Below are positions 1 to 64,000 of a stretch of DNA of 64,000 nt, piece after piece. The notes beneath the pieces are model-generated. The model did not search any database and was not told the origin of the DNA. It worked only from the letters and a program-made list of their open reading frames with translations. The stretch is taken from positions 2,832,001 to 2,896,000 of the forward strand of contig NZ_CP064942.1 in assembly GCF_015679265.1 (NCBI RefSeq), written 5' to 3'. Origin of the DNA: Pontivivens ytuae. GTDB lineage: Bacteria; Pseudomonadota; Alphaproteobacteria; Rhodobacterales; Rhodobacteraceae. Each line of letters begins with the position of its first letter. Within the stretch, counting starts at the first letter, position 1. Made by a program: the position numbers and the translations under genes.

Positions 1-2
1 CC

Positions 3-1865
3 CTTGCCTGGCTCTGGGTGCGCAAGACCCATCTGCGGCCGCGCCCGCGGGAGGTCGAGGAGGAGCCGGTGACTGCAGGCCGCGTCCGGCGCGAGCCCGG
101 TTTCGATGCTTCCGAGGTCGAGGAGCCGTCGGGCCGCGAGCGTCTGATGGCCCGGATCAATGCGGCCGTCGCCCGGCGTGAGGAGCCGGAAGTGGAGGAG
201 GTCGTGGAGCCTGCTCCCGCCCCCGCGGCGCCGGCCCGCGATGAGCCGGTCTTCCGCCCCGTCGTGCAGCACAAGGCGCCGAAGCCGCAGGTCAAGAGCC
301 GGGCCGCGCAGGCCGAGGAGCAGCCGCAGCTCGATTTCGACAGCGAGCGGCCGCGGGCCTATGACCGGCCCGCGCTATCGCTCTTGGAGAACCCGATCGG
401 GATCGTGCGGCAGAACCTCAGCGACGAGGCGCTGGAGCAGAATGCACGGATGCTGGAAAGCGTGCTCGACGATTACGGCATCCGGGGGGAAATCGTCTCC
501 GTCCGGCCCGGTCCGGTCGTCACGATGTACGAGCTGGAGCCGGCGCCGGGGCTGAAGGCGTCGCGCGTGATCGGGCTGGCGGACGACATCGCGCGGTCCA
601 TGTCGGCGCTCGCCGCCCGCGTCTCAACCGTGCCGGGGCGCTCGATCATCGGGATCGAACTGCCCAACGAGGTGCGGGAGAAGGTACTGCTGCGCGAGAT
701 CCTGTCGGCACCCTCCTATGGCGACAGCAAGCACAAGCTGCCGCTGGCGCTGGGCAAGGATATCGGCGGGGAGCCCGTGGTGGCGAACCTCGCGCGGATG
801 CCGCACCTGCTGATCGCGGGGACCACGGGCTCGGGTAAATCCGTGGCGATCAACACGATGATCCTCAGCCTGCTCTACCATCTGGGGCCGGAGGATTGCC
901 GTCTCATCATGATCGACCCGAAGATGCTGGAACTCAGCGTCTATGACGGGATCCCGCACCTCCTGTCCCCCGTCGTGACCGATCCGAAGAAGGCCGTGGT
1001 GGCGCTGAAATGGACGGTGGCGGAGATGGAGGAACGCTACCGCAAGATGTCGAAGATGGGCGTACGCAACATCGACGGCTACAACGCGCGGGTCGAGGCG
1101 GCGCTGGAGGCGGGCGAGGCGTTCACCCGCACCGTGCAGACCGGCTTTGACGACGAGACGGGGGAGCCGATCTTCGAGACCGAGGAGTTCGCGCCCGAAA
1201 AAATGCCCTTCATCGTCGTCATCGTCGACGAGATGGCCGATCTGATGATGGTCGCGGGCAAGGAGATCGAGGCCTGCATCCAGCGGCTCGCCCAGATGGC
1301 GCGAGCCTCGGGCATCCACCTCATCATGGCGACGCAGCGCCCCTCGGTCGACGTGATCACCGGGACGATCAAGGCGAACTTCCCCACGCGGATCTCGTTC
1401 CAGGTGACCTCGAAGATCGACAGCCGGACGATCCTGGGCGAGATGGGGGCCGAACAGCTTCTGGGCATGGGCGACATGCTCTACATGGCCGGGGGCGGAC
1501 GGATCACGCGCGTGCACGGGCCGTTCGTGTCGGACGAGGAAGTGGAGGACGTGGTCAACCATCTCAAGACGCTGGGCGCGCCCGAATACGTCTCGGGCGT
1601 GCAGGACGGCCCGGACGAGGAAGCGGAGAGCGATATCGACCTCGTGCTCGGCCTCGGCGGGAACACGGGCTCGGAAGATGCGCTCTACGATCAGGCGGTG
1701 GCGATCGTCGCGCGGGACCGCAAGTGCTCGACCTCCTATATCCAGCGCAAGCTCGCCATTGGCTACAACAAGGCCGCGCGCCTGGTGGAGCAGATGGAGG
1801 AGAACGGTGTCGTCACGCCCGCCAACAAGGTGGGCAAGCGGGAGATCCTGGTCCCCGAGGCCTGA
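3..1865 (+). CDS. ftsK: DNA translocase FtsK, C-terminal part (5' end outside window)
   Basis: FtsK is the septum-anchored ATPase that pumps chromosome DNA and helps resolve dimers at cell division. The reading frame is already open at the left edge, so the N-terminal membrane domain lies outside. The first ~110 visible residues are a charged, Pro/Glu-rich linker. The motor follows, with a Walker A motif GTTGSGKS (bases 819-842) and a Walker B strand ending in VDEMADL (near base 1230). The last ~60 residues (from about base 1675) form the winged-helix gamma domain that reads polar KOPS sites, recognisable by the STSYIQRKL and GYNKAARL stretches. The frame ends in a normal stop. Only the missing 5' end is uncertain. 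Confidence 0.95.
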
Positions 1866-1940
1866 TGCCGGCTGCGCCGGGCGCCTCCGGCGAGGGCGTA
1901 TTGGGCGAGAGTGATGCGGGGCCGGGGCAAGGAAGAGCTC

Positions 1941-2330
1941 ATGTCGATCAAGGCTGTGGTGCCGCCGGATTTCGCGGCCGGGGCGAAGGCGCTGGGCGTC
2001 TCGCCCGGTGTCATGTCGGGCGGGCACCTGTTCCTGACCGGGGTGACGGGGAGCGGGCCGGACGGCGCGATGCCGGAGGATCCCGCGGCGCAGTTCCGGG
2101 CGGCGTTCGAGAAGATCGGGACAGTGTTGCGGAGTGCGGGGCTCGACTTCGACGCGGTCGTGGAGATGACGAGCTACCATGTCGGGCTGCGGGCGCATTT
2201 CGATGTCTTTGCCGCTGTCCGGCGGGACTATGTTGCGGAGCCCTTCCCGGCTTGGACGGCCGTGGAGGTCGCCGGGTTGCGCCGCGAGGGGGCCCTCGTG
2301 GAGATCCGGGTGATCGCGGCGGCGCCCTGA
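1941..2330 (+). CDS. RidA/YjgF-family protein
   Basis: This is a 129-residue protein of the RidA/YjgF/UK114 family. Members form small trimers, and the best known hydrolyse reactive enamine/imine intermediates made by PLP enzymes. The family shape is clear: an early GVMSGGHLFLTG strand, a central helix region around AQFRAAFEKIGTVLRSAG, and a C-terminal strand with PAWTAVEVAGL and the acidic VEIRVIA ending. The ATG at 1941 is preferred because an AAGGAAG ribosome site lies at 1929-1935; a longer frame from 1911 has no such site. It lies 75 bases after ftsK. The Arg/Glu pattern of true RidA deaminases is not fully certain, so it may belong to another Rid subgroup. Confidence 0.85.
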   Translation: MSIKAVVPPDFAAGAKALGVSPGVMSGGHLFLTGVTGSGPDGAMPEDPAAQFRAAFEKIGTVLRSAGLDFDAVVEMTSYHVGLRAHFDVFAAVRRDYVAEPFPAWTAVEVAGLRREGALVEIRVIAAAP

Positions 2331-2334
2331 GCAC

Positions 2335-2376
2335 GCCCTGCGGTTGAGGGGATTGCGGCGCGTCAAACCGCAGGGC
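2335..2376 (+). terminator. Long hairpin after the RidA-like gene
   Basis: An 11-bp perfect stem (GCCCTGCGGTT, 2335-2345, with AACCGCAGGGC, 2366-2376) closes a 20-base loop just after the RidA-like stop codon. It is followed by a pyrimidine-rich stretch, not a T run. It separates ftsK/ridA from the ynj operon and may end transcription or stabilise the upstream 3' end. Confidence 0.45.
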
Positions 2377-2463
2377 CTCTCCCTCCCTCACATTCGCGAC
2401 AGGGCGCTTGCCTTGGGAGGGGGTTGTGGGACAGATGAGGCCCACCCTGCCACGAGGCCCCGC

Positions 2464-3096
2464 ATGCTCGACGCCGCCGCGCGAAAACTGATCGATCCCG
2501 TCGTGAACCGCCTGGGTGCGGCACTGGCACGAACCGGGATCGGCGCGGATGCGGTGACGATGATCGGCCTGGGGCTGGGCTTGCTCGCCGCCGGGGTCAT
2601 CGCGCTGGGGGCGCCCGCCTGGGCGCTGGTGCCGCTTCTGCTCTCACGCCTCGCCGACGGCCTTGACGGAGCCGTGGCGCGCGCCACCAGCAAGACCGAT
2701 TTCGGCGGCTATCTCGACATCACCTGCGATTTCCTGTTCTACGGCGCGATCCCCATGGCCTTCGTCTGGCTCGATCCGGCGGCGAACGGAGCGGCAGGGG
2801 CGTTCCTGCTGACGAGCTTCTACTTCAACGGGGCCAGCTTCCTCGGCTACGCGATCCTGGCGGAGAAGGCCCGGATGGTGACCGAGGCGCGGGGGGTGAA
2901 GTCGCTCTATTTCACCGGGGGCCTGCTGGAGGGGACGGAGACGATCGTGTTCTTCGTCCTCCTGTGTCTCTTCCCCGGATGGTTCGCGCCGCTCGCCTGG
3001 ATCTTCGGCGTGCTGTGCTTCGTGACTGCGACCTCGCGCCTGCTGCTGGCCCGCCGGGTCTTCACCGCCTCATCCGACCTGCCGGAGACACTATGA
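2464..3096 (+). CDS. ynjF: CDP-alcohol phosphatidyltransferase family protein (YnjF-like)
   Basis: This is an inner-membrane enzyme of 210 residues in the CDP-alcohol phosphatidyltransferase family, which moves a phosphatidyl group from CDP-diacylglycerol to an alcohol. The signature DGLDGAVAR followed by GGYLDITCD (residues ~60-85) supplies the metal-binding aspartates. The spacing between the AR pair and the next glycine is seven residues, where the commonest form has eight. About five hydrophobic segments follow. The ATG at 2464 is used because the family N-terminus begins there. The last bases overlap the start of ynjB (ATGA), so the two are translationally coupled. In Escherichia coli a CDP-alcohol phosphatidyltransferase, ynjF, also shares an operon with ynjBCD. 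The alcohol substrate is unknown. Confidence 0.82.
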   Translation: MLDAAARKLIDPVVNRLGAALARTGIGADAVTMIGLGLGLLAAGVIALGAPAWALVPLLLSRLADGLDGAVARATSKTDFGGYLDITCDFLFYGAIPMAFVWLDPAANGAAGAFLLTSFYFNGASFLGYAILAEKARMVTEARGVKSLYFTGGLLEGTETIVFFVLLCLFPGWFAPLAWIFGVLCFVTATSRLLLARRVFTASSDLPETL

Positions 3097-4286
3097 AACG
3101 ACTTCTCGCCTTTGCCCTGTCCCTGCCGCTGGCCGCCGCGGCCCAGACCGATCCCGCCGATTGGGAGGCGGTGACGACGGCGGCGGAGGGCCAGACCGTC
3201 TACTGGCACGCCTGGGGCGGGTCGACGACCACCAACGCCTTCATCGAGTGGGTCGGCGAACGGGTGTGGGAGGAGTACGGCGTGACGCTCGAGCACGTCA
3301 AGATCGCCTCCACTGCCGATGCGGTCAGCCGCGTGCTGGCGGAGAAGACGGCGGGACGCGACGAAGGGGGTGCGGTCGATCTGATCTGGATCAACGGAGC
3401 GAACTTCGCGGCGATGAAGGACGCGGACCTCCTTTTCGGCCCCTTCGCGGAGCAGTTGCCGAACTGGCAGTACGTCGATGTCGAGGGCAAGTCGGTGCAG
3501 GAGGATTTCACCGTCCCGACCGAGGGGCTGGAGGCGCCTTGGGCCATGGCGCAGGTCGTCTTCATGCACGACACGGCCGATCTGGCCGAGCCGCTGGCGG
3601 ACATGGAGGCGCTGGCCGCATGGGCGGTAGAGAACCCGGGCCGCTTCACCTTCCCGCAGCCGCCGGATTTCCTGGGCTCGACCTTCCTCAAGCAGGCGCT
3701 TGTGGATCTGGCGGACGATCCCGCGCTCTATGCGCCGGTCGAGGGGGCGGATTACGAGGCGGTGACGGCACCGCTCTGGGCCTTCCTTGAGGAGCTGACG
3801 CCGAACCTGTGGCGGGAGGGCCGGGCCTATCCGCAGACCGGGCCGCGGCAGCTGCAGCTCATCGCGGATGACGAGATCGACCTCGCCATTTCGTTCTCGC
3901 CCGGTGAGGCGTCGACGGCGATCGCCAACTTCCAGCTCCCCGACACGGTGCGGACCTTCGTGCTGGAGGGCGGGACGATCGGCAATGCCAGCTTCGTGGC
4001 GATCCCCTACAACGCCAATGCGGCTGAGGGGGCGATGGTGGTCGCGAACTTCCTGATGTCGCCCGAGGCGCAGGCGCGCGGCCTCGATCCGCAGCATCTG
4101 GGCTACGGCACGGTGCTCGATATGGACGCGCTGAGCGCCGAGGACCGGGCGCTGTTCGACGCCATCGATCTGGGCATCGCGACCCTGACGCCGGCGGAGC
4201 TCGGCACAGCGCTGCCGGAGCCGCATCCGAGCTGGATGACCCGGATCGAGGCGGACTGGGTCGAGCGCTACGGCGTGGCCCAGTAA
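3093..4286 (+). CDS. ynjB: ABC transporter substrate-binding protein, YnjB-like
   Basis: This is a periplasmic binding protein of 397 residues. A short signal peptide (MKRLLAFALSLPLAAAAQ, cleavage after about residue 17) is followed by a WHAWGGSTTTNAFIEWV segment typical of the YnjB/thiamine-iron type of binding proteins. The ATG overlaps the ynjF stop by four bases, and the stop overlaps the ynjC start (TAATG). A longer frame from 2964 is an artefact of overlap with ynjF. Together with YnjC and YnjD it forms one importer. The ligand is not known even in E. coli; similarity to thiamine-type importers is only a hint. Confidence 0.83.
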   Translation: MKRLLAFALSLPLAAAAQTDPADWEAVTTAAEGQTVYWHAWGGSTTTNAFIEWVGERVWEEYGVTLEHVKIASTADAVSRVLAEKTAGRDEGGAVDLIWINGANFAAMKDADLLFGPFAEQLPNWQYVDVEGKSVQEDFTVPTEGLEAPWAMAQVVFMHDTADLAEPLADMEALAAWAVENPGRFTFPQPPDFLGSTFLKQALVDLADDPALYAPVEGADYEAVTAPLWAFLEELTPNLWREGRAYPQTGPRQLQLIADDEIDLAISFSPGEASTAIANFQLPDTVRTFVLEGGTIGNASFVAIPYNANAAEGAMVVANFLMSPEAQARGLDPQHLGYGTVLDMDALSAEDRALFDAIDLGIATLTPAELGTALPEPHPSWMTRIEADWVERYGVAQ

Positions 4287-5995
4287 TGGCGCGCCCGGCC
4301 CGCCGCAGCCGCCGCGGGCTCAAGTTCGTCCCCTCCCTGACGGTCCTCGTCATGCTCGGCCCTGTGGCGGCCGGGCTGGCGGGAACGCTCGCGCCCGCGC
4401 TCGGTTGGATGCCCGCGACGGGCGCTTTGGATCTGAGCGGGGCGCCCTTCGCCCAGCTCTTCGGCTGGGCGGGGTTCTGGGACGCGGTGCGGCTGAGCCT
4501 CGTCAGCGGGGTGGGGGCGACGGTGCTGTCGCTCGCTATCGTGGTGGCGATCTGCGCGGCATGGCAGGGGACGCGGACGTTCCGGGCGATCGAGCGGCTG
4601 CTCTCGCCGCTCCTGTCGGTGCCGCACGCGGCGGCGGCCTTCGGGCTGGCCTTCCTGCTCGCCCCTTCGGGCTGGATCGTGCGGGCGGTGACGCCGGAGC
4701 TCACGGGCTGGAGCCGGCCCCCGGACGTGCTGATCGTCCAGGATCCGTGGGGCCTCGCGCTGATGCTCGGGCTGGTGGTCAAGGAGGTTCCGTTCCTCAT
4801 GCTGATGACCATCGCAGCACTTGGGCAGGCGCAGACGGGGCGCAGTCTCCTAGTAGGTCGGGCGCTGGGCTACGGGCGGGAGAAGGCGTGGCTCGTCACC
4901 GTGTTCCCGCGGCTCTATGCGCAGATCCGGCTGCCGGTCTACGTGGTGCTCGCCTATTCGATGTCGGTGGTGGACGTGGCGCTGATCCTGGGACCGAACA
5001 CGCCGCCGACGCTCGCCGTGCAGGTGGTGCGGTGGATGGCGGATCCAGACCTTGCCATGCGGTTGCAGGCGGCCGCCGGGGCGATCGTGCAGTTGGGGCT
5101 CGTGCTCGGCGCGCTGGCGGCCTGGCGGGTCGGAGAGATCGCGGTGGGCCGCCTCGGCTGCCGCTGGGCGCAGGGGGGCGGGCGCGCGCGGAGCCTCTCG
5201 GCTATCCGGGGTCTCGCGGTGCTGCCGGGTGTGCTGGCGGCGGCGCTTCTGATCCTCGGCCTTGCCGGACTCGCGCTGTGGTCGATGGCGGGGCACTGGT
5301 CCTTCCCGCACGTGTTGCCCGATGGCCTGACCTGGCTGAGTTGGGAGCGGCACGGGCACGCGGTTCTTTCGGTGAGCGGGGAGACGGCCCTGATCGGTGC
5401 TGTCGCCGTGCTGATCGCGCTGGTCCTGACCATCGGATGCCTGGAGGCGGAGTATCGCTATGACCTCAGGATGGGCGCGGCGTCGATGTGGGTGCTCTAC
5501 CTGCCGCTGCTCGTGCCGCAGATCGCGTTCCTGCCTGGGCTGCAGGCGCTGATGCTGGCCGGCGGACTCGATGCCGGGCGGGGGGCGGTGATCGCGGCGC
5601 ATGTGGTCTTCGTGCTGCCTTACGTCTTCCTGTCGCTGGGTGATCCATTCCGGGCGTGGGACCGGCGGATGGGGACGATCGCGGCCGCGCTTGGCGCGCG
5701 GCCCGACCGGGTGCTCTGGCGCGTGCGGCTGCCGATGCTGCTCGCCCCGGTGCTGACGGCCGCGGCGGTGGGCTTTGCGGTGTCGGTGGGGCAGTACCTG
5801 CCGACGCTCCTGGTCGGCGGCGGCCGCGTGCCCACACTGACGACCGAGGCGGTGGCGCTGGCCTCGGGCGGCGACCGGCGGGCGATCGGGGTCTATGCGC
5901 TGGTCCAGACGGCGGCCGCATTGCTGCCTTTCGCGCTCGCGCTCGCCCTGCCGCGGCTGATCTGGGCCAACCGGCGAGGGCTCTCCCATGCGTGA
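4286..5995 (+). CDS. ynjC: ABC transporter permease, double-length, YnjC-like
   Basis: This is an inner-membrane permease of 569 residues made of two fused permease halves, as in thiamine- and iron-type importers. Each half carries several hydrophobic helices and a cytoplasmic EAA-like loop: first near residues 185-215 (RALGYGREKAW), then near residues 455-490 (AALGARPDRVLWRVRLP). These loops are where the ATPase docks. The start codon overlaps the ynjB stop, and the last eight bases overlap ynjD, so the operon is tightly coupled. Because both permease halves are in one chain, no partner permease is needed. The length matches the family. Confidence 0.85.
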   Translation: MARPARRSRRGLKFVPSLTVLVMLGPVAAGLAGTLAPALGWMPATGALDLSGAPFAQLFGWAGFWDAVRLSLVSGVGATVLSLAIVVAICAAWQGTRTFRAIERLLSPLLSVPHAAAAFGLAFLLAPSGWIVRAVTPELTGWSRPPDVLIVQDPWGLALMLGLVVKEVPFLMLMTIAALGQAQTGRSLLVGRALGYGREKAWLVTVFPRLYAQIRLPVYVVLAYSMSVVDVALILGPNTPPTLAVQVVRWMADPDLAMRLQAAAGAIVQLGLVLGALAAWRVGEIAVGRLGCRWAQGGGRARSLSAIRGLAVLPGVLAAALLILGLAGLALWSMAGHWSFPHVLPDGLTWLSWERHGHAVLSVSGETALIGAVAVLIALVLTIGCLEAEYRYDLRMGAASMWVLYLPLLVPQIAFLPGLQALMLAGGLDAGRGAVIAAHVVFVLPYVFLSLGDPFRAWDRRMGTIAAALGARPDRVLWRVRLPMLLAPVLTAAAVGFAVSVGQYLPTLLVGGGRVPTLTTEAVALASGGDRRAIGVYALVQTAAALLPFALALALPRLIWANRRGLSHA

Positions 5996-6611
5996 CGGGC
6001 TCAAACTAGACAAGCTGACGATCTGCAAGGGCGCGGATACGCTGGTGAGCGTGGACACCTGCGTCGCGCCGGGCGAAGTCGTCTCGATCATGGGGCCGTC
6101 GGGTGCGGGCAAGTCCACGCTGCTCGCCGCCATCATCGGCACGCTGGCCGAGGATTTCACGCTGCACGGGCGGGTGCTGCTGGGTGGGCGCGACGTGACG
6201 CGGGAGCCGCCGGAGGGGCGGCGCATCGGCATCCTCTTCCAGGACGACCTCCTGTTCCCGCATCTGAGCGTCGCGGCCAACCTCGCCTTCGGCCTGCGGC
6301 CCGGTGCAGACCGGAAACGGTTGGTAGAGGAAGCACTTGCCGAGGTGGGGCTGGAGGGCTTCGGCCCGCGTGATCCGGCGACGCTGTCGGGCGGGCAGAA
6401 GGCGCGGGTCGCACTGATGCGCATGCTGCTGTCCGAGCCCGAGGCGCTGCTGCTCGATGAGCCGTTCTCCCGCCTCGACGCCGACCGGCGGGCGCAGATG
6501 CGCACGCTGGTGTTCGGCCGGGCGCGCGAGCGGGGGCTGCCGGTCCTCCTTGTGACCCACGATGCCGAGGATGCACAGGCCGCGGGCGGCCGGATCATCC
6601 GCATCGGCTGA
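5988..6611 (+). CDS. ynjD: ABC transporter ATP-binding protein, YnjD-like
   Basis: This is a compact 207-residue ATPase that powers the YnjB/YnjC importer. Visible motifs in order are Walker A GPSGAGKST (residues ~35-43), a Q-loop LFQDDLLFPHL, signature LSGGQKAR, Walker B ALLLDEPFSRLD and the switch histidine in LLVTHD. It has no C-terminal regulatory extension, as usual for this group. The start lies inside the end of ynjC (eight-base overlap). It is the last gene of the operon; the short inverted repeat just after it lacks a T run, so the terminator was not found. Confidence 0.86.
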   Translation: MRDGLKLDKLTICKGADTLVSVDTCVAPGEVVSIMGPSGAGKSTLLAAIIGTLAEDFTLHGRVLLGGRDVTREPPEGRRIGILFQDDLLFPHLSVAANLAFGLRPGADRKRLVEEALAEVGLEGFGPRDPATLSGGQKARVALMRMLLSEPEALLLDEPFSRLDADRRAQMRTLVFGRARERGLPVLLVTHDAEDAQAAGGRIIRIG

Positions 6612-6896
6612 GCCAATCTCGACAAGTGTCGATAAAAAGCGGTCGGGCCGGGCTCGATTGCAGCAGAACTGTCGTCAAAAGCTGGGATAGAACAGGGCGC
6701 GCTACAACCGGAGCGGGAATCACGCCGTGCTTACTCGCCTTCATCTGACTGAGCCATCGCGCCGTCGCCGTGTGCCGCGCATCGACCGGCGACGTCAAGG
6801 CGAGGCGACGGTCGGCGCAACCGCCCCTCCGGTCCCCACCTGATACCCCCATTTCTTCACGCTTTACCCCCCTCACGCCATAGAAGGATGCCCCCC
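6612..6896. other. Intergenic region ahead of the giant nuclease gene
   Basis: These 285 bases hold no convincing gene. Near 6618-6631 there is a small inverted repeat (TCGAC, four-base loop, GTCGA) followed by A residues, too weak to call a terminator. The promoter of the downstream nuclease gene must lie here. The only clear signal is an AGAAGG ribosome site at 6882-6887. Confidence 0.5.
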
Positions 6897-9800
6897 ATGT
6901 CGCAGACGATCCTCGGAACCTCGGATGACGATACGCTGATCGGGACGGCCGCGGCCGAATTCCTCATCGGTCTCGATGGCAACGATCTCATCAGCGGTGG
7001 GCTCGGCCTCGACACGATGGACGGTGGCGCCGGCATCGACACGGTCGATTTCAGCTACACCGGTGCCGATATCCGCATCGATCTGTCGGCGAGCCAGGCG
7101 GTCTTCGTCAACGGTGCGGTCGAGGGCATCTTCAACTTCGAGAATGCCACCGGCGGGCGGGGCGATGACACCTTGGTTGGCGATCGTGGCGACAACATCC
7201 TGAACGGCGGGCGCGGTGACGATCTGCTGATCGGCGGCTTCGGCGTCGACACCTTCGATGGCGGCGGCGGCAACGACACCCTCTCCTTCGACTATGGTGG
7301 GATCGCCGTCGACGTGGATCTGAGCACCGGGCAGGCGGTCTTCGCCAACGGCGTGGTGGAGACCTTCACAAGCATCGAGAACGTGATCGGCAATGACCGC
7401 GCCAACGCGTTGACCGGCGACGCGGGCGCGAACGTCCTCGAAGGGCTGCAAGGCGACGACACGCTCGTCGGGAACGCCGGCGAGGACACGCTGCGCGGCG
7501 GCTCCGGCGACGATGTGCTGGAGGGCGGCGCCGATGACGACGTGCTGGCCGGCAGCAGCGGTGACGACACGCTTGAGGGCGGCGACGGCAGCGACCTCCT
7601 GTTCGGCGGCGACGGTGTGGACGTGGCGGTCTACGCGGGCAGCATCGAGGACTACCTGATCTCCGACCTCGACGACGCCCCCGTAGTCATTGTGGCTACG
7701 GGCGACGCGCCCGAAAGCGGGCGCGACGAGCTGCGCGACATTGAGGTCGTCCGGTTCGAGGAGGACGGCTTCACCCTCTTCCTCGACGGCCGCAACAACG
7801 CGCCAATAACCACGGAAGACGAGATCGCTGTCTTCGCCGGCCAGCCGCAGGCGATCGATTTTGCCGAGCTGCTCGCCAACGACCGGGACTTCGATGGAGA
7901 CCCCCTTACCATCACGTCCGTCACGCCGCGGTCAGAAAATGGTGCCATACTGACTTTGTTGGACGGCCAGATCATCTACGATGGCAGAAATGTAGACAAT
8001 GATCTTTCGATTGGTGAAAAAGCGTTCGATACTTTCTCTTACACCGTTGACGACGGCAATGGCGGAACCGCCCAAGGTGACGTCAATGTCACTATCACAC
8101 CCTTCCAGTTACCTGGAAGGATCGAAGTCGACGGATCCATTACTTTCGATGAAGAGAGCGAAGAATTTCGCGACAATCTACCGTTGCTGAGAGTTGTCGG
8201 CGATGGACCTACCGACGACGCGACTATATCGTTTTTCGGTGTAGATCTCGACCGTTTCATTGTGACCCCAGATCCCTCAGAGCCTGGCGGAGTTGCCATT
8301 AGGTGGGCTTTCCGTCCAGATTTCGAAACACCGCAGGATGTTGGTGGTGACAATATTTACGATATCACCGTCCAAATTGAAGACAGTTCGGGTGTCCGGA
8401 GGGTCCCTGTCCGCATCAACGTCGAGGATGTGGACGAGGGCTTCAATTTCAACACCCGGATCAATGAGATCCACTACGACAACGACGGCACGGATGTCGG
8501 CGAGTTCGTTGAGGTGCGCGTGGCGGAGACGGATGAGGGCGCGGAGAACCTGACCCTCTACTACTACAACGGCTCGAACGGCGAGGTTTATCTGACCACG
8601 GGCATCGGCCCGCGCGGTTCGAGCGACGACGAGTTCTCTTACAACTTCATCGAGCTGCCGACGAACGGCCTTCAGAACGGTTCCCCGGATGGGGTGGCGC
8701 TGGTAAACGATCGCGGCCAGGTGCTCGACTTCATCAGCTACGAGGGCAGCTTCGTTGCGGTCGATGGTCCGGCGGCGGGCCTGCGCAGCCTGGATATTGG
8801 CGTCAGCGAGGACGGCGATACGCCCGTCGGCGCGTCGCTGGCCCGCGCTGATGACGGGTCGTGGTTCGTGGACGACGTGGACAGCCGCGGTTTCGCCAAC
8901 GACCAGGAGGTGCCCACGGTCATGCCCCGGATCAATGAGGTGCACTACGACAACGCGGGCACCGATGCCGGCGAGTTCATCGAGATCCGGCTGGATCGCT
9001 TCGCGGTGGCCGAGGACATCACTGTCGAGCTCGTCAACGGCGCGAACGGCGAGGTCTATGACACCGTGACCGGGTTCGAGGCCGATATCGGGGTGCCGGG
9101 CAAGTTCATCCGCTTCGACGAGGACTTCCAGTACCTCGTCTTCGAGTTCGACACGAACGGCATCCAGAACGGCCCCGACGGCTTCATCCTCCGAGAGGAG
9201 GGTGAGGTGGTCGAATTCCTCAGCTACGAGGGCGAGATCACTGCGACCATTGATGGCGTGGAGTTGACGAGCACCGATATCGGCGTGGCCGAGGGCAGCT
9301 CGACGCCCGAGGGCTTCTCTCTTCAGCGAAGCGAGGACGGGTCGTGGAGCGAGGCGGCGCCCGAGACACGCGGTGCGGCGAACGAGACCATCACGTCATC
9401 CGCCAACGCCCGGATCAACGAGTTCCATTACGACAACGACGGCGGCGATGTCGGCGAGTTCATCGAGGTCCGCGTGGATGCGGGGGCCGATATCTCGGGT
9501 CTGCTGCTGGAGCTGATAAACGGCAATGGTGGCGGGGTCTACGACACGCTGGGCGAAGCGGACGTGACCGCGCGGGAGACCGATGGCACCTTCGATTACC
9601 TGGTGTTCGAGCTGCCGTCGAACGGCATCCAGAACGGCCCCGACGGCTTCGCACTGTCCGAAAATGGCGAACTCGTCGAGTTCGTTAGCTACGAGGGTGA
9701 GATTACTGCGACCGAAGGCGTCGCGGCGGGTCAGACCAGCACCGATGTGCGCGTCAGCGAAGGTAGCTCCACGCCCATCGGCTTCTCCATCCAGCGCAAT

Positions 9801-11861
9801 GACGACGGGACGTGGAACGCCCCGGCGGAGGAGACGCCGGGGGCCGCGAACGACGCCGGCTCTGGCGGCGGTGGGGGAGGCGGCGAACCCGCGGAACTGC
9901 TGATCTCCGAGATCCAGGGGACCGAGGATGTCAGTGCGCGGTTGGGTGAAGTCGTCAGCGTCACGGCAGTCGTAACCTATGTCTTGGAAAACGGCTTCCT
10001 CCTGCAGGAGGAGGACGCGGATAGTGACGGGAATGACGCGACTTCGGAAGGCATCCTCGTCCTGAGCAACGACGTAATTGACGCGCGCGTTGGCGACAAT
10101 CTGACTGTAGTTGGCGAGGTCGTAGAAGAGTTCGGTGAAACTGCAATAACCAACATCGACGTTCGCGCTTCCAGCACGAACTCCACCGGCAATACGCTGC
10201 CGGGCGCGGCTCAGATCGCGCTCGATCCCACGATCGCCTACGACTTCGAGGCGTTCGAGGGGATGCGGGTCGAGGTGAGCTCCGGCACCGACGACGCGCT
10301 GACGGTGATCGAGAACTTCAACCTCGACCGCTTCGGCCAGATCACGGTGAGCGCGGGTGAGCAGCGGCAGCCGACGCAGCTCTTCGATGCGCAGACCGAG
10401 CAGGACGAGATCGACGCGCTGCAGCAGGCGAACCTCAACAACCGTCTGCTGATCGATGACGGGTTCAGCTCGCAGAACCCCGACGAGTTCGAGTTCATCC
10501 CGGTGCCTGACGCGTTCGATAATGCGGACAACCCGAACGGCTTCCTCGATGTCGGTGACACCTTCAACGAGGCGGGCGCGACGCTGCGCCTCGGCACGGA
10601 GCTCTCGGAGAACATCGAGGGCGTCATGCGCTTCGGCTTCGGCGAGTACAACGTGGTGCCGACCGAGCAGCTCGCCATCGACGAGAGCACCAACTCGGGC
10701 GCGCGGCCCGATGCGCCAGTGATCGAGGCGGACGTGACGGTGGCGAGCTTCAACGTGCTCAACTACTTCACAACGCTGGACGTGCCGGGCAATCCGGGCT
10801 CCGGCCCCAACCAGATCGATCCGCGCGGGGCGACCAGTGCTGCCGATCTGGAGGAGCAGACCGCGAAGCTGGTCGAGGCGATCCTGGCGCTCGACGCCGA
10901 TGTGCTAGGCCTGCAGGAGCTGGAGAACAACGGCTTCGACGCCGACAGCTCCATCGCCACGCTGGTCGATGCGCTGAACGCGGTAGCGGGCGCGGGGACC
11001 TATGCCTTCGTCGAGCCCGCGGGGACCACCGACGGCTTCATCGGCACCGACGCGATCACCACCGGCCTGATCTACAAGCCGGAGGAGGTCACGGTCACCA
11101 ACGCGGAGATCCTGGTCTTCGAGGAGGCGAGTGCGGCGACGACTTTCGATCTGGCGGATGTGCTCAACCAGGTGGTGCCCGAAAGCGAGCAGGTCGGCGA
11201 CTTCCAGCGCAGCCGCCCGGCCGTGGTCGCGACCTTCGAGGACAACGAGAGCGGTGAGGAGTTCACCGTCGCCGTCAACCACTTCAAGTCGAAGGGCGAC
11301 AGCAACCTGCAGGATGTCGTGGACGCCGCGCAGCAGTTCCTCGACGGCGGCGGGACGGGCATCACCCAGGCCGATATCGACGCGGTCATCGCCGATCCGA
11401 ACTTCGATCAAGAGGACGGGCAGGCGTTCTGGAACGCGGCGCGCAACGATGCGGCGGGTGAACTCGCGACCTTTCTCGAGACCGAGTACAATGGCGGCGG
11501 CGTGAGCGACTACCTCGTGATCGGCGATCTCAACGCCTACTCGCAGGAGGATCCGGTCCAGACGATCCGCGACACGGATGACAACGTGGATCTGCTCGCG
11601 GAGTTCGTGGGGATCGAGGAGGCCTACAGCTTCGTCTTCGACGGGCAGCAGGGGGCGCTCGACCATGCGATCGCCTCCGGTGATCTTGCGGACAACGTCG
11701 TGGATGTTGCCGAGTGGCACTCGCAGGCGGATGAGCCGGATCTCATCGACTACGACAGCGAGTTTACCAATCCGGGCTTCTCCTCGACCGGGCCGTTTGC
11801 CGCGTCGGATCACGATCCGCTGCTGATCGGGCTCGACTTCAGCGATACGCCGCTGGTCTGA
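6897..11861 (+). CDS. Giant secreted RTX / lamin-tail / DNase I-like nuclease (ExeM/NucH-like)
   Basis: This is a predicted secreted nuclease of 1654 residues. Domains in order: RTX-type calcium-binding nonapeptides (GGxGxDxL pattern) from about residue 10 to 250; a cadherin/Ig-like segment with LLANDRDFDGDPLTI (~300-400); another beta-rich segment (~405-515); three lamin-tail-like modules, each beginning with a RINExHYDN motif (~520, ~677, ~838); a glycine linker (~985); an OB-fold-like region; and an endonuclease/exonuclease/phosphatase domain from ~1280 to the end. That domain keeps FNVLNYF, LQELENNG, NHFKSKG, GDLNAY and SDHDPLL, the catalytic Asn, Glu, Asp and His positions. There is no Sec signal, which fits type I secretion. 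ATG 6897 is chosen over 6888 because AGAAGG (6882-6887) has correct spacing only for it. Likely role: degrading extracellular DNA for nutrients or biofilm turnover. Confidence 0.85.
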   Translation: MSQTILGTSDDDTLIGTAAAEFLIGLDGNDLISGGLGLDTMDGGAGIDTVDFSYTGADIRIDLSASQAVFVNGAVEGIFNFENATGGRGDDTLVGDRGDNILNGGRGDDLLIGGFGVDTFDGGGGNDTLSFDYGGIAVDVDLSTGQAVFANGVVETFTSIENVIGNDRANALTGDAGANVLEGLQGDDTLVGNAGEDTLRGGSGDDVLEGGADDDVLAGSSGDDTLEGGDGSDLLFGGDGVDVAVYAGSIEDYLISDLDDAPVVIVATGDAPESGRDELRDIEVVRFEEDGFTLFLDGRNNAPITTEDEIAVFAGQPQAIDFAELLANDRDFDGDPLTITSVTPRSENGAILTLLDGQIIYDGRNVDNDLSIGEKAFDTFSYTVDDGNGGTAQGDVNVTITPFQLPGRIEVDGSITFDEESEEFRDNLPLLRVVGDGPTDDATISFFGVDLDRFIVTPDPSEPGGVAIRWAFRPDFETPQDVGGDNIYDITVQIEDSSGVRRVPVRINVEDVDEGFNFNTRINEIHYDNDGTDVGEFVEVRVAETDEGAENLTLYYYNGSNGEVYLTTGIGPRGSSDDEFSYNFIELPTNGLQNGSPDGVALVNDRGQVLDFISYEGSFVAVDGPAAGLRSLDIGVSEDGDTPVGASLARADDGSWFVDDVDSRGFANDQEVPTVMPRINEVHYDNAGTDAGEFIEIRLDRFAVAEDITVELVNGANGEVYDTVTGFEADIGVPGKFIRFDEDFQYLVFEFDTNGIQNGPDGFILREEGEVVEFLSYEGEITATIDGVELTSTDIGVAEGSSTPEGFSLQRSEDGSWSEAAPETRGAANETITSSANARINEFHYDNDGGDVGEFIEVRVDAGADISGLLLELINGNGGGVYDTLGEADVTARETDGTFDYLVFELPSNGIQNGPDGFALSENGELVEFVSYEGEITATEGVAAGQTSTDVRVSEGSSTPIGFSIQRNDDGTWNAPAEETPGAANDAGSGGGGGGGEPAELLISEIQGTEDVSARLGEVVSVTAVVTYVLENGFLLQEEDADSDGNDATSEGILVLSNDVIDARVGDNLTVVGEVVEEFGETAITNIDVRASSTNSTGNTLPGAAQIALDPTIAYDFEAFEGMRVEVSSGTDDALTVIENFNLDRFGQITVSAGEQRQPTQLFDAQTEQDEIDALQQANLNNRLLIDDGFSSQNPDEFEFIPVPDAFDNADNPNGFLDVGDTFNEAGATLRLGTELSENIEGVMRFGFGEYNVVPTEQLAIDESTNSGARPDAPVIEADVTVASFNVLNYFTTLDVPGNPGSGPNQIDPRGATSAADLEEQTAKLVEAILALDADVLGLQELENNGFDADSSIATLVDALNAVAGAGTYAFVEPAGTTDGFIGTDAITTGLIYKPEEVTVTNAEILVFEEASAATTFDLADVLNQVVPESEQVGDFQRSRPAVVATFEDNESGEEFTVAVNHFKSKGDSNLQDVVDAAQQFLDGGGTGITQADIDAVIADPNFDQEDGQAFWNAARNDAAGELATFLETEYNGGGVSDYLVIGDLNAYSQEDPVQTIRDTDDNVDLLAEFVGIEEAYSFVFDGQQGALDHAIASGDLADNVVDVAEWHSQADEPDLIDYDSEFTNPGFSSTGPFAASDHDPLLIGLDFSDTPLV

Positions 11862-11878
11862 TTTGGAGTGACTTTTTG

Positions 11879-11910
11879 CGGGCCGCGGGGTGATCCCCCG
11901 CGGCCCGTTT
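11879..11910 (+). terminator. Terminator hairpin between the nuclease gene and mtlK
   Basis: A perfect 12-bp stem (CGGGCCGCGGGG, 11879-11890, with CCCCGCGGCCCG, 11896-11907) has a five-base loop and is followed by TTT. It lies 17 bases after the nuclease stop and just before the end of the convergent mtlK gene, so it may serve both strands, although the T run is short. Confidence 0.7.
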
Positions 11911-11915
11911 GCGTG

Positions 11916-13418
11916 TCAGCCCGCGGTGGGCTGTGAGGCGTGGGCGCCCGCGTAGTCGGCGAGGGCGCTTGCCGTACCGTGCATCCAGATCCGGCGGAGC
12001 CAGCGGTCGAACGCCGATGCAAACCCGGCATCGTCGCCGAGATCGCCGTAGATCTGGCGCTGGGCGAGCCAGACGTCGGGGTCGGACCGGGCGGCTTTGG
12101 CGGCGGCGGTCAGGCTTTCCCAATGGGGATCGTTGGGGGCGATGGCGCTGCCATCCTCCCGCGTGCCGTCGCACATGCGCGCCCACAGCGCCTCGACCAG
12201 CGCGAGGCCTTCGGTCGGGGTCCCCGCCGCGAGCGCATCGCGGATCGTGGGCACGATGAAGCCGCTATGGCGGGAGGAGCCGTCGAAGGCGACGCGCCGC
12301 GTGGTGTCGACCACCGCCGGGTTGGCGAAGCGGCGGGAGACGAGATCGACATAGGCCTCGGGCGTCATGTCGGCGACGGGCTTCACATGGGGCGCGATCT
12401 CCTCGGCCTGTACCCTCGCGAAGAAAGCGGCGATCAGTGGATGCTCCATGCAGCCCGAGATGGTGCCGATCGACAGGATCTCGCCCGCATTGGCGATGAC
12501 TTGGTGGCCGCCGTTGAGGATGCGGATCTTCATCGCCTCGTAGTCGTGCACCCGGTCGGAGAAGGTGGCCCCCGCGCGGTCCCAGTCCGGGCGCCCGGCG
12601 CAGAAATCGTCCTCGATTACCCACTGGCGGAAGTTCTCATGCGTCACGGGGGCGGCGTCGTCGATGCCGAGCGCGCGGACCAGCGCGATCTCGTCCGGGC
12701 CGGTGGCCGGCACGATGCAGTCGACCATGGAGTTTGGGAAGGTGCAGGTCTCCTCGATCCATGCCGCCAGATTGGGGTCGGAGAGGCGGGCGAGCGAGGT
12801 CACGACCTGTTTCAGGATCGCGCCGTTGCCCTGCAGGTTGTCACAGCTCAGCCCGGTGAAGGGGCCGGTGCCCCGCCCGCGGCGCAGGCGCAGCGCGGCG
12901 ATCATCGCGCCGAAGGCGGTGCGGGGCGTGTCCGGGTGCTCCGCATCGTGGCGGATGTCCGGGTGGGCCGCGTCGAAGCCCCCCGTCGCGGGGTCGAGGT
13001 AGTAGCCGCCCTCGGTGACCGTCAGCGAGACGATGCGGATCGCGGGGTCGGCCATCTGCGCGATGAGGGCGGCGTTGTCCTCCTCCACCGGGACGAAGCC
13101 GATCATGGAGCCGGTGACCTCGGCCGAGGTGCCGGAGGGGTCGAGCTCGATCAGCGTGGTCAGGCAGTCCTGCGCCAGCAGCCGCTCGCGCTGGGCCGCG
13201 TCGGAGGGGCGGACGCCCGCGCCCAGGATGGCCCAATCCCGGGCGCAGCCGTCCTGCATCAGGCGGTGGAGGTACCACGCCTGATGAGCCCGGTGAAAGT
13301 TGCCGAGGCCGATATGCACGATGCCTGGCGTCAGCGCCGCGCGGTCGTAGGTGGGCACCTTCACGCCCGTGGGCAGGTCGCTGAGCGTCGCGTCGGAGAG
13401 GGGCGTCAGCTCATCCAT
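11916..13418 (-). CDS. mtlK: Mannitol 2-dehydrogenase
   Basis: This 500-residue cytoplasmic enzyme is a member of the long-chain mannitol dehydrogenase family, oxidising D-mannitol (often also D-arabitol or D-sorbitol) with NAD to a ketose such as fructose. Near the N-terminus, GIVHIGLGNFHRAHQ gives the dinucleotide-binding strand and the family HRAHQ motif. The catalytic KxxxxNxxH pattern is present as KIRILNGGH in the middle of the chain. It is the last gene of the polyol operon, and its start overlaps the end of smoS by 13 bases. The position right after a sorbitol dehydrogenase matches the Rhodobacter sphaeroides polyol operon. Confidence 0.92.
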   Translation of the reverse strand: MDELTPLSDATLSDLPTGVKVPTYDRAALTPGIVHIGLGNFHRAHQAWYLHRLMQDGCARDWAILGAGVRPSDAAQRERLLAQDCLTTLIELDPSGTSAEVTGSMIGFVPVEEDNAALIAQMADPAIRIVSLTVTEGGYYLDPATGGFDAAHPDIRHDAEHPDTPRTAFGAMIAALRLRRGRGTGPFTGLSCDNLQGNGAILKQVVTSLARLSDPNLAAWIEETCTFPNSMVDCIVPATGPDEIALVRALGIDDAAPVTHENFRQWVIEDDFCAGRPDWDRAGATFSDRVHDYEAMKIRILNGGHQVIANAGEILSIGTISGCMEHPLIAAFFARVQAEEIAPHVKPVADMTPEAYVDLVSRRFANPAVVDTTRRVAFDGSSRHSGFIVPTIRDALAAGTPTEGLALVEALWARMCDGTREDGSAIAPNDPHWESLTAAAKAARSDPDVWLAQRQIYGDLGDDAGFASAFDRWLRRIWMHGTASALADYAGAHASQPTAG

Positions 13419-14175
13419 TGGCCGCCATCCACGTTGAAGGTCTGCGCGACGATGTAGTCGGCCTCGGAGGTGGCGAGGAAGATCGCCATGCCGGTGAGGT
13501 CCTCGGCGGTGCCCATGCGGCCGAAGGGGACGCCCGCGCCGACCTCCCGCTTCTTCTGGCCCGGTGCCTTGCCCTCGTACTTCGCGAAGAAGGCATCGAC
13601 GCCGTCCCAGTGCTCGCCGTCCACCACGCCGGGCGCAATGGCGTTCACGTTGATGCCGTGTTCGATGAGGTTGAGGCCCGCGGATTGGGTGAGGCTTATC
13701 ACGGCGGCCTTGGTGGCGCAGTAGACGGCCACGAGCGGCTCGCCGCGCCGGCCGGCCTGGCTTGCCATGTTGATGATCTTGCCGCCCTGGCCACGCTCGA
13801 TCATGTGGCGGGCGACGGCCTGCATCGGGAAGAGGGTGCCCGCGACGTTGATGTCGAAGGTGCGCTGGAAGTCGGCGCGCGCGATCTCCACGATCGGGGC
13901 AGCGGTGAAGATGGCGGCGTTGTTGATCAGGATGTCGATGCCACCGAACTGCTGCACCGTGTTGGCGACCGCGGCGTCGATGCTGTCCTGCTGCGTGACG
14001 TCCATCTGCACCGCCAGCGCCGCATCCCCGATCGCAGCGGCCGTACTGCGCGCCCGCTCGATGTCTATATCGGCGATGGCCACTTGCGCGCCCTCCGCCA
14101 CGTAGGCCTCGGCAAAGGCGCGGCCGATGCCGCGGGCCGCCCCCGTGATCAGCGCCCGTTTCCCCGCGAGCCGCG

Positions 14176-14179
<4 letters not shown>
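13406..14179 (-). CDS. smoS: Sorbitol (L-iditol/polyol) dehydrogenase, short-chain type
   Basis: This is a 257-residue short-chain dehydrogenase. The family marks are all present: TGAARGIG for NAD binding (residues ~11-18), NNAA in the middle, the catalytic tyrosine and lysine in YCATK, and GGQWMS at the C-terminal end. Length and neighbours match SmoS of Rhodobacter sphaeroides, which oxidises D-sorbitol to D-fructose and galactitol to tagatose. The start is placed at 14179, because ATGA there overlaps the smoK stop and the protein then begins directly with the Rossmann strand; a longer open frame reads into smoK. Exact polyol preference cannot be read from sequence. Confidence 0.88.
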
Positions 14180-15180
<1,001 letters not shown>

Positions 15181-15192
15181 ATCGATCGTCCT

Positions 15193-16023
15193 TTACTTGA
15201 CCGCGCCGAAGGTAAGGCCGCGTACCAGCTGCTTCTGGCTGAACCAGCCCAGGATCAGGATCGGCGCGATGGCCATGGTCGAGGCGGCGGAGAGCTTGGC
15301 GTAGAACAGCCCCTCGGGGCTCGAATAACTGGCGATGAACGCCGTCAGCGGCGCGGCGGAGGCGGCGGTGAGGTTGAGCGTCCAGAACGCCTCGTTCCAC
15401 GCGAGGATGAAGTTCAAAAGGATGGTCGAGGCGATCCCCGGCACCGCCATCGGCGTGAGCACGTAGAGGATCTCGGACCGTAGGGTGGCGCCGTCCATGC
15501 GGGCGGCCTCCAGGATCTCGCCCGGGATCTCCTTGAAGTAGGTGTAGAGCATCCAGACGATGATCGGCAGGTTGATTAGCATCAGCACCAGCGTCAGCCC
15601 GATCTTGGTGTCGAGCAGCCCAAGCTGGATGAAGAGCAGGTAGATCGGGTAGAGGACGCCCACCGCTGGCAGCATCTTGGTGGACAGCATCCAGAGCAGG
15701 ATGTCCTTGGTCCGTCGTGAAGGGACAAAGGCCATTGACCACGCCGCCGGGATCGCCACGAGGATGCCGAGGAGCGTCGAGCCGCCCGCGATCACGATGG
15801 AGTTCCAGAGGAAGCGCGCGTAGTCCGACCGTTCCTGCACGACGCGGTAGTTCTCCAGTGTCCAATCGAAGAACAGGAACTGCGGCGGATCGGCGATGGC
15901 CGCGGCCTCGGTCTTGAAGCTCGTCAGGATCGTCCAGAGGATCGGGAAGAAGATCAGGAGCCCGATCGCCCAGGCGAGGGCGGTGTTGAGGGCCTTGCGG
16001 CGGGTCGTGACAGCACGGGCCAT
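15193..16023 (-). CDS. smoG: Polyol ABC transporter permease (MalG type)
   Basis: This 276-residue inner-membrane permease has about six hydrophobic segments. The conserved MalG-type EAA loop is seen as EILEAARMDGATLRSEI (near residue 175), the docking point for the ATPase. It ends with a QKQLVRGLTFGAVK tail typical of the second permease of sugar importers. It is separated from smoF by only 12 bases and from smoK by 12 bases, so it belongs to the same transcript. Its substrate is inferred from the two polyol dehydrogenases in the operon. Confidence 0.9.
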   Translation of the reverse strand: MARAVTTRRKALNTALAWAIGLLIFFPILWTILTSFKTEAAAIADPPQFLFFDWTLENYRVVQERSDYARFLWNSIVIAGGSTLLGILVAIPAAWSMAFVPSRRTKDILLWMLSTKMLPAVGVLYPIYLLFIQLGLLDTKIGLTLVLMLINLPIIVWMLYTYFKEIPGEILEAARMDGATLRSEILYVLTPMAVPGIASTILLNFILAWNEAFWTLNLTAASAAPLTAFIASYSSPEGLFYAKLSAASTMAIAPILILGWFSQKQLVRGLTFGAVK

Positions 16024-16035
16024 GGGCGCTCTCCC

Positions 16036-16902
16036 TCAGGTGTCCAGGTTGCGGCCGACGATGCGCATCAGGAAGATCGCAACGATGTTGGCCAGGATGA
16101 CGGCGTAGATCCCACCCGCGGAGCCGAGGCCGATATTCTGGCTCTCCAGCACGCGCTGGTAGATCAGGTAGGTGAGCGTCCGCGTGCCGAACGATCCCTG
16201 GGTGGTCACGAAGATCTCCGCGAAGATCGACAGGAGGAAGATCGTCTGGATCAGCAGGACCACCGTGATCGCGCGCGACAGGTGCGGCAGGATGATGAAG
16301 GCGAAGCGGGCGAGCGGCGAGGCGCCGTCCATCTCGGCGGCCTCGAGCTGTTCGCTGTCGAGCGACTGGATCGCGGTCAGCAGGATCAGCGTGGCGAAGG
16401 GCAGCCATTGCCACGAGACGATCATGACGATGGAGAGCAGCGAGGCCTGGCTGAGCCACTCGACGGGCGTGGCCCCGAAGAACTCCCAAAGATGCGCGAA
16501 GAGGCCGTTCACCGGGTCCATGAACATGTTCTTCCACACCAGGGCGGAGACGGTGGGCATCACGAAGAAGGGGGCGATGACGAGGATGCGCACGACCCCC
16601 TGACCCCACATCGGCTGGTCGAGGAGCAGGGCGAGCAACACGCCGAGCATGATGGTGATCAGCAGCACGCCACCCACGATGATGAGCGTCGCCTGCACGC
16701 TGGGCCAGAAGGCCGAGGAGGTGACGAACCGGACGTAGTTCTCGAACCCGACCCAGCCCTGGTCGCCACCGCGAAGCGGCAGGTAGCGCTTGAACGAGAA
16801 GTAGAGCGTCATCGTCAGCGGCACGAGCATCCAGCCGAGGAGCAGGATGACGGCAGGGGCCATCATCAGTCGGGCCGCGGAACGCGAATGTTGGGTCGCC
16901 AT
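16036..16902 (-). CDS. smoF: Polyol ABC transporter permease (MalF type)
   Basis: This 288-residue inner-membrane protein is the partner permease of SmoG. It has a first hydrophobic helix near residues 12-32 (MMAPAVILLLGWMLVPLT), then five more. The EAA loop is LEAAEMDGASPLARF around residue 190. In sugar importers of this type the MalF-type permease gene usually follows the binding-protein gene, as here. About 120 bases with stem-loop potential separate it from smoE, more than any other gap in the operon. Confidence 0.9.
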   Translation of the reverse strand: MATQHSRSAARLMMAPAVILLLGWMLVPLTMTLYFSFKRYLPLRGGDQGWVGFENYVRFVTSSAFWPSVQATLIIVGGVLLITIMLGVLLALLLDQPMWGQGVVRILVIAPFFVMPTVSALVWKNMFMDPVNGLFAHLWEFFGATPVEWLSQASLLSIVMIVSWQWLPFATLILLTAIQSLDSEQLEAAEMDGASPLARFAFIILPHLSRAITVVLLIQTIFLLSIFAEIFVTTQGSFGTRTLTYLIYQRVLESQNIGLGSAGGIYAVILANIVAIFLMRIVGRNLDT

Positions 16903-16972
16903 CGGAAAATCCCTCGATGTCTCAGGGACGAAGCCGTCTCGGATCGCACGGGTGCGGCGAGGCGGGAAAGGC

Positions 16973-17025
16973 GCCGGGAGCGATCACGGGATCACCCCCG
17001 GCCAGTCAGGAGACGTTCGCGTCTC
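16973..17025 (-). other. Stem-loops after the smoE stop codon
   Basis: Directly after the smoE stop codon the RNA can fold a perfect 6-bp stem (GAGACG / CGTCTC, 17010-17025) with a four-base loop. A little further downstream is a larger hairpin closed by GCCGGG (16973-16978) and CCCGGC (16997-17002). No T run follows. The placement suggests protection of the binding-protein message or partial attenuation before smoF. Confidence 0.55.
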
Positions 17026-18345
17026 TCAGTAGCCCGCGGCTTCCATCTCGTCGGCGACGAGGGCCTGCGCGTTCTCCAGCGCTTCCGCGGGCGTCTGCTG
17101 CCCGGCAACCATGGCCGAGAACTCCTGCCCTGCGGAGGTGCCGATGCCCGCCCATTCCGGGATCGCGACGTACTGGATGCCGACGTAAGGCACGTCATCG
17201 ACCGTCGGAGCGTTCGGGTCGGCCGCGTTGATCGAGTCGAGCGTCATCTGCGCGAAGGGGGCTTCGGTCAGATAGGTCTCGTTCTCGTAGAGCGAGGTGC
17301 GGCTGCCCGGAGGCACGTTCGCCCAGCCCTCGTTCTCGGCCACCAGCGCGAGGTAGTCCTTGGACGTCGCCCACTCGATGAAGGCCTTCGCCTCATCCGT
17401 GGCGTCCGACCCGGCCGGCACGGCGAGCGCCCAGGCCCAGAGCCAGTTGGCGCGCTTGCCGAGCCCGGTGTCGGGCGCGAGCGCGAAGCCCACACTGTCG
17501 GCCACGGTCGAGTCGTTCTCGTTGGTCACGAAGGACGCCGCGACGGTGGCGTCGATCCACATGCCGCACTTGCCCTGCTGGAAGAGGGCGAGGTTCTCGT
17601 TGAACCCGTTGGTCGAGGCGCCCGGCGGGCCGTAGTTCTGCAGGAGGTCGTTGTAGAAGGTGACCGCCTCCATCCACTCCGGGCTGTCGAGCTGCGGCCG
17701 CCAGTTCTCGTCGAACCAGCGCGCGCCGAAGGAGTTGGCGACCGTGGTGATGAACGCCATGTTCTCACCCCAGCCGGCCTTGCCGCGCAGGCACACACCG
17801 TAGATCTCTGCGTCGCGGTCGGTTATGGCCGCCGCGGCCTCGGCGATGAACTCCCAGGTCGGGGCGTCGGGCATCTCGAGGCCCGCACTCTCCATCAGGT
17901 CGGTGCGGTACATGACCATGGAGGATTCGCCGTAGAAGGGCGCTGCGTAGAGCGTGCCTTCATGACTGAGACCGGCACGCATCGCCGGAAGGATGTCCTC
18001 GGCATCGTAGTCCGCGCCCAGATCGTCGAGCGGGACGAGCCAGTCCTGCGCGGCCCAGATCGGCGTCTCGTACATTCCGATGGTCAGCACGTCGAACTGC
18101 CCGCCATTGGTGGCGATGTCCTGGGTGACGCGCTGACGCAGCACGTTCTCCTCCAGCGTCACCCACTCCAGCTCGATATCGGGGTGCTGCGCAGTGAAGT
18201 CGTCCGTCAGACCCTGCATGCGGATCATGTCGCCGTTGTTCACGGTGGCGATGGTGACGGTTGTAGTGTGGTTGTCGGCATAGGCGCCGGTCGCGGCGGC
18301 AAGCGCGATCACGCTCGCCACTCCGCGTGACGATCTCAAAGGCAT
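17026..18345 (-). CDS. smoE: Polyol ABC transporter substrate-binding protein
   Basis: This is a periplasmic binding protein of 439 residues with a signal peptide (MPLRSSRGVASVIALAAATGAYA, cleavage after about residue 23). The mature protein begins with a TVTIATVNNGDMIRM strand and has the two-lobe pattern of family 1 sugar-binding proteins, including the TGAYNDL-like hinge replaced here by SSMVMYRTDLM. ATG 18345 is chosen because GGGAGGA lies seven bases upstream; an in-frame TTG at 18360 lies inside that ribosome site. It is the first gene of the polyol operon and probably the most highly expressed. The operator 78 bases upstream shows how it is controlled. Confidence 0.9.
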   Translation of the reverse strand: MPLRSSRGVASVIALAAATGAYADNHTTTVTIATVNNGDMIRMQGLTDDFTAQHPDIELEWVTLEENVLRQRVTQDIATNGGQFDVLTIGMYETPIWAAQDWLVPLDDLGADYDAEDILPAMRAGLSHEGTLYAAPFYGESSMVMYRTDLMESAGLEMPDAPTWEFIAEAAAAITDRDAEIYGVCLRGKAGWGENMAFITTVANSFGARWFDENWRPQLDSPEWMEAVTFYNDLLQNYGPPGASTNGFNENLALFQQGKCGMWIDATVAASFVTNENDSTVADSVGFALAPDTGLGKRANWLWAWALAVPAGSDATDEAKAFIEWATSKDYLALVAENEGWANVPPGSRTSLYENETYLTEAPFAQMTLDSINAADPNAPTVDDVPYVGIQYVAIPEWAGIGTSAGQEFSAMVAGQQTPAEALENAQALVADEMEAAGY

Positions 18346-18422
18346 TCCGTTTCCTCCCAAGGTTTTTTGTTGGATCTGCCAGTCTCAGGAGAGGTGATTC
18401 ATGCCGCGAAGTCAATTGAAAT

Positions 18423-18436
18423 TTTACGCGCGTAAA
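18423..18436. promoter_or_regulatory. Operator O1 for the LacI-type polyol regulator
   Basis: The sequence TTTACGCGCGTAAA is a perfect 14-bp palindrome with a central CG, the classic shape of a LacI-family operator. It lies 78-91 bases upstream of smoE and just after the stop of the regulator gene. A 12-of-14 match occurs at 19539, in front of the regulator gene itself. Confidence 0.8.
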
Positions 18437-18444
18437 TTTCTGGC

Positions 18445-19473
18445 TCAGGCGGACTCGCGCATGATGAGCTTGCCCTCGAACAGCGTCTCGAAGCGTGCGG
18501 CGCCGCGCTCCTGTCGCTCGGCGACGGTGAAGAGGGTCTCGACGCTGCGGTTGGAGATCGCGTCGTAGTCCTGCGCCACCGTGGTCAGCGACGGGCATGT
18601 GAAGCGGGAGAACGGGTGGTCGTCGTGGCCCGCCACGCGCAGCGCGCAGTCAGGGCCGCGCCCCACCTTCAGCCCCTTGGCATAGGCCGCCGCGATGAGG
18701 CCGATGGCCAGCCGGTCGTTGCTGCAGAGCACGGTGCCGCTGGCGAAGCGCCCGGCCTCGATGGCCTTCAGCCCGCCTTCATAGCCGATCTCCTCGAACT
18801 GCCAGCCTTCGCCCTCGACCCGCACCACATCGGGCGCGAGGCCCATCCGCTCCATGGTCGTGAGATACGCCGTGCGCCGCTTGTTCGCGTTCGGGTTCAC
18901 CGGCGGCATCTCGAAGAAGGAGGGCGGCGTGCCTGTCCGGCAGAGATATTCGATGATGAGCGGGATGCTCTGCATGTTGTCCGAGCCGATGAACGCCTCG
19001 CCCACGCCGTCCATGTTACTGTCGAAGAGCACGGTCGGCACGTTCTCGCAGAACCGCTCGATCGCCGCGCGGTCCGACGTCTTGCCGAGGGGCGCGAGCA
19101 GCACGCCTGCGGGTTTCTGGGCGCGCAGGTTCTCCAGGATGTCGCGCTCCAGCGTCGGATCGCCATGGGCGCTGAACAGGACGGGTGAGAAGCCCGCCTC
19201 GATGCAGCGCCGCTCGATGTTCCGGGCGATCTCGGCGAAGAACGGATCGGCGAGGTAGGGCACGACGATGCCGATATTCTTGGTCAGCCGCCGGTTCTGA
19301 TTCATCGCGTAGATGTTCGGGCGGTACTCGTAGCGCTCCAGCGCCTTCTCGATCCGCGCGCGGGTGGAGGAGCGGACGCTGCTGGGGTCGTGGAAATACT
19401 TGGAGATCGTCGGGCGGGAGATCCCGCTGACCGAGGCGAACTCCTCCATCGTCTTGACCTTCTCACCGCCCAT
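18445..19473 (-). CDS. LacI-family transcriptional regulator of the polyol operon
   Basis: This 342-residue DNA-binding regulator has an N-terminal LacI helix-turn-helix (MEEFASVSGISRPTISKYF, residues ~9-27) followed by the hinge region and a periplasmic-binding-protein-like ligand domain. The hinge helix (ARIEKALERYEYRPN) is intact. It lies immediately upstream of smoE in the same direction, so it probably senses a polyol and releases the smo promoter. Two similar palindromes, one before smoE and one before this gene, suggest that it also controls itself. A ribosome site (GGCGGCGC) is weak but present. Confidence 0.88.
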   Translation of the reverse strand: MGGEKVKTMEEFASVSGISRPTISKYFHDPSSVRSSTRARIEKALERYEYRPNIYAMNQNRRLTKNIGIVVPYLADPFFAEIARNIERRCIEAGFSPVLFSAHGDPTLERDILENLRAQKPAGVLLAPLGKTSDRAAIERFCENVPTVLFDSNMDGVGEAFIGSDNMQSIPLIIEYLCRTGTPPSFFEMPPVNPNANKRRTAYLTTMERMGLAPDVVRVEGEGWQFEEIGYEGGLKAIEAGRFASGTVLCSNDRLAIGLIAAAYAKGLKVGRGPDCALRVAGHDDHPFSRFTCPSLTTVAQDYDAISNRSVETLFTVAERQERGAARFETLFEGKLIMRESA

Positions 19474-19538
19474 GCGCCGCCTGACCTTCTGCCCGTTGGG
19501 GCGTATGGCCCCGGTTTCTTTACGGGAAGCTTAGAGGA

Positions 19539-19552
19539 TTGACGCGCGCAAA
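19539..19552. promoter_or_regulatory. Operator O2, in front of the LacI-type regulator gene
   Basis: TTGACGCGCGCAAA matches operator O1 at 12 of 14 positions, with the two changes at mirror positions of the palindrome. It lies 66-79 bases upstream of the regulator start and suggests autoregulation or looping with O1, about 1.1 kb away. Confidence 0.65.
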
Positions 19553-19585
19553 CATAGGTTCTTTCCCGCAAGCATGGTGGGCCCG

Positions 19586-20446
19586 TCAGGCGGTGCGTTC
19601 CAGCGAGCCGATCAGGCGGGTGCGCACGCGGGCCGAGAGGCCGTCGATCAGGTAGACCATGGCGATGATGAGGAAGATGATCGACCACGCCTCGTCCCAG
19701 CGATAGGCCGAGATCCGGTCCGACAGCAGGAACCCGATGCCACCCGCGCCCACGATGCCGAGGATCGTGCCGGAGCGGACGTTGGATTCGAAGTTGTAGA
19801 GGATCACCGACAGGTAGACCGGGGCCACCTGCGGCAGGATCCCGTAGCGGATCGACTGGAGGCGGGAGCCGCCGGAGGCCACCACCCCCTCCACCGGGCG
19901 GCGGGACGTGTTCTCCAGCGCCTCGGAGAACAGCTTCGCGAAGGTGCCGATCTCGCTCACCGCGATGGCGAGGATGCCCGCGAGCGGGCCGAGGCCGAAG
20001 GCGCGGATGAAGATCAGGGCGAGGATCAGCGTCTCGAAGGCGCGGATGACGTCGTAACCGCGCCGCGCGCTCATGCGCAGCCAGAAGATCCGGTTGATGT
20101 TCTTGGCCCCGAGAAAGGCCAGCGGAAACGCCACCACCGCGCCCAGCACCGTGCCGAGGAAGGCCATCGACAGCGTCTCTCCGAGGCCATTCAGGATCTC
20201 CGCCCAGTCCTCCCACGTCGTCCAGATATGCGGCGGGAACATGAAGCTCGCGACCCGGCCGAGGCGGCCGAGCCCGGTCCAGATCCGTTCGGGTGAGAAG
20301 TTGAAGTCCCACAGGCACCAGGCGATGAGCCCGATGAAGAGCACCCAGAGCGCGATCTTGCGTATCCGCACCGGGGCGGGGTCGCGAAAGGCGCGGGGAT
20401 GCGCCGTCATGGCGGCGGCGATGCGGGCGTCGGTCGGCTGGGTCAT
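19586..20446 (-). CDS. phnE: Phosphonate-type ABC transporter permease 2
   Basis: This 286-residue inner-membrane permease is of the PhnE family. It has a long first hydrophobic helix (residues ~25-43) and a conserved core with LGAVVAFPLAFLGAKN and the ATPase-docking region ASGGSRLQSIRYGILPQV. It closes with GTILGIVGAGGIGFLL, a PhnE hallmark. The ATG at 20446 overlaps the stop of the first permease gene by four bases. Together with its neighbour it forms a two-permease channel, a common form of phnCDE1E2 operons. It is the last gene of the operon, 112 bases before the polyol regulator. Confidence 0.9.
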   Translation of the reverse strand: MTQPTDARIAAAMTAHPRAFRDPAPVRIRKIALWVLFIGLIAWCLWDFNFSPERIWTGLGRLGRVASFMFPPHIWTTWEDWAEILNGLGETLSMAFLGTVLGAVVAFPLAFLGAKNINRIFWLRMSARRGYDVIRAFETLILALIFIRAFGLGPLAGILAIAVSEIGTFAKLFSEALENTSRRPVEGVVASGGSRLQSIRYGILPQVAPVYLSVILYNFESNVRSGTILGIVGAGGIGFLLSDRISAYRWDEAWSIIFLIIAMVYLIDGLSARVRTRLIGSLERTA

Positions 20447-21390
20447 GCGGGCGAACCTTCCATGCCGATGATGCGGTGGCGCAGCTTCTCGGAGGCGAAG
20501 TCGATCACGATCACCGTCACCAGGATGATGAGGAAGAGCGCGGAGAGGTCGGTGTATTCCTGAAAGGACATGGCGGTGCGGAACTCCTGCCCCAGCCCGC
20601 CCGCGCCGACATAGCCGATGATCGAGGAGGAGCGGACGTTGATCTCGAACCGCAGCAGCGTGTAGCTGACGATGTTGGGCAGCACCTGCGGTACGGCGCC
20701 GTAGCGGATCTGGTCGAACCAGCTTCCTCCGGCGGCCTTCACCCCTTCGAGCGGACCCATGTCGATGTTCTCGTTCACCTCGGAATAGAGCTTGCCGAGG
20801 GCGCCCGCCGCGTGCAGCCCGATGGCGAGCACGCCGGCCATCGGCCCGACCCCGAAGCAGAAGACGAAGATCAGCGCCCAGACAAGCTCCGGCACCGTCC
20901 GCGCGATCTCGAGGTACCGCCGGCTCAGCCAGAGCACCCAGGCATTGGGCGCGAGGTTGCGCGAGGCCGGGAAGGACAGGATGAAGCCGCCGATCACGCC
21001 CAGCGTCGTGGCCATGAAGGCGATCAGCACCGTCTCCAGCAACAGGTCGAGCCAAACGCGCCAGCGCCAGAACCATTCGGCGAAGTCGGCGCCGAGGCTC
21101 TCCCACCGCAGGACGGGAATGGTCTGCGCGATGTACTCGCCGAGCCGTGGGATGCCGGCGGCGATCACCCAGCGCCATTCGCGCTCCCCTTCGGCGTTGG
21201 TGACCTGACGCACGTCGAAGAAGTCGCCGAGCCATGCGGTCAGCGCGAAGAGGATCAGGAAGATCGCCGTTCCGATGCCCCAGGCCCGGCGGGCTGCGCG
21301 GCGGTGTGCGGCGAACTCCTCTTCGAAGGCGGCCACGGCGCTGCGCCCCGCATTGGGCGGGTGGGCCGTCATCTCGGCGATCAGGGACAT
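20443..21390 (-). CDS. phnE: Phosphonate-type ABC transporter permease 1
   Basis: This 315-residue permease is a paralogue of the next gene in the operon. It has an N-terminal cytoplasmic segment of ~40 residues, a first membrane helix, and a periplasmic stretch before the permease core. The core carries MATTLGVIGGFILSFPASRN and ends with SIIGYVGAGGLGQEF. The docking loop is AAGGSWFDQIRYGAVPQV. The ATG at 21390 is preferred because GGAG lies seven bases before it; a longer frame lacks a site. The stop overlaps the second permease start (ATGA). Confidence 0.9.
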   Translation of the reverse strand: MSLIAEMTAHPPNAGRSAVAAFEEEFAAHRRAARRAWGIGTAIFLILFALTAWLGDFFDVRQVTNAEGEREWRWVIAAGIPRLGEYIAQTIPVLRWESLGADFAEWFWRWRVWLDLLLETVLIAFMATTLGVIGGFILSFPASRNLAPNAWVLWLSRRYLEIARTVPELVWALIFVFCFGVGPMAGVLAIGLHAAGALGKLYSEVNENIDMGPLEGVKAAGGSWFDQIRYGAVPQVLPNIVSYTLLRFEINVRSSSIIGYVGAGGLGQEFRTAMSFQEYTDLSALFLIILVTVIVIDFASEKLRHRIIGMEGSPA

Positions 21391-21411
21391 GTCCGGGCTC
21401 CGGATGGGGAA

Positions 21412-21437
21412 GGGGCGGAGCCACATGGCCCCGCCCC
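21412..21437 (-). other. Stem-loop between phnD and phnE
   Basis: A strong hairpin lies eight bases after the phnD stop: GGGGCGG (21412-21418) pairs with CCGCCCC (21431-21437), then one A/C mismatch, then GCC/GGC around a four-base loop. No T run follows. The likely role is stabilising the phnD message. Confidence 0.6.
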
Positions 21438-21445
21438 GGATCGGA

Positions 21446-22354
21446 TCAGCTGCGACGCTGGTCGCGCAGCCAGGCGCGCATGTCGACGATCCACTGGTAG
21501 CGTTCGTGGGTCACTGGGATGAAGCCGGTATCCGGGTTCTCCTCGCCTTCGGTGAAGTTGGTGTAGAGCTGCCAGCCCTCCGGATCGGTGGAGGGGAAGG
21601 ACTGGATCGCGGCGGCCACGTCCGCGATCATCTCCTCGGGCAGGTTTGCACGTGCAGTCCACGGGCCGGAGGTGATCTCGGGCGATTCCCAGATCACGCA
21701 GACCTCGCCGTCGTCGATCATGTTCTTGGCGACCATGCGCTGGTAGACGCCGTCATACTCGTCGTTGCGCCAGGTCGCGGCGACGTCGAAGGTGCCGTTC
21801 ACGACGCCCTGCACGCCTGCCTCGTGGCTGCCGGAGAACGGCACGGCGGAGAAGTAGGTCTCCGGCGTGATGCCCTCGCGCTCCACGAGGTTGTAGTAGG
21901 GCACGGCATAGCCCGAAGTGCTGTCGGGATCGGCGAAGGCCATGACCTTGCCCGCCGCATCGGCCAGCGTGTCGATCCCGCTGTCGCAGCGGCTCACGAT
22001 GATCGAGCGGTAGCCGGTGTTGCCGTTCTGCTTCTCGGTGGTGAGGAACGGGACCACCTCGCCATTGGTCGCGGTGTAGGCCGCGGCGTAGGAGGAGGAG
22101 CCGAAGCGCGCGATCTCGATCTGATCTGCGGCGATCGCCTGAACCACGCCGTCGTAGTTGCCGGCGGTGAAGATCTCGACCTCGACGCCCAGCGTCTCCT
22201 CCAGATGGACGCGCAGCGGCTCGTTGCGCTCCAGCCGGTCCTGCTCGTTCTCGCCCGACAGGATGCCGAAGCGGATGGTCTGGTAATCGTCCTGCCAGGC
22301 GAGGGCCGGCATGGCGATGGCGGTCACAAGGATCGTCGTCGTCACAAAGCGCAT
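21446..22354 (-). CDS. phnD: Phosphate/phosphonate-type substrate-binding protein
   Basis: This is a periplasmic binding protein of 302 residues with a signal peptide (first ~19 residues, ending ALAWQ). The mature part begins IRFGILSGENEQDRL, a typical PhnD opening, and contains FGSSSYAAAY and a STSGYAVPYY loop that in PhnD proteins wraps the phosphonate or phosphite group. It lies in the usual phnC-phnD-phnE-phnE order. The ligand may be a phosphonate, phosphite or a phosphate ester. No C-P lyase or phosphonatase gene is in the window, so the catabolic partner is elsewhere. Confidence 0.9.
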   Translation of the reverse strand: MRFVTTTILVTAIAMPALAWQDDYQTIRFGILSGENEQDRLERNEPLRVHLEETLGVEVEIFTAGNYDGVVQAIAADQIEIARFGSSSYAAAYTATNGEVVPFLTTEKQNGNTGYRSIIVSRCDSGIDTLADAAGKVMAFADPDSTSGYAVPYYNLVEREGITPETYFSAVPFSGSHEAGVQGVVNGTFDVAATWRNDEYDGVYQRMVAKNMIDDGEVCVIWESPEITSGPWTARANLPEEMIADVAAAIQSFPSTDPEGWQLYTNFTEGEENPDTGFIPVTHERYQWIVDMRAWLRDQRRS

Positions 22355-22385
22355 GTTGTTCTCCCTGATGCGGCTTGTTGTGGTG

Positions 22386-23186
22386 TCAGCCGGGGACGTG
22401 GACGGCTTGCGTCGACGTCACGGCCTCGTTGAACTCGCGCAGGCCCTCTAGCCCGTAGATGTCGCGCACCACGTCGTCGGTGAGCTGGGCCGCGACCCCG
22501 TCGAAGAAGATCCGGCCGCCGCGCATCGCGACGATGCGGTCGCAATAGGCGCGGGCGGTGTCGAGGGTGTGGAGGTTCACCAAGACGGTGATCCCCTCGT
22601 CCCGGTTGATGTCGCGCAGCCCGTCCATCACCAGCGTCGCGTTGGCAGGATCGAGGGAGGCGATGGGCTCGTCCGCCAGCATGATGCGCGGCTGCTGGAC
22701 GAGCGCCTTGGCGATCGCCACCCGCTGCTGCTGTCCGCCCGAGAGCGTGCCCGCGCGCTGCAGCGCCTGGGGTGCGAGGTCGAAGCGGTCCAACGCCTCG
22801 ATCGCCATGGTGCGCTCGGCATCGGTGAAGTGCATCGCCATCGACGACAGGAACCCGCGCTCGGCCAGCCGCCCGATCAGGACGTTGGTCAGCACGTCGA
22901 GCCGTTCGACGAGGTTGAACTGCTGGAAGATCATCGCGCAGTCACGGCGCCAGGCTCTGAGCGCGCGTCCGCGTAGGGCGCTGACCTCGGTCTCCCCGAA
23001 CAGGATGCGTCCGTCGGTGGGTTCGATGAGGCGGTTGATGAGCCGCAGCATCGTGGACTTGCCCGCGCCCGAGCGGCCGATGACGCCCACGAACTGACCC
23101 GGTTGCACGTCGAGAGAGACACGGTCCACGGCTTTCGTCTCACCGAAATGACGGGACACGTTGTCGAGCCTCAGCACGTCCACCAT
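22386..23186 (-). CDS. phnC: Phosphonate-type ABC transporter ATP-binding protein
   Basis: This 266-residue ATPase energises the PhnDE importer. Motifs in order are Walker A GRSGAGKST (residues ~37-45), Q-loop FQQFNLVERLDV, signature LSGGQQQRVAIAKAL, Walker B IMLADEPIASLD and the switch region VNLHTLD. The NLHTLD form, with His after Leu, is typical of PhnC proteins. The ATG at 23186 has GAGG upstream and begins with the usual first strand (VLRLDNVSRHFG). It is the first gene of the operon; an inverted repeat lies in its upstream region. Confidence 0.92.
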   Translation of the reverse strand: MVDVLRLDNVSRHFGETKAVDRVSLDVQPGQFVGVIGRSGAGKSTMLRLINRLIEPTDGRILFGETEVSALRGRALRAWRRDCAMIFQQFNLVERLDVLTNVLIGRLAERGFLSSMAMHFTDAERTMAIEALDRFDLAPQALQRAGTLSGGQQQRVAIAKALVQQPRIMLADEPIASLDPANATLVMDGLRDINRDEGITVLVNLHTLDTARAYCDRIVAMRGGRIFFDGVAAQLTDDVVRDIYGLEGLREFNEAVTSTQAVHVPG

Positions 23187-23230
23187 ACGCGATCCTCGAA
23201 CCGTTGCGTTGGCGGTGGAGTACCCCTGCT

Positions 23231-23261
23231 TTGTCACAGCCCGACTCACTCGAGGTGACAA
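23231..23261. promoter_or_regulatory. Inverted repeat upstream of phnC
   Basis: TTGTCAC (23231-23237) and GTGACAA (23255-23261) form a perfect 7-bp inverted repeat with a 17-base gap, 45-75 bases upstream of phnC. It could be an operator. It does not have the direct-repeat layout of a Pho box, so PhoB control is not supported. Confidence 0.4.
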
Positions 23262-23357
23262 TTTGACGAAAATTGCCGCGAACGCGGGCGGGGTGTCGGT
23301 CGTCTGCCTTGCACGAAGCAGATTGGCGTCCCGCTCCTCGGGATCAGGCAAACCGGC

Positions 23358-24314
23358 TCAAGTGGTGGCCGTTTCCTTCGTCAGCCGTGAGGGTGCGTCG
23401 GGGTCGAGGCCGCGCGCGCGGGCCGCGGCCTCCAGCGCCACGTAGATCGGCGCGAGGTCGAGCAGCGGATCGACCAGCGGGTGCAGCGACGGCCGCTCGG
23501 GCGGATGCAGCGTCCGGGTGCCCGGCAGCGGATCGCCACGTTCGAGGTCCAGGACGGGGTAGTCGCCGTGCAGCGCCTGCATCGGCCCGTGCCGGATTTC
23601 CGCCGAACTGAAGGCGAGCGCCGTGGTTTGGCAGAGCTCCATGGATTTCAGCGCGAGTTCCTGCGCCACGCCCAGCGACGGCCCGCGTCCGACGACGATG
23701 AGGCGGTCGGTGGTTCCCAGCACCTCCGCGATCCCATCCGTCCGCCGTGTCAGCGCGTCGGCGAGCGCGTCGGGCAGCCGCTCCGTCGCGTCCAGCAGCT
23801 CCGTTGCCTCGTGCCACATCCCGATCACCCGCAGCCCCGCGACGACCGAGGCGACATAGCTCTTGGTCGCGGCCACCGCCCGCTCCGGTCTCGCGCCGAT
23901 ATCGATGACCTGCTCCGAGGTGCGGGCGAGGGGGCTGCCCGCCGTGTTGGTCAGCACCAGCAGCGAGGCGCCGCCATCCCGCATCGCCGTCGCCGCCGCA
24001 ACGATGTCCGGGCTGCTCCCCGACTGGCTGATGGCGAGCGCCGCCGCCCCTGCCGCCCGCGGCTCCTGCCGGTGCAGCGAGGCGAGCGACAGCGGGTAGG
24101 AGGCCGGGATCACCCCCGACACGATCCCGCAGGCATACGACAGGTACGTCGCGGCGTGGTCCGAACTGCCGCGCCCGACCGTCACCAGCAGCGGGGGATC
24201 GAGCGCCCGCCACTCCGCCGCCGCGGCCCGGATCGCCTCGTCCGCAGGTCCCGACAGGAGGCGCGCGCAGGCCGCCGGGATCTCCGCGATCTCACGCGCC
24301 ATGTGGCTGGTCAT
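23358..24314 (-). CDS. SIS-domain sugar-phosphate isomerase/deaminase (NagB-II/AgaS-like)
   Basis: This 318-residue protein has two SIS (sugar isomerase) domains, as in the isomerase half of GlmS and in SIS-type glucosamine-6-phosphate deaminases. Domain one has VGRGSSDHAATYL and the ISQSGSSPD phosphate-binding serines; domain two has VGRGPSLGVAQELALKSMEL. The late segment SSAEIRHGPMQAL resembles the active-site loop of NagB-II/AgaS-type deaminases. The start at 24314 overlaps the cupin gene stop by four bases. It is the last gene of a sugar-importer operon that also has a PfkB kinase. Release of ammonia from an amino-sugar phosphate is the favoured reaction; a fructosamine deglycase (FrlB/FraB-like) is the main alternative. 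Confidence 0.8.
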   Translation of the reverse strand: MTSHMAREIAEIPAACARLLSGPADEAIRAAAAEWRALDPPLLVTVGRGSSDHAATYLSYACGIVSGVIPASYPLSLASLHRQEPRAAGAAALAISQSGSSPDIVAAATAMRDGGASLLVLTNTAGSPLARTSEQVIDIGARPERAVAATKSYVASVVAGLRVIGMWHEATELLDATERLPDALADALTRRTDGIAEVLGTTDRLIVVGRGPSLGVAQELALKSMELCQTTALAFSSAEIRHGPMQALHGDYPVLDLERGDPLPGTRTLHPPERPSLHPLVDPLLDLAPIYVALEAAARARGLDPDAPSRLTKETATT

Positions 24315-24841
24315 GGACGGCGTACCATCGACAGGAAGGCGGGCTCGGTCAGCGGAAGTGGCTCGCCACTCTCCCAATCGTAGAGCGAGCGCTCGACCTT
24401 GCCGAGCGGGCCGAGATAGACGTGCAGCCCGAAGCTCGGCGCGCCATCCAGCGCGATCACCGAATGCACGCAGGCGGGGCTGAAGGCATGGACCTGCCCC
24501 GGCCCGAGGTCGAGCACGCCGCCCGGATGTGCTCTCCCGCCCGCCACATGCCAGAGCCGGTTCCGCTCCCGCCCGCGATAGACGCCGAGGAAGGCGGGCA
24601 TCGCGTGGTCGTGGGGCGGCAGCTCTGCATCGGGCTCGAACCGCTCGTGCCAGATGCTCACCGTATCGTCTTCGAAGAGGCAGACCTCGCCCTCGGGTTC
24701 CGGCAGCGCGGCGTCGAGCGCCCGCGGATCCGCGAAGGTGCGCACCATCAGCGCCATGGTCTCCGCCTCGGGGTCGGGCGCGGCCGCCGCAGCGCGGGCG
24801 CGGGACACGAAATCATCCAGATGCTGCACGTCGTCCCTCAT
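24311..24841 (-). CDS. Cupin protein, thiol-dioxygenase-like
   Basis: This 176-residue protein has a double-stranded beta-helix (cupin) fold. The first metal-binding motif is PPHDHAMPAFLGVYRG (two histidines, then G) around residue 75, and the second is in ACVHSVIAL with a further HVYLG strand. This pattern is that of proteins distantly related to cysteine dioxygenase. A non-heme iron dioxygenase or a sugar-binding cupin are both possible; the usual glutamate of the first cupin motif is not obvious. It overlaps both neighbours by four bases, so it is part of the same catabolic operon. Its substrate is unknown. Confidence 0.7.
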   Translation of the reverse strand: MRDDVQHLDDFVSRARAAAAAPDPEAETMALMVRTFADPRALDAALPEPEGEVCLFEDDTVSIWHERFEPDAELPPHDHAMPAFLGVYRGRERNRLWHVAGGRAHPGGVLDLGPGQVHAFSPACVHSVIALDGAPSFGLHVYLGPLGKVERSLYDWESGEPLPLTEPAFLSMVRRP

Positions 24842-25722
24842 GCCGATACCGGTTTGCGCGCCGCCGAGAGACCGCCGGGCCGGGTGACCGCCAGCGCGCC
24901 GCAGGCCACCCCGGTCTGCAGCGCGTCGTCGAGCGGGGCGCCCTCCAGCCAGCGCGACAGGAACCCGGCGGCGAAGGCATCGCCCGCGCCGGTCGCATCG
25001 ATCACCTCGATCCGCGGGGCGGGGCGCGTCGTGCTTCGTCCGCCTTCCCGCGCTTCGGCCCCGTCCGCACCGCGCTTCACCACGGTCAGCGGGGCGGGGC
25101 AGGGCGGCAGGCCGAGGGATGTGAGCTGCGCCGCTTCATCCTCGTTCGGCAGGAACACGTCGAGGGCCGCGACCAGCGGCGCGCAGCTCGCATCCAGCGC
25201 ATCGTCCCAGCCGCAATCGGAGGAAAGCGTCGCCCCAGCCGCCCGCGCGAGGTCGATGAGGTCCGGGCGCTCCACCAGCGTCCTCAACTCGCCCACATGC
25301 AGATGCCCGACCCCGAGCCGCTTGAGGTCCGCCGCCTCGGGCATCGGCGCCACGGGACCGGGCGCGCGGGTCAGGAACGCGCGGTCGTCGCCGCGCACCA
25401 TGGCAACGGTGATCTGCGGTTCGGGGGTCGAGGCGGGCGCGCAGAGCTCCATCCCCACCTCCGCCGCCTTCAGCTCCCGCGTCACCGGAGTATCGAAGGG
25501 CGCGGCCGGCAGGTGCGCGCAGAGCTCCGCCCGGCGCCCGAGGCTCGCGAGCCACCCTGCGGTGATCGCCGCCCCGCCGCCCGCATGCAGCGACAGCCCG
25601 TCGGCGAAGACCTCGCGGCCCAGTGCCGGATCGCTCGGCACGCCGATGAAGACGAGGTCGCAATAGACGCGGCCCACGCAGAGGACCGCGCCGCGCCGGG
25701 GGCTGAGGACGGCGTCCTTCAT
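24838..25722 (-). CDS. PfkB-family sugar kinase
   Basis: This 294-residue sugar kinase is of the PfkB/ribokinase family. The C-terminal signature [13 protein letters not shown] (about residues 241-253) contains the catalytic aspartate and anion hole; the N-terminal glycine pair is seen as [18 protein letters not shown]. It overlaps the cupin gene and the ATPase gene by four bases each. In the operon it would phosphorylate the imported or processed sugar before the SIS protein acts. Fructosamine kinase FrlD and glucosamine kinases are possible comparisons; sequence alone does not tell the sugar. Confidence 0.85.
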
Positions 25723-26780
25723 GCCGGCACCCGCGCGAGGGCGGCGCCCGAGGCCTTGTCGAAGACGTGGAGGTCCTCTGCCGCGGCCCCCAGCCGGACC
25801 GTCGAGCCGACCTCGGGCGGCGTGCGCGCATCGGCCTTCGCCACGATCTCCCCTGCAGCCGTGTCGACGTAGATCAGGGTGTCGGGGCCGAGCGGCTCGC
25901 GCACCGTCACCCGCCCCTCCACCAGCGCCGGGCCCTCCACCGGTTGCAGATCGTCGGGCCGGACGCCGAGCAGGACCGGGCCCTGCGCCGCCACGGGCAG
26001 CGCGATCGCTCCACCGCCGGGCAACTGGGCCGCGGTGTCCGACGCCTCCGCCTCGATCATGTTCATCGATGGCGCCCCGATGAAGCGGGCGACGAAGGTG
26101 TTCGCCGGATGGCGGTAGACCTCGTCCGGCGTGCCGACCTGCTGGATATGCCCGTCCTTCATGATCACGATCCGATCAGCGAGCGTCATCGCCTCCACTT
26201 GGTCATGGGTGACGAAGACAATGGTGGAGCCCACGCGCTGGTGCAGCTTCTTGATCTCCAGCCGCATCTGGGTGCGAAGCTGCGCGTCGAGGTTCGAAAG
26301 CGGCTCGTCGAACAGGAACACCGCCGGGTCGCGCACCATTGCCCGCCCGATCGCCACCCGCTGGCGCTGTCCGCCGGAGAGCTGCGCAGGCTTGCGGGCG
26401 AGGAGCGGCGTCATGTCGAGGATCCCGGCCACCTCGTCGATCCGCCGCTCCTTGTCCGCGCGCGGCATCTTGGAAGCGCGCAGGCCGAAGCCGATGTTCT
26501 TCCTCACCGTCATGTGCGGGTAGATCGCGTAGTTCTGGAAGACCATGGCGATGTCCCGGTCCTTGGGCTCCAGGTTGTTGACCACGCGCCCGCCGATGGC
26601 GACATCGCCGGCGCTGATCTCCTCCAGCCCCGCGATCATGCGCAGGGTGGTGGACTTCCCGCAGCCTGACGGGCCCACCAGCACCACGAACTCCCCGTCG
26701 GCGATGTCGAGGTCGATGCCGTGCAGCACCTCGGTCTCGCCATAGCGCTTGGTCAGGTTCCTCAGGGCGAGATGGGCCAT
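25719..26780 (-). CDS. Sugar ABC transporter ATP-binding protein (UgpC/MsmK type)
   Basis: This 353-residue ATPase powers the importer encoded by the same operon. Walker [11 protein letters not shown]-loop [10 protein letters not shown], signature LSGGQRQR, Walker [12 protein letters not shown] and VTHDQVEAM appear in order, followed by a C-terminal regulatory domain containing [12 protein letters not shown] 26780 is used because the protein then starts with the usual [14 protein letters not shown]. It lies between the PfkB gene (four-base overlap) and the lyase gene (two bases away), showing that importer and enzymes are co-transcribed. Confidence 0.9.
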
Positions 26781-26782
26781 GT

Positions 26783-28264
26783 CTATCCTCTCAGCGCGTC
26801 GAAGGCGGCGGTGCGGGCCGTGTCGGCGGCGGCGTGGCGGTCGGTGCGGGCGGTGGTGCTGGCGCGCAGGGCGTCGAGCTCCGCCGCGTAGGTCTCGAAG
26901 GCCGCGTCGAGTGCTGTCGGAGCCGGGCCGCCGGGCCGGTCGCGCCGGGCAACTAAGGTTTCGGGTGCGACCGTCTCGGCAAAGGCCGCGTCGTCGAGCG
27001 TCGGTGCACGCCCGGCCCGCTCCTCGAACGCCACGCGGAAGGCCTCGAAGCCCGCGCCCAAAGGCACGCCCCGGGCGATCACGTCGCGCGCCGTGGCCGC
27101 CGCGATCTCGTGCGCCGCCCGGAAGGTCAGCCCTTCCTGCCGGACCAGCGTGTCGGCGAGCTCGGTGATCGTCACGCACGCCGCATCGGCGTTGCGCTGC
27201 ACCTTCTCCCCATCAATGCGCGCGCCATCGAGGACGGAGGACATCAGCCGCAACATCCGCCCCCCGCCCTCGAACGCCGCGTGCCCCGCCTGCTGAACCT
27301 CTCCCTCGCTGTCGTTCATGTCGGTGAATGGCGTGTTGCGCATCGCGTCCACGATCGCGTCGCACCGCCCGGCGGCGACGCTCGCGAGGTGCCGCATATG
27401 CTCGATCGGCACCGGATTGCGCTTCTGCGGCATGATCGAACTCACCTGCACCAGCGCGTTGGGTAGCCGCAGCTGCCCGACCTCGAAGGCCGACCAGAAG
27501 GCCATGTCTTGCACCACGCGGCCCAGATGGACGAAGACCAGTTTCATCGCGGAGTAGAGCCCGGTGACGTAGTCGACCGACGCGATGCAGCCATAGGAGT
27601 TGAGAAGCGGCCGCTCGAAACCCAACAGCTCCGCCACCCGCGCCCGGTCGATGGGAAAGCCGGAGGTGGTGATCGCGGCCGCACCCATCGGGCATAGCTC
27701 CAGCAGGTCCGCGGCCTCGCTCACCCTTCGGGCGTCGCGCAGCAGGACTTCGAGGGCGGCCGACAGGTAGTGGCCGTAGGTCGAGGGCTGGGCGGGCTGG
27801 CCATGGGTATAGGCGACGATCAGCGTGTCCCGCTCCGCCCGCGCCTTCGCGAGCATCGTGGCGGCGAGGTCGTGGAGCAGCCCCTCGAAGGCCGCGACCC
27901 GGCTGCGCAGCGCCATCTTGAAGATCGTGTGGTCGATGTCGTTGCGCGACCGCGCGGTGTGGAGCGCGCCGCCCAGTTCGCCAAGCCGCGCCCTCAGCTC
28001 CGCCTCGACGAGAAAGAACCAGTCCTCGTGCTCGCCAGTATAGGTGAGTTCCTCCGGGTCCATCTCTTCTGCGATGGCGTGGAGGGCACCCGCCATCCGG
28101 CCTGCATCCTCCGCCGTCAGGATCCCGGTCTCTGCCAGCATGACGAGATGCGCGCGGTCTACGGCGTCCATGTGTTCCGCGAAGTTCGCCTTCACGCCCT
28201 CGAAGAGCGGGGCAAGCACCGTGTCGCGGTAGACCGGATCGGGGAAGGTGCTGCGGTCAGTCAT
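26783..28264 (-). CDS. Argininosuccinate-lyase-like enzyme of the fumarase/aspartase superfamily
   Basis: This 493-residue enzyme is of the superfamily that splits C-N or C-O bonds and usually releases fumarate. ArgH-like signatures are visible: [11 protein letters not shown] (about residue 103), [17 protein letters not shown] with the catalytic base region, and [15 protein letters not shown], the mobile catalytic-serine loop. The chain is ~30 residues longer than usual ArgH, with an Ala/Arg-rich tail. It lies inside a sugar-importer operon, two bases upstream of the ATPase gene, so a catabolic role on an imported N-substituted compound is more likely than arginine synthesis. No other arg gene is in the window. 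Confidence 0.78.
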
Positions 28265-28341
28265 TGGTGCACCTCCGCAAGGGTTGGCACCTGGGGTTCC
28301 GCTTGGCTGCCGCTCGTCCGGGGCTCCGCCCGTTCGCGGCT

Positions 28342-28364
28342 CAAACGCTCCACCAGAGCGTTTG
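28342..28364. repeat. Perfect hairpin, possible dispersed repeat, between lyase and permease genes
   Basis: CAAACGCTC (28342-28350) and GAGCGTTTG (28356-28364) form a perfect 9-bp stem with a five-base loop. It sits in a 121-base gap that is the only large gap in this operon. GC-rich flanks (GCCGGC and CCGGGGC runs) give it a REP-like look, but only one copy was noticed in this window. Confidence 0.5.
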
Positions 28365-28385
28365 CCGGCTTTGCCGGGCCGCCGC

Positions 28386-29282
28386 TCACCCCTTCAGCCC
28401 CGCCATGACGACGCCTCGGATGATGAAGCGCTGGAAGATCAGGAAGACGATCAGCGTCGGGATGGTGGAGATCGCGGCCCCGGTCATGATCAGCTCCCAC
28501 GCCACGTCCGCCTCGTCGCCGAAGCCCGACAGGCCCACCGGCAGGGTGTAGAGCTCCACCGAATTGGTCACGATCAGCGGCCACAGGAACGCCGTCCAGT
28601 TGCCGAGGAACACGAAGATCGCGAGGGCTGCCAGCGCAGGCCGCACCAGCGGCATCGCCACCGTCCACCAGATCTGGAACTCGTTGAGCCCGTCGATCCG
28701 CGCCGCCTCGATGAAATCGTCGGGCACGCTCTCGAAGAACTGCTTCATCAGGAACACGCCGAAGGCCGTCATCAGCCCCGGGAACATGATGCCCCAATAG
28801 GTGTCGAGCCAGCCGAAGCTCTGGCTCATCAGGTACCACGGGATCACCAGCATCTCGGTCGGGATCATCAGCGTGGACAGGATCGCGATGAAGACGATCT
28901 GACGGCCCGGGAACTTGAACTTGCAGAGCGTGTAGCCCACCAGACTGTCGAAGAAGAGGTTCGAGATCGTGGTCAGCACCGCGATGATCAGCGAGTTGAC
29001 GAACCAGCCGTAGAACCGCCCGTCCTCCAGCACGTAGGTGTAGTTCTCGATCGTGGGTTCCTCGGGGATGAGGTTCACGTTGTAGACCTCGTGCGGCCAC
29101 TTCAGCGAGGTCGAGATCATGTAGGCGATGGGCATCACCATGATGATCCCGCCGAGAAACAGCAGCATCCAGCGGATCACGGCGGCGTTGTCGCGCGGAC
29201 CACGCCCGGTGGGCCTGGCGAAGAGTGCCTTGGAGGAGGGCTTCGCCGTCTCGGGAACGTCCGTCAGGGTCACGCCGGCCAT
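28386..29282 (-). CDS. Sugar ABC transporter permease (MalG type)
   Basis: This 298-residue inner-membrane permease starts with a ~35-residue cytoplasmic tail before the first helix (WMLLFLGGIIMVMPIAYMI). The EAA docking loop reads FIEAARIDGLNEFQIWW, and the end is QRFIIRGVVMAGLKG, the usual tail of the second permease in CUT1 sugar importers. It begins one base after the stop of the first permease gene, so they are co-translated. The carbohydrate is not known; the enzymes of the operon point to an amino-sugar-type compound. Confidence 0.9.
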   Translation of the reverse strand: MAGVTLTDVPETAKPSSKALFARPTGRGPRDNAAVIRWMLLFLGGIIMVMPIAYMISTSLKWPHEVYNVNLIPEEPTIENYTYVLEDGRFYGWFVNSLIIAVLTTISNLFFDSLVGYTLCKFKFPGRQIVFIAILSTLMIPTEMLVIPWYLMSQSFGWLDTYWGIMFPGLMTAFGVFLMKQFFESVPDDFIEAARIDGLNEFQIWWTVAMPLVRPALAALAIFVFLGNWTAFLWPLIVTNSVELYTLPVGLSGFGDEADVAWELIMTGAAISTIPTLIVFLIFQRFIIRGVVMAGLKG

Positions 29283-29283
29283 C

Positions 29284-30171
29284 TCAGTCGCTCCTCAACA
29301 GGCGGAGCTGGATCAGGCTGACGACCAGCAGGATGAGGAACAGGACCACCGTCTGCGCCGCCGCATACCCCATGTCGAAGCTCGAAAACGCCGTCTCGTA
29401 GATCATCAGCACCAGCGGCTTCGTGGCATTCAGCGGCCCGCCGGGATTGTTCGTTGTCATGTTGAAGACGTGGTCGAAGATCCGCAGGAACCCAATGGAG
29501 GAGAAGACCACGATGAACACGATCGTGGGCCGCAGAAGCGGGATGGTGATCTGCGTGAGCTGCGTCCACCAGCCCACCCCGTCGATCCGCGCGGCCTCGT
29601 AGTACGACGTCGGGATCGCGCGCAGCCCGGCCATGAAGATGATGACCTGAAAGCCCAACCCGGCCCAGACTGCCGGGGCAAGCACGGCGGGCAGCGCATT
29701 GGTCGTGGAGTTTAGGAACGCGATCTGCGGGATGCCGACGCTCGCCAGCATGTTGTTGAAAAGCCCCGTCGGCACCGGCTGGTAGAACCACCGCCAGACC
29801 CACGCCATCGCCACCGCACTCGTCATGAACGGCAGGAAGTAGAGCATCCGCAGGAACCCATGTGCGGTGCGCACCTTGTCGAGGTGATAGGCGATGATGA
29901 AGGAGATCAGCAGCGAGATCGGCGTGCCGATCAACAGGTATTCGAAGGTGTTGATGAAGACCTTCCAGAACACCGGGTCGTTCCAGAGTTTCACGTAGTT
30001 GTCGAGGCCGGTCCAGCTTCGCGTGCCCAAGAGGTTCCATTCCTGGAACGAGATCACGAAGGCATTGCCGGTCGGATAGAACCGGATCACGACGTAGAAG
30101 ATCACCGGCACGGCGAGGAAGGCCCACGCCCAGGCGATCTGCTTCTGCCGAATGGTCAGGTTCTTGAACAT
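29284..30171 (-). CDS. Sugar ABC transporter permease (MalF type)
   Basis: This 295-residue permease is the partner of the MalG-type protein. It begins MFKNLTIRQKQIAWAWAFL, leading into the first membrane helix, and carries the docking loop YYEAARIDGVGWWTQL near residue 195. ATG 30171 is favoured because AAGG lies seven bases before it; a GTG at 30192 would add seven residues and has no ribosome site. It follows the binding-protein gene after a stem-loop. Six hydrophobic segments match the family. Confidence 0.88.
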   Translation of the reverse strand: MFKNLTIRQKQIAWAWAFLAVPVIFYVVIRFYPTGNAFVISFQEWNLLGTRSWTGLDNYVKLWNDPVFWKVFINTFEYLLIGTPISLLISFIIAYHLDKVRTAHGFLRMLYFLPFMTSAVAMAWVWRWFYQPVPTGLFNNMLASVGIPQIAFLNSTTNALPAVLAPAVWAGLGFQVIIFMAGLRAIPTSYYEAARIDGVGWWTQLTQITIPLLRPTIVFIVVFSSIGFLRIFDHVFNMTTNNPGGPLNATKPLVLMIYETAFSSFDMGYAAAQTVVLFLILLVVSLIQLRLLRSD

Positions 30172-30193
30172 TTCGCCGCCTTGGTTGGACACC

Positions 30194-30215
30194 GGCGCGG
30201 CCCGAGGACCGCGCC
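30194..30215 (-). other. Stem-loop between binding-protein and permease genes
   Basis: GGCGCGG (30194-30200) pairs with CCGCGCC (30209-30215) around an eight-base loop, extendable with one bulge. It begins eight bases after the binding-protein stop codon. There is no T run. It resembles the hairpins found at the same place in the smo, phn and NitT/TauT operons. Confidence 0.6.
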
Positions 30216-30222
30216 GCCGGGC

Positions 30223-31470
30223 TCACTCGCCGTAGTATTCGTCGAGGATCGCCTGCTCGGCCGCTGCGGCCTCAGCCAGGCTCTCGGCCATGTCCTGCCC
30301 CTCAATGTCGACGCGGGCGAGCATGTCGACGAGGATCTGCCGCTGCGCGCTCTCATCGGCGAACTTGGTGGTGTGGGCGTAGTCGAGCCCCCGGATGAAC
30401 GGGCCGAAGGTTGGGTCGTTGGCGTTCTCGTCGGTCAGACCCACGGACGGCTTCGCGGGCAGCTCACCCACCACGTCGAGCCAGATCTGCATGGCCTCGT
30501 CCGACACCACGTATTCCATGAAGCGCACGGCGGCGTCGTAGCGCTCACCTTCAGCCTTCGTCGTTATCGCGTTCACCCAGTAAGAGGAATAGTTGGAGCG
30601 CGTGCCGTCCGGCCCCGCCGGCAGCTCGGCGACGCCATAGCGAAGCCCGCGCACATCCTCCAGCGAGCCGATGCGGAAGCTGCCGTCGATATGCATCCCT
30701 GCGCGCTGCGCCTTGAAGGCTGCCTGCGGCTCATCCATGAAGCCCGACGCGGTCACACCGTGCTCGCTTTCGAGACCGGCATAGAACTCGAGCGCGGCCT
30801 GCCCGGCCTCCGAATTCCAGTTCACGTTGCGATAGTCGTCGGTATAGGGCTCGCCGCCGAACTGGCGCACCAGCACTTCGCGGAACCAGTGGTGGTCCTG
30901 CGCGGTCATGCCGGTGGTGATGCCGACCTGCGTGATGTTGCCCGCACCGTCCCGCTCGGTCAGGGCCGCCGCGATCTCGACCATCTCGTCGAGCGTCTCG
31001 GGCGGGCCCTCGATCCCCGCCTCCTCAAACAGCCGCTCGTTGTAGAAGAGCGCGAGGCTGCGCACCGCCGTCGGCAGGGCGAAATACTGCCCGTCCCGCT
31101 TCATCGCGCCGACCATGGGGAAGAACTCCGCATCGATCACCTCCGGATCGAAGGTGTCGGTGGGCAGCGGCTGGATCAGCTCCGCCTCGATGTAGTCGTT
31201 CAGCCAGCCGTAGAAGAGCTGGACCACGTCCGGGCCTTCACCCGCCGGGATCGCCGCCGCGACCTTGGTGCGGTAATCGGCATAGGGGAAGTGGGTCATC
31301 GTGACGGTGATGTCCGGGTTCGCTTCCTCGAAGTTCTCGATCAGCGTCTCCATCGCGGTCACCCGCGCGTCGAAGAAGTACTGCCAGTATTCGATTTCCA
31401 CTTGAGCGGAGGCCGTGCCACCCGCCAGCGAGCCCGCCGCGGCAAGGGCGGCCAGTTTCATCCTGAGCAT
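30223..31470 (-). CDS. Sugar ABC transporter substrate-binding protein (CUT1 type)
   Basis: This is a periplasmic binding protein of 415 residues with a signal peptide (first ~22 residues, ending TASAQ). The mature protein begins VEIEYWQYFFDARVTAMETL, the usual opening strand and helix of family 1 sugar-binding proteins. A GEGPDVVQLFYGWLNDYI segment gives the ligand-pocket loop. The ATG at 31470 has GGGAG seven bases upstream. It is the first gene of the eight-gene minus-strand operon and is divergent from a ROK regulator, with a shared 118-base control region. The ligand is unknown. Confidence 0.9.
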   Translation of the reverse strand: MLRMKLAALAAAGSLAGGTASAQVEIEYWQYFFDARVTAMETLIENFEEANPDITVTMTHFPYADYRTKVAAAIPAGEGPDVVQLFYGWLNDYIEAELIQPLPTDTFDPEVIDAEFFPMVGAMKRDGQYFALPTAVRSLALFYNERLFEEAGIEGPPETLDEMVEIAAALTERDGAGNITQVGITTGMTAQDHHWFREVLVRQFGGEPYTDDYRNVNWNSEAGQAALEFYAGLESEHGVTASGFMDEPQAAFKAQRAGMHIDGSFRIGSLEDVRGLRYGVAELPAGPDGTRSNYSSYWVNAITTKAEGERYDAAVRFMEYVVSDEAMQIWLDVVGELPAKPSVGLTDENANDPTFGPFIRGLDYAHTTKFADESAQRQILVDMLARVDIEGQDMAESLAEAAAAEQAILDEYYGE

Positions 31471-31543
31471 CGTGTTCTCCCGGTTCCTGTCACCGCCCCG
31501 ATCTCGTGGATCCCCGTCAGCGGCGCTCCCCCTTCAGCCTAAA

Positions 31544-31575
31544 CTCAATTTTCTTGAGTAATCAAGTTTGTTGAG
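31544..31575. promoter_or_regulatory. Double inverted repeat in the divergent promoter (probable ROK operator)
   Basis: CTCAATTTTCTTGA (31544-31557) and TCAAGTTTGTTGAG (31562-31575) are arms of a 32-bp palindrome with a four-base centre; the outer CTCAA/TTGAG and inner CTTGA/TCAAG blocks match exactly. It is an AT-rich island in GC-rich DNA, 13 bases before the ROK gene, in the only space from which both divergent units can be controlled. Confidence 0.75.
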
Positions 31576-31588
31576 CTAGCCATGAGCC

Positions 31589-32764
31589 ATGGCAGCCGCA
31601 ACACCCTCTAAACCGCGCTCGCTCGGCGCGAATCCATCCCGGTCGCGGGACCACAACCGCCAGATGGTGTTGGGACAATTGCGCGCGGGGGGCGCGCTGG
31701 GCCGGGCGGAGATCGCGCGGCGCGCGGGGCTCACGACTCAGGCCGTGAGCAACATCATCGCGGATCTGGAGGGGGAGGGATTGCTCCAGATCGTCGGCAG
31801 CGCCCGAGGGCGACGGGGGCTGCCGGCGACTCAGTACGCGGTCAATCCCAGCGGGGGCTATGCGCTGGGCATCGAGCTGCGGCCCGCGGCGGTGCTGATC
31901 GCGCTGCTGGACCTCGCCGGCGATCCCGTCTGGCAGGACCGCGTCGCGCTGGGCCGGGCCGATCCGGCGGGGGTGGCCGCGATCCTGCCAGGGCTGCGGG
32001 AGGCCGCACTCGCCGCGGTTCCGGGCGCGCGGGGGCGTCTCCTCGGCGCCGGGATCGTCATGCCGGGCCCCTTCGGGCGCACGGCCCTCTCCGGTCAGGC
32101 GACGGACCTGCCGGGCTGGACGGAGGTCGATCCCGATGCGCACCTCTCCGTCACGCTCGACCTGCCGGTGATCGTGCAGAACGATGCCAACGCGGCCGCG
32201 ATGACCGAGCGGATCGCGCTCGCCGCCGAAGGGCTCGACAGCTTCGCCTGCCTCTATTTCGGCACCGGTCTGGGCCTCGGCATCGTGCAGGACGGCCGCC
32301 TCGTCGCCGGGGCCTACGGGAACGCAGGCGAGATCGGGCGCCTGCCGATCCACGCGAGGGGCGCGCTCGTCCCGCTGGAGGAGATCCTGTCCCGCGACGC
32401 CCTTGAACGGCGCCTCGCCGCCGCCGGGATCACGGCCTCCGACATGGACGCGATCGCAGCGCTTCACAGCGACGGAATCCCTGCGCTGACCGACTGGATG
32501 GAGGAGGCGAGCGCCGCGCTCTCCCAGGCCCTCGCGGTTATCGAGAACATGCTGGACCCCGCCGCCACGATCCTCTGCGGCGCGATGCCCGAGGGCCTGC
32601 TCCGCGACCTGATCGCCGGAACCGAGCTGCCCGCCACCGTTACCCGCCGCCCCGATGGCGCGGGGCCGCCCCTGCGCATCGGCACCTGCTCCCGCATGGC
32701 TGCGGCCCGCGGCGGGGCGGCGCTGGTGCTCGCCCAGTCCTTCACCCCCACGCTCGCCGCCTGA
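31589..32764 (+). CDS. ROK-family transcriptional regulator (NagC/XylR type)
   Basis: This 391-residue regulator has an N-terminal winged helix (MVLGQLRAGGALGRAEIARRAGLTTQ region, residues ~27-55) followed by a ROK sugar-kinase-like fold. The fold keeps NDANAAAM and GTGLGLGI, but the usual HxxxxxxxxxCxCGxxGC zinc motif is absent: NAGEIGRLPIHARGALV has Arg where His is expected, and no cysteines follow. It therefore looks like a pure sensor without the structural zinc. It is divergent from the sugar importer and just upstream of the PIG-L gene (six-base gap), so it probably controls both. The ribosome site is weak. Confidence 0.85.
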   Translation: MAAATPSKPRSLGANPSRSRDHNRQMVLGQLRAGGALGRAEIARRAGLTTQAVSNIIADLEGEGLLQIVGSARGRRGLPATQYAVNPSGGYALGIELRPAAVLIALLDLAGDPVWQDRVALGRADPAGVAAILPGLREAALAAVPGARGRLLGAGIVMPGPFGRTALSGQATDLPGWTEVDPDAHLSVTLDLPVIVQNDANAAAMTERIALAAEGLDSFACLYFGTGLGLGIVQDGRLVAGAYGNAGEIGRLPIHARGALVPLEEILSRDALERRLAAAGITASDMDAIAALHSDGIPALTDWMEEASAALSQALAVIENMLDPAATILCGAMPEGLLRDLIAGTELPATVTRRPDGAGPPLRIGTCSRMAAARGGAALVLAQSFTPTLAA

Positions 32765-32770
32765 GGTCCC

Positions 32771-35014
32771 ATGACGCCTGACCAGTCCCGGCTCGAAACC
32801 GACCGCGCCACGCCGCGCATCTTGGCGCTGTGGCATGCGCTGAGCGCGCTGAAGACGCCGGTGCTCTTCATGCAGTCCGGCGCCCATCCCGATGACGAGA
32901 TGTCGGCGATGCTCGCCGCCCTGCGCTTTCGCGACGGGATCGACCTCGCCTATGTCTGCTCGACGCGCGGCGAGGGCGGGCAGAACGATATCGGGCGCGA
33001 GGCCGGAGCAGCACTCGGCGCCCTGCGCACGGCGGAGATGGAGGGGGCGGCCCACCGCCTCGACATGCGGCTGTGGTGGATGGGCGAGGGGCCCGACGAC
33101 CCCATGGCCGATTTCGGTTTCTCGAAGTCGGGGGAGGAGACGCTGGCCCGCTGGGGCCGCGAGCACACGCTGCGCACCTTCGTCCGCGCCGTGCGGCAGG
33201 CCCGGCCCGACATCCTGTGCCCCACCTTCCTCGACGTGCCCGGGCAGCACGGCCACCACCGCGCCATGACGCTGATCGCGCACGAGGTGATGGAGTGTGC
33301 CGCCGATCCGGCCTTCGTGATTGAGGGCGCCACGCCCTGGCAGGTCGCGAAGCTCTACCTGCCCGCCTGGTCCGGCGCGGGCACCGCCTATGACGACGAC
33401 CTGCCGCCGCCGCCCGAGACGGTGATGGTTTCGGGCGAGGGCCGCGATCCCGTGACCGGCTGGACCTGGGCGCGGATGGGTCAGCATTCCCGGGCGCTGC
33501 ACCGGACGCAAGGCATGGGCCACTGGCCGCGTAAGGGGCGGGACTTTCCGCTTCACCTCGTCGGTGGAGGGGCGGAGGCGTCGATCCTCGACGGCCTGCC
33601 CGCGGACCTCGGCGCGCTCGGCCACAGCGTGGTGCAGGAGGCCATGGACGCCGCCATCGCCGCCTGGCCCGACGGCGCCTCGATCGCTCGCCATGCCGCC
33701 GAGGCGCTGTCCCTGCTGCCCGACCAGCCCGATGGCCCCGACGCGCATCGGTTGGAGCGCAAGCGAAAGCAGCTCGCCCGCGTCCTCTGGCTTGCATCGG
33801 GGGCAGAGGTCCGCGGCGCCGCCGCCCGGTCCTTCGTCGCGCCGGGCGAGAGTGCCGGGATCACGCTGGAGCCCCATGCAGGCGATGCCGAGGCGCTGGA
33901 GGCGCAAGTCCTGCCACCCGAAGGCTGGACCGGCGACACCCCCGATCCGGGCCACGTGCCGCCCGCCTATCCCATGACCTACGACCCGCTCGATCCGCCG
34001 CGCCCGGGCATCGCGGCCTCGGCGATCATTGCGGGGCAGGGGATCGAGGTCCGCCTGCCGCTCGACCGGACTGCCGCGGCCCTGCCGGCCGGGGTGACGC
34101 TCGATCCGCCCGCGGAGGTCATCAACCTCGCCACTAGCGCGCGCTCCGCCGCCGTGGTCCTTCGCCCCGAGAGTGCGGCGCTGGAGCTGCCCGACGGATG
34201 GAACCGCACGGATGGCACGCTTTCGCTGCCCGAAAGTGCCAAGCCGGGCCATCACGACCTCCCCGTCACCCTCGACAGTGCCCCGGCCTTCACCGTCATG
34301 CAGATCGAGGCGCCGCACACCGCGCCCCGCGTCCTCGCCCGACCCGCGGTCCTGCGCCTCGCGCTGCTCGACGTGGCCCTGCCGGAGGCCCGGATCGCCG
34401 TCGTCGGGGCGGGCCGTGATCGGGTTGCGCACTGGCTGCGCCGCATCGGTGCCGATGTCACCGAGCCCGACCTCGCCGCCATCGACGCGGGCCTGCCGGG
34501 CGTCGACACGCTCGTTCTCGGCATCTTCGCCCTGCGCTTCCGCCCGGGCCTGGCCGAGCGCATAGCCCGCATCGCCACATGGGTGCGGGAGGGTGGCACC
34601 CTCGTCACCCTTTATCACCGCCCCTGGGACAACTGGGATCCCGCGGCGATGCCCGCGCGGCTGGAGATCGGCCAGCCCTCCTTACGCTGGCGCGTCACCG
34701 ACGAGCGGGCCGAGGTCACGCATCTCGCCCCCGATCACCCGATCCTCACCGGCCCCAACCCGATCGGGCCGGAGGACTGGAGAGGCTGGCACAAGGAGCG
34801 CGGCCTCTACTTCGCCGCGCGCTGGGACGAGGCCTACCGCCCGCTCCTCTCCATGGCCGATCCGGGCGAGGCGCCGCTCGAAGGCGCGCTCGTCTCCGCC
34901 GAGATCGGCGCGGGTCGCCACAGCCACTGCGCGCTCATCCTGCATCATCAGATGGAGCAGCTTGTCCCCGGTGCCTTCCGCCTGATGGCGAACCTCTGTG
35001 ACCCCCGCCGCTGA
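32771..35014 (+). CDS. Very large PIG-L (LmbE)-family deacetylase with C-terminal extension
   Basis: This 747-residue protein has an N-terminal PIG-L deacetylase domain (~residues 28-270). The metal-binding motif AHPDDE is at about residue 38 and the second motif GQHGHHRAM at about 160; these enzymes hydrolyse N-acetyl or other amide groups on sugars, typically GlcNAc conjugates. The remaining ~470 residues contain a beta-rich middle and a Rossmann-like C-terminal part (RIAVVGAGRDRVAHWLRRIG, then VREGGTLVTLYHR) resembling a class I amidotransferase-like fold. Typical PIG-L enzymes are 220-300 residues. No signal peptide is seen, so it is probably cytoplasmic. It lies six bases after the ROK gene and overlaps the next gene by 17 bases. 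Confidence 0.82.
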   Translation: MTPDQSRLETDRATPRILALWHALSALKTPVLFMQSGAHPDDEMSAMLAALRFRDGIDLAYVCSTRGEGGQNDIGREAGAALGALRTAEMEGAAHRLDMRLWWMGEGPDDPMADFGFSKSGEETLARWGREHTLRTFVRAVRQARPDILCPTFLDVPGQHGHHRAMTLIAHEVMECAADPAFVIEGATPWQVAKLYLPAWSGAGTAYDDDLPPPPETVMVSGEGRDPVTGWTWARMGQHSRALHRTQGMGHWPRKGRDFPLHLVGGGAEASILDGLPADLGALGHSVVQEAMDAAIAAWPDGASIARHAAEALSLLPDQPDGPDAHRLERKRKQLARVLWLASGAEVRGAAARSFVAPGESAGITLEPHAGDAEALEAQVLPPEGWTGDTPDPGHVPPAYPMTYDPLDPPRPGIAASAIIAGQGIEVRLPLDRTAAALPAGVTLDPPAEVINLATSARSAAVVLRPESAALELPDGWNRTDGTLSLPESAKPGHHDLPVTLDSAPAFTVMQIEAPHTAPRVLARPAVLRLALLDVALPEARIAVVGAGRDRVAHWLRRIGADVTEPDLAAIDAGLPGVDTLVLGIFALRFRPGLAERIARIATWVREGGTLVTLYHRPWDNWDPAAMPARLEIGQPSLRWRVTDERAEVTHLAPDHPILTGPNPIGPEDWRGWHKERGLYFAARWDEAYRPLLSMADPGEAPLEGALVSAEIGAGRHSHCALILHHQMEQLVPGAFRLMANLCDPRR

Positions 35015-35888
35015 CCCCGTCGCCCGCTCCGAGTGGCGGGGCGGAGCATGGCTCATCCTCGACATGGCGCTCAACATCTGGGCGCTGGTCATCGTGAAGG
35101 CGAGCGGGGCGGAGTTCCCGGCGGTCCAGCTCGTCTTCCTTCGCGCGGCGGTGGGCCTCGCCCTGATGCTGCCGTGGATCCTGCAAGCACGGGGCGACTT
35201 CGCGCAGGCCCGGCGACCGCGGCTGCATCTCGCGCGGATCGCGCTGTCCTCCGTCACGCTGACGGCGAGTTTTCATGCGGTCGCCAACCTGCCCTTCGCG
35301 CTCTACACCGCGGTGAACTTCACCCGGCCGCTGGTGATGATCGCGCTGGCCGCGCTCTTCCTCGCCGAACCCGCCACGCCGCGCCGCTGGCTGGCGGGGG
35401 CGCTAGGGCTGATCGGCGTCGTCGTTGCGGTCGATCCGCGGGGCGCGACGCTGGACCCGGCCCTCTTCGCCATGGCGGTGACGGTGATCGCGGGCACGGC
35501 GGCGATCGTCGTTACGCGCAAGATCAACGACCAGCCGCCCGTCGTGCTGATGACCGCCTACACCGCGGGCCTGATGGTCACGACCGCGGGCCCCGCGCTC
35601 TGGTCCTGGCAGCCGGTCGCGTCCGGGGACTGGCCGGTGCTGCTGGCCATCGGCCTTTTCGCGCAGGCGGCGCAGTTCTGCTTCCTGCGCGCGCATCGCC
35701 ACGCCTCCGCCGGGCTGCTGGCCATCGTCGGCTATTCCAGCCTGATCCTGTCCACCGTCGTCGGCTGGCTGGTGTTCTCCGAAGTGCCCACGGCGGCGTT
35801 CTGGATCGGGGCCGCGGCGATCATCGGGGCCACCTGGATCGCTCGCCCGGCCACGCCCAGATCTCCCGGAGCAGGTCGCTCCCCCTGA
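34998..35888 (+). CDS. DMT-superfamily transporter (EamA family)
   Basis: This is a 296-residue inner-membrane protein with about ten hydrophobic helices arranged as two EamA repeats (residues ~15-140 and ~150-285). The typical late first-repeat segment NFTRPLVMIALAALFLAEP and the GALGLIGVVVAVDP stretch are present. Such proteins often export or exchange amino acids and metabolites. It starts with GTG inside the last 17 bases of the PIG-L gene, so it is coupled to it. It could export a by-product of the neighbouring pathway; its own substrate is not evident. Confidence 0.82.
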   Translation: MTPAADPVARSEWRGGAWLILDMALNIWALVIVKASGAEFPAVQLVFLRAAVGLALMLPWILQARGDFAQARRPRLHLARIALSSVTLTASFHAVANLPFALYTAVNFTRPLVMIALAALFLAEPATPRRWLAGALGLIGVVVAVDPRGATLDPALFAMAVTVIAGTAAIVVTRKINDQPPVVLMTAYTAGLMVTTAGPALWSWQPVASGDWPVLLAIGLFAQAAQFCFLRAHRHASAGLLAIVGYSSLILSTVVGWLVFSEVPTAAFWIGAAAIIGATWIARPATPRSPGAGRSP

Positions 35889-35892
35889 CGCC

Positions 35893-35906
35893 TTGATATC
35901 GATCAA
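35893..35906. promoter_or_regulatory. FNR/FnrL box upstream of bchE
   Basis: TTGATATCGATCAA matches the FNR consensus TTGAT-N4-ATCAA at all ten fixed positions and extends to a 9-bp inverted repeat (CGCCTTGAT / ATCAAGGCG). It is 49-62 bases upstream of bchE. Anaerobic activation of bchE by FnrL is established in Rhodobacter relatives. Confidence 0.88.
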
Positions 35907-35932
35907 GGCGTCCACCGCATCGCCCCGTAGAC

Positions 35933-35950
35933 TGTCAACAAAAGTGGACA
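35933..35950. promoter_or_regulatory. PpsR/CrtJ-type box upstream of bchE
   Basis: TGTC-N10-GACA matches the PpsR/CrtJ consensus TGT-N12-ACA in its extended form. It ends four bases before the bchE start and overlaps the ribosome-binding region. PpsR represses photosynthesis genes under oxygen, so this would be a second, aerobic brake next to the FNR box. Confidence 0.8.
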
Positions 35951-35954
35951 TGTC

Positions 35955-37619
35955 ATGATGCGTATACTCCTCATTCATCCGAACTACCATTCCGGCGGCG
36001 CCGAGATCGCAGGTAACTGGCCGCCCGCCTGGGCGCCCTACCTCGCCGGACCGCTGAAACGCGCGGGGTTCGAGGTCCATTTCATCGACTCCATGACCGA
36101 GGATATCGGCGAGGACACGCTGCGCGCCCGCATCGCGGCGGTGAAGCCCGACCTCGTCGGCGTCACCGCGATCACTCCTTCGATCTACGCGGCGGAGCGC
36201 ACGCTGGAGCTGGCGCGCGAGGCGGCACCGGAGGCCCTGCGCGTCCTCGGCGGCGTCCACGCGACCTTCATGTACAAGCAGGTCCTGTCCGAGAGCGACG
36301 CGGTCGACGTGATCGTGCGCGGCGAGGGGGAGGAGATCTTCGTCGCCCTCGCCCAGGCCGTCGCCACCGGCGCATGGCCCGAAAATCGCCGCAGCATCAA
36401 GGGCCTCGCCTTCCGCGACGGGGAGCAGATCGTGGCGACGCCCGCCGCCTCCACCGTCCGCGATCTCGACGGGATCGACCCGGACTGGTCGATCATCGAG
36501 TGGGACCGCTACATCTATATTCCGCTCAACCGCAAGGTCGCGATCCCGAACCTCGCCCGCGGCTGCCCTTTCACCTGCTCGTTCTGCAGCCAGTGGAAGT
36601 TCTGGCGCGACTACCGCGTGCGCGATCCGAAGAAGGTGGTGGATGAGATCGAGGCGCTGGTGAACGACCACGGCGTCGGCTTCTTCATCCTCGCCGATGA
36701 GGAGCCGACGATTAACCGCAAGAAGTTCATCGCCTTCTGCGAGGAGCTGATCGCCCGCGACCTGCCGCGCCGCATCCAGTGGGGCATCAACACCCGCGTC
36801 ACCGACATCCTGCGCGACGAGGAGCTGCTGCCGCTCTACCGCCGCGCCGGTCTCGTCCACGTAAGCCTCGGCACCGAGGCCGCCGCCCAACTGAAGCTCG
36901 ACCGCTTCAACAAGGAGACGAAGGTCGAGGACAACCGCCGCGCCATCGAGCTGCTGCGCGAGGCCGACATCTTCACCGAAGCACAGTTCATCGTCGGGCT
37001 GGAGAACGAGACGGTCGAGACGCTGGAGGAGACCTATCGCTACGCCCGCGAATGGAACCCCGACCTCGCCAACTGGTCGATGTACACGCCCTGGCCGTTC
37101 ACGCCGCTCTTCCAGGAGCTCGGCGACAAGGTCGAGGTGTTCGATTTCTCCAAGTACAACTTCGTCACCCCGATCATGAAGCCCGAGGCGATGGACCGCG
37201 CCACGCTGCTCGACCGGGTGATGGCGAACTACCGGCGCTTCTACATGTGGAAGGCGCTGTTCCACTATCCATGGCGCGGGACCGGCTACCGGCGGCGCTA
37301 CCTCCTCGGCTGCCTGAGGGCGTTCCTCAAGGCCGGGGTGGGCCGGACGTTCTACGACCTCGGCAAGGTCGGCTACTGGGGGCCGCAGACCAAGAAGAGC
37401 CTCGACTTCCAGTTCGACGAGACCCGCCAGATCGCCCAGGCCCAGACCGACGATTGGGAGGCCGCGGCCGAGCGCAGCCGCAAGGTGAAGGAGCGTCAGG
37501 CCGCGATCCGCGCGCAGGGCAAGGCACGCGCGGCCGAGATGGCGGCAAAGGCCTGCGGCGGGGGCGATGGCCAGATCGACGCGCTGGTCCTGCCGGACGC
37601 GCGACCTCCGGCCGAGTAG
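35955..37619 (+). CDS. bchE: Mg-protoporphyrin IX monomethyl ester oxidative cyclase, anaerobic (BchE)
   Basis: BchE forms the fifth ring of bacteriochlorophyll without oxygen, using a radical SAM centre and, by family, cobalamin. The 554-residue protein begins [20 protein letters not shown], the characteristic BchE opening and cobalamin-binding-type domain (residues ~1-145). The radical SAM cluster motif is C204-P-F-T-C208-S-F-C211. A lysine- and arginine-rich helical tail (residues ~495-540) ends the chain. A second in-frame ATG three bases downstream is an equally possible start. It is four bases ahead of bchJ. This gene marks the organism as a bacteriochlorophyll maker able to do so at low oxygen. 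Confidence 0.93.
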
Positions 37620-37623
37620 TCCG

Positions 37624-38193
37624 ATGCTCGACGATGCCGGGGTCGCCCGCATCGGGCCGAACGCGCTGATCCAGACCGATCTCGTGCTAATCGAACGGCT
37701 GGGCGAGGTGGAGGCCGCGCGGATCTTCGCGACTGCTGGCGTCTCCCGCGATGTGCCCGACGGCATGGTGCCCGAAACCGACGTGCGGCAGCTCTTCGAC
37801 GCCCTGATGAGCGAGCGCCCTGACGACTGGCAGGTGCTGCTGACGGACGCCGGGACGCGGACGGCCGACTATGTCATGGCCCACCGGATCCCGCGGTTCG
37901 CGCGCACGACCCTTCGCCTCCTGCCGAGCCGCCTCGCGGCCCCGCTCCTCGCCCGCGCCATCACCCGCCACGCCTGGACCTTCGCCGGGTCGGGCGCGTT
38001 CGGCGTCACTCGGCACGCGGGCACGCTCCGCCTCACCATCACCCACAACCCGATCGCCACACCCGGCTGTCCTTGGCACAAAGCCGTCTTCGCCCGTCTG
38101 TTCCGTACGCTCGCCGGCCCGCGCATCCGCGTGGAGCACGAGACCTGCTGTGCCGAGGGCGCGGCGGCCTCCACCTTCGACATCGTCCTCTGA
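37624..38193 (+). CDS. bchJ: Bacteriochlorophyll biosynthesis protein BchJ (V4R domain)
   Basis: This 189-residue protein is of the BchJ/V4R group, once called 4-vinyl reductase and now usually viewed as an accessory or carrier protein for pigment intermediates. It starts MLDDAGVARIGPNALIQTD and ends with the cysteine-rich V4R region (ATPGCPWHKAVF, then HETCCAEGA). ATG 37624 is used; an upstream start would lie inside bchE. It is separated from bchE by four bases, as in the bchE-bchJ pairs of Rhodobacter. The next gene on that side is a convergent regulator remnant, and bchG does not follow. Confidence 0.88.
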   Translation: MLDDAGVARIGPNALIQTDLVLIERLGEVEAARIFATAGVSRDVPDGMVPETDVRQLFDALMSERPDDWQVLLTDAGTRTADYVMAHRIPRFARTTLRLLPSRLAAPLLARAITRHAWTFAGSGAFGVTRHAGTLRLTITHNPIATPGCPWHKAVFARLFRTLAGPRIRVEHETCCAEGAAASTFDIVL

Positions 38194-38195
38194 CC

Positions 38196-38603
38196 TCAGA
38201 CCTCCGACAGCGCGTGCAGCCGCGCTCGGTCCACCACGTCCACCGTGGCCCAGCCGTGCCGCAGGATCGTGCCCGACCGCTTCAGTGCGGCGAAGGCGCG
38301 GCTCACGGTTTCGGGCTCGAAGCCCAGATAGCTCGCCACCTCCGCCCTGCTGATCGGCATCCTGAGCACATCCGCCCCGGCATCGTCCCCGCACCCCCGG
38401 TCGAGCAGGTCGAGGATCATGGCAGATAGGCTGGGAACCGGCCGCCCACCGGCAAGCCGCACGATCCGCGCCCCGTCCCGCGCGATCCGCCGATCGGTGC
38501 TCGCCAGCAAGCGGGAGGCGAGGCCCGGCTCCGTCCCCGTATCCACATGGCGCGAGCGCACAACCGTGTCACAGGTCGCCTCGTGGTGGATGCGGTCGGC
38601 GTG
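38196..38603 (-). pseudogene. Crp/Fnr-family regulator, 3' remnant (DNA-binding domain only)
   Basis: About 135 residues of a Crp/Fnr-type regulator remain. The C-terminal winged helix is intact: MPISRAEVASYLGFEPETVSR gives the helix-turn-helix, with the usual downstream wing (RSGTILRHGWATV). The N-terminal cyclic-nucleotide/sensor domain is missing: upstream of about base 38603 the strand becomes the antisense of the arsenite-oxidase-like remnant, and no proper start or ribosome site is present. An open frame to 38783 exists but only by chance of high GC. It reads toward bchJ and ends two bases from it. It could be a short expressed DNA-binding protein, but deletion is the simpler reading. 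Confidence 0.75.
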
Positions 38604-38625
38604 GCCGCAGCTCGGCACGACCGGC

Positions 38626-39396
38626 ATCCAGGCGCCGGTGCGCATAGTGAACGGTGAGCTCGTCGGTACCCCGAGCCTCCCTGACCCCGAAAACAACTGG
38701 GGCGAGCAGGAGGGGCCGACCCGTGACCGCAAGTGGCTCAGCGCCTTCGGCACCCATTCAGGCAAGGCGGTGATGCTGCGCACACCGTGGCAGAACGACG
38801 GCTGGTCCGACTTCTACGAGGCGATCAAGCCGCGGCCCGAGATGGATGAGGTCTGGATCACCAATGGCCGCGTCAACGAAACGTGGCAGTCCGGCTTCGA
38901 CGACCGGCGCAAGCCCTACCTTCACCGCCGCTGGCCCTGGCCCTACATCTTCATCCACCCCGCCGATGCCGAACCGCGGGGGATCGAGAGCGGCGATCTG
39001 GTCGAGGGCTACAACGACACGGTCTACGTGCAGAAGGGTCGGCCCGTGGGTGTCGAGGACGGCGAGCTGAGCTTCACCCAACTCATGGAGGCCGGGCATA
39101 TCGACACCGTCGAAGGCAGCTTCGTCGCGGTCGCCATCGTCTCGGACGAGATGCGGCCGGGCGTGACCATGGCGAACTTTAACTACCCCGGCAGCCTCGC
39201 CAACTCCGTCTGCCACGCGGTCCCCGACCCGGTCAGCGGCAACTACCGCTACAAGCTTGGCCGCGGCGTGATCCGGCGCGTGGGCGAGAGCCCTTACAAA
39301 CACAACCTCGTGGAGATGAGCCTGAAGCCCCGCCCGATGCCCACCGGCGCCTCGGACGACCCGTCGCTCTGGGACATCAACACCATGATCCTCTAG
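38626..39396 (+). pseudogene. Molybdopterin oxidoreductase large subunit, C-terminal remnant (arsenite oxidase AioA-like)
   Basis: About 256 codons encode the C-terminal end of a large molybdenum oxidoreductase. The stretches VWITNGRVNETWQSGFDD, IFIHPADAEPRGIESGDLV and GVTMANFNYPGSLANS resemble the last third of arsenite oxidase large subunit (AioA, normally ~820 residues). The iron-sulphur motif and the first two-thirds of the enzyme are missing, and the frame continues upstream only as antisense of the Crp/Fnr remnant. The normal partner gene aioB is absent. No usable start codon lies at the junction. The remaining frame has no internal stop, so the loss may be recent. Confidence 0.78.
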
Positions 39397-39435
39397 CCGT
39401 GGGGAGTGCGCGTGGGGCGGTGGGGTGCCGCCGCC

Positions 39436-42039
39436 TCACGCCTCCGCCGCGCGGTGCCGCGGCCGCAGCGACTTGATGAGCTCCGGCACGATGATCAGCG
39501 GCAGGGCCAGCAGCGCGACGAGCCCCAGATGCTCCAGCCGCGGCGTCGTCGTGTGCAGCAGCAGTTGCAGCGGCGGCCAGGTGATCGCCAGCACCTGCAG
39601 CGCCAGCGTCACGCCGAGCGCAAGCAGGAGGAAGGGATTGCTGAACCAGCCGATCCGCCAGCACGGCTCCCTCAGCGAGCGGAAGGCGAAGACACTGACC
39701 TTCTCGAAGACGACCATGCCGGTGAAGGCCACCGTGCGCGCGATGTCCTCGCCCAGCGGCAGCATCGTGTAGAACAGCCACAGGCTCGCCCCCGCGGTGT
39801 AGCAGCCGAAAGCGACGATCAGCCCGAGCCCGCCAAGGCCCAGGATCGGTGCATCGCGCTTCCGTGGCGGGCGCTCCATCTGCCCGCGCTCCCCTTTCTC
39901 CAGCCCCAGCGCCACCGCAGTGACGCCATCGGTCACGAGGTTCATCCACAGGATCTGCGTGGCGAGGAAGATCAGCGGCCCGCCCACGATCAGGTTCACC
40001 ACGATGGCGATGACCTCCCCCGCATTCGAGGCGAGGAGATAGCGCACAAACTTCGCCACGTTATCGAATTGCCGCCGCCCCTCCGCGATGGCGGCGACGA
40101 TGGTCGCGAAATTGTCGTCGAGCAGGACGAGGTCGGAGGCGTCCTTCGACACGTCGGTGCCCCGGATGCCCATCGCGATGCCGATATCGGCGCGCTTCAG
40201 CGCCGGCGCGTCGTTTACGCCGTCTCCGGTCATCGCCACGATCTGACCGCGCGCCTGCAGGGCGGCAACGATGCGCATCTTGTGCTCGGGCAGGGTGCGG
40301 GCGAAGAGGACGTCACCCTCCAGCATCTCCTCCAGCGCCGCGTCGGAAATGGCTTCCAGCTCCGCCCCCTCGACGCAGCGCGGCTGCTCCATGCCGAGCT
40401 CCGCGGCAATGGCTGCAGCGGTTACGGCACTGTCGCCGGTGATCACGATGACGCGGATCCCGGCCGCGCGCGCCCCGGCGATCGCCTGCCGGACCTCGGG
40501 TCGCGGCGGGTCTATGAGACCGATTAGGCCGAGCAGGGTCAGCCCGCTCTCGTCCATATCCCCCGGCGCGGCCGCACGGGCGGCGAGCGCGATGACGCGC
40601 AGGCCCTCGGCGGCCATGGCCTGATAGGCGTCCAGCACCTCGGCGCGCGTCGCCTCCGTGAGCGGCTGGGCGTCGGCGCCTGACCGCAAGTCTATGCAGT
40701 GCTCCAGCACCACCTCCGGCGCCCCCTTCACGTGGAGCACATGGCCGTCCGCGCTCCGCGACAGCACGCTCATCCGCTTGCGCTCGCTGGAGAAGGGGGT
40801 CTCCGCCACCTGCGCGTCCGGGTCCGGCAGCGGCGCCCATCCCTTGTAGGCGAGCGTCACGAGCGCGCCTTCCGTCGGGGCGCCGATCATCTCCCACGCG
40901 CCGTCCGCGCGTCTGAGGTGGGCGTGGGTGCAGGTCAGCGCCGTGTCCAGCAGCGCGGCCAGCGCCGGGTCGCCCTCCGCCCGCACGACCTGGCCGTCCC
41001 GCGCGATGTGACCGGCAGGGTCGTAGCCGGTGCCCGTGACCTTATAGGTCGCAGCAGGCGTCCAGATCCGGGTTGCCGTCATCTTGTTCTCGGTCAGCGT
41101 CCCGGTCTTGTCCGTGCAGATGACGGAGGCCGCGCCGAGCGTCTCGGCCGCCTGCAGCCGCCGGGCCAGCGCCTTGCGCCGCGCCATGGCCGAGGCGCCG
41201 AGCGCCAGCGTGATCGTCACGACCGCCGGCAGCCCCTCCGGCACCATCGCAACGGCGAGCGAGAGCCCGGTCATGAACATCTCGAACAGGGGTCGTCCGA
41301 CTGCGGCGCCAAGCGCGATGATCGCCGCCGCGATCAGCAGGGCGGCGAGGCCCAGTTGCTGGGCGAGTTTTGCGAGCTGCACCTGCAGATGCGTGCGCTT
41401 GCGCCCGAGCGAGCCCGTCAGCTCCGCGATCCGGCCGAAGGCCGTCTCCGTCCCGATCGCGATCACCACGCCCTGGCCCCGACCCGCCGCGACGGCGGTG
41501 CCCGCGAGAAGCCGGCCCGCGTCCTCCGCCGCGCCTGCGGTCTTGTGGACGGGCAGCGACTCGCCTGTCAGTACGCTTTCATCGGCGCGCAGCTCGGTCG
41601 AGGCCACCAGCTCCACATCCGCTGGCACCCGGTCCCCGGCGGCGAGCACCACGAGATCGCCCGGCACGAGCTCGCGTGCCGGGATCACCCGCTCCTCGCC
41701 ATCCCGGATCACGAGGACGCTGGGCGAGAGCATCGAGCGCAGCGCCTCCAACGCGTTCTCCGCCCGCCACTCCTGCACGAAACCGAGGATGCCGTTCAGT
41801 GCCACAACGAGCCCGATGGCGATCGCGTCCACGGTTTCGCCCAGAGCCAGCGCGATCCCCGCGGCGGCGATCAGGATCAGAACGAGGAGCCCCGTGAACT
41901 GCCGGAGGAGCACGCGCAACGGCCCGTCGCGGGGCGGCCGGGGCAACTCGTTCCATCCGGCCTCCGCGCGCCGCGCCGCGACCTCCTCGCCGGTCAGGCC
42001 CTGTGGCATGGGCACGAAGGTCTCCGCGGCGCTGGGCAT
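39436..42039 (-). CDS. P-type cation-transporting ATPase, calcium (P2A) type
   Basis: This 867-residue inner-membrane pump contains the full P-type ATPase set: the actuator motif TGES (residue ~160), the membrane helix motif PEGLP, the phosphorylation site DKTGTLT, and [12 protein letters not shown] in the hinge. The [15 protein letters not shown] helix and a later LWMNLVTDG helix match calcium pumps of the SERCA/PMR1 group, so calcium (or manganese) export is likely. There is no heavy-metal-binding CxxC domain at the N-terminus. AGGATCG precedes the ATG. An FNR/FixK-like box lies 54 bases upstream, suggesting control by oxygen. It is convergent with the AioA remnant, 39 bases away. Confidence 0.9.
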
Positions 42040-42090
42040 GGCACGATCCTCGATGCGTGCCCCCTCAGTAGCGCCGCGGCAGGCGAGGTC

Positions 42091-42166
42091 CTTTGCGCCA
42101 GATCAATCCCGCCCGTGCTCCACGCGTGCAGGACTGATCCGTGACGAAGGGAGCTCCGGCACCATG
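42091..42166 (+). repeat. Duplicated phasin leader, copy 1, with a three-codon remnant
   Basis: These 76 bases match 42808-42883 with about nine differences by eye. The match covers the FNR-like box, the TCAATCCCGCCCGTG stretch, the GACGAAGGGAG ribosome site and the ATG. Here the ATG (42164) is followed by only two codons and a stop (TGA at 42173). This is probably the leader of a lost phasin copy. Confidence 0.75.
42093..42106. promoter_or_regulatory. FNR/FixK-like box between the P-type ATPase and the leader remnant
   Basis: TTGCGCCAGATCAA fits the FixK-type consensus TTG(A/C)-N6-(T/G)CAA and 8 of 10 FNR positions. It lies 54-67 bases upstream of the divergent P-type ATPase gene and 58 bases before the remnant ATG. 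It may now serve mainly the ATPase. Confidence 0.6.
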
Positions 42167-42176
42167 ATCTTCTGAG

Positions 42177-42496
42177 CGGAGGATCCGGAGGACGGCAGCG
42201 CGCCCTGGCGGCCATGCTGCTCCCCAATGTGCCCGCGTGGGAAGTAGGCCACTGTCATGCGAAGATCACGCCCCCTGATGTGCCGCTCTGTTGGCTAGCC
42301 CCAAAGTCAACGTGTCTTTGATACCGGCCGCATTGAGCCAAGACGCTAATATCAAAAGATATCTCGTCGAAACATCGATCATCTGCATACTAACGCGGTG
42401 CACTCCTGCCACTTCGGTAGGTCCGAACAGCAACGCTGTCGCAAAACCGACACGAAAGCCCTGTGTGCTACTGGCAAAGAAGAAGCACGGAGCATC
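42177..42496. other. Gene-poor, AT-richer spacer
   Basis: About 320 bases between the leader remnant and the small membrane protein gene contain no supported gene. A 60-codon open frame from 42291 has no ribosome site and no recognisable protein character. Base composition around 42330-42400 is clearly less GC-rich than the surroundings, consistent with decayed or inserted DNA. Confidence 0.5.
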
Positions 42497-42766
42497 ATGA
42501 CCATCTGGGCGGACCTCGCCATCGTCGTCAGCCTGCTGGCGCTGCCGCTCACCGGCGCGTCGGAGAGCAGGACGTTTTTCGGTCCCGACAGACCCTGGTT
42601 CCTTCCCAACCGGATCCGGACGCCTCTGGGCCTCGCTCTCTTGGCCCTGATGTTCGCGGGCTTCCGCTACCAGGACTATCCCCGCCCCGAAAACGCCGAC
42701 TGGCAATGGCTCGATTTTCTCGGGCAGGTCGGCATGGCGTTTTCCCGCGTCTTCGGAATGGCCTAG
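42497..42766 (+). CDS. Small hypothetical membrane protein
   Basis: This is a possible 89-residue protein that I do not recognise. It has one hydrophobic segment at residues ~5-20 (LAIVVSLLALPLTG) and another around residues 38-51 (LGLALLALMFAG), joined by a polar loop with an RTFFGPDRPWFLP stretch. Aromatic residues near the membrane ends and codon choice similar to neighbours favour a real gene. GGAG at 42489-42492 lies close (four bases) to ATG 42497. It lies in the spacer between two copies of the phasin leader, so it may be a passenger of that duplication. Confidence 0.45.
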   Translation: MTIWADLAIVVSLLALPLTGASESRTFFGPDRPWFLPNRIRTPLGLALLALMFAGFRYQDYPRPENADWQWLDFLGQVGMAFSRVFGMA

Positions 42767-42807
42767 CACCGCTCGCCAGCCTGCGGCACCCGCCACCGCC
42801 CCAAGCC

Positions 42808-42883
42808 CTTTGCGCCAAATCAATCCCGCCCGTGTACCATGCGTGCAGGATTGAACCGTGACGAAGGGAGGTCCGAGACCATG
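42808..42883 (+). repeat. Phasin leader, copy 2 (intact)
   Basis: This is the second copy of the 76-base leader, ending in the phasin ATG at 42881. It includes the FNR-like box (42810-42823) and the GAAGGGAGG ribosome site. It lies about 717 bases from copy 1, in the same orientation. Confidence 0.75.
42810..42823. promoter_or_regulatory. FNR/FixK-like box upstream of the phasin gene
   Basis: TTGCGCCAAATCAA fits TTG(A/C)-N6-(T/G)CAA and differs from the box at 42093 by one base in the spacer. It is 58-71 bases upstream of the phasin start, a reasonable spacing for an activator site. Confidence 0.6.
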
Positions 42884-43252
42884 AAAAGCACGACCCAATC
42901 CACCAAGGCCGAGGAGGCCCAGGCCGCCGCAACTGGCACGACGAGCACCGCGGCCGAGGACATCGCGACGATGCAGAAGCTCGGCTTCGACAACTTCTCC
43001 GCCATGGGCACCACCTGGGCCGAGACGATGAGCGAGCTCGGCAGCGAGGTGGTCTCCTTCATGGCCGAGCGCATCCGCGAGGATGTGAAGACGCAGCACG
43101 AGATCCTGCACTGCAAGAACATGAGCGACCTGCAGAAGATCCAGGCCCGATTCATGCAGAAGGCGATCGACCAGTACACCGCCGAGACCGGCAAGCTGGT
43201 GGAGATGAGCCAGACGCTGTTTGCCCCCGCGCGCAAGGGGCCCGATGCCTGA
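42881..43252 (+). CDS. Phasin family protein
   Basis: This 123-residue protein resembles phasins, which coat polyhydroxyalkanoate granules. After a Thr/Ala/Glu-rich disordered N-terminus (~25 residues) it has long amphipathic helices: TMQKLGFDNFSAMGTTW, then SELGSEVVSFMAERI, then LQKIQARFMQKAIDQYTAETGKL. No cysteine-rich or catalytic motif is present, apart from one Cys in HCKNMSD. ATG 42881 has a strong GAAGGGAGG site eight bases upstream. It is convergent with phaC, whose product makes the polymer it would bind. An FNR-like box in front suggests induction at low oxygen. Confidence 0.85.
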   Translation: MKSTTQSTKAEEAQAAATGTTSTAAEDIATMQKLGFDNFSAMGTTWAETMSELGSEVVSFMAERIREDVKTQHEILHCKNMSDLQKIQARFMQKAIDQYTAETGKLVEMSQTLFAPARKGPDA

Positions 43253-43261
43253 TCGCCGCGA

Positions 43262-43282
43262 CGCCTGATCACCCCTCAGGCG
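43262..43282. terminator. Hairpin between convergent phasin and phaC genes
   Basis: CGCCTGA (43262-43268) pairs perfectly with TCAGGCG (43276-43282) around a seven-base loop, in the 23-base gap between the two stop codons; the right arm overlaps the phaC stop codon. No clear T run follows on either strand. Confidence 0.4.
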
Positions 43283-44997
43283 AAGACGTAGCTTCCGGGG
43301 GCCGGCCCCAGCGCATGGCCCCGACCTCCGGCCTCGGGCCGGACGGGGGAGCCGCTGCGCGCCTCCAGCCACGGGATCCAGGCGGGCCACCACGAGCCAT
43401 CACGACGGGGCGTATCGGCGAGCCACTCCTCCGGCCCGACATGGTCCGAGCGCTGGGCGCGGTCCTCGATCCGGTGGTGACGGCGCGGATGTCCCGGCTC
43501 CGACAGAACACCGCCGTTGTGACCGCCCGCGGTCAGACAGAAGGTGACGTCCGTGTCCGTCAGCAGCCCGATCTTGTAGACCGACCGCCAGGGCGAGACG
43601 TGATCCTTCTCCGTCGCAAGGCAGAAGATCGGCGCCGTGATATCGGTGAGGGCCACCGCGCGGCCTGCCACCTCGAACTGCCCGCGCGCCAGCCGGTTCT
43701 CCAGGAAGAACTGGCGCAGGTACTCCGAATGCATGCGCGCGGGCATCCGCGTCGTATCCGCGTTCCACGCCATCAGGTCGTTCATCGCCGTGCGCTCGCC
43801 CAGCAGGTAGTGGCGGATCACCCGGCTCCAGATCAGATCGTTGGAACGGAGCATCTGGAAGGTCCCGGCCATCTGGTCGGCGCGCAGATAGCCCTGCATC
43901 GCCATGATGTCCTCCAGGAACGTCACCTGGCTCTCGCTGATGAAAAGCGAGAGCTCCCCGGCCTCCGTGAAATCCACCTGGGCCGCGAGCATCGAGAGCG
44001 TCGCCAGCCGCGCGTCCCCGTCCCGCGCCATCGCCGCCGCCCCGGTGGCGAGCATCGTGCCGCCGAGGCAGTAGCCCACCGCATGCACCCGGTCGGTCTG
44101 CTGCGGCGCGATCACGTCGAGCGCGGCCCCCAGCCCCAGGTCGTAGTAGTCGTTGAAGCCCAGATCCGCGTCGCTCTTCTCGGGGTTCTTCCAGGAGATC
44201 ATGTAGACCTCGAAGCCCTGATCGCGCAGGTAGCGCACCAGCGAGTTGTGGGGCGAGAGATCGAGGATGTAGTACTTCATGATCCAGGCCGGGACGACCA
44301 GGATCGGCTCGGGCCGCACCGTCTTCGTCGTCGGGCGATAGCGGATCAGCTCGATCAGCCGGTTGCGGAAGACGACCTCCCCCGGCGTGACCGCCACGTT
44401 CTCCCCCACGCGGTAGTCGGAGGGTTCGGGCGTGTCGGTCCCCAGAAGCTGGTGCAGGTCCTCAAGCCAGTTCTGAAAGCCCCGCGCGAGGTTCGCGCCG
44501 CGCTCCTCCTGAATCCGGGCGAGCACCGTGGGGTTCGTCGCGATGAAGTTCGACGGCGCCATCATGTCGAGGGTCTGGCGGGCCATGAACTCCACCATCC
44601 GCGCATGGGCGGGCTCGATCCCCTCGATGCCGCTGGTCGCGGCCTGCCACCAGTCCTGCTGGATCAGGAACCAGTGGCTGAAGAGGTTGAAGGGATAGCT
44701 CTCCCACTCCTCCTGGCGGAACCGCTTGTCGGCCGCCGCCCGCTTGCAGAGTCGGCCCTCGCCGCCATCGAGTGCGCAGCGCAGCGGTGTCATCCACGCC
44801 TCGAACGCGCCGGACCAGGCGCGCTGGGCGAGCTCCGCCTGTTTGCGGGGGGAACCTGCGAGATGCATCCACCAGTCGAGCCCGGCACTGGTCAGCGCCG
44901 CGGGCGACAGCCCGCCGGTCAGCCGTCCGATCCCGGCGTGAAACACGCTGTCGATGTCGATCTGCGCCTCGGGCCGGGGAAGGGGAGAGTGTTTCAT
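43276..44997 (-). CDS. phaC: Class I poly(3-hydroxyalkanoate) synthase
   Basis: PhaC joins 3-hydroxyacyl-CoA units into storage polyester. The 573-residue chain has the synthase N-terminal domain and an alpha/beta-hydrolase core. The lipase-like box is GYCLGGT with catalytic Cys310; the other triad members are visible in EKDHVSP (Asp) and GGHNGGV (His). The C-terminus is WWPAWIPWLEARSGSPV, typical for class I enzymes. Unusually it is the last gene of a five-gene run after flavodoxin, ABC transporter and HlyD-type genes (18-base gap to the HlyD gene). It faces the phasin gene. Confidence 0.92.
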   Translation of the reverse strand: MKHSPLPRPEAQIDIDSVFHAGIGRLTGGLSPAALTSAGLDWWMHLAGSPRKQAELAQRAWSGAFEAWMTPLRCALDGGEGRLCKRAAADKRFRQEEWESYPFNLFSHWFLIQQDWWQAATSGIEGIEPAHARMVEFMARQTLDMMAPSNFIATNPTVLARIQEERGANLARGFQNWLEDLHQLLGTDTPEPSDYRVGENVAVTPGEVVFRNRLIELIRYRPTTKTVRPEPILVVPAWIMKYYILDLSPHNSLVRYLRDQGFEVYMISWKNPEKSDADLGFNDYYDLGLGAALDVIAPQQTDRVHAVGYCLGGTMLATGAAAMARDGDARLATLSMLAAQVDFTEAGELSLFISESQVTFLEDIMAMQGYLRADQMAGTFQMLRSNDLIWSRVIRHYLLGERTAMNDLMAWNADTTRMPARMHSEYLRQFFLENRLARGQFEVAGRAVALTDITAPIFCLATEKDHVSPWRSVYKIGLLTDTDVTFCLTAGGHNGGVLSEPGHPRRHHRIEDRAQRSDHVGPEEWLADTPRRDGSWWPAWIPWLEARSGSPVRPEAGGRGHALGPAPGSYVFA

Positions 44998-45015
44998 GGG
45001 ATCCGCCTCATGACC

Positions 45016-46224
45016 TCAGAAGGTTGTCCGTTCGACGATGATCGCGCCGTCCTCCAGCGCGTCGCTGGGGTGCACCACGACCCGGTCGCCCGCTTCGAGC
45101 CCGGAGAGCACGACGGCGGAGCGTCCGTCGCGGCGGCCGAGCTCCACCGGAACCCGCTCCACCACGTCGCCCTGCGCGCGGAACACCGCCCAGCCGTCGC
45201 CGCTGCGGAACGCGGCGCTGAGCGGGACCAGAGGCACGTCGGGCTCCTCGTATTCCACGATGCGCAGGAAGACCGCGAAGCCGTGGCCGAGCGCGGGCCG
45301 CTCCTCCGGCGACGAGACGAGGTCGAAGATCGTGTCCACCCGCTGCTCGTCGATCCCGAGGGCGGAGACCTTGGTGTAGGCTGCGGGCTCCACATGGCGC
45401 AGCACCGCCTCCAACGGCGGCCCGCCCCAGCGCTCGACCGTGGCGCGGGCCTGGTCGGGCAGGCGCACCGCGTCGTTCGACAAGAGGTCCGCCACGATCT
45501 CCAGCTCCGCCGGATCACCGATGGACAACAGCCGTGCGCCGGCGAGCACGGGCCGCTCGCTGATCGTGTCGATCTCCAGCACCGCGCCGGTGGCCGGGGC
45601 CGCGATCTCGGTGCAGCAGGTCCCGCCCGCAGCACCGGTGCCGCCGGGCTCGATCAGCGCCGCCTCCGCCCGCTCCAGCGTGCTGCGCGCCTGGTCGATC
45701 CGGGCCTGCGCCGCCTCCACGGCGGCCACCGCGACGGCGAGGCGCTGGTGCGCGTCCTCCAGCCGGGTGAGCGAGAGCACGCCGCGATCCACCAGCTCCG
45801 CATCTCGGTTGAACTGGGAGCGGGCGTGCACCTCATCCTCGTTCGCGCGGGTGAGGTCCGTACGTGCCACATGCAGGGCCGCCTGCGCCTCCCGCACCTC
45901 CGCCTCGGCCTGCAGCCGCGTGCGGGCGTCGAGCAGCGTCGGCGCCACCGGCTCGACCCGCGCGACCACCGTCTGCCCCTCCGTGACCCGGTCGCCCACC
46001 TCGACGGGGGAGCGCAGCGCGACGCCGGTGATGGGGGCCGCGACCTCGAACACGTCGCGCACCCGCGTCTCCCCATCCACGTCGACGGTGACGGTCAGCG
46101 TTCCGACCTCGATCGTGTGCAGGTCGACCGGCACCGGCTCGGGCCGGAACGCCACGTAGCCGAGCCCGCCCGCGACGGCGACCCCGATCAGGCCGAGAAG
46201 GATGTTGCGCCGAAGCTGCGGCAT
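45016..46224 (-). CDS. HlyD/RND-type periplasmic adaptor (membrane fusion) protein
   Basis: This 402-residue adaptor protein has an N-terminal membrane anchor (residues ~6-26, NILLGLIGVAVAGGLGYVAF). Next are a lipoyl-like half motif (VDVDGETRVRDVFEVAAPITGVAL) and a long coiled-coil region (~95-190: EAEVREAQAALHVARTDL and on). The second lipoyl half (IAAPATGAVLEID) and a beta-barrel domain complete it. Such proteins link an inner-membrane ABC exporter to an outer-membrane channel. A vicinal Cys-Cys pair (GGTCCTEI) before the second lipoyl half is odd for the family. It lies four bases after the ABC permease gene. Confidence 0.87.
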   Translation of the reverse strand: MPQLRRNILLGLIGVAVAGGLGYVAFRPEPVPVDLHTIEVGTLTVTVDVDGETRVRDVFEVAAPITGVALRSPVEVGDRVTEGQTVVARVEPVAPTLLDARTRLQAEAEVREAQAALHVARTDLTRANEDEVHARSQFNRDAELVDRGVLSLTRLEDAHQRLAVAVAAVEAAQARIDQARSTLERAEAALIEPGGTGAAGGTCCTEIAAPATGAVLEIDTISERPVLAGARLLSIGDPAELEIVADLLSNDAVRLPDQARATVERWGGPPLEAVLRHVEPAAYTKVSALGIDEQRVDTIFDLVSSPEERPALGHGFAVFLRIVEYEEPDVPLVPLSAAFRSGDGWAVFRAQGDVVERVPVELGRRDGRSAVVLSGLEAGDRVVVHPSDALEDGAIIVERTTF

Positions 46225-46228
46225 GGGC

Positions 46229-48592
46229 CTACTCCCTCGTTTTCATGACGGACACCAGGTTGAGCGTGTCGAGCCGCCGCCGCACCACGAGCACCGAGAG
46301 CAGCGCCGCGCTCAGCACGATGAGGCTCGCATTGGCATAGGTGGCGGGCTCGATGACCAGCGGGATGGTGTAGAGGTCGCTGGCGAAGCTGTCCGTCATC
46401 AGCTTCGCCACGCGCCATCCGATCCACCAGCCGAAGGGCTGCGCGATCAGGGCGAGCAGCATGGTCTCACCCACCAGCACGTAGGAGACCTCGCCGCGCG
46501 TGAAGCCCAGGATGCGCAGGCTCGCCAGCTCCCGCGCCCGCTCCGACAGCTGGATGCGGGCACCGTTGTAGGCGACGCCCACGGTGATCAGGATGCCCAG
46601 CATCGCGTAGATCGTGGTGACGATCAGGATGTTCTCCCCGATCGTCTCCTCGAAGCTGCGGCGGTTCTCCACCATCATGATCGTGCCGCTGAGGTTCGGC
46701 AGCTCGCGGAGGCTCGCATGCAGCGCGTCCTCCTCCGCCGTGTCGAAGGTGATGTTGATGACCGAGACCTGCGGCGCCTGCTGGAACATCGCGTTCAGCG
46801 TCGCCTCGTCCATGTAGGCGCCCAGCCCGAAGAACTGCGTGACGAAGCCGGTGACGGGCAGCGTGTAGGTGCCGCGCTTGCCGCTCATGAACTCCGCCTC
46901 GACCACGTCGCCCACAGCGATGTCGAGCTGCCGGGCCAGCCGGGCGGACAGCATCACGCCGCCGGGCGGGGCATCGACCACCCGGCCGGATGCGTCGACG
47001 ATCCGGCTCAGATCGGTTCCGGGCGGCCGCGCCTCGACCACCACCCGCTTCTCGTGATGGGCATTGCGGAAGATGGCGGTGTGGAACTGCTGCCCCTCCG
47101 CCTGCAGCACGCCGGGCAGGGCGCGCACCTCCTGCAACGCGCTGTCGGGCATCTCGTCCTCGAAGGTGAGCATCGCGTGCTGCCGGTTCGACTGGTAGAA
47201 CGCCGTGTCGATGATGAGGTCGATGGAATCCGGAAAGAAGTTGGAGGCGACCAGCACCGACACCGCGAGCGCCATGCCGAGCGCGCTCAGCGCCGCGCGC
47301 ACCGGCCAGCGGATCAGGCTGCGCAGGATCATCATCGTCGGCTGGCCGAAGCGCAGTGCCGCGATCGCCCGGTCCAGCCAGTTCCGGTGGAAGCGCGTCG
47401 GCGCAGGCGGCGACATGGCCACCGCGGGTGACAGCGCCGCGGCCCTGAGTGCCGCACGCACCGCCCCCACCGCCGCCGCGGCGAAGCCCAGCAGCGCCGA
47501 GAGGATGTAGCTGTTCCACGAGACGCTGTAGATCAGGTAGGGGAAGTTCAGGAACTCGGCATAGATCTGCGCCAGCCCGAAGCTCAGCCAGCTTCCCACC
47601 GCCCAGCCGAGGCCGACGCCCACCACCGCCACCATCCCGGCCAGCAGCAGGTAATGCAGGCAGACCGTCGCGCTCGAATAGCCGAGCGCTTTCAGCAGGC
47701 CGATCTCGCTGCGCTCCAGCGTCACGATCCGCCCGATCACCATGCTGACGAGGAAGACGGTGATGCCCAGGAAGATCGGCGGCAGGATGTAGGAGAGCGT
47801 CCTCAACTGCTCGATCTCGCTGTCGATATAGGCGTTGGACGGCTGGTCCGCCCGGTCGAAGGCGCCGAGCCCGCCATAGGGCGCCAGCAGCGCATCGACC
47901 GCATCCATCACCGGCTCCGCGTCGAAGCCCGGACGGATCTTCACCGCGAGGTTGTTGAACGCGCCTGTCCGGTCGAAGGCGGCGGCCAGCGCCCGCTCCG
48001 GCATCCAGACGATCCCGAAATTCTCGTCATCGGGCACCAGAGCGCCGGGGCCGATCGTGTAGATGAACTCCGGCGAAAGTGCCGTGCCCGTCACCGTCAG
48101 CGCCCGCCGGGCCCCATTGAGATTGGCGTGGAAACGGTCCCCGATCCGCAGATCGTTGGCGAGCGCGAAGGGCTCGTTGATCACCACCCGGTCGGTATCA
48201 TGCCGGTCGGGCCACGACCCCGAGCGCAGCATCGGCACGTTGAGTTGCGGCGGGCCGCTCTCGGGCAGCGAGGCGAGATAGGCGATGGTGGCCTCGGTCT
48301 TCCCCTCGATATCGAGCGTGGCGAGCGCCGTGACCCGCCCCTCGGCACTCGCCACCCCCTCGATCCCCCGGATCTCCGCCAGCAGTGATGTCGGCGCGCG
48401 GGTGGCATCGGCGAACACGTCGGCGAAGCGGTTGCGCTCATAGTAGGCCGCCCGCGTCTCGTCGAGCGCGCGCGACATGCCGAAGGACATCAGCAGCACT
48501 GCCACCCCACCCGCCATCACGAGCGCGATGGCCAGCGCCTGCATCCAGAGCCGGGCGAAATCGCGCAACAGCTTGCGGTCGAGCGCGTCCAT
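46229..48592 (-). CDS. FtsX-like ABC permease, MacB/LolC type
   Basis: This 787-residue inner-membrane permease has an N-terminal membrane helix (residues ~14-36) and a large periplasmic domain. Two FtsX-like four-helix bundles follow, one around residues 265-380 and one at the C-terminus (residues ~670-780); a middle helix pair starts a second periplasmic domain near residue 430. This duplicated layout is like the large FtsX permeases found with LolD/MacB-type ATPases. It lies between its ATPase gene (three-base gap) and the adaptor gene (four-base gap). Probable role: moving a lipid, peptide or other envelope compound outward by mechanotransmission. Substrate unknown. Confidence 0.87.
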   Translation of the reverse strand: MDALDRKLLRDFARLWMQALAIALVMAGGVAVLLMSFGMSRALDETRAAYYERNRFADVFADATRAPTSLLAEIRGIEGVASAEGRVTALATLDIEGKTEATIAYLASLPESGPPQLNVPMLRSGSWPDRHDTDRVVINEPFALANDLRIGDRFHANLNGARRALTVTGTALSPEFIYTIGPGALVPDDENFGIVWMPERALAAAFDRTGAFNNLAVKIRPGFDAEPVMDAVDALLAPYGGLGAFDRADQPSNAYIDSEIEQLRTLSYILPPIFLGITVFLVSMVIGRIVTLERSEIGLLKALGYSSATVCLHYLLLAGMVAVVGVGLGWAVGSWLSFGLAQIYAEFLNFPYLIYSVSWNSYILSALLGFAAAAVGAVRAALRAAALSPAVAMSPPAPTRFHRNWLDRAIAALRFGQPTMMILRSLIRWPVRAALSALGMALAVSVLVASNFFPDSIDLIIDTAFYQSNRQHAMLTFEDEMPDSALQEVRALPGVLQAEGQQFHTAIFRNAHHEKRVVVEARPPGTDLSRIVDASGRVVDAPPGGVMLSARLARQLDIAVGDVVEAEFMSGKRGTYTLPVTGFVTQFFGLGAYMDEATLNAMFQQAPQVSVINITFDTAEEDALHASLRELPNLSGTIMMVENRRSFEETIGENILIVTTIYAMLGILITVGVAYNGARIQLSERARELASLRILGFTRGEVSYVLVGETMLLALIAQPFGWWIGWRVAKLMTDSFASDLYTIPLVIEPATYANASLIVLSAALLSVLVVRRRLDTLNLVSVMKTRE

Positions 48593-48595
48593 GGC

Positions 48596-49327
48596 TCACC
48601 ACGCGATCTCGGACGGGGCGAGGCGGGTCTCGTTCACCTCCATCCGGCTGATGCGGCCGTCCTGGAACCAGATGACGCGATGCGCCATCCTCCGGATCTC
48701 CGCATTATGGGTGATGACCACCGTCGTGGTGCCGAACCGGTCGTTGATGTCGCGCAGCGCCTCGAGCACCTGCACACCGGTCCTGCTGTCGAGCGCGCCC
48801 GTGGGCTCATCGCAGAGCATCACCTCCGGCCGTTTCGCGATCGCCCGCGCGATGGCGACGCGCTGCTGCTCCCCGCCCGAAAGCTGTGCCGGGAAGTGAT
48901 CCATCCGCGGGCCGAGGCCCACCAGCCCCAGCGCCTCCGCCGGGTCCATCGGGTCGGGGGCCACGTCGGTGACGAGCTGCACGTTCTCCCGCGCCGTCAG
49001 CGACGGGACGAGGTTGTAGAACTGGAAGACGAAGCCGACATGGTCGCGCCGGAACCGCGTCAGCCCCCGGTCGTTGAGCGCCGTCAGTTCCCGCTCCCGG
49101 AACCAGACCCGCCCGTCCGTCACATGGTCGAGCCCGCCCAGGATGTTGAGCAGCGTGGATTTCCCGCTGCCCGACGGGCCCAGCAGCACCGTTAGCTCGC
49201 CCGGATAGAGCTCCAGATCGACGCCCGCCAGCGCGTGCACCTTCACCTCGCCGGTGTCGTAGACCTTCGTCACGCCCTCCGTGCGAAAGACGGGGCGCGT
49301 GCGGTCGGGCGGGAGGGGCGCGTTCAT
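48596..49327 (-). CDS. ABC transporter ATP-binding protein, MacB/LolD type
   Basis: This 243-residue ATPase is of the type that pairs with FtsX-like permeases. Walker [11 protein letters not shown]-loop [17 protein letters not shown], signature [15 protein letters not shown], Walker [13 protein letters not shown] and the switch motif VITHN follow in order. The [16 protein letters not shown] and [12 protein letters not shown] forms are hallmarks of the MacB/LolD group. The ATG overlaps the flavodoxin stop by four bases. It is the second gene of the operon ending in phaC. Confidence 0.92.
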
Positions 49328-49827
49328 TCCGCGGCGTCGGAGGAGCGTTGGCGCAGCAGCGCGGCAAAGGCGGCGAGCCGCTCGCCCATCTCGTCGGTCC
49401 CGTCGATCTTGTTGCCAATGAACGCAGTGGCCGCGAACGGCCGGCCAAGCAGCGCCTCGCAGGCGGCGTAGGTGTTCTTGGGCTCCGACGGCTCGCCGGA
49501 GGTCAGGAGCAGCCCGACATCCGCCGGTAGAACCGAGCCCAGACCCAGCATCCGGCGCAGCGGGGCCGCGGGCTTTCCCGCCCAGACCGGCCCCGCGAGC
49601 ACCACGAGGCCCGCATTGCGCAGGTCGGGAAGGGGCGCCTGTGGCTCCGGCGAGGCCTTGATGACGACGTCGAACAGCGCGCGCAGCACGCCGAGCGCCG
49701 GAAAGCCGTAGCGCCGCGTCCTGAACTCGGCCGTCGCCCCTTCGAGATGGCGGGCGAGATCCTGCGCAGCGCGCCGGGTATACCCGCTGCGCGAATAGTA
49801 GAGGACGAGCGTGCGTGTCGGATCCAT
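49324..49827 (-). CDS. Flavodoxin family protein
   Basis: This 167-residue protein has a flavodoxin-like fold. The FMN phosphate loop is [10 protein letters not shown] (residues ~9-18). A second loop near [16 protein letters not shown] (~75-90) would line the flavin, and LLTSGEPSE (~110) matches the third. ATG 49827 is chosen because GGAGAG lies six bases before it; a longer frame is not needed. It is the first gene of the operon leading through the ABC exporter to phaC, and an FNR-like box lies 73-86 bases upstream. It could be a redox partner or an FMN reductase acting at low oxygen. Confidence 0.82.
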
Positions 49828-49899
49828 GGCGTCTCTCCGGGCCCGCCCGGCGATCGGCAGGGCCATGGAGAGAGGCTAACGGATCGCGAGACGCCCGGA

Positions 49900-49913
49900 T
49901 TGACGCGGATCAA
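49900..49913. promoter_or_regulatory. FNR-type box upstream of the flavodoxin operon
   Basis: TTGACGCGGATCAA matches TTGAT-N4-ATCAA at nine of ten fixed positions. It lies in the 102-base gap between putA and the flavodoxin gene, 73-86 bases upstream of the flavodoxin start. Confidence 0.7.
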
Positions 49914-49929
49914 CGTGGAAACCGCGGTG

Positions 49930-52900
49930 TCAGCCCGCCGGATCGTCCGTCGCGGCCTGTGCGAGAAGCTGCGCGTTGCCGCCCGACGCGGTCGTGTCGA
50001 TGCACAGATGCCGTTCATGCAGCGCGTCGGCCACGGCCACCGCTCCGGTCACGAGGCGTAGGATTGGGCCGTCGCGCTCCGCGAGCTGACGGGCGAGCGT
50101 CCGCGCTGTCTCTGCATCACCCCACCAGATCGCGGCACCGAAGGGCTCCACCGTTGTGAGGTCCCGCAGCTCGTCCATCGGGAGCGCGACGCCGCCCAGC
50201 CGCTCCACCTGTCGCACCTGCTCGGCCCGGTCGTCCACGCTCGGGCCGAGGCAGAGCAGCGGCGGGCGCGGCACCAGCCGCAGCCGGTTCGCCTCGCCGG
50301 TCGGGCCGGGCAGGTCCACGGGGCTCGCGGGCAGGGCAGGCTCCACCGGCTGGCAGAACCGCGGCAGGTAGTGCGGACCGCCCGCCTTCGGCCCCGTCCC
50401 CGACAGCCCCTCGCCGCCGAAGGGCTGGGAGCCGACGATGGCACCGATCTGGTTGCGGTTGACGTAGACGTTGCCCGCATGGACCCGCTCCGTCACGAAC
50501 TCCACCCGATCGTCGATCCGTGTATGCAGCCCGAAGGTCAGCCCGTAGCCCGTCGCGTTGATTGCCCCGATCACCTTCTCCAGATCGGCGGCGCGGTAGC
50601 GAGCGACGTGGAGGACCGGGCCGAACACCTCCCGCTCGATCTCCCCGATCCCGTCCACCGCGATCAGCGAGGGCGCGAGGAAGTGCCCGCCCTCCGGCGC
50701 CGCGATCTGGTGGAGCAGCTTGCCCTCCGCCCGCTTCCCCTCGACATAGCCAGCGATCTGCTCATGCGCCGCCGCGTCGATCAGCGGCCCGGAATCCGCA
50801 TCCAGGAACCACGGATCGCCGACCCGAAACGCATCCATCGCGCCCTTCAGCATCTCCAGAAAGCTCTCGTAGATGTCGGTCTGCACGTAGAGGCACCGGC
50901 ACGCCGAGCAGCGCTGCCCCGCCGACTGGAAGGCCGACTCGACCACATCCTTCACCGCCTGCTCCGGCAGTGCGGTGGAATCCACGATCATCGCGTTGAG
51001 CCCCCCGGTCTCCGCGATCAGCGGCGTGCCGGGGGCGGCATGCTCCGCCAGCGCCGCCTGGATCCGCTTCGCCGTAGGGTGGGAGCCTGTGAAGGCGACG
51101 CCGTCCACCCGCGCATCCGAGGTCAGCGCCGCCCCGACCTCGCCTGCACCGGGCAGCAGTTGCAGCGCGCTGCGCGGCACGCCGACCTCGTGCATCAGGT
51201 TCACCGCGAGTGCTGCGATCAACGTGGTCTGCGGCGCGGGTTTCGCGAGCACCGCATTGCCCGCCATCAGCGCCGCCGCGATCTGCCCGGTGAAGATCGC
51301 GAGCGGGAAGTTCCAGGGCGAGATGCAGACGACCCGGCCGAGTGGCGGCGCGTCCACCTTCTGCGCCGCGTAGTACCGCAGGAAATCCACCGCCTCCCGG
51401 ATCTCGGCCACACTGTCGTCGGGCGTCTTCCCGGCCTCGCGGGCGAGCAGGGCGAAGATGCGCCCGAACTCGGCCTCGTAGGCATCGGCGACGGCATTCA
51501 GGACCCGCGCCCGCTCCTCCACCGCCACGGCCCAGGGCTGTGCGGCGGCAAAGGCCGTCTCCACGTCGGCGGTCGAAGCGAAACGCGCGTGCCCGACCAG
51601 ATCCGCCGGGTCCGATGGGCTCAGCACCTTGTGCGCAGGCTCAGGCGCCGCCTCCCCGGCCAGCAGCGGCCCACCCTCGAACCGCGTCGTGCGGAAGGGG
51701 GCCCGCGCCGCCTCGATCTCCGCCAGATGCTCGGGTGCGGCGAGGTCCCAGCCCCGCGCATTCGCCCGCTCCGGCTGCCACAGCTCCGTACCGGGCGCCA
51801 CGACCGGATCATGCCCGATCGCCGCAAACGGATCGGCGCCGACCTTCTCCGCCGGGACATCCTCATCCACGATCTGGTTGACGAAGGAGGAGTTCGCTCC
51901 GTTCTCCAACAGCCGCCGCACGAGATAGGCGAGCAGGTCGCGATGCTTGCCCACCGGCGCGTAGATCCGGCAGCGGATGCCGAAATGCTCCATCACGATG
52001 TCGTAGAGCGCGCCGCCCATGCCGTGCAGCTTCTGGAACTCATAGGCATCCGCGCCGATCCCCATCTGCTCGGCCATATGCAGCACCGCGGCCACCGTAT
52101 GCGCGTTGTGCGTGCCGAACTGCGGATAGATCCGCTCCGCCTTCAAAAGCCGCCGCGCGCAGGCGATGTAGCTCACATCCGTCGCGGGCTTGCGGGCGAA
52201 GACCGGGAAGCTCGCGAGCCCCTCCTGCTGCGCGCGCTTGATCTCCGTATCCCAGTAGGCGCCCTTGACGAGGCGCACCATCAGCTTGCGGTCGAGCCGT
52301 TCGGCCGTCGTCTCCAGCCAGTCGATCACCGCACCGGCACGGGGGCCATAGGCCTGCGCCACGACGCCGAAGCCCGCCCAGTCCTTCAGCCGCGGATCCT
52401 CCAGCACCCGCTCGATGATCTCGAGCGACAGGGTGAGCCGGTCCTGCTCCTCCGCATCGACGTTGAGACCGATCCCCTTCTCGGCGGCGAGCAGCGCGAG
52501 CTCGGCGAGGCGCGGCGTCAGCTCCTCCAGCACCCGCTCGCGCTGCCGCATCTCGTAGCGGGGGTGGAGGGCGGAGAGCTTGACCGAGATCCCCGGATTG
52601 CGGTCGATCTCCGTATGGTTCGCCGCGCGCGCCATGGTGCGGATCGCGTGGGCATAGGCGTCATGATAACGCTGCGCGTCGGCCTCTGTCAGGGCGGCCT
52701 CCCCCAGCATGTCGTAGGAGTAGGTGTAGCCCTGCTCCTGCATCCTGGTCGCGCGCTTCAGCGCATCCTCGATATCCTCGCCCAGCACGAATTGCCGGCC
52801 CATCTCGCGCATCGCCTGCAGGGTGGCGCGGCGGATGACCGGCTCACCCAGGCGCTTGATCGCCCCGCGCAGCGCGGCGAGCGGCTTGGTGTCGTCGTCG

Positions 52901-53301
52901 TCGAGTACCCGCCCCGTGAACATCAGCGCCCAGGTCGACGCGTTGACGAGTGGTGAGGAGGATTGCCCCAGATGCTCCGACCAGCGGCCGGGCGCGATCT
53001 TGTCCTCGATCAGCTCGTCCATGGTCGCGGCGTCGGGCACGCGCAGCAGCGCCTCGGCGAGGCACATCAGCGCGATGCCCTCGTCGGTGGAGAGGCCGTA
53101 TTCGGCGAGGAAGACCTCCATCAGCCCTGGCTGCGTCTCCGCCCGGATCGCCTCGACGAGATCGGTGGCGCGGGCGGCGATGGCGGCGCGATCGGTGTCC
53201 GAGAGGCCGGCCTCCGCGATGAGGCCGCTCAGCACCTCCTCCACATCCGGATAGGGCGACAATGGCAGGACCGGCGGCGGAAGGGGGGTATCGCGAGGCA
53301 T
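49930..53301 (-). CDS. putA: Bifunctional proline dehydrogenase / glutamate-semialdehyde dehydrogenase PutA
   Basis: PutA turns proline into glutamate in two steps. The 1123-residue protein has an alpha-helical arm and an FAD-dependent proline dehydrogenase barrel (about residues 130-480). The aldehyde dehydrogenase domain has IAETGGLNAMIVD with the general-base Glu, and catalytic Cys798 in GQRCSACRC. An extra C-terminal domain of ~130 residues follows, the long type B architecture. The N-terminal ribbon-helix-helix DNA-binding domain of enteric PutA is absent, so it does not repress its own gene. ATG 53301 is preferred, with AGGAGT seven bases upstream. The glutamate made can feed the TCA cycle. 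Regulator (often PutR, Lrp-type) is not in the window. Confidence 0.94.
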   Translation of the reverse strand: MPRDTPLPPPVLPLSPYPDVEEVLSGLIAEAGLSDTDRAAIAARATDLVEAIRAETQPGLMEVFLAEYGLSTDEGIALMCLAEALLRVPDAATMDELIEDKIAPGRWSEHLGQSSSPLVNASTWALMFTGRVLDDDDTKPLAALRGAIKRLGEPVIRRATLQAMREMGRQFVLGEDIEDALKRATRMQEQGYTYSYDMLGEAALTEADAQRYHDAYAHAIRTMARAANHTEIDRNPGISVKLSALHPRYEMRQRERVLEELTPRLAELALLAAEKGIGLNVDAEEQDRLTLSLEIIERVLEDPRLKDWAGFGVVAQAYGPRAGAVIDWLETTAERLDRKLMVRLVKGAYWDTEIKRAQQEGLASFPVFARKPATDVSYIACARRLLKAERIYPQFGTHNAHTVAAVLHMAEQMGIGADAYEFQKLHGMGGALYDIVMEHFGIRCRIYAPVGKHRDLLAYLVRRLLENGANSSFVNQIVDEDVPAEKVGADPFAAIGHDPVVAPGTELWQPERANARGWDLAAPEHLAEIEAARAPFRTTRFEGGPLLAGEAAPEPAHKVLSPSDPADLVGHARFASTADVETAFAAAQPWAVAVEERARVLNAVADAYEAEFGRIFALLAREAGKTPDDSVAEIREAVDFLRYYAAQKVDAPPLGRVVCISPWNFPLAIFTGQIAAALMAGNAVLAKPAPQTTLIAALAVNLMHEVGVPRSALQLLPGAGEVGAALTSDARVDGVAFTGSHPTAKRIQAALAEHAAPGTPLIAETGGLNAMIVDSTALPEQAVKDVVESAFQSAGQRCSACRCLYVQTDIYESFLEMLKGAMDAFRVGDPWFLDADSGPLIDAAAHEQIAGYVEGKRAEGKLLHQIAAPEGGHFLAPSLIAVDGIGEIEREVFGPVLHVARYRAADLEKVIGAINATGYGLTFGLHTRIDDRVEFVTERVHAGNVYVNRNQIGAIVGSQPFGGEGLSGTGPKAGGPHYLPRFCQPVEPALPASPVDLPGPTGEANRLRLVPRPPLLCLGPSVDDRAEQVRQVERLGGVALPMDELRDLTTVEPFGAAIWWGDAETARTLARQLAERDGPILRLVTGAVAVADALHERHLCIDTTASGGNAQLLAQAATDDPAG

Positions 53302-53424
53302 GGCAGCACTCCTGTCCCGAAGGCGTGTGGGCTCTCCCTCCTTGCTACCGCCCGCAAGGGTTTGCGGCGAGGGATAAGTGGCGCACCCCATGCGACGGAT
53401 CGCTCCCGTCGGGCGAAGTGCCTC

Positions 53425-53589
53425 CGCGCGGAATCAAGGCCAAAGGCCGCCGCGCGATCGCCAGACCGCCCCACCGGTCTGGCGATTGGCCGATGCGGGC
53501 GCGCCACTCGAACGTCACTCGGATTTGGCCGCCATAAAGCGCCCCGTTCCATCGCCGGATCGCCATCCCGCGGTCTGGCAATCGCGCGA
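53425..53589 (+). repeat. 165-bp dispersed repeat, copy A
   Basis: This is the first of three similar elements (also at 61725 and 62385). It starts CGCGCGGAATCAAGG. A left end repeat (CGCGCGATCGCCAGACCG, 53451-53468) has its inverted copy at the right end (53571-53588, one mismatch). Just inside the left end, ATCGCCAGACC (53457-53467) forms an 11-bp stem with GGTCTGGCGAT (53476-53486). It fills most of the 301-base gap between putA and the importer permease and contains no gene. Confidence 0.85.
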
Positions 53590-53602
53590 CTGGTCTCCAG
53601 AT

Positions 53603-54370
53603 CTAACCCGTCTGCCGCTCCGCCCAGCCCGCGAAGATCCGCTCCAGCGCCACCACCGCGTAGAACAGCGCGATGCCCAGAATTGCCAGCGCGATCAGCA
53701 CCGCGAACATCAGCGGGTAGTTCGAGTTCGTCTGCCCCGACAGGAACAGCGCCCCCAGCCCGCGCCCGTGCGGCGACACGATCTCCACCAGGTTGGTCCC
53801 GATGAAAGCGAGCGTCACGGAGACTTTCAAAGCGCCAAAGAACTCCGGCAGGGTCTTCGGCAGCGCGATCTTCCAGAAGATCGTCACCCGCGACGCCCCC
53901 AGCGCCCGCAGGATGTCGCGATACTCCGGCTCCAGCGTCGACAGCCCCACCGCCACCGACACCGCGATGGGGAAGAAGGAGATCAGGAACGCCATCATCA
54001 CCGTGTTGAAGTCGTGCTGCCCGATGAAGAGCAGCGCCAGCACAGGCACCAGCGTCGCCTTCGGGATCGCGTTGAACCCCACCAGCAGGGGATAGAGCGC
54101 ATCCCGCGCGATCCGCGAGAACCCCATGATCATGCCGAGCGCCAGCCCCGCCACGACCGCGATAAAAAGCCCCAGTACCGTGCGCCACAATGTCTCCCAA
54201 GCGCCGGAGACGAAGAGCGACCAGAACCGCGAATACGCCGCCGGCAGGTCGCTGGGCGAGGCCATCACGTAGTCCGGCCAGCCATTGGCCCAGACCAGAA
54301 GCTCCCAGAGCAGGGCGAAGACCACCAGCGCCGCGACGGGGACGAGAACCTGTTGCAACCGCTCCATCAC
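53603..54370 (-). CDS. NitT/TauT-type ABC transporter permease
   Basis: This 255-residue inner-membrane permease is of the SsuC/TauC/ThiX group. It has about six hydrophobic segments, starting VLVPVAALVVFALLWELLV (residues ~7-25). The characteristic GLFIAVVAGLALGMIMGFS and the docking loop LRALGASRVTIFWKIALP (around residue 155) are present. It is the last gene of a three-gene operon in the order binding protein, ATPase, permease, and overlaps the ATPase gene by four bases. Family members move sulphonates, nitrate or thiamine precursors; the substrate here is not clear. Confidence 0.88.
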   Translation of the reverse strand: MMERLQQVLVPVAALVVFALLWELLVWANGWPDYVMASPSDLPAAYSRFWSLFVSGAWETLWRTVLGLFIAVVAGLALGMIMGFSRIARDALYPLLVGFNAIPKATLVPVLALLFIGQHDFNTVMMAFLISFFPIAVSVAVGLSTLEPEYRDILRALGASRVTIFWKIALPKTLPEFFGALKVSVTLAFIGTNLVEIVSPHGRGLGALFLSGQTNSNYPLMFAVLIALAILGIALFYAVVALERIFAGWAERQTG

Positions 54371-55152
54371 GCGTCCTCCACCACGCGGCCCTGCGCGATC
54401 TTGATCTCGTCGCGCAGGGTGTGGAGCATGTCGCCGACCTCGGGCGTGTAGAGCACGTCGAGCGTCCGGTCGGCGGGCAGGTCCACCCGCATCACATGCT
54501 GCGTCCGCGCGGGCCGCCCCGACAGCACCACAACCTGATCGCCGAGGAACACGCTCTCCCGCAAATCATGGGTAATGAGCAATGCGGTGAAGGGCTCCGC
54601 CGCCCGCAACGATCGCATCGTCTGCCACAGATCCTCGCGGGTGAAGGCGTCGAGCGCGCCGAAGGGTTCGTCCATGATCAGCACGTCCGGTTTGTGCACG
54701 ATGGCCCGACACAGGGAAGCACGCTGGCGCATCCCGCCCGACAGCTCCGACGGGCGCTTGCCCTCGAACCCCTCCAGCCCGACCATGGCGAGCAGCTCCT
54801 CCGCCCGCGCCACTCGCTCGCGCCGGGGCATCGAGCCCGCCACGATCTCCAGCGGCAGGATCACGTTGTCGAGGATGGTGCGCCATTCCAGCAGCACCGG
54901 GTTCTGGAAGGCCATGCCCACCGTCTTGCGCGGGCTCGTGACCTTCGAGCCGTGCAGCCAGACCTCGCCCTCATCGGGCCGCATCAGCCCCGCGACCAGC
55001 CGCGTCAGCGTGGATTTACCGCAGCCCGAGGGGCCGACCACCGCGCAGAACTCGCCCTCGGGCACCGAGAGGTCGAGCCCGTGGAGCACCGGCAGCGGCC
55101 CCGCCTTGGTGCGGTAGGCGTGGCGGACATTGCGAATATCGAGAAGGGACAT
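54367..55152 (-). CDS. NitT/TauT-type ABC transporter ATP-binding protein
   Basis: This 261-residue ATPase is of the SsuB/TauB group. Walker [10 protein letters not shown] (residues ~40-48), Q-loop FQNPVLLEWRTILDNV, signature LSGGMRQRASLCRAI, Walker B VLIMDEPFGALD and ITHDLRESVFL appear in order. The EWRTILDNV and THDLRES forms are typical of this importer class. It has no long C-terminal extension. The gene follows the binding-protein gene after 49 bases that contain a perfect stem-loop. Confidence 0.9.
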   Translation of the reverse strand: MSLLDIRNVRHAYRTKAGPLPVLHGLDLSVPEGEFCAVVGPSGCGKSTLTRLVAGLMRPDEGEVWLHGSKVTSPRKTVGMAFQNPVLLEWRTILDNVILPLEIVAGSMPRRERVARAEELLAMVGLEGFEGKRPSELSGGMRQRASLCRAIVHKPDVLIMDEPFGALDAFTREDLWQTMRSLRAAEPFTALLITHDLRESVFLGDQVVVLSGRPARTQHVMRVDLPADRTLDVLYTPEVGDMLHTLRDEIKIAQGRVVEDA

Positions 55153-55170
55153 GGGATAGGGCCTTGGCAG

Positions 55171-55195
55171 GGGCGCCGGGACCGGCCCGGCGCCC
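55171..55195 (-). other. Perfect 10-bp stem-loop after the binding-protein gene
   Basis: GGGCGCCGGG (55171-55180) pairs fully with CCCGGCGCCC (55186-55195) around a five-base loop, six bases after the stop of the binding-protein gene. There is no T run. It is the strongest of the four hairpins found at this position in importer operons of the window. Confidence 0.65.
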
Positions 55196-55201
55196 GCATT
55201 G

Positions 55202-56206
55202 TCATTCGAGCGACAGGACGTCGCCCTCGGGCAGGTAGCTCGCGTCGAAGATGACGGCGGCGTCCGGCTCGTTCTGGAACTCGTAGACCGTCCGCGTCTG
55301 CTCGATGGCGGCGGCGAAGCGGTCGGCGTCGATGCCGCCCATCCCGTTTTCCCGCACGTAGTCGGTCATCACGTTCGCATCGATGGCGAGCTGCAGGCGA
55401 CGCTGCTCCAGCCCCGCATCGGCGGCCGGGTTGCGCTCCAGGAGCGAGGTGATCGCGGCCTCGGGGTTGTCGATCGCGCTCTGCCAGCCTTGTGCGACGG
55501 CGGTCAAGAAGCCGGTCACGGCCTCCGGGTTCGCCTCGGCGAAGTCCGTGTTCACGATGATCGCGTTGCCGTAGAGGTCGACGCCGTGATCGGCCATCAG
55601 GATGACGGAGATGTCCTCCTCCGGCACGCCGAGCCGGATCAGGTTGAGCGTGGAGGAGAAGGAAAAGCCCGTCACAGCGTCCACCTCGCCCTGCGCCAGC
55701 ATCGGCTCGCGCGTCGGGAAGCCCACGGGCTCCACCGTGATCGTGGCGACATCGAGCTCGTTCTCGGCGGCAAAAATCGGGAACTGCGCCCAGGCCCCAT
55801 CGGGTGGCGGTGCGCCCAGCACGCGGCCCTGCAGGTCGGCGGGGGCCGACACGCCCTGGCTCACGCGGCCCACGACGGCGAAGGGGGGCTTGTCGTAGAC
55901 CATCATAACTGCCGTCACCGGCGCGCCGGGGTTCTGGTCGAGGAACCGCATCAGCGAGTTGATGTCGGCGAACCCGACCGGGAACGCGCCCGTCGCGACC
56001 TTCGGAATGGCCGCGAGCGAGCCCGCACCCTCCTCGATCGTGACCTCGAGGCCTTGCGCCTCGAAGAAGCCCTCGTCGATGGCGACGGTGTAGGGGGCGG
56101 CCGGTCCCTCGAACTTCCAGTCGAGCGCGAAGGGCATCTCGGTCTGGGCAAAGGCCGCAGGCGCCGCGAGGCTGAGCGCCGCGAGCGTGCACAGTTTGCG
56201 AAGCAT
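55202..56206 (-). CDS. NitT/TauT-type substrate-binding protein (NMT1/THI5-like)
   Basis: This is a periplasmic binding protein of 334 residues with a signal peptide (first ~20 residues, ending AAFAQ). The mature part starts with ALDWKFEGPAAPYTVAIDEGFFEAQGLEV, the NMT1/THI5-like pattern also seen in binding proteins for pyrimidine precursors of thiamine. A GAGSLAAIPKVATGAFPVGFAD stretch provides the pocket loop. ATG 56206 has AGGGAG upstream. It is the first gene of the operon. The ligand could be a thiamine precursor, riboflavin-like compound or sulphonate; no linked enzyme helps to decide. Confidence 0.88.
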   Translation of the reverse strand: MLRKLCTLAALSLAAPAAFAQTEMPFALDWKFEGPAAPYTVAIDEGFFEAQGLEVTIEEGAGSLAAIPKVATGAFPVGFADINSLMRFLDQNPGAPVTAVMMVYDKPPFAVVGRVSQGVSAPADLQGRVLGAPPPDGAWAQFPIFAAENELDVATITVEPVGFPTREPMLAQGEVDAVTGFSFSSTLNLIRLGVPEEDISVILMADHGVDLYGNAIIVNTDFAEANPEAVTGFLTAVAQGWQSAIDNPEAAITSLLERNPAADAGLEQRRLQLAIDANVMTDYVRENGMGGIDADRFAAAIEQTRTVYEFQNEPDAAVIFDASYLPEGDVLSLE

Positions 56207-56367
56207 GGTAGTCTCCCTGTTGTATCCCCATCACTCTAGGGACGGAGGACGGGCAACACCAAGCCCCCAATGGCCGATCTGCCCCGTTCCGCGTCACAAG
56301 CCTGAAAGATCGCCACGTTTTCGGGCATCGGGATCAAATTTTCAGCAGACCGGGTTCGGGTGGCAGG

Positions 56368-57369
56368 TCAGTCCTCGTCGCCGCGGCCCGCGATGGCCAG
56401 GGGATCGGCCTCCAGCCCCTGTTCGCGGCACCAGTGGACCAGCGCTTCCTCGGCGCCGTGGGTCACCCACACCGTCTCGGCCCCCACCTCGCGGATGGTG
56501 GCGCAGAGCGCGTCCCAGTCGCAGTGGTCCGACACGATCAGCGGCAGCTCCACCCGCCGCTGCCGCGCCCGTGCGCGCACCTGCATCCAGCCCGAGACGC
56601 CGACGGGCAGGGCGTCGGGCAGCCGCCGTGCCCAGCGGTCCTGGATCGCACTCGGCGGCGCCAGCACGATCTCGCCCGCCAGCTCCGCCTTGTCCGCCGC
56701 CATCACCTGCCGCACGGGGCCGAGATCGACGCCCAACTCGCCATAGAGCTCCGTCAGCTTGCTCAGCGCCCCGTGGATCCACACCGGCCGGTCGTAGCCG
56801 CGCGCCCTCAGCTCCGCCATGATCCGCTGCGCCTTGCCGAGCGCGTAGACGCCCAGCACGTGGCACCGCTCCGGAAAGGCGGCGATGGAGGCGAAGAGCT
56901 TGTCGAGCTCGTCCTGCACCGGCGGGTGGCGGAACACCGGCAGGCCGAACGTCGCCTCGGTGACGAAGAGATCGCAGGCCACCGGCTCGAACCCCGCGCA
57001 GGTCGGATCCGCCGCCCGCTTGTAATCGCCGGAGACGACGGCCCGCGCGCCGCCCGCCTCCACCACGATCTGGGCGGAGCCGAGCACATGGCCTGCCGGC
57101 GCGAAATGCACGTCCACATCGCCGATCCGCATGACCTCGCCGGGCTCGGCCACCTGCGTCGCGGCAAAGGCATCGGCGCCGTAGCGGGTCTGGGCTATCG
57201 CAATCGTCTCCGCCGTCGCCATCAGATGCGCCGATCCCGGACGGCAGTGGTCGCCGTGCCCGTGGGTCACGAGCGCCCGGTCCACCGGCTGCACCGGGTC
57301 GATCCAGAACCCGCCAGGCGGGCAGTAGAGCCCGGCGTCGCGCACTTCGAGGAGATCGGTCGCCTTCAT
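56368..57369 (-). CDS. DNA-ligase-associated exonuclease (metallo-beta-lactamase fold)
   Basis: This 333-residue protein has a metallo-beta-lactamase/beta-CASP fold like mRNA 3'-end processing factors. The metal motif is HGHGDHCRPG (residues ~36-45), with GHVLGSAQ and SGDYKR as further conserved blocks. VSDHCDWDAL and VTHGAEEALV near the end are the late motifs. This pattern is that of the exonuclease usually encoded with an ATP-dependent DNA ligase and a ligase-associated helicase. Those partners are not next to it; the neighbours are an importer operon and short uncharacterised genes. It would act in DNA repair. Confidence 0.82.
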   Translation of the reverse strand: MKATDLLEVRDAGLYCPPGGFWIDPVQPVDRALVTHGHGDHCRPGSAHLMATAETIAIAQTRYGADAFAATQVAEPGEVMRIGDVDVHFAPAGHVLGSAQIVVEAGGARAVVSGDYKRAADPTCAGFEPVACDLFVTEATFGLPVFRHPPVQDELDKLFASIAAFPERCHVLGVYALGKAQRIMAELRARGYDRPVWIHGALSKLTELYGELGVDLGPVRQVMAADKAELAGEIVLAPPSAIQDRWARRLPDALPVGVSGWMQVRARARQRRVELPLIVSDHCDWDALCATIREVGAETVWVTHGAEEALVHWCREQGLEADPLAIAGRGDED

Positions 57370-57408
57370 GCGCCGCTCAGCTAGGCGCGGCCGCCGCCCG
57401 GTCCAGCC

Positions 57409-57774
57409 TCACGCCCCGCGGCGCAGGCGCTCGCGCAGGATGGTCTTGACCATGTCGAGCTCCGCCCGCAGCAGCGCCACCTCGCCCGCGAGGGTCTCGG
57501 TCAGATCCTCGCCGATCAGGATCGGCAGGTGGGCGAGCGGCGTCTCCTCCCCCTCGCGCCGGATCATCAGGATCGACAGGCCCTGGTTCATCGCGGCCGC
57601 GGGCAGGGGATGGCTGATCTCCACGAGGCTCGGCGTGCCCTCCACCTGCCGTGGCACGGGCCGGGCGATAACGAAGCCGGCGAGCACCAGCTCCAGCGGG
57701 ATGAAGCCGCCCGATTTCAGGCGCCCGCGCACCACGCCCGCCTCGATCCACAACCGGTCCCGATGCTCGTCCAT
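57409..57774 (-). CDS. Conserved hypothetical protein, 121 residues
   Basis: This 121-residue protein is not recognised. The first ~90 residues look beta-rich (VVRGRLKSGGFIPLELVLAGFVIARPV), and the end forms an amphipathic helix (LAGEVALLRAELDMVKTILRERLRR). No signal peptide, membrane helix or cysteine is present. It lies nine bases downstream of the next gene on the minus strand (57784) and 39 bases before the exonuclease gene, so it may be co-transcribed with both. Codon use matches real neighbouring genes. No function can be given. Confidence 0.65.
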   Translation of the reverse strand: MDEHRDRLWIEAGVVRGRLKSGGFIPLELVLAGFVIARPVPRQVEGTPSLVEISHPLPAAAMNQGLSILMIRREGEETPLAHLPILIGEDLTETLAGEVALLRAELDMVKTILRERLRRGA

Positions 57775-57783
57775 GGTCCCCTC

Positions 57784-58545
57784 CTAGAGCGACAGCCGCG
57801 GCCGCCGCAGGATCAGGATGTCCCGCAGCGTGATCCGGTTGGCGGTCCTGGGATCGAACATGAGGTCGATCCAGATCTCGTTGACCCGCTCTGGCTCGAA
57901 GTCGGTGTAGAAGACGTCGAATTCCAGCCAGTTGGTGCCTGCCCGCAGGTCCACCTGCCGCACGACCTCCTCCACGTTGGGACCGTGGCTGAGGTTGAGG
58001 CGGGCGAAGATCTCGGTCGGGTGCTCGGCCCCGATATCGTAGGCGAGGCGGATCAGGTCCTCCCGCCGGGTCGCCTGCGCCTCCGCCTCCGGCAAGGCGA
58101 GCGCGAGGGACAGGAAGCTGCCGCCGCCACCCCAGAGCTCGATCTCGCAGGCATGCCGCCCGTCCGGACCCGGCCGCTGGCGGATCAGCGCATCGGCCCG
58201 CGGCATGTCGTGGAAAAGCGTGACGCCCGGGGCCACCGCCGTATTGCTCGCCGGTCCCGCATGGCCCGCGGGCTCCTGCGCGGTGGCGAGCAGGGCCGGG
58301 CGGAACACCATCGTCGCGTCCGGCGGCACCTCGATCACCGCCGAGGTGCTGACCGGCCCGTTCAGCCGCCGCGTCGCCAGTTCATCGAGCGTCCGGGTCA
58401 GCCGCAACAACCGCCTCGACTGCGCCCGCCAACGGCGCAGCACCTTCGCCTCGACCCCCTCGGCGCGGGTCAGCCGCCGGGTCCACAGTCCCGCCGTGAG
58501 GCGGGTCAGGATCACACCCCAAAGCCCCGTCAGCCGGGCGAGCAT
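57784..58545 (-). CDS. Conserved hypothetical protein, 253 residues
   Basis: This 253-residue protein is not assigned to a known function; it resembles proteins I associate with Rhodobacterales genomes only. The N-terminal 65 residues are very basic and helical (TRRLTRAEGVEAKVLRRWRA). The rest is beta-rich with aromatic residues (IELWGGGGSFLSLALALPE, WLEFDVFYTDFEPERVNEIW) and a conserved-looking end, RITLRDILILRRPRLSL. No signal peptide is evident. The gene lies seven bases after the lipoprotein gene and nine bases before the 121-residue gene, suggesting one transcript from ilvD onward. Confidence 0.68.
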   Translation of the reverse strand: MLARLTGLWGVILTRLTAGLWTRRLTRAEGVEAKVLRRWRAQSRRLLRLTRTLDELATRRLNGPVSTSAVIEVPPDATMVFRPALLATAQEPAGHAGPASNTAVAPGVTLFHDMPRADALIRQRPGPDGRHACEIELWGGGGSFLSLALALPEAEAQATRREDLIRLAYDIGAEHPTEIFARLNLSHGPNVEEVVRQVDLRAGTNWLEFDVFYTDFEPERVNEIWIDLMFDPRTANRITLRDILILRRPRLSL

Positions 58546-58552
58546 CCCCGCC

Positions 58553-59200
58553 TCAGGCCGCGGAGCCGTTGGCGCGGGCGATCGCCGCGCGGAAGGCGGC
58601 GAGCTGGTCGAAGAGCGGCCCCTCGCCGGGCCACGCCCCTTCGAGCCCCCGCACGGTCAAGAGGATCATGCGCCCGTTCTCCTCACCCACCGCGCGCCAA
58701 TAGCGGGGCGCGGCCCCGGCAAAGGCCTGCGCCGTGCCATCCTCCAGCAGCGCATAGACCGTCCCGTCGATCAGCCGCGTCTCGATGAGGCGGGCCACTC
58801 CGTCCGCCTCGGCCAGCAGCGCATCGGCGAGGCCTGCCTGCAGTGCCTCCTCCAGCGCCTCGGCCCGCCGGTCCACCCCGCCCTCGCCGGGCAGGGGGGC
58901 GGCCCCGATGCTCGCGGTCAGCACGGACGCGATCGGCGGCGCCTGGGAGACGCGGACGACGCCTGCCGCCTCGCAATCGCCCGCCAGCAGCGCCGCCCCG
59001 CGGTCGGAGACCGAGACGGAGGCCGGATCGATGCACAGCCCCTCGGGCGGGGCGAGGCGCACGCTGCGCCCGCCCACCTCGACCTCGACGGTCTCCGCCT
59101 CGACGAGCGGCAGGGGCGCCCGCGCCTCCTCGACCGGCACGTCACAGGCCGCGAGCAGGCCGATCAGCGCCAGCGCCGCGGCGCGCTCAAAGATCGGCAT
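58553..59200 (-). CDS. Putative lipoprotein
   Basis: This 215-residue protein has a lipoprotein signal: [19 protein letters not shown], with the lipobox LLAAC and the lipidated Cys at residue 19. After it comes a Glu/Pro-rich linker, and then an alpha/beta region without recognisable motifs. It should be anchored to the outer or inner membrane from the periplasm. The start lies 14 bases inside the end of ilvD, so it is translationally coupled to it. I do not recognise the family. A second Cys pair (residues 56 and 76) may form a disulphide. Confidence 0.72.
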
Positions 59201-60911
59201 AGGAGTGCTTTTCCATCTTGCCGCCGGGATGGGTTACGGCCCCCTTGTAGGTCTCGCCCACCTGCTGCGCGTATTTCCACAGCGCGCCGGAGGCGTAGAT
59301 CGTGTCGCGTGGACCTTTCCAGTCGGCCTTCCGCGCCGCGAGTTCGTCATCGCTCAGGTCGACCGATATCGTGCCCGCCTTCGCATCGATGGAGATCGTG
59401 TCACCGTTGCGGAGCATCGCGATCGGACCGCCTGCCGCGGCCTCCGGTCCCACATGGCCGACGCAGAAGCCCCGCGTCGCGCCGGAGAAGCGACCGTCGG
59501 TGATCAGCGCCACCTTCTTGCCCATGCCCTGACCGCTGAGTGCCGCCGTGGTCGCCAGCATCTCCCGCATGCCCGGCCCGCCTGCGGGACCCTCATTGCG
59601 GATGACGATGACCTCTCCTTCCTCGTACTTACGCTCCTGCACCGCGGCGAAGGCATCCTCCTCGCATTCGAAGACGCGCGCGGGGCCGATGAAGGTGAGC
59701 TGGTCGTCGCTCATCCCCGCGATCTTCACGATCGCACCCTGCGGCGCGAGGTTGCCCTTCAGCCCCACGACGCCGCCGGTGGTGGAGATCGGGGTGGCGA
59801 TCGGGTGGATCACCTTGCCGTCCGCCTCCCGGCTCACCTTGTCGATCTCCTCCCCGATTGAATAGCCCGTGGAGGTCATGCAGTCGCGATGGATCAGCCC
59901 CGCCTTGTCGAGCTCCTTGAGCACGACCGGCACGCCGCCCGCCTCGTAGAGGTCCTTGGCCACGTAAGCGCCGCCCGGCTTCAGATCGACGAAATACGGC
60001 GTCTCGCGGAAGATGTCGGTGACATCCTCCAGGAAGAAGTCGATCCCCGCCTCGTGCGCAATCGCCGGCAGGTGCAGCCCCGCATTCGTCGAGCCGCCGG
60101 TGCAGGCGACGACGCGCGCGGCGTTGATCAGGCTCTCCCGCGTCACGACGTCCCGCGCGCGGATGTTCTTCTCGATCAGGTTCATGACGGCGCGGCCCGA
60201 CGCCTCGCCATACTGGTCCCGGCTCTCGTAGGGCGCGGGCGCGCCGGAGGAGTTCGGGAGTGCTAAGCCGATTGCCTCGCTGACACACGCCATGGTGTTC
60301 GCCGTGAACTGGCCGCCGCACGCCCCGGCGGAGGGGCACGCCACCTGCTCCAGCTTCTCCAACTCGCAGGTCGAGAGGTTGCCGGCCTGATGCTGGCCCA
60401 CCGCTTCGAAGACGTCTTGCACGGTCACGTCACGCCCCTCGTAGCGGCCCGGCAGGATCGACCCGCCATAGACGAAGACGCTGGGCACGTTCAGCCGCAC
60501 CATCGCCATCATCATGCCCGGCAGCGACTTGTCGCAGCCCGCAAGGCCCACGATCGCATCATAGGCATGGCCGCGCATGGTCAGCTCCACCGTGTCCGCG
60601 ATGGCCTCGCGGCTGGCGAGCGAGGAGCGCATGCCCTCGTGCCCCATCGCGATCCCATCCGTCACGGTGATCGTGGTGAACTCCCGCGGGGTGCCCTTCG
60701 CGACCTTCACGCCCTGCTTCACGCTCTGCGCTTGGCGGTTCAGCGCGATGTTGCAGGGGGCCGCCTCGTTCCAGCAGGTGGCCACGCCTACGAGAGGCTG
60801 GTGGATCTCCTCCTCGCTCAGCCCCATCGCGTAGAGGTAGGAGCGGTGCGGCGCGCGCGCGGGCCCTTCGGTCACGTGGCGCGAGGGTAGGCGGGATTTG
60901 TCGATGCTCAT
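59187..60911 (-). CDS. ilvD: Dihydroxy-acid dehydratase
   Basis: IlvD makes the 2-keto acids for valine, isoleucine and pantothenate by removing water from dihydroxy acids. The 574-residue chain carries the iron-sulphur ligand motifs [13 protein letters not shown] (about residue 123) and [15 protein letters not shown] (around 193), and the late block [12 protein letters not shown]. Length is normal for the catabolic/biosynthetic IlvD/Edd family; the motifs favour IlvD over 6-phosphogluconate dehydratase. GGGGAG precedes ATG 60911. It heads a run of genes that overlap or nearly touch (lipoprotein and two hypothetical genes). Confidence 0.93.
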
Positions 60912-61055
60912 GGCTGGCTCCCCGGTCGGGCGGTTCTGGCGTCCTGTTCTGGGGCCAAAGTCCTATTGGCGCACGCGGCGGAGGGCAAGCGGATAGGGCA
61001 CGCGAAAACGGGGCGCCCGGCAGGCGACCCGTTTGGTGTTGCGATCGGATGGGGT

Positions 61056-61601
61056 TCAGCCGTCCCAGCGGGGCAGTGTGCGCAACATCTCCTCGGACGC
61101 GGCGATATAGGCGCGACGCTCTTCGCTCTCCTCGGCTTCAACGAAGGTGAAGGCCTCGATCGGCACCGCGACCTCCCAATCGGCGAGCAGCCAAGGCAGG
61201 GCGACGATCACCGTGTCCTCGTCATTGCCGACCACTCGGGTGATCTCGGCAAACTCTTCGGAGGCTTCCTGCCAGACCGGCACGCCGTCGAGCTCCGCCG
61301 GATCGATCTCGGCCATCGGCACCGTCGAGAAGCCGTCGAGCACCACGTTCGGCGGCGCGAGGCGCAGCGGCCCGTCCGGATTGAGCCCGTTCTCGCTGTT
61401 CGCCACGATCTTGGAGTCCACCGGCATGTCGTTGCGGAACGTGTGGTTGCCGCCGGGGATCACGTCGATCCCCTCCTTGTCGATCTCATCCGGCCCTTCG
61501 ATCGTGGGCGGTGTGGCGGCCATCTGCCCCGCGGTCGCCTGCGCGAGCAGGGGGCCTGCGGTCAGCGTGGCAAGGGTCGCAAAAACGGTCGAGCGGATCA
61601 T
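61056..61601 (-). CDS. Secreted hypothetical protein
   Basis: This 181-residue protein has an N-terminal signal peptide (MIRSTVFATLATLTAGPLLAQ, cleavage after about residue 20). The mature part is acidic and beta-rich, with PPTIEGPDEIDKEGIDVIPGGN and repeated VxxN elements, and ends in a helix (ESEERRAYIAASEEMLRTLPRWDG). It resembles no family that I can name, though its length and signal suggest a periplasmic protein. It stands alone between ilvD (144-base gap) and a 336-base repeat-containing region. ATG 61601 has AGGACCGGG upstream. Confidence 0.68.
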   Translation of the reverse strand: MIRSTVFATLATLTAGPLLAQATAGQMAATPPTIEGPDEIDKEGIDVIPGGNHTFRNDMPVDSKIVANSENGLNPDGPLRLAPPNVVLDGFSTVPMAEIDPAELDGVPVWQEASEEFAEITRVVGNDEDTVIVALPWLLADWEVAVPIEAFTFVEAEESEERRAYIAASEEMLRTLPRWDG

Positions 61602-61724
61602 CCCGGTCCTCCAATTCCTTCTGTTCGAGAGGAAAACGCGCCGCGCCCGGGCCCGCGTTCCGGGGGTGCGACGAAGCGGACATGTGCGCGAATGGGGCGC
61701 CGCGCCTGTCAGCGGTCCGTTCTT

Positions 61725-61886
61725 CGCGCGGAATCAAGCCGAAGGCGCCGCGCGATCGCCAGACCGACCCCCGGGTCTGGCGATTGGCTGATGGAAGCAC
61801 ATCGCTCCAGCGTGACACGGACTTGGCCACCATAAACCGCACCGTCCCACCGGCAGATCGCCACCCCGCGGTCTGGCGACCGCCCG
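61725..61886 (+). repeat. 165-bp dispersed repeat, copy B
   Basis: This is the second copy, in the same orientation as A and C. The left end repeat is at 61749-61766 and the right one at 61869-61886, the latter more diverged. The first ~25 bases are nearly identical to copy C. It fills most of the 336-base gene-free stretch 61602-61937. Confidence 0.82.
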
Positions 61887-61937
61887 GCTCGCGTGGGCTA
61901 CACTGCGCCAGCCAAAGATCGCGATCGGTTTTCGAAC

Positions 61938-62360
61938 ATGCCCACCAAACCCTCCGCCCGCATCCTGAGCTTCGTCGACGCCCTGCCGCTCGAAGACGGC
62001 ATGCGCGTGCTGGAGATCGGCTGCGGCCCCGGCGTCGCCGCGCGGGAGGTCGCGCGGCGGATCTGCACGGGTTTCGTCCTCGCCATCGATCGCTCGCCGA
62101 AGGCCGTTGCACTGGCGCGTGACCGCTCCAGGCCGGAGATCGCTGCCGGTCGCCTGGCCATCCGGTGCGTCGCCGCGGAGCATTTCGAACTCATCGACGG
62201 AGAAGCCCCCTTCGACCTCGCCTTCGCCATGCGGGTCGGCGCCCTCGACGGACGGCACCCGGCGGCTGGGCGTCTCGCACTACCCCGCATCCGCGCCGCA
62301 CTGCGCTCCGGCGGGCGGCTTTTCATCGATACCGGCGACCCGCTGAGAGAACTGCTCTAG
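61938..62360 (+). CDS. Small class I SAM-dependent methyltransferase
   Basis: This 140-residue protein carries the SAM-binding motif VLEIGCGPGVAAREVA (residues ~24-39) and motif II with the acidic AIDRSPKAVALA (~48-60). A later block RIRAALRSGGRLFIDTGD gives the usual strands 4 and 5. The chain is shorter than the ~200-250 residues of most such enzymes and could be the minimal Rossmann core. The substrate is unknown. The gene is placed between repeat copies B and C, so it may be part of a small mobile or duplicated unit. Weak ribosome site. Confidence 0.68.
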   Translation: MPTKPSARILSFVDALPLEDGMRVLEIGCGPGVAAREVARRICTGFVLAIDRSPKAVALARDRSRPEIAAGRLAIRCVAAEHFELIDGEAPFDLAFAMRVGALDGRHPAAGRLALPRIRAALRSGGRLFIDTGDPLRELL

Positions 62361-62384
62361 TTCAACGCCGCTTGGTCCCAGAAA

Positions 62385-62546
62385 CGCGCGGAATCAAGCC
62401 GAAGGCGCCGCGCGATCGCCAGACCGCCCCCCGGGCTGGCGATTGGCTTCTGTAGATGCGCCGCTCGAACGTCACACAGACCTGGCTACCATAAAGCGCG
62501 TTGATCCAACCGAGGCTCGCCATCCCGCGGTCTGGCAATCGCGCGT
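62385..62546 (+). repeat. 165-bp dispersed repeat, copy C
   Basis: This is the third copy. The left end repeat is at 62409-62426 and the right one (CGGTCTGGCAATCGCGCG) at 62528-62545, identical to the right end of copy A. It is direct with copy B, about 660 bases away, and flanks the small methyltransferase gene on its 3' side. Confidence 0.85.
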
Positions 62547-62630
62547 CTTGGGTTGGCGGCCCCGCAAAGCCGCGGTCGGGTGTACACTCGTTCCGCAACG
62601 CCTCGCGTCCGGACCGAAGGAAGCACCACC

Positions 62631-63086
62631 ATGCCGAAGATCGACATCGCCGCCGTGCCGGTTGCCAAGGGCTCCGGCTACCCGCCCCAGTTCAACGCCC
62701 CCTGTGCCGAGCGCCTGCGCCAAAGGCTCGGCGATGCGGGCGGGCTCACGGATTTCGGGGTCAACCTCATGCGGCTCCCGCCCGGCACCTGGTCGAGCCA
62801 GCGGCACTGGCATTCCCACGAGGATGAGTTCGTCTACGTGCTCGACGGCGAGCTCTCGCTGGTCGAGGACGGGGGCGAGACGGTGCTGCGCGCCGGTGAC
62901 TGCGCCGCCTTCGCCAAGGGCACAGGCGACGGGCATCACCTCATCAACCGGTCGGACGCCGTTGCAGTCTATCTCGAGGTCGGCTCGCGCCAGCCCGAGG
63001 ACGTGACCACCTGCTCGGACATCGACATGATGAGCACTAATGCCGACGGCCGTTTCGTTCACAAGGACGGCACGCCCTACTCCTGA
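62631..63086 (+). CDS. Cupin-domain protein
   Basis: This 151-residue single-domain cupin has its metal motif HWHSHEDEFVYVLDGEL (residues ~62-78), with two histidines and a glutamate, and the second motif in GTGDGHHLINRS. Such proteins bind a metal and may act as isomerases, oxygenases or sugar-binding proteins. It starts MPKIDIAAVPVAKGSGYP, and ATG 62631 is preceded by GAAGGAAGC. It is a stand-alone gene between repeat C and a terminator. Substrate unknown; similar proteins are common in alphaproteobacteria. Confidence 0.8.
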   Translation: MPKIDIAAVPVAKGSGYPPQFNAPCAERLRQRLGDAGGLTDFGVNLMRLPPGTWSSQRHWHSHEDEFVYVLDGELSLVEDGGETVLRAGDCAAFAKGTGDGHHLINRSDAVAVYLEVGSRQPEDVTTCSDIDMMSTNADGRFVHKDGTPYS

Positions 63087-63101
63087 CGTGCCAAACGCAA
63101 A

Positions 63102-63125
63102 AGGCCCCGGATCGCTCCGGGGCCT
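63102..63125. terminator. Bidirectional terminator hairpin
   Basis: AGGCCCCGGA (63102-63111) pairs perfectly with TCCGGGGCCT (63116-63125), with a four-base loop. On the minus strand it is followed by TTTTGCGTTT, so it ends the BMP-family gene; on the plus strand it lies 15 bases after the cupin stop and may end that gene too. Confidence 0.82.
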
Positions 63126-63146
63126 CCGCAACCAGTCTCAGCCGGA

Positions 63147-64000
63147 TCAGTTCGGGATCGTACCCTCGATCCCCTCGACATAGCGGTTCATGCCGAGAAG
63201 CGTGCCGTCATCCGCCGTCTCGCCCTCGGCCAGCCACGCCTCGCCGTTCTGCCAGTTGATCGGGCCGGTGAAGGCATGGCGCTTGCCCGCCGCGATGGCG
63301 ATGGCGATGTCCATCGCTCCCTTGCGCAGCTCCGCCGGGATCGCGCCGTTGAACGCACCGATCGAGGTCATGCCCTCGTCGATCCCGTGCCAGGTGTCCT
63401 CGCTCTCCCACGTGCCGTCCAGCACGGCCTGCACGCGGTCGATGTAGTAGGGCGCCCAGTCGTCGATGATCGAGGTGAGGCGCGCATCCGGCCCGAACTC
63501 CATCATGTCGGAGGCCTGGCCGAAGGCGTAGATGCCCCGCTCCCCCTCGCTGAGGCCTTCCCAGCTCTCCTGCGCGATGGTCATCGGCGCGGTGGAGTCC
63601 GTGTGCTGCAGGATCACGTCCGCGCCCTGCTCGATGAGGGTGTTGGCGGCATCCGCCTCCCGGCCTGGATCGAACCAGGTGGACACCCAGATGATGCGGA
63701 ACTCCACGTCCGGGTTCACCTCAGCCGCCGCGAGGTAAGCCGCGTTGATCCCGCGGATCACCTCCGGAATCGGGAAGGACGCGATGTAGCCGATGATGTT
63801 CGACTCCGTCATGTGCCCGGCGAGGTAGCCCTGCACCACGCGCCCCTCATAGAAACGCCCGGAATAGGTGGAGACGTTGTCGGCGCGCTGGTAGCCCGTC
63901 GCATGCTCGAACTTCACGTCGGGGAACTGCTGGGCCACCCGCACGGTCGGCGTCATGTAACCGAAGGAGGTGGTGAAGATCAGGTCGTGCCCCTCCTGCG
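63147..64000 (-). CDS. BMP-family ABC substrate-binding protein (5' end outside window)
   Basis: This is the C-terminal 283 residues of a periplasmic binding protein of the BMP/Med family, which usually bind nucleosides or related compounds. The reading frame is open at the right edge (HDLIFTTSFGYM). Visible features are FEHATGYQRADNVSTYSGR and SNIIGYIASFPIPEVIRGINA, with the conserved GINAAYLAA helix. Further features are VSTWFDPGREADAANTLIEQGAD and DVILQHTDSTAPM, which line the ligand cleft. It ends with a long loop and the short C-terminal strand. Importer partners (ATPase and two permeases) should lie beyond the window. Confidence 0.88.
   Translation of the reverse strand, partial: QEGHDLIFTTSFGYMTPTVRVAQQFPDVKFEHATGYQRADNVSTYSGRFYEGRVVQGYLAGHMTESNIIGYIASFPIPEVIRGINAAYLAAAEVNPDVEFRIIWVSTWFDPGREADAANTLIEQGADVILQHTDSTAPMTIAQESWEGLSEGERGIYAFGQASDMMEFGPDARLTSIIDDWAPYYIDRVQAVLDGTWESEDTWHGIDEGMTSIGAFNGAIPAELRKGAMDIAIAIAAGKRHAFTGPINWQNGEAWLAEGETADDGTLLGMNRYVEGIEGTIPN

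What the first reader, a model, noticed from the sequence alone, without database searches (positions are those of the whole stretch)
23358..35888. Candidate new catabolic system: importer + SIS deaminase + PfkB kinase + cupin + ArgH-like lyase + large PIG-L deacetylase under a ROK regulator
An eight-gene minus-strand operon (binding protein, two permeases, lyase, ATPase, PfkB kinase, cupin, SIS protein) is divergent from ROK, PIG-L and DMT genes across one 118-base control region with a 32-bp palindrome. Known parts suggest amino-sugar chemistry: PIG-L enzymes remove N-acetyl groups from GlcNAc compounds, and SIS proteins with an SSAEIRHGP-type loop deaminate amino-sugar phosphates. In archaeal chitin breakdown a PIG-L deacetylase and a SIS deaminase work together. 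The lyase and the cupin have no place in such a route, so the substrate is probably an amino-sugar linked to an amino acid or dicarboxylate; the lyase would remove the aglycone and the cupin would oxidise part of it. I know no described pathway with this set.
Basis: partly seen in the sequence, partly recalled or inferred. Interest (0 to 1): 0.82.

Follow-up and report, generated by a model that had tools for sequence, protein, structure and literature searches.

The report
Likely glucosamine-malate (bacillithiol) scavenging operon
A bacterium carries a conserved gene set that probably imports glucosamine joined to a malate-like acid, as in the thiol bacillithiol, and breaks it down for carbon and nitrogen; if true, it would be a degradation route for a very widespread bacterial thiol.

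Summary
In detail: eight minus-strand genes (SBP, two permeases, ArgH-like lyase, ATPase, PfkB kinase, cupin, SIS) diverge from ROK, PIG-L and DMT genes across 118 bases. The "palindrome" is two CTCAA-N5-TTGAG sites 17 bp apart.

The unit is conserved: of 292 genomes, 34 have lyase or PIG-L and 32 have both. In 51 loci chosen by the lyase, SBP, permeases and ATPase are always present; the kinase is PfkB or ROK type, and the deaminase, where adjacent, SIS or true NagB. So the pathway probably ends at glucosamine-6-phosphate. A genuine ArgH lies elsewhere; the operon lyase keeps the fumarate-side residues but not ArgH's Y/K/Q motif. The cupin is a thiol dioxygenase by fold and sequence, but occurs in only 2 of 51 loci. 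Three Deinococcus plasmids carry an analogous set.

Best reading: a glucosamine conjugate is imported, PIG-L removes its N-acyl group, the lyase releases fumarate, and glucosamine is phosphorylated and deaminated. Glucosaminyl-malate, the core of bacillithiol, fits every step. No substrate was tested; malate is inference. Main rival: glucosamine N-linked to aspartate (Heyns compound).

The parts
30223..31470 (-). CUT1-type extracellular solute-binding protein
   Evidence: Pfam SBP_bac_8 1.6e-41; nearest PDB sequences are acarbose/maltose-type binders; present in all 51 loci chosen by the lyase
29284..30192 (-). ABC permease 1
   Evidence: BPD_transp_1, UgpA-like; in all 51 loci
28386..29282 (-). 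ABC permease 2
   Evidence: BPD_transp_1, UgpE-like; in all 51 loci
26783..28264 (-). ArgH-like lyase, proposed glucosaminyl-malate (or N-succinyl-glucosamine) lyase releasing fumarate
   Evidence: Lyase_1 2.2e-41; TIGR00838 296.7 bits (cut-off 279.5) against 611 for the other ArgH of this genome at G000:C1:989903-991264; residue comparison; tree
25719..26780 (-). ABC ATPase, UgpC/MalK type
   Evidence: NF008653 486.2 bits over cut-off 432 (searched without its first seven residues)
24838..25722 (-). PfkB-family kinase, proposed glucosamine kinase
   Evidence: PfkB 7.4e-28; a ROK kinase stands there in 8 of 51 loci
24311..24841 (-). cupin of thiol-dioxygenase type (accessory)
23358..24314 (-). 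SIS protein, proposed glucosamine-6-phosphate deaminase (NagB-II type)
   Evidence: NF046059 NagB-II 206.8 bits (below its cut-off 430) against fructoselysine-6-P deglycase 20.1; PDB 3fj1 2.9e-58, NagB-II 8eol 1.7e-42
31544..31558 (.). operator-like inverted repeat CTCAA-N5-TTGAG (perfect)
31561..31575 (.). second operator-like inverted repeat, one mismatch, 17 bp from the first
31589..32764 (+). ROK-family transcriptional regulator
   Evidence: ROK 9e-25 plus MarR-type HTH; a match in 46 of 51 loci
32771..35014 (+). large PIG-L/LmbE hydrolase: N-terminal LmbE domain, beta-rich middle, C-terminal GATase1/ThuA-like domain; proposed N-acyl-glucosamine amidase or deacetylase
34998..35888 (+). DMT/EamA transporter, perhaps exporter of the released moiety (inference)
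   Evidence: EamA 2.8e-20; in 28 of 51 stretches as fetched

Best explanation
The operon is a scavenging pathway for glucosamine joined to a four-carbon dicarboxylic acid, most likely glucosaminyl-malate, the core of bacillithiol (Cys-GlcN-malate), and its N-acyl forms. (1) The ABC importer takes up the conjugate. (2) The PIG-L enzyme hydrolyses the N-acyl group (cysteinyl or acetyl) on the glucosamine nitrogen. (3) The ArgH-like lyase beta-eliminates fumarate from the malate aglycone and frees glucosamine. (4) The PfkB kinase (ROK kinase elsewhere) makes glucosamine-6-phosphate. (5) The SIS deaminase (NagB elsewhere) gives fructose-6-phosphate and ammonia. Released cysteine would be exported by the DMT protein or, in the window and a few others, oxidised by the thiol dioxygenase. 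The ROK protein controls both arms through the CTCAA-N5-TTGAG pair. Shown here: gene set, conservation, kinase and deaminase swaps, kept lyase catalytic residues, LmbE and thiol-dioxygenase folds. Inferred: every substrate, the malate identity, the order of steps, the role of DMT, the ROK target. The general form (glucosamine conjugate cleaved by the lyase, ending at GlcN-6-P) I hold at about 0.75.
For: Conserved unit: lyase and PIG-L in 32 shared genomes of 34 with either, among 292. SBP, permeases and ATPase with the lyase in 51 of 51 loci chosen by the lyase. Glucosamine-6-P endpoint: SIS downstream of the kinase (or of the cupin) in 7 of 51 loci; true NagB downstream of the kinase in L071 and L083 and beside PIG-L in L072 and L115 (TIGR00502, cut-off 236.9: L083 242.1, L071 222.5; L072 245.3). 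Genomes with the lyase hold NagB-I or a NagB-II-like protein in 32 of 33 against 115 of the other 259 (Fisher 1.3e-9). Kinase: PfkB 31, ROK 8, none found 12, of 51. Lyase: residues at ArgH H153, S274, S275, K280, N282, E287 kept; Y314, K316, Q319 become D, N, E; genuine ArgH elsewhere. PIG-L: LmbE domain matching MshB and BshB; a review says all LmbE enzymes identified to date act on N-acetyl- or N-acyl-glucosamine cores, incl. bacillithiol-conjugate amidase (PMC4101496, passages). Cupin: thiol-dioxygenase fold and sequence; an annotated cysteine-dioxygenase-family gene beside DMT in Roseinatronobacter. Deinococcus (D. radiodurans makes bacillithiol: PMC4360819, passages): ROK-lyase-large PIG-L-SBP-perm-perm-small PIG-L-PfkB in 3 of 7 plasmid loci seen, permeases 42-58%, SBP 40-43%, lyase 34-37% identical to the window's, lyases sister to the window family (96/87).
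Against: No ligand or activity was tested. The window PIG-L matches neither BshB1 nor BshB2 at E 0.001 and Mca only weakly, far below cut-off; fold matches to MshB, BshB and chitobiose deacetylase are nearly tied. Thiol-dioxygenase genes were found in 3 of 51 loci, two of one genus; one chance CDO neighbour in 51 loci is not improbable. PIG-L is absent in 7 of 51. No deaminase is adjacent in 40 of 51 (in L052 an SIS gene lies 2 kb off), nor listed in the Deinococcus loci. The large Deinococcus PIG-L resembles the window's only over the N-terminal 176 residues (35-36%) and no Deinococcus record is among the 21 found with the window PIG-L, so PIG-L may have been recruited twice. The join of Deinococcus and window lyases is flagged as a possible long-branch artefact. 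C-O elimination from a glycoside by this superfamily is inference; the relatives I know of (recalled) mostly cleave C-N bonds. The operator is missing in 20 of 51 loci, including two of the window's genus.
Confidence: 0.48

Rival explanations
1. The substrate is glucosamine N-linked to succinate: the Heyns compound of fructose and aspartate, N-(2-deoxyglucos-2-yl)-aspartate, or an acylated or asparagine form. The lyase makes fumarate and glucosamine by C-N cleavage, as ArgH and EDDS lyase do; kinase and deaminase follow.
For: The second-best PDB sequences to the lyase, 6rx8 and 6g3d (labelled argininosuccinate lyase), are EDDS lyase (recalled); EDDS lyase adds many amines to fumarate (PMC12363623, start of abstract in the listing). 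A Cereibacter sphaeroides plasmid has asparaginase, an amino-acid ABC importer, a 33% lyase and a deglycase-like SIS gene together. It ends at GlcN-6-P as required.
Against: Gives no role to PIG-L (44 of 51 loci) nor to the thiol dioxygenase. No asparaginase is listed in the window-family plasmid loci opened (that gene table is incomplete).
Confidence: 0.2
2. An Amadori (fructosamine) operon like B. subtilis frlBONMD-frlP or Salmonella fra: importer, PfkB 6-kinase, SIS deglycase, with the lyase as an extra for aspartate adducts.
For: Same types of importer, kinase and SIS gene in frl (PMC12632257, passages).
Against: SIS scores 206.8 for NagB-II and 20.1 for fructoselysine-6-P deglycase; true NagB takes its place in L071 and L083.
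Confidence: 0.07
3. Catabolism of an ordinary N-acetylglucosamine glycoside, with PIG-L, kinase and deaminase as the route, and the lyase acting on an unrelated compound.
Against: In 51 loci chosen by the lyase the importer is always with it, and stays where PIG-L (7), kinase (12) or deaminase (40) are not found. I did not survey importers without the lyase.
Confidence: 0.12
4. Detoxification rather than nutrition: cleavage of thiol-sugar S-conjugates, the DMT protein exporting the cysteine conjugate.
For: Bca/Mca logic (PMC4360819, passages); DMT gene in 28 of 51 stretches.
Against: An importer, ROK control and a kinase-deaminase tail point to carbon and nitrogen use (inference).
Confidence: 0.06
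5. Duplicate arginine-biosynthesis gene in a sugar operon by accident.
For: TIGR00838 cut-off is passed (296.7 over 279.5).
Against: Genuine ArgH present with 611 bits; substrate-side residues changed; conserved linkage.
Confidence: 0.02

Closest known systems
Bacillithiol synthesis and recycling (BshA, BshB, BshC, Bca)
   Same: LmbE hydrolase acting on N-acyl-glucosaminyl-malate; the same core metabolite is proposed
   Different: Synthesis or detoxification in the producer, not import and breakdown; no lyase, kinase or deaminase step in the passages seen
B. subtilis frlBONMD-frlP and Salmonella fra operons (Amadori compounds)
   Same: SIS protein and kinase, and in frl an ABC type I importer with SBP, two permeases and ATPase
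   Different: SIS there is a deglycase; here it is NagB-II-like and exchangeable with NagB; no lyase or PIG-L in the passages seen
Archaeal chitin/chitobiose route (Dac deacetylase, SIS-type GlmD)
   Same: PIG-L deacetylase with SIS glucosamine-6-phosphate deaminase
   Different: Glycosidase instead of lyase, different importer (recalled)
Argininosuccinate lyase and EDDS lyase
   Same: RSRND, TH and SSIMPQK motifs; release of fumarate expected
   Different: ArgH Y314/K316/Q319 replaced by D/N/E; neighbourhood is sugar catabolism
Cysteine and 3-mercaptopropionate dioxygenases
   Same: Fold and metal-site pattern of the cupin
   Different: No Pfam match; substrate unknown; the residue two before the His of HxY, Ser in the solved 3MDO sequences aligned, is Gly here
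Deinococcus plasmid operon ROK-lyase-PIG-L-SBP-perm-perm-PIG-L-PfkB
   Same: Analogous set; related lyase, SBP and permeases
   Different: PIG-L alike only in its N-terminal domain, second small PIG-L, no ATPase gene listed in the operon; no paper on it among the 5 listed

Membership tests
Argininosuccinate lyase (ArgH) | passes TIGR00838 cut-off | tested here: met
   296.7 over 279.5
Argininosuccinate lyase (ArgH) | conserved motif Y314/K316/Q319 of the ArgH set | tested here: not met
   D315, N317, E320 at 95% or more in 51 operon lyases against 26 ArgH; that K316 is the active-site K323 of goose delta-crystallin (PMC2779060 passages) is my motif reading, not a structure-based alignment
Argininosuccinate lyase (ArgH) | the genome's arginine-pathway enzyme | tested here: not met
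   better ArgH elsewhere, 611 bits
Fumarase/aspartase superfamily chemistry (works like) | catalytic Ser loop SSxMPQK, TH, Glu partner | tested here: met
   S275, S276, K281, N283, H154, E288 conserved in both sets; His and Glu roles from PMC2779060 passages
NagB-II glucosamine-6-phosphate deaminase | passes NF046059 cut-off 430 bits | tested here: not met
   206.8; 0 of 292 genomes of the order pass it
NagB-II glucosamine-6-phosphate deaminase (works like) | best match among SIS families and replaceable by NagB-I | tested here: met
   best NCBIfam match; NagB-I at the same place in L071, L083, beside PIG-L in L072, L115
Bacillithiol LmbE enzymes BshB/Bca | LmbE fold with AHPDDE and distal HxxH motif | tested here: met
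Bacillithiol LmbE enzymes BshB/Bca | passes BshB1 or BshB2 model | tested here: not met
   no match at E 0.001
Bacillithiol LmbE enzymes BshB/Bca | hydrolyses GlcNAc-malate or bacillithiol conjugates | not testable with these tools
   needs enzyme assay
Thiol dioxygenases (CDO, 3MDO) | cupin fold nearest to thiol dioxygenases | tested here: met
Thiol dioxygenases (CDO, 3MDO) | three metal-binding His and the distal HxY | tested here: met
   H77, H79, H126, H140, Y142 invariant in 41 sequences; roles of these positions recalled
Thiol dioxygenases (CDO, 3MDO) | significant match to a Pfam family | tested here: not met
   only weak Cupin_2, E 0.14; the annotated CDO-family protein of L118 has no Pfam match at 0.01 either
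frl/fra Amadori operon | SIS protein of FrlB/FraB deglycase type | tested here: not met
   20.1 bits to NF008481 against 206.8 to NagB-II

The most novel reading that the evidence does not exclude
This is a bacillithiol-degradation operon: a dedicated importer brings in bacillithiol or GlcN(Ac)-malate; a new kind of lyase, glucosaminyl-malate lyase, cleaves the sugar-malate C-O bond by beta-elimination to fumarate and glucosamine; and carbon, nitrogen and cysteine are reused, the cysteine in the window being oxidised by a thiol dioxygenase of the same operon. Alphaproteobacteria would thus feed on the thiol of Bacteroidetes, Firmicutes and Deinococcus, and Deinococcus would carry its own version on plasmids.
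Probability: 0.42. Interest if true: 0.85.

Novelty: new variant of a known kind. Interest (0 to 1): 0.68.

Why it matters
Bacillithiol and its derivatives are predicted to be the most widely distributed thiols in bacteria, and Polaribacter sp. MED152 (a marine strain, recalled) makes N-methyl-bacillithiol (PMC6282198, abstract and one section). A review says only that GlcN-malate is 'presumably' recycled (PMC4101496, passages). In the listings, judged by title and start of abstract, I saw no degradation route. A lyase that frees glucosamine from malate would make the fate of this thiol testable, would correct an 'argininosuccinate lyase' label that plasmid records give it, and would add a glycoside to the leaving groups handled by the ArgH family.

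Tried and rejected
Arginine biosynthesis: rejected. Amadori deglycase route: rejected for the SIS protein. Cupin as core enzyme: rejected by distribution; 17 of 292 genomes have a relative (E<=1e-8), and in the 16 other than the window's no operon gene lies within 1.5 kb (a weak phnC match in L040). Mycothiol: set aside because its aglycone is inositol, which an ArgH-type lyase could not eliminate (reasoning, not a test). PIG-L against PDB by sequence: no match at 0.001. Literature for the gene set: 0 papers with four of five terms, 0 with two of five, 1 unrelated. Rfam (gathering threshold, 19000-40000) and tRNA scans: nothing. SBP: six near-invariant arginines in 51 sequences, one of which (R137) stands where the acarbose binder GacH has Asp (alignment); suggestive of an acidic ligand, not counted as a test.
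Full report
OBSERVATION. Pfam and NCBIfam give SIS, PfkB, UgpC-type ABC ATPase, Lyase_1/ArgH, two permeases, SBP, ROK and PIG-L, and EamA for DMT. The divergent intergenic region is 118 bases, 31471-31588. The palindrome is imperfect (22 of 32) and is better described as two CTCAA-N5-TTGAG repeats 17 bp apart. A repeat with at most one mismatch lies upstream of SBP in 31 of 51 loci, against 0.6% of mononucleotide shuffles. The 20 loci without it are L069-L072, L074, L082-L088, L115-L117, L149, L150, L156, L157 and L160: mostly the more distant branch, but also two of the window's own genus (L149, L150).

CONSERVATION. The window lies in a 4.2 Mb single-contig genome. In 292 genomes of the order, PIG-L relatives (E<=1e-30) occur in 33 and lyase relatives (E<=1e-120) in 33; 32 genomes have both, G269 only PIG-L, G273 only lyase. 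In a phylum-wide sample the lyase (E<=1e-100) is in 6 of 398, five of them in the same family. Neighbourhoods were compared in 51 loci chosen by a lyase at 45% identity or more. SBP, both permeases and ATPase accompany the lyase in 51 of 51 (SBP inverted in L086). PIG-L is present in 44, a ROK regulator match in 46 and DMT in 28 of 51 stretches as fetched.

THE TAIL OF THE PATHWAY. The kinase is PfkB in 31 and ROK-type in 8 of 51; none was found in 12. A glucosamine-6-phosphate deaminase is adjacent in 11 of 51: SIS downstream of the kinase (or of the cupin) in the window, L051, L088, L149, L150, L151, L160; NagB-I downstream of the kinase in L071 and L083, and beside PIG-L in the other arm in L072 and L115. 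TIGR00502 scores, cut-off 236.9: L083 242.1 and L071 222.5, L072 245.3. Two unrelated enzymes for the same reaction at the same place is the strongest evidence here for a glucosamine-6-phosphate endpoint. Genome-wide, 32 of 33 lyase genomes hold NagB-I or a NagB-II-like protein (all but G172) against 115 of the other 259. These genomes are related, so the p-value (1.3e-9) overstates the case.

THE LYASE. The genome has a genuine ArgH elsewhere (611 bits; operon lyase 296). Alignment of 51 operon lyases with 26 ArgH proteins shows 75 positions conserved and identical in both sets, including RSRND, TH, SSIMPQK and the Glu partner; a goose delta-crystallin paper describes the equivalent His and Glu as active-site residues, the His contacting the fumarate moiety (PMC2779060, passages). 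At 44 positions both sets are conserved but differ; there the ArgH motif Y314-K316-Q319 is D-N-E, and Deinococcus lyases share the D-x-N-D part. So a fumarate-releasing reaction is expected, with another leaving group. In a tree of 40 rows window family and Deinococcus lyases join with support 96/87, apart from ArgH, with a long-branch warning.

DEINOCOCCUS. D. wulumuqiensis, D. ficus and D. actinosclerus plasmids have ROK-lyase-large PIG-L-SBP-perm-perm-small PIG-L-PfkB; the large protein is annotated NEW3-domain or hypothetical in the last two and identified by similarity. D. deserti lacks the large PIG-L. KNUC1210, D. psychrotolerans and D. aetherius have lyase-SBP-perm-perm. Permeases are 42-58%, SBP 40-43% and lyase 34-37% identical to the window's, PfkB 27-28%; the large PIG-L is alike only over 176 N-terminal residues (35-36%), and the window PIG-L finds no Deinococcus plasmid at E 1e-10. 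The D. wulumuqiensis large PIG-L fits BshB1 best (58.1 bits, cut-off 182.5), the small one MshB (146.9, cut-off 224.35). No deaminase is listed in these loci. Thus lyase, a PIG-L enzyme, importer and kinase are linked in two phyla, though PIG-L perhaps by separate recruitment.

MECHANISM. Enzymes of the fumarase/ArgH superfamily release fumarate from an X-succinate (established knowledge, recalled). With X containing glucosamine and an N-acyl group for PIG-L, the one natural compound I can name is (N-acyl-)glucosaminyl-malate, bacillithiol being Cys-GlcN-malate (PMC4360819, passages). Loci without PIG-L would take in GlcN-malate itself (inference). Steps 1-5 and their status are in Best explanation.

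AGAINST. Nothing biochemical was tested. The rival Heyns compound fits lyase, kinase and deaminase and needs only C-N chemistry; a Cereibacter sphaeroides plasmid with asparaginase, a 33% lyase and a deglycase-like SIS gene shows that such lyases can sit in glycated-amino-acid gene sets. It leaves PIG-L and the thiol dioxygenase unexplained.

KNOWN OR NEW. I saw no paper on this gene set or on GlcN-malate or bacillithiol degradation (25 of 110 listed; 20 of 30 listed), 107 and 119, judged by titles and starts of abstracts; the library is open-access full text only. The enzyme families are known; the combination and the proposed glucosaminyl-malate lyase step are new to my search.

Start coordinates of SIS and ATPase were mended; the NagB places are now told apart; the limited PIG-L likeness in Deinococcus and the cupin fold were added.

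Noticed in passing
L167 (Cereibacter sphaeroides 2.4.1 plasmid B), 2372-9549: Asparaginase divergent from an amino-acid ABC importer, an ArgH-like lyase (33% to the window lyase) and an SIS protein nearest to fructoselysine-6-P deglycase (79.7 bits): a possible fructose-asparagine or glycated-aspartate pathway in a laboratory strain.
   Followed up: partly
L069, 12544-16042: A second, diverged large PIG-L gene follows the ROK kinase in one distant locus, so two PIG-L steps may be used there as in Deinococcus.
   Followed up: no
window 19586-23351: A phosphonate-type ABC transporter (PhnC, PhnD, PhnE-like permease by Pfam; a second permease by reading) lies directly downstream of SIS on the same strand; in the other 50 loci only weak phnC matches (27-36%) occur, none next to SIS.
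   Followed up: partly
window 38731-39393: Only a C-terminal molybdopterin-dinucleotide-binding part of a molybdoenzyme was found (Molydop_binding 1.4e-17); it looks like a remnant of a larger gene.
   Followed up: partly
window 35955-38193: B12-binding radical-SAM protein followed by a V4R-domain protein (E 5e-6, below Pfam's cut-off), resembling anaerobic bacteriochlorophyll cyclase partners (recalled).
   Followed up: no
window 23358-24314: The SIS protein lacks about 23 residues between its SSAEIRHGP region and the C-terminus compared with 3fj1 (query 263 to 277 against 265 to 302).
   Followed up: no
L073, L161 (genome G269): A 38-40% PIG-L relative of full length occurs without the lyase or the importer in the stretches fetched.
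   Followed up: no
L162 (Haladaptatus plasmid), 7016-9416: A haloarchaeal ArgH-like lyase (33.5%) lies beside a rhodanese-domain gene.
   Followed up: no
L117, 1-2072: Beside the Aminobacter sp. MSH1 operon lie a taurine-binding protein gene and a GntR/aminotransferase-type protein; possibly only neighbours.
   Followed up: no
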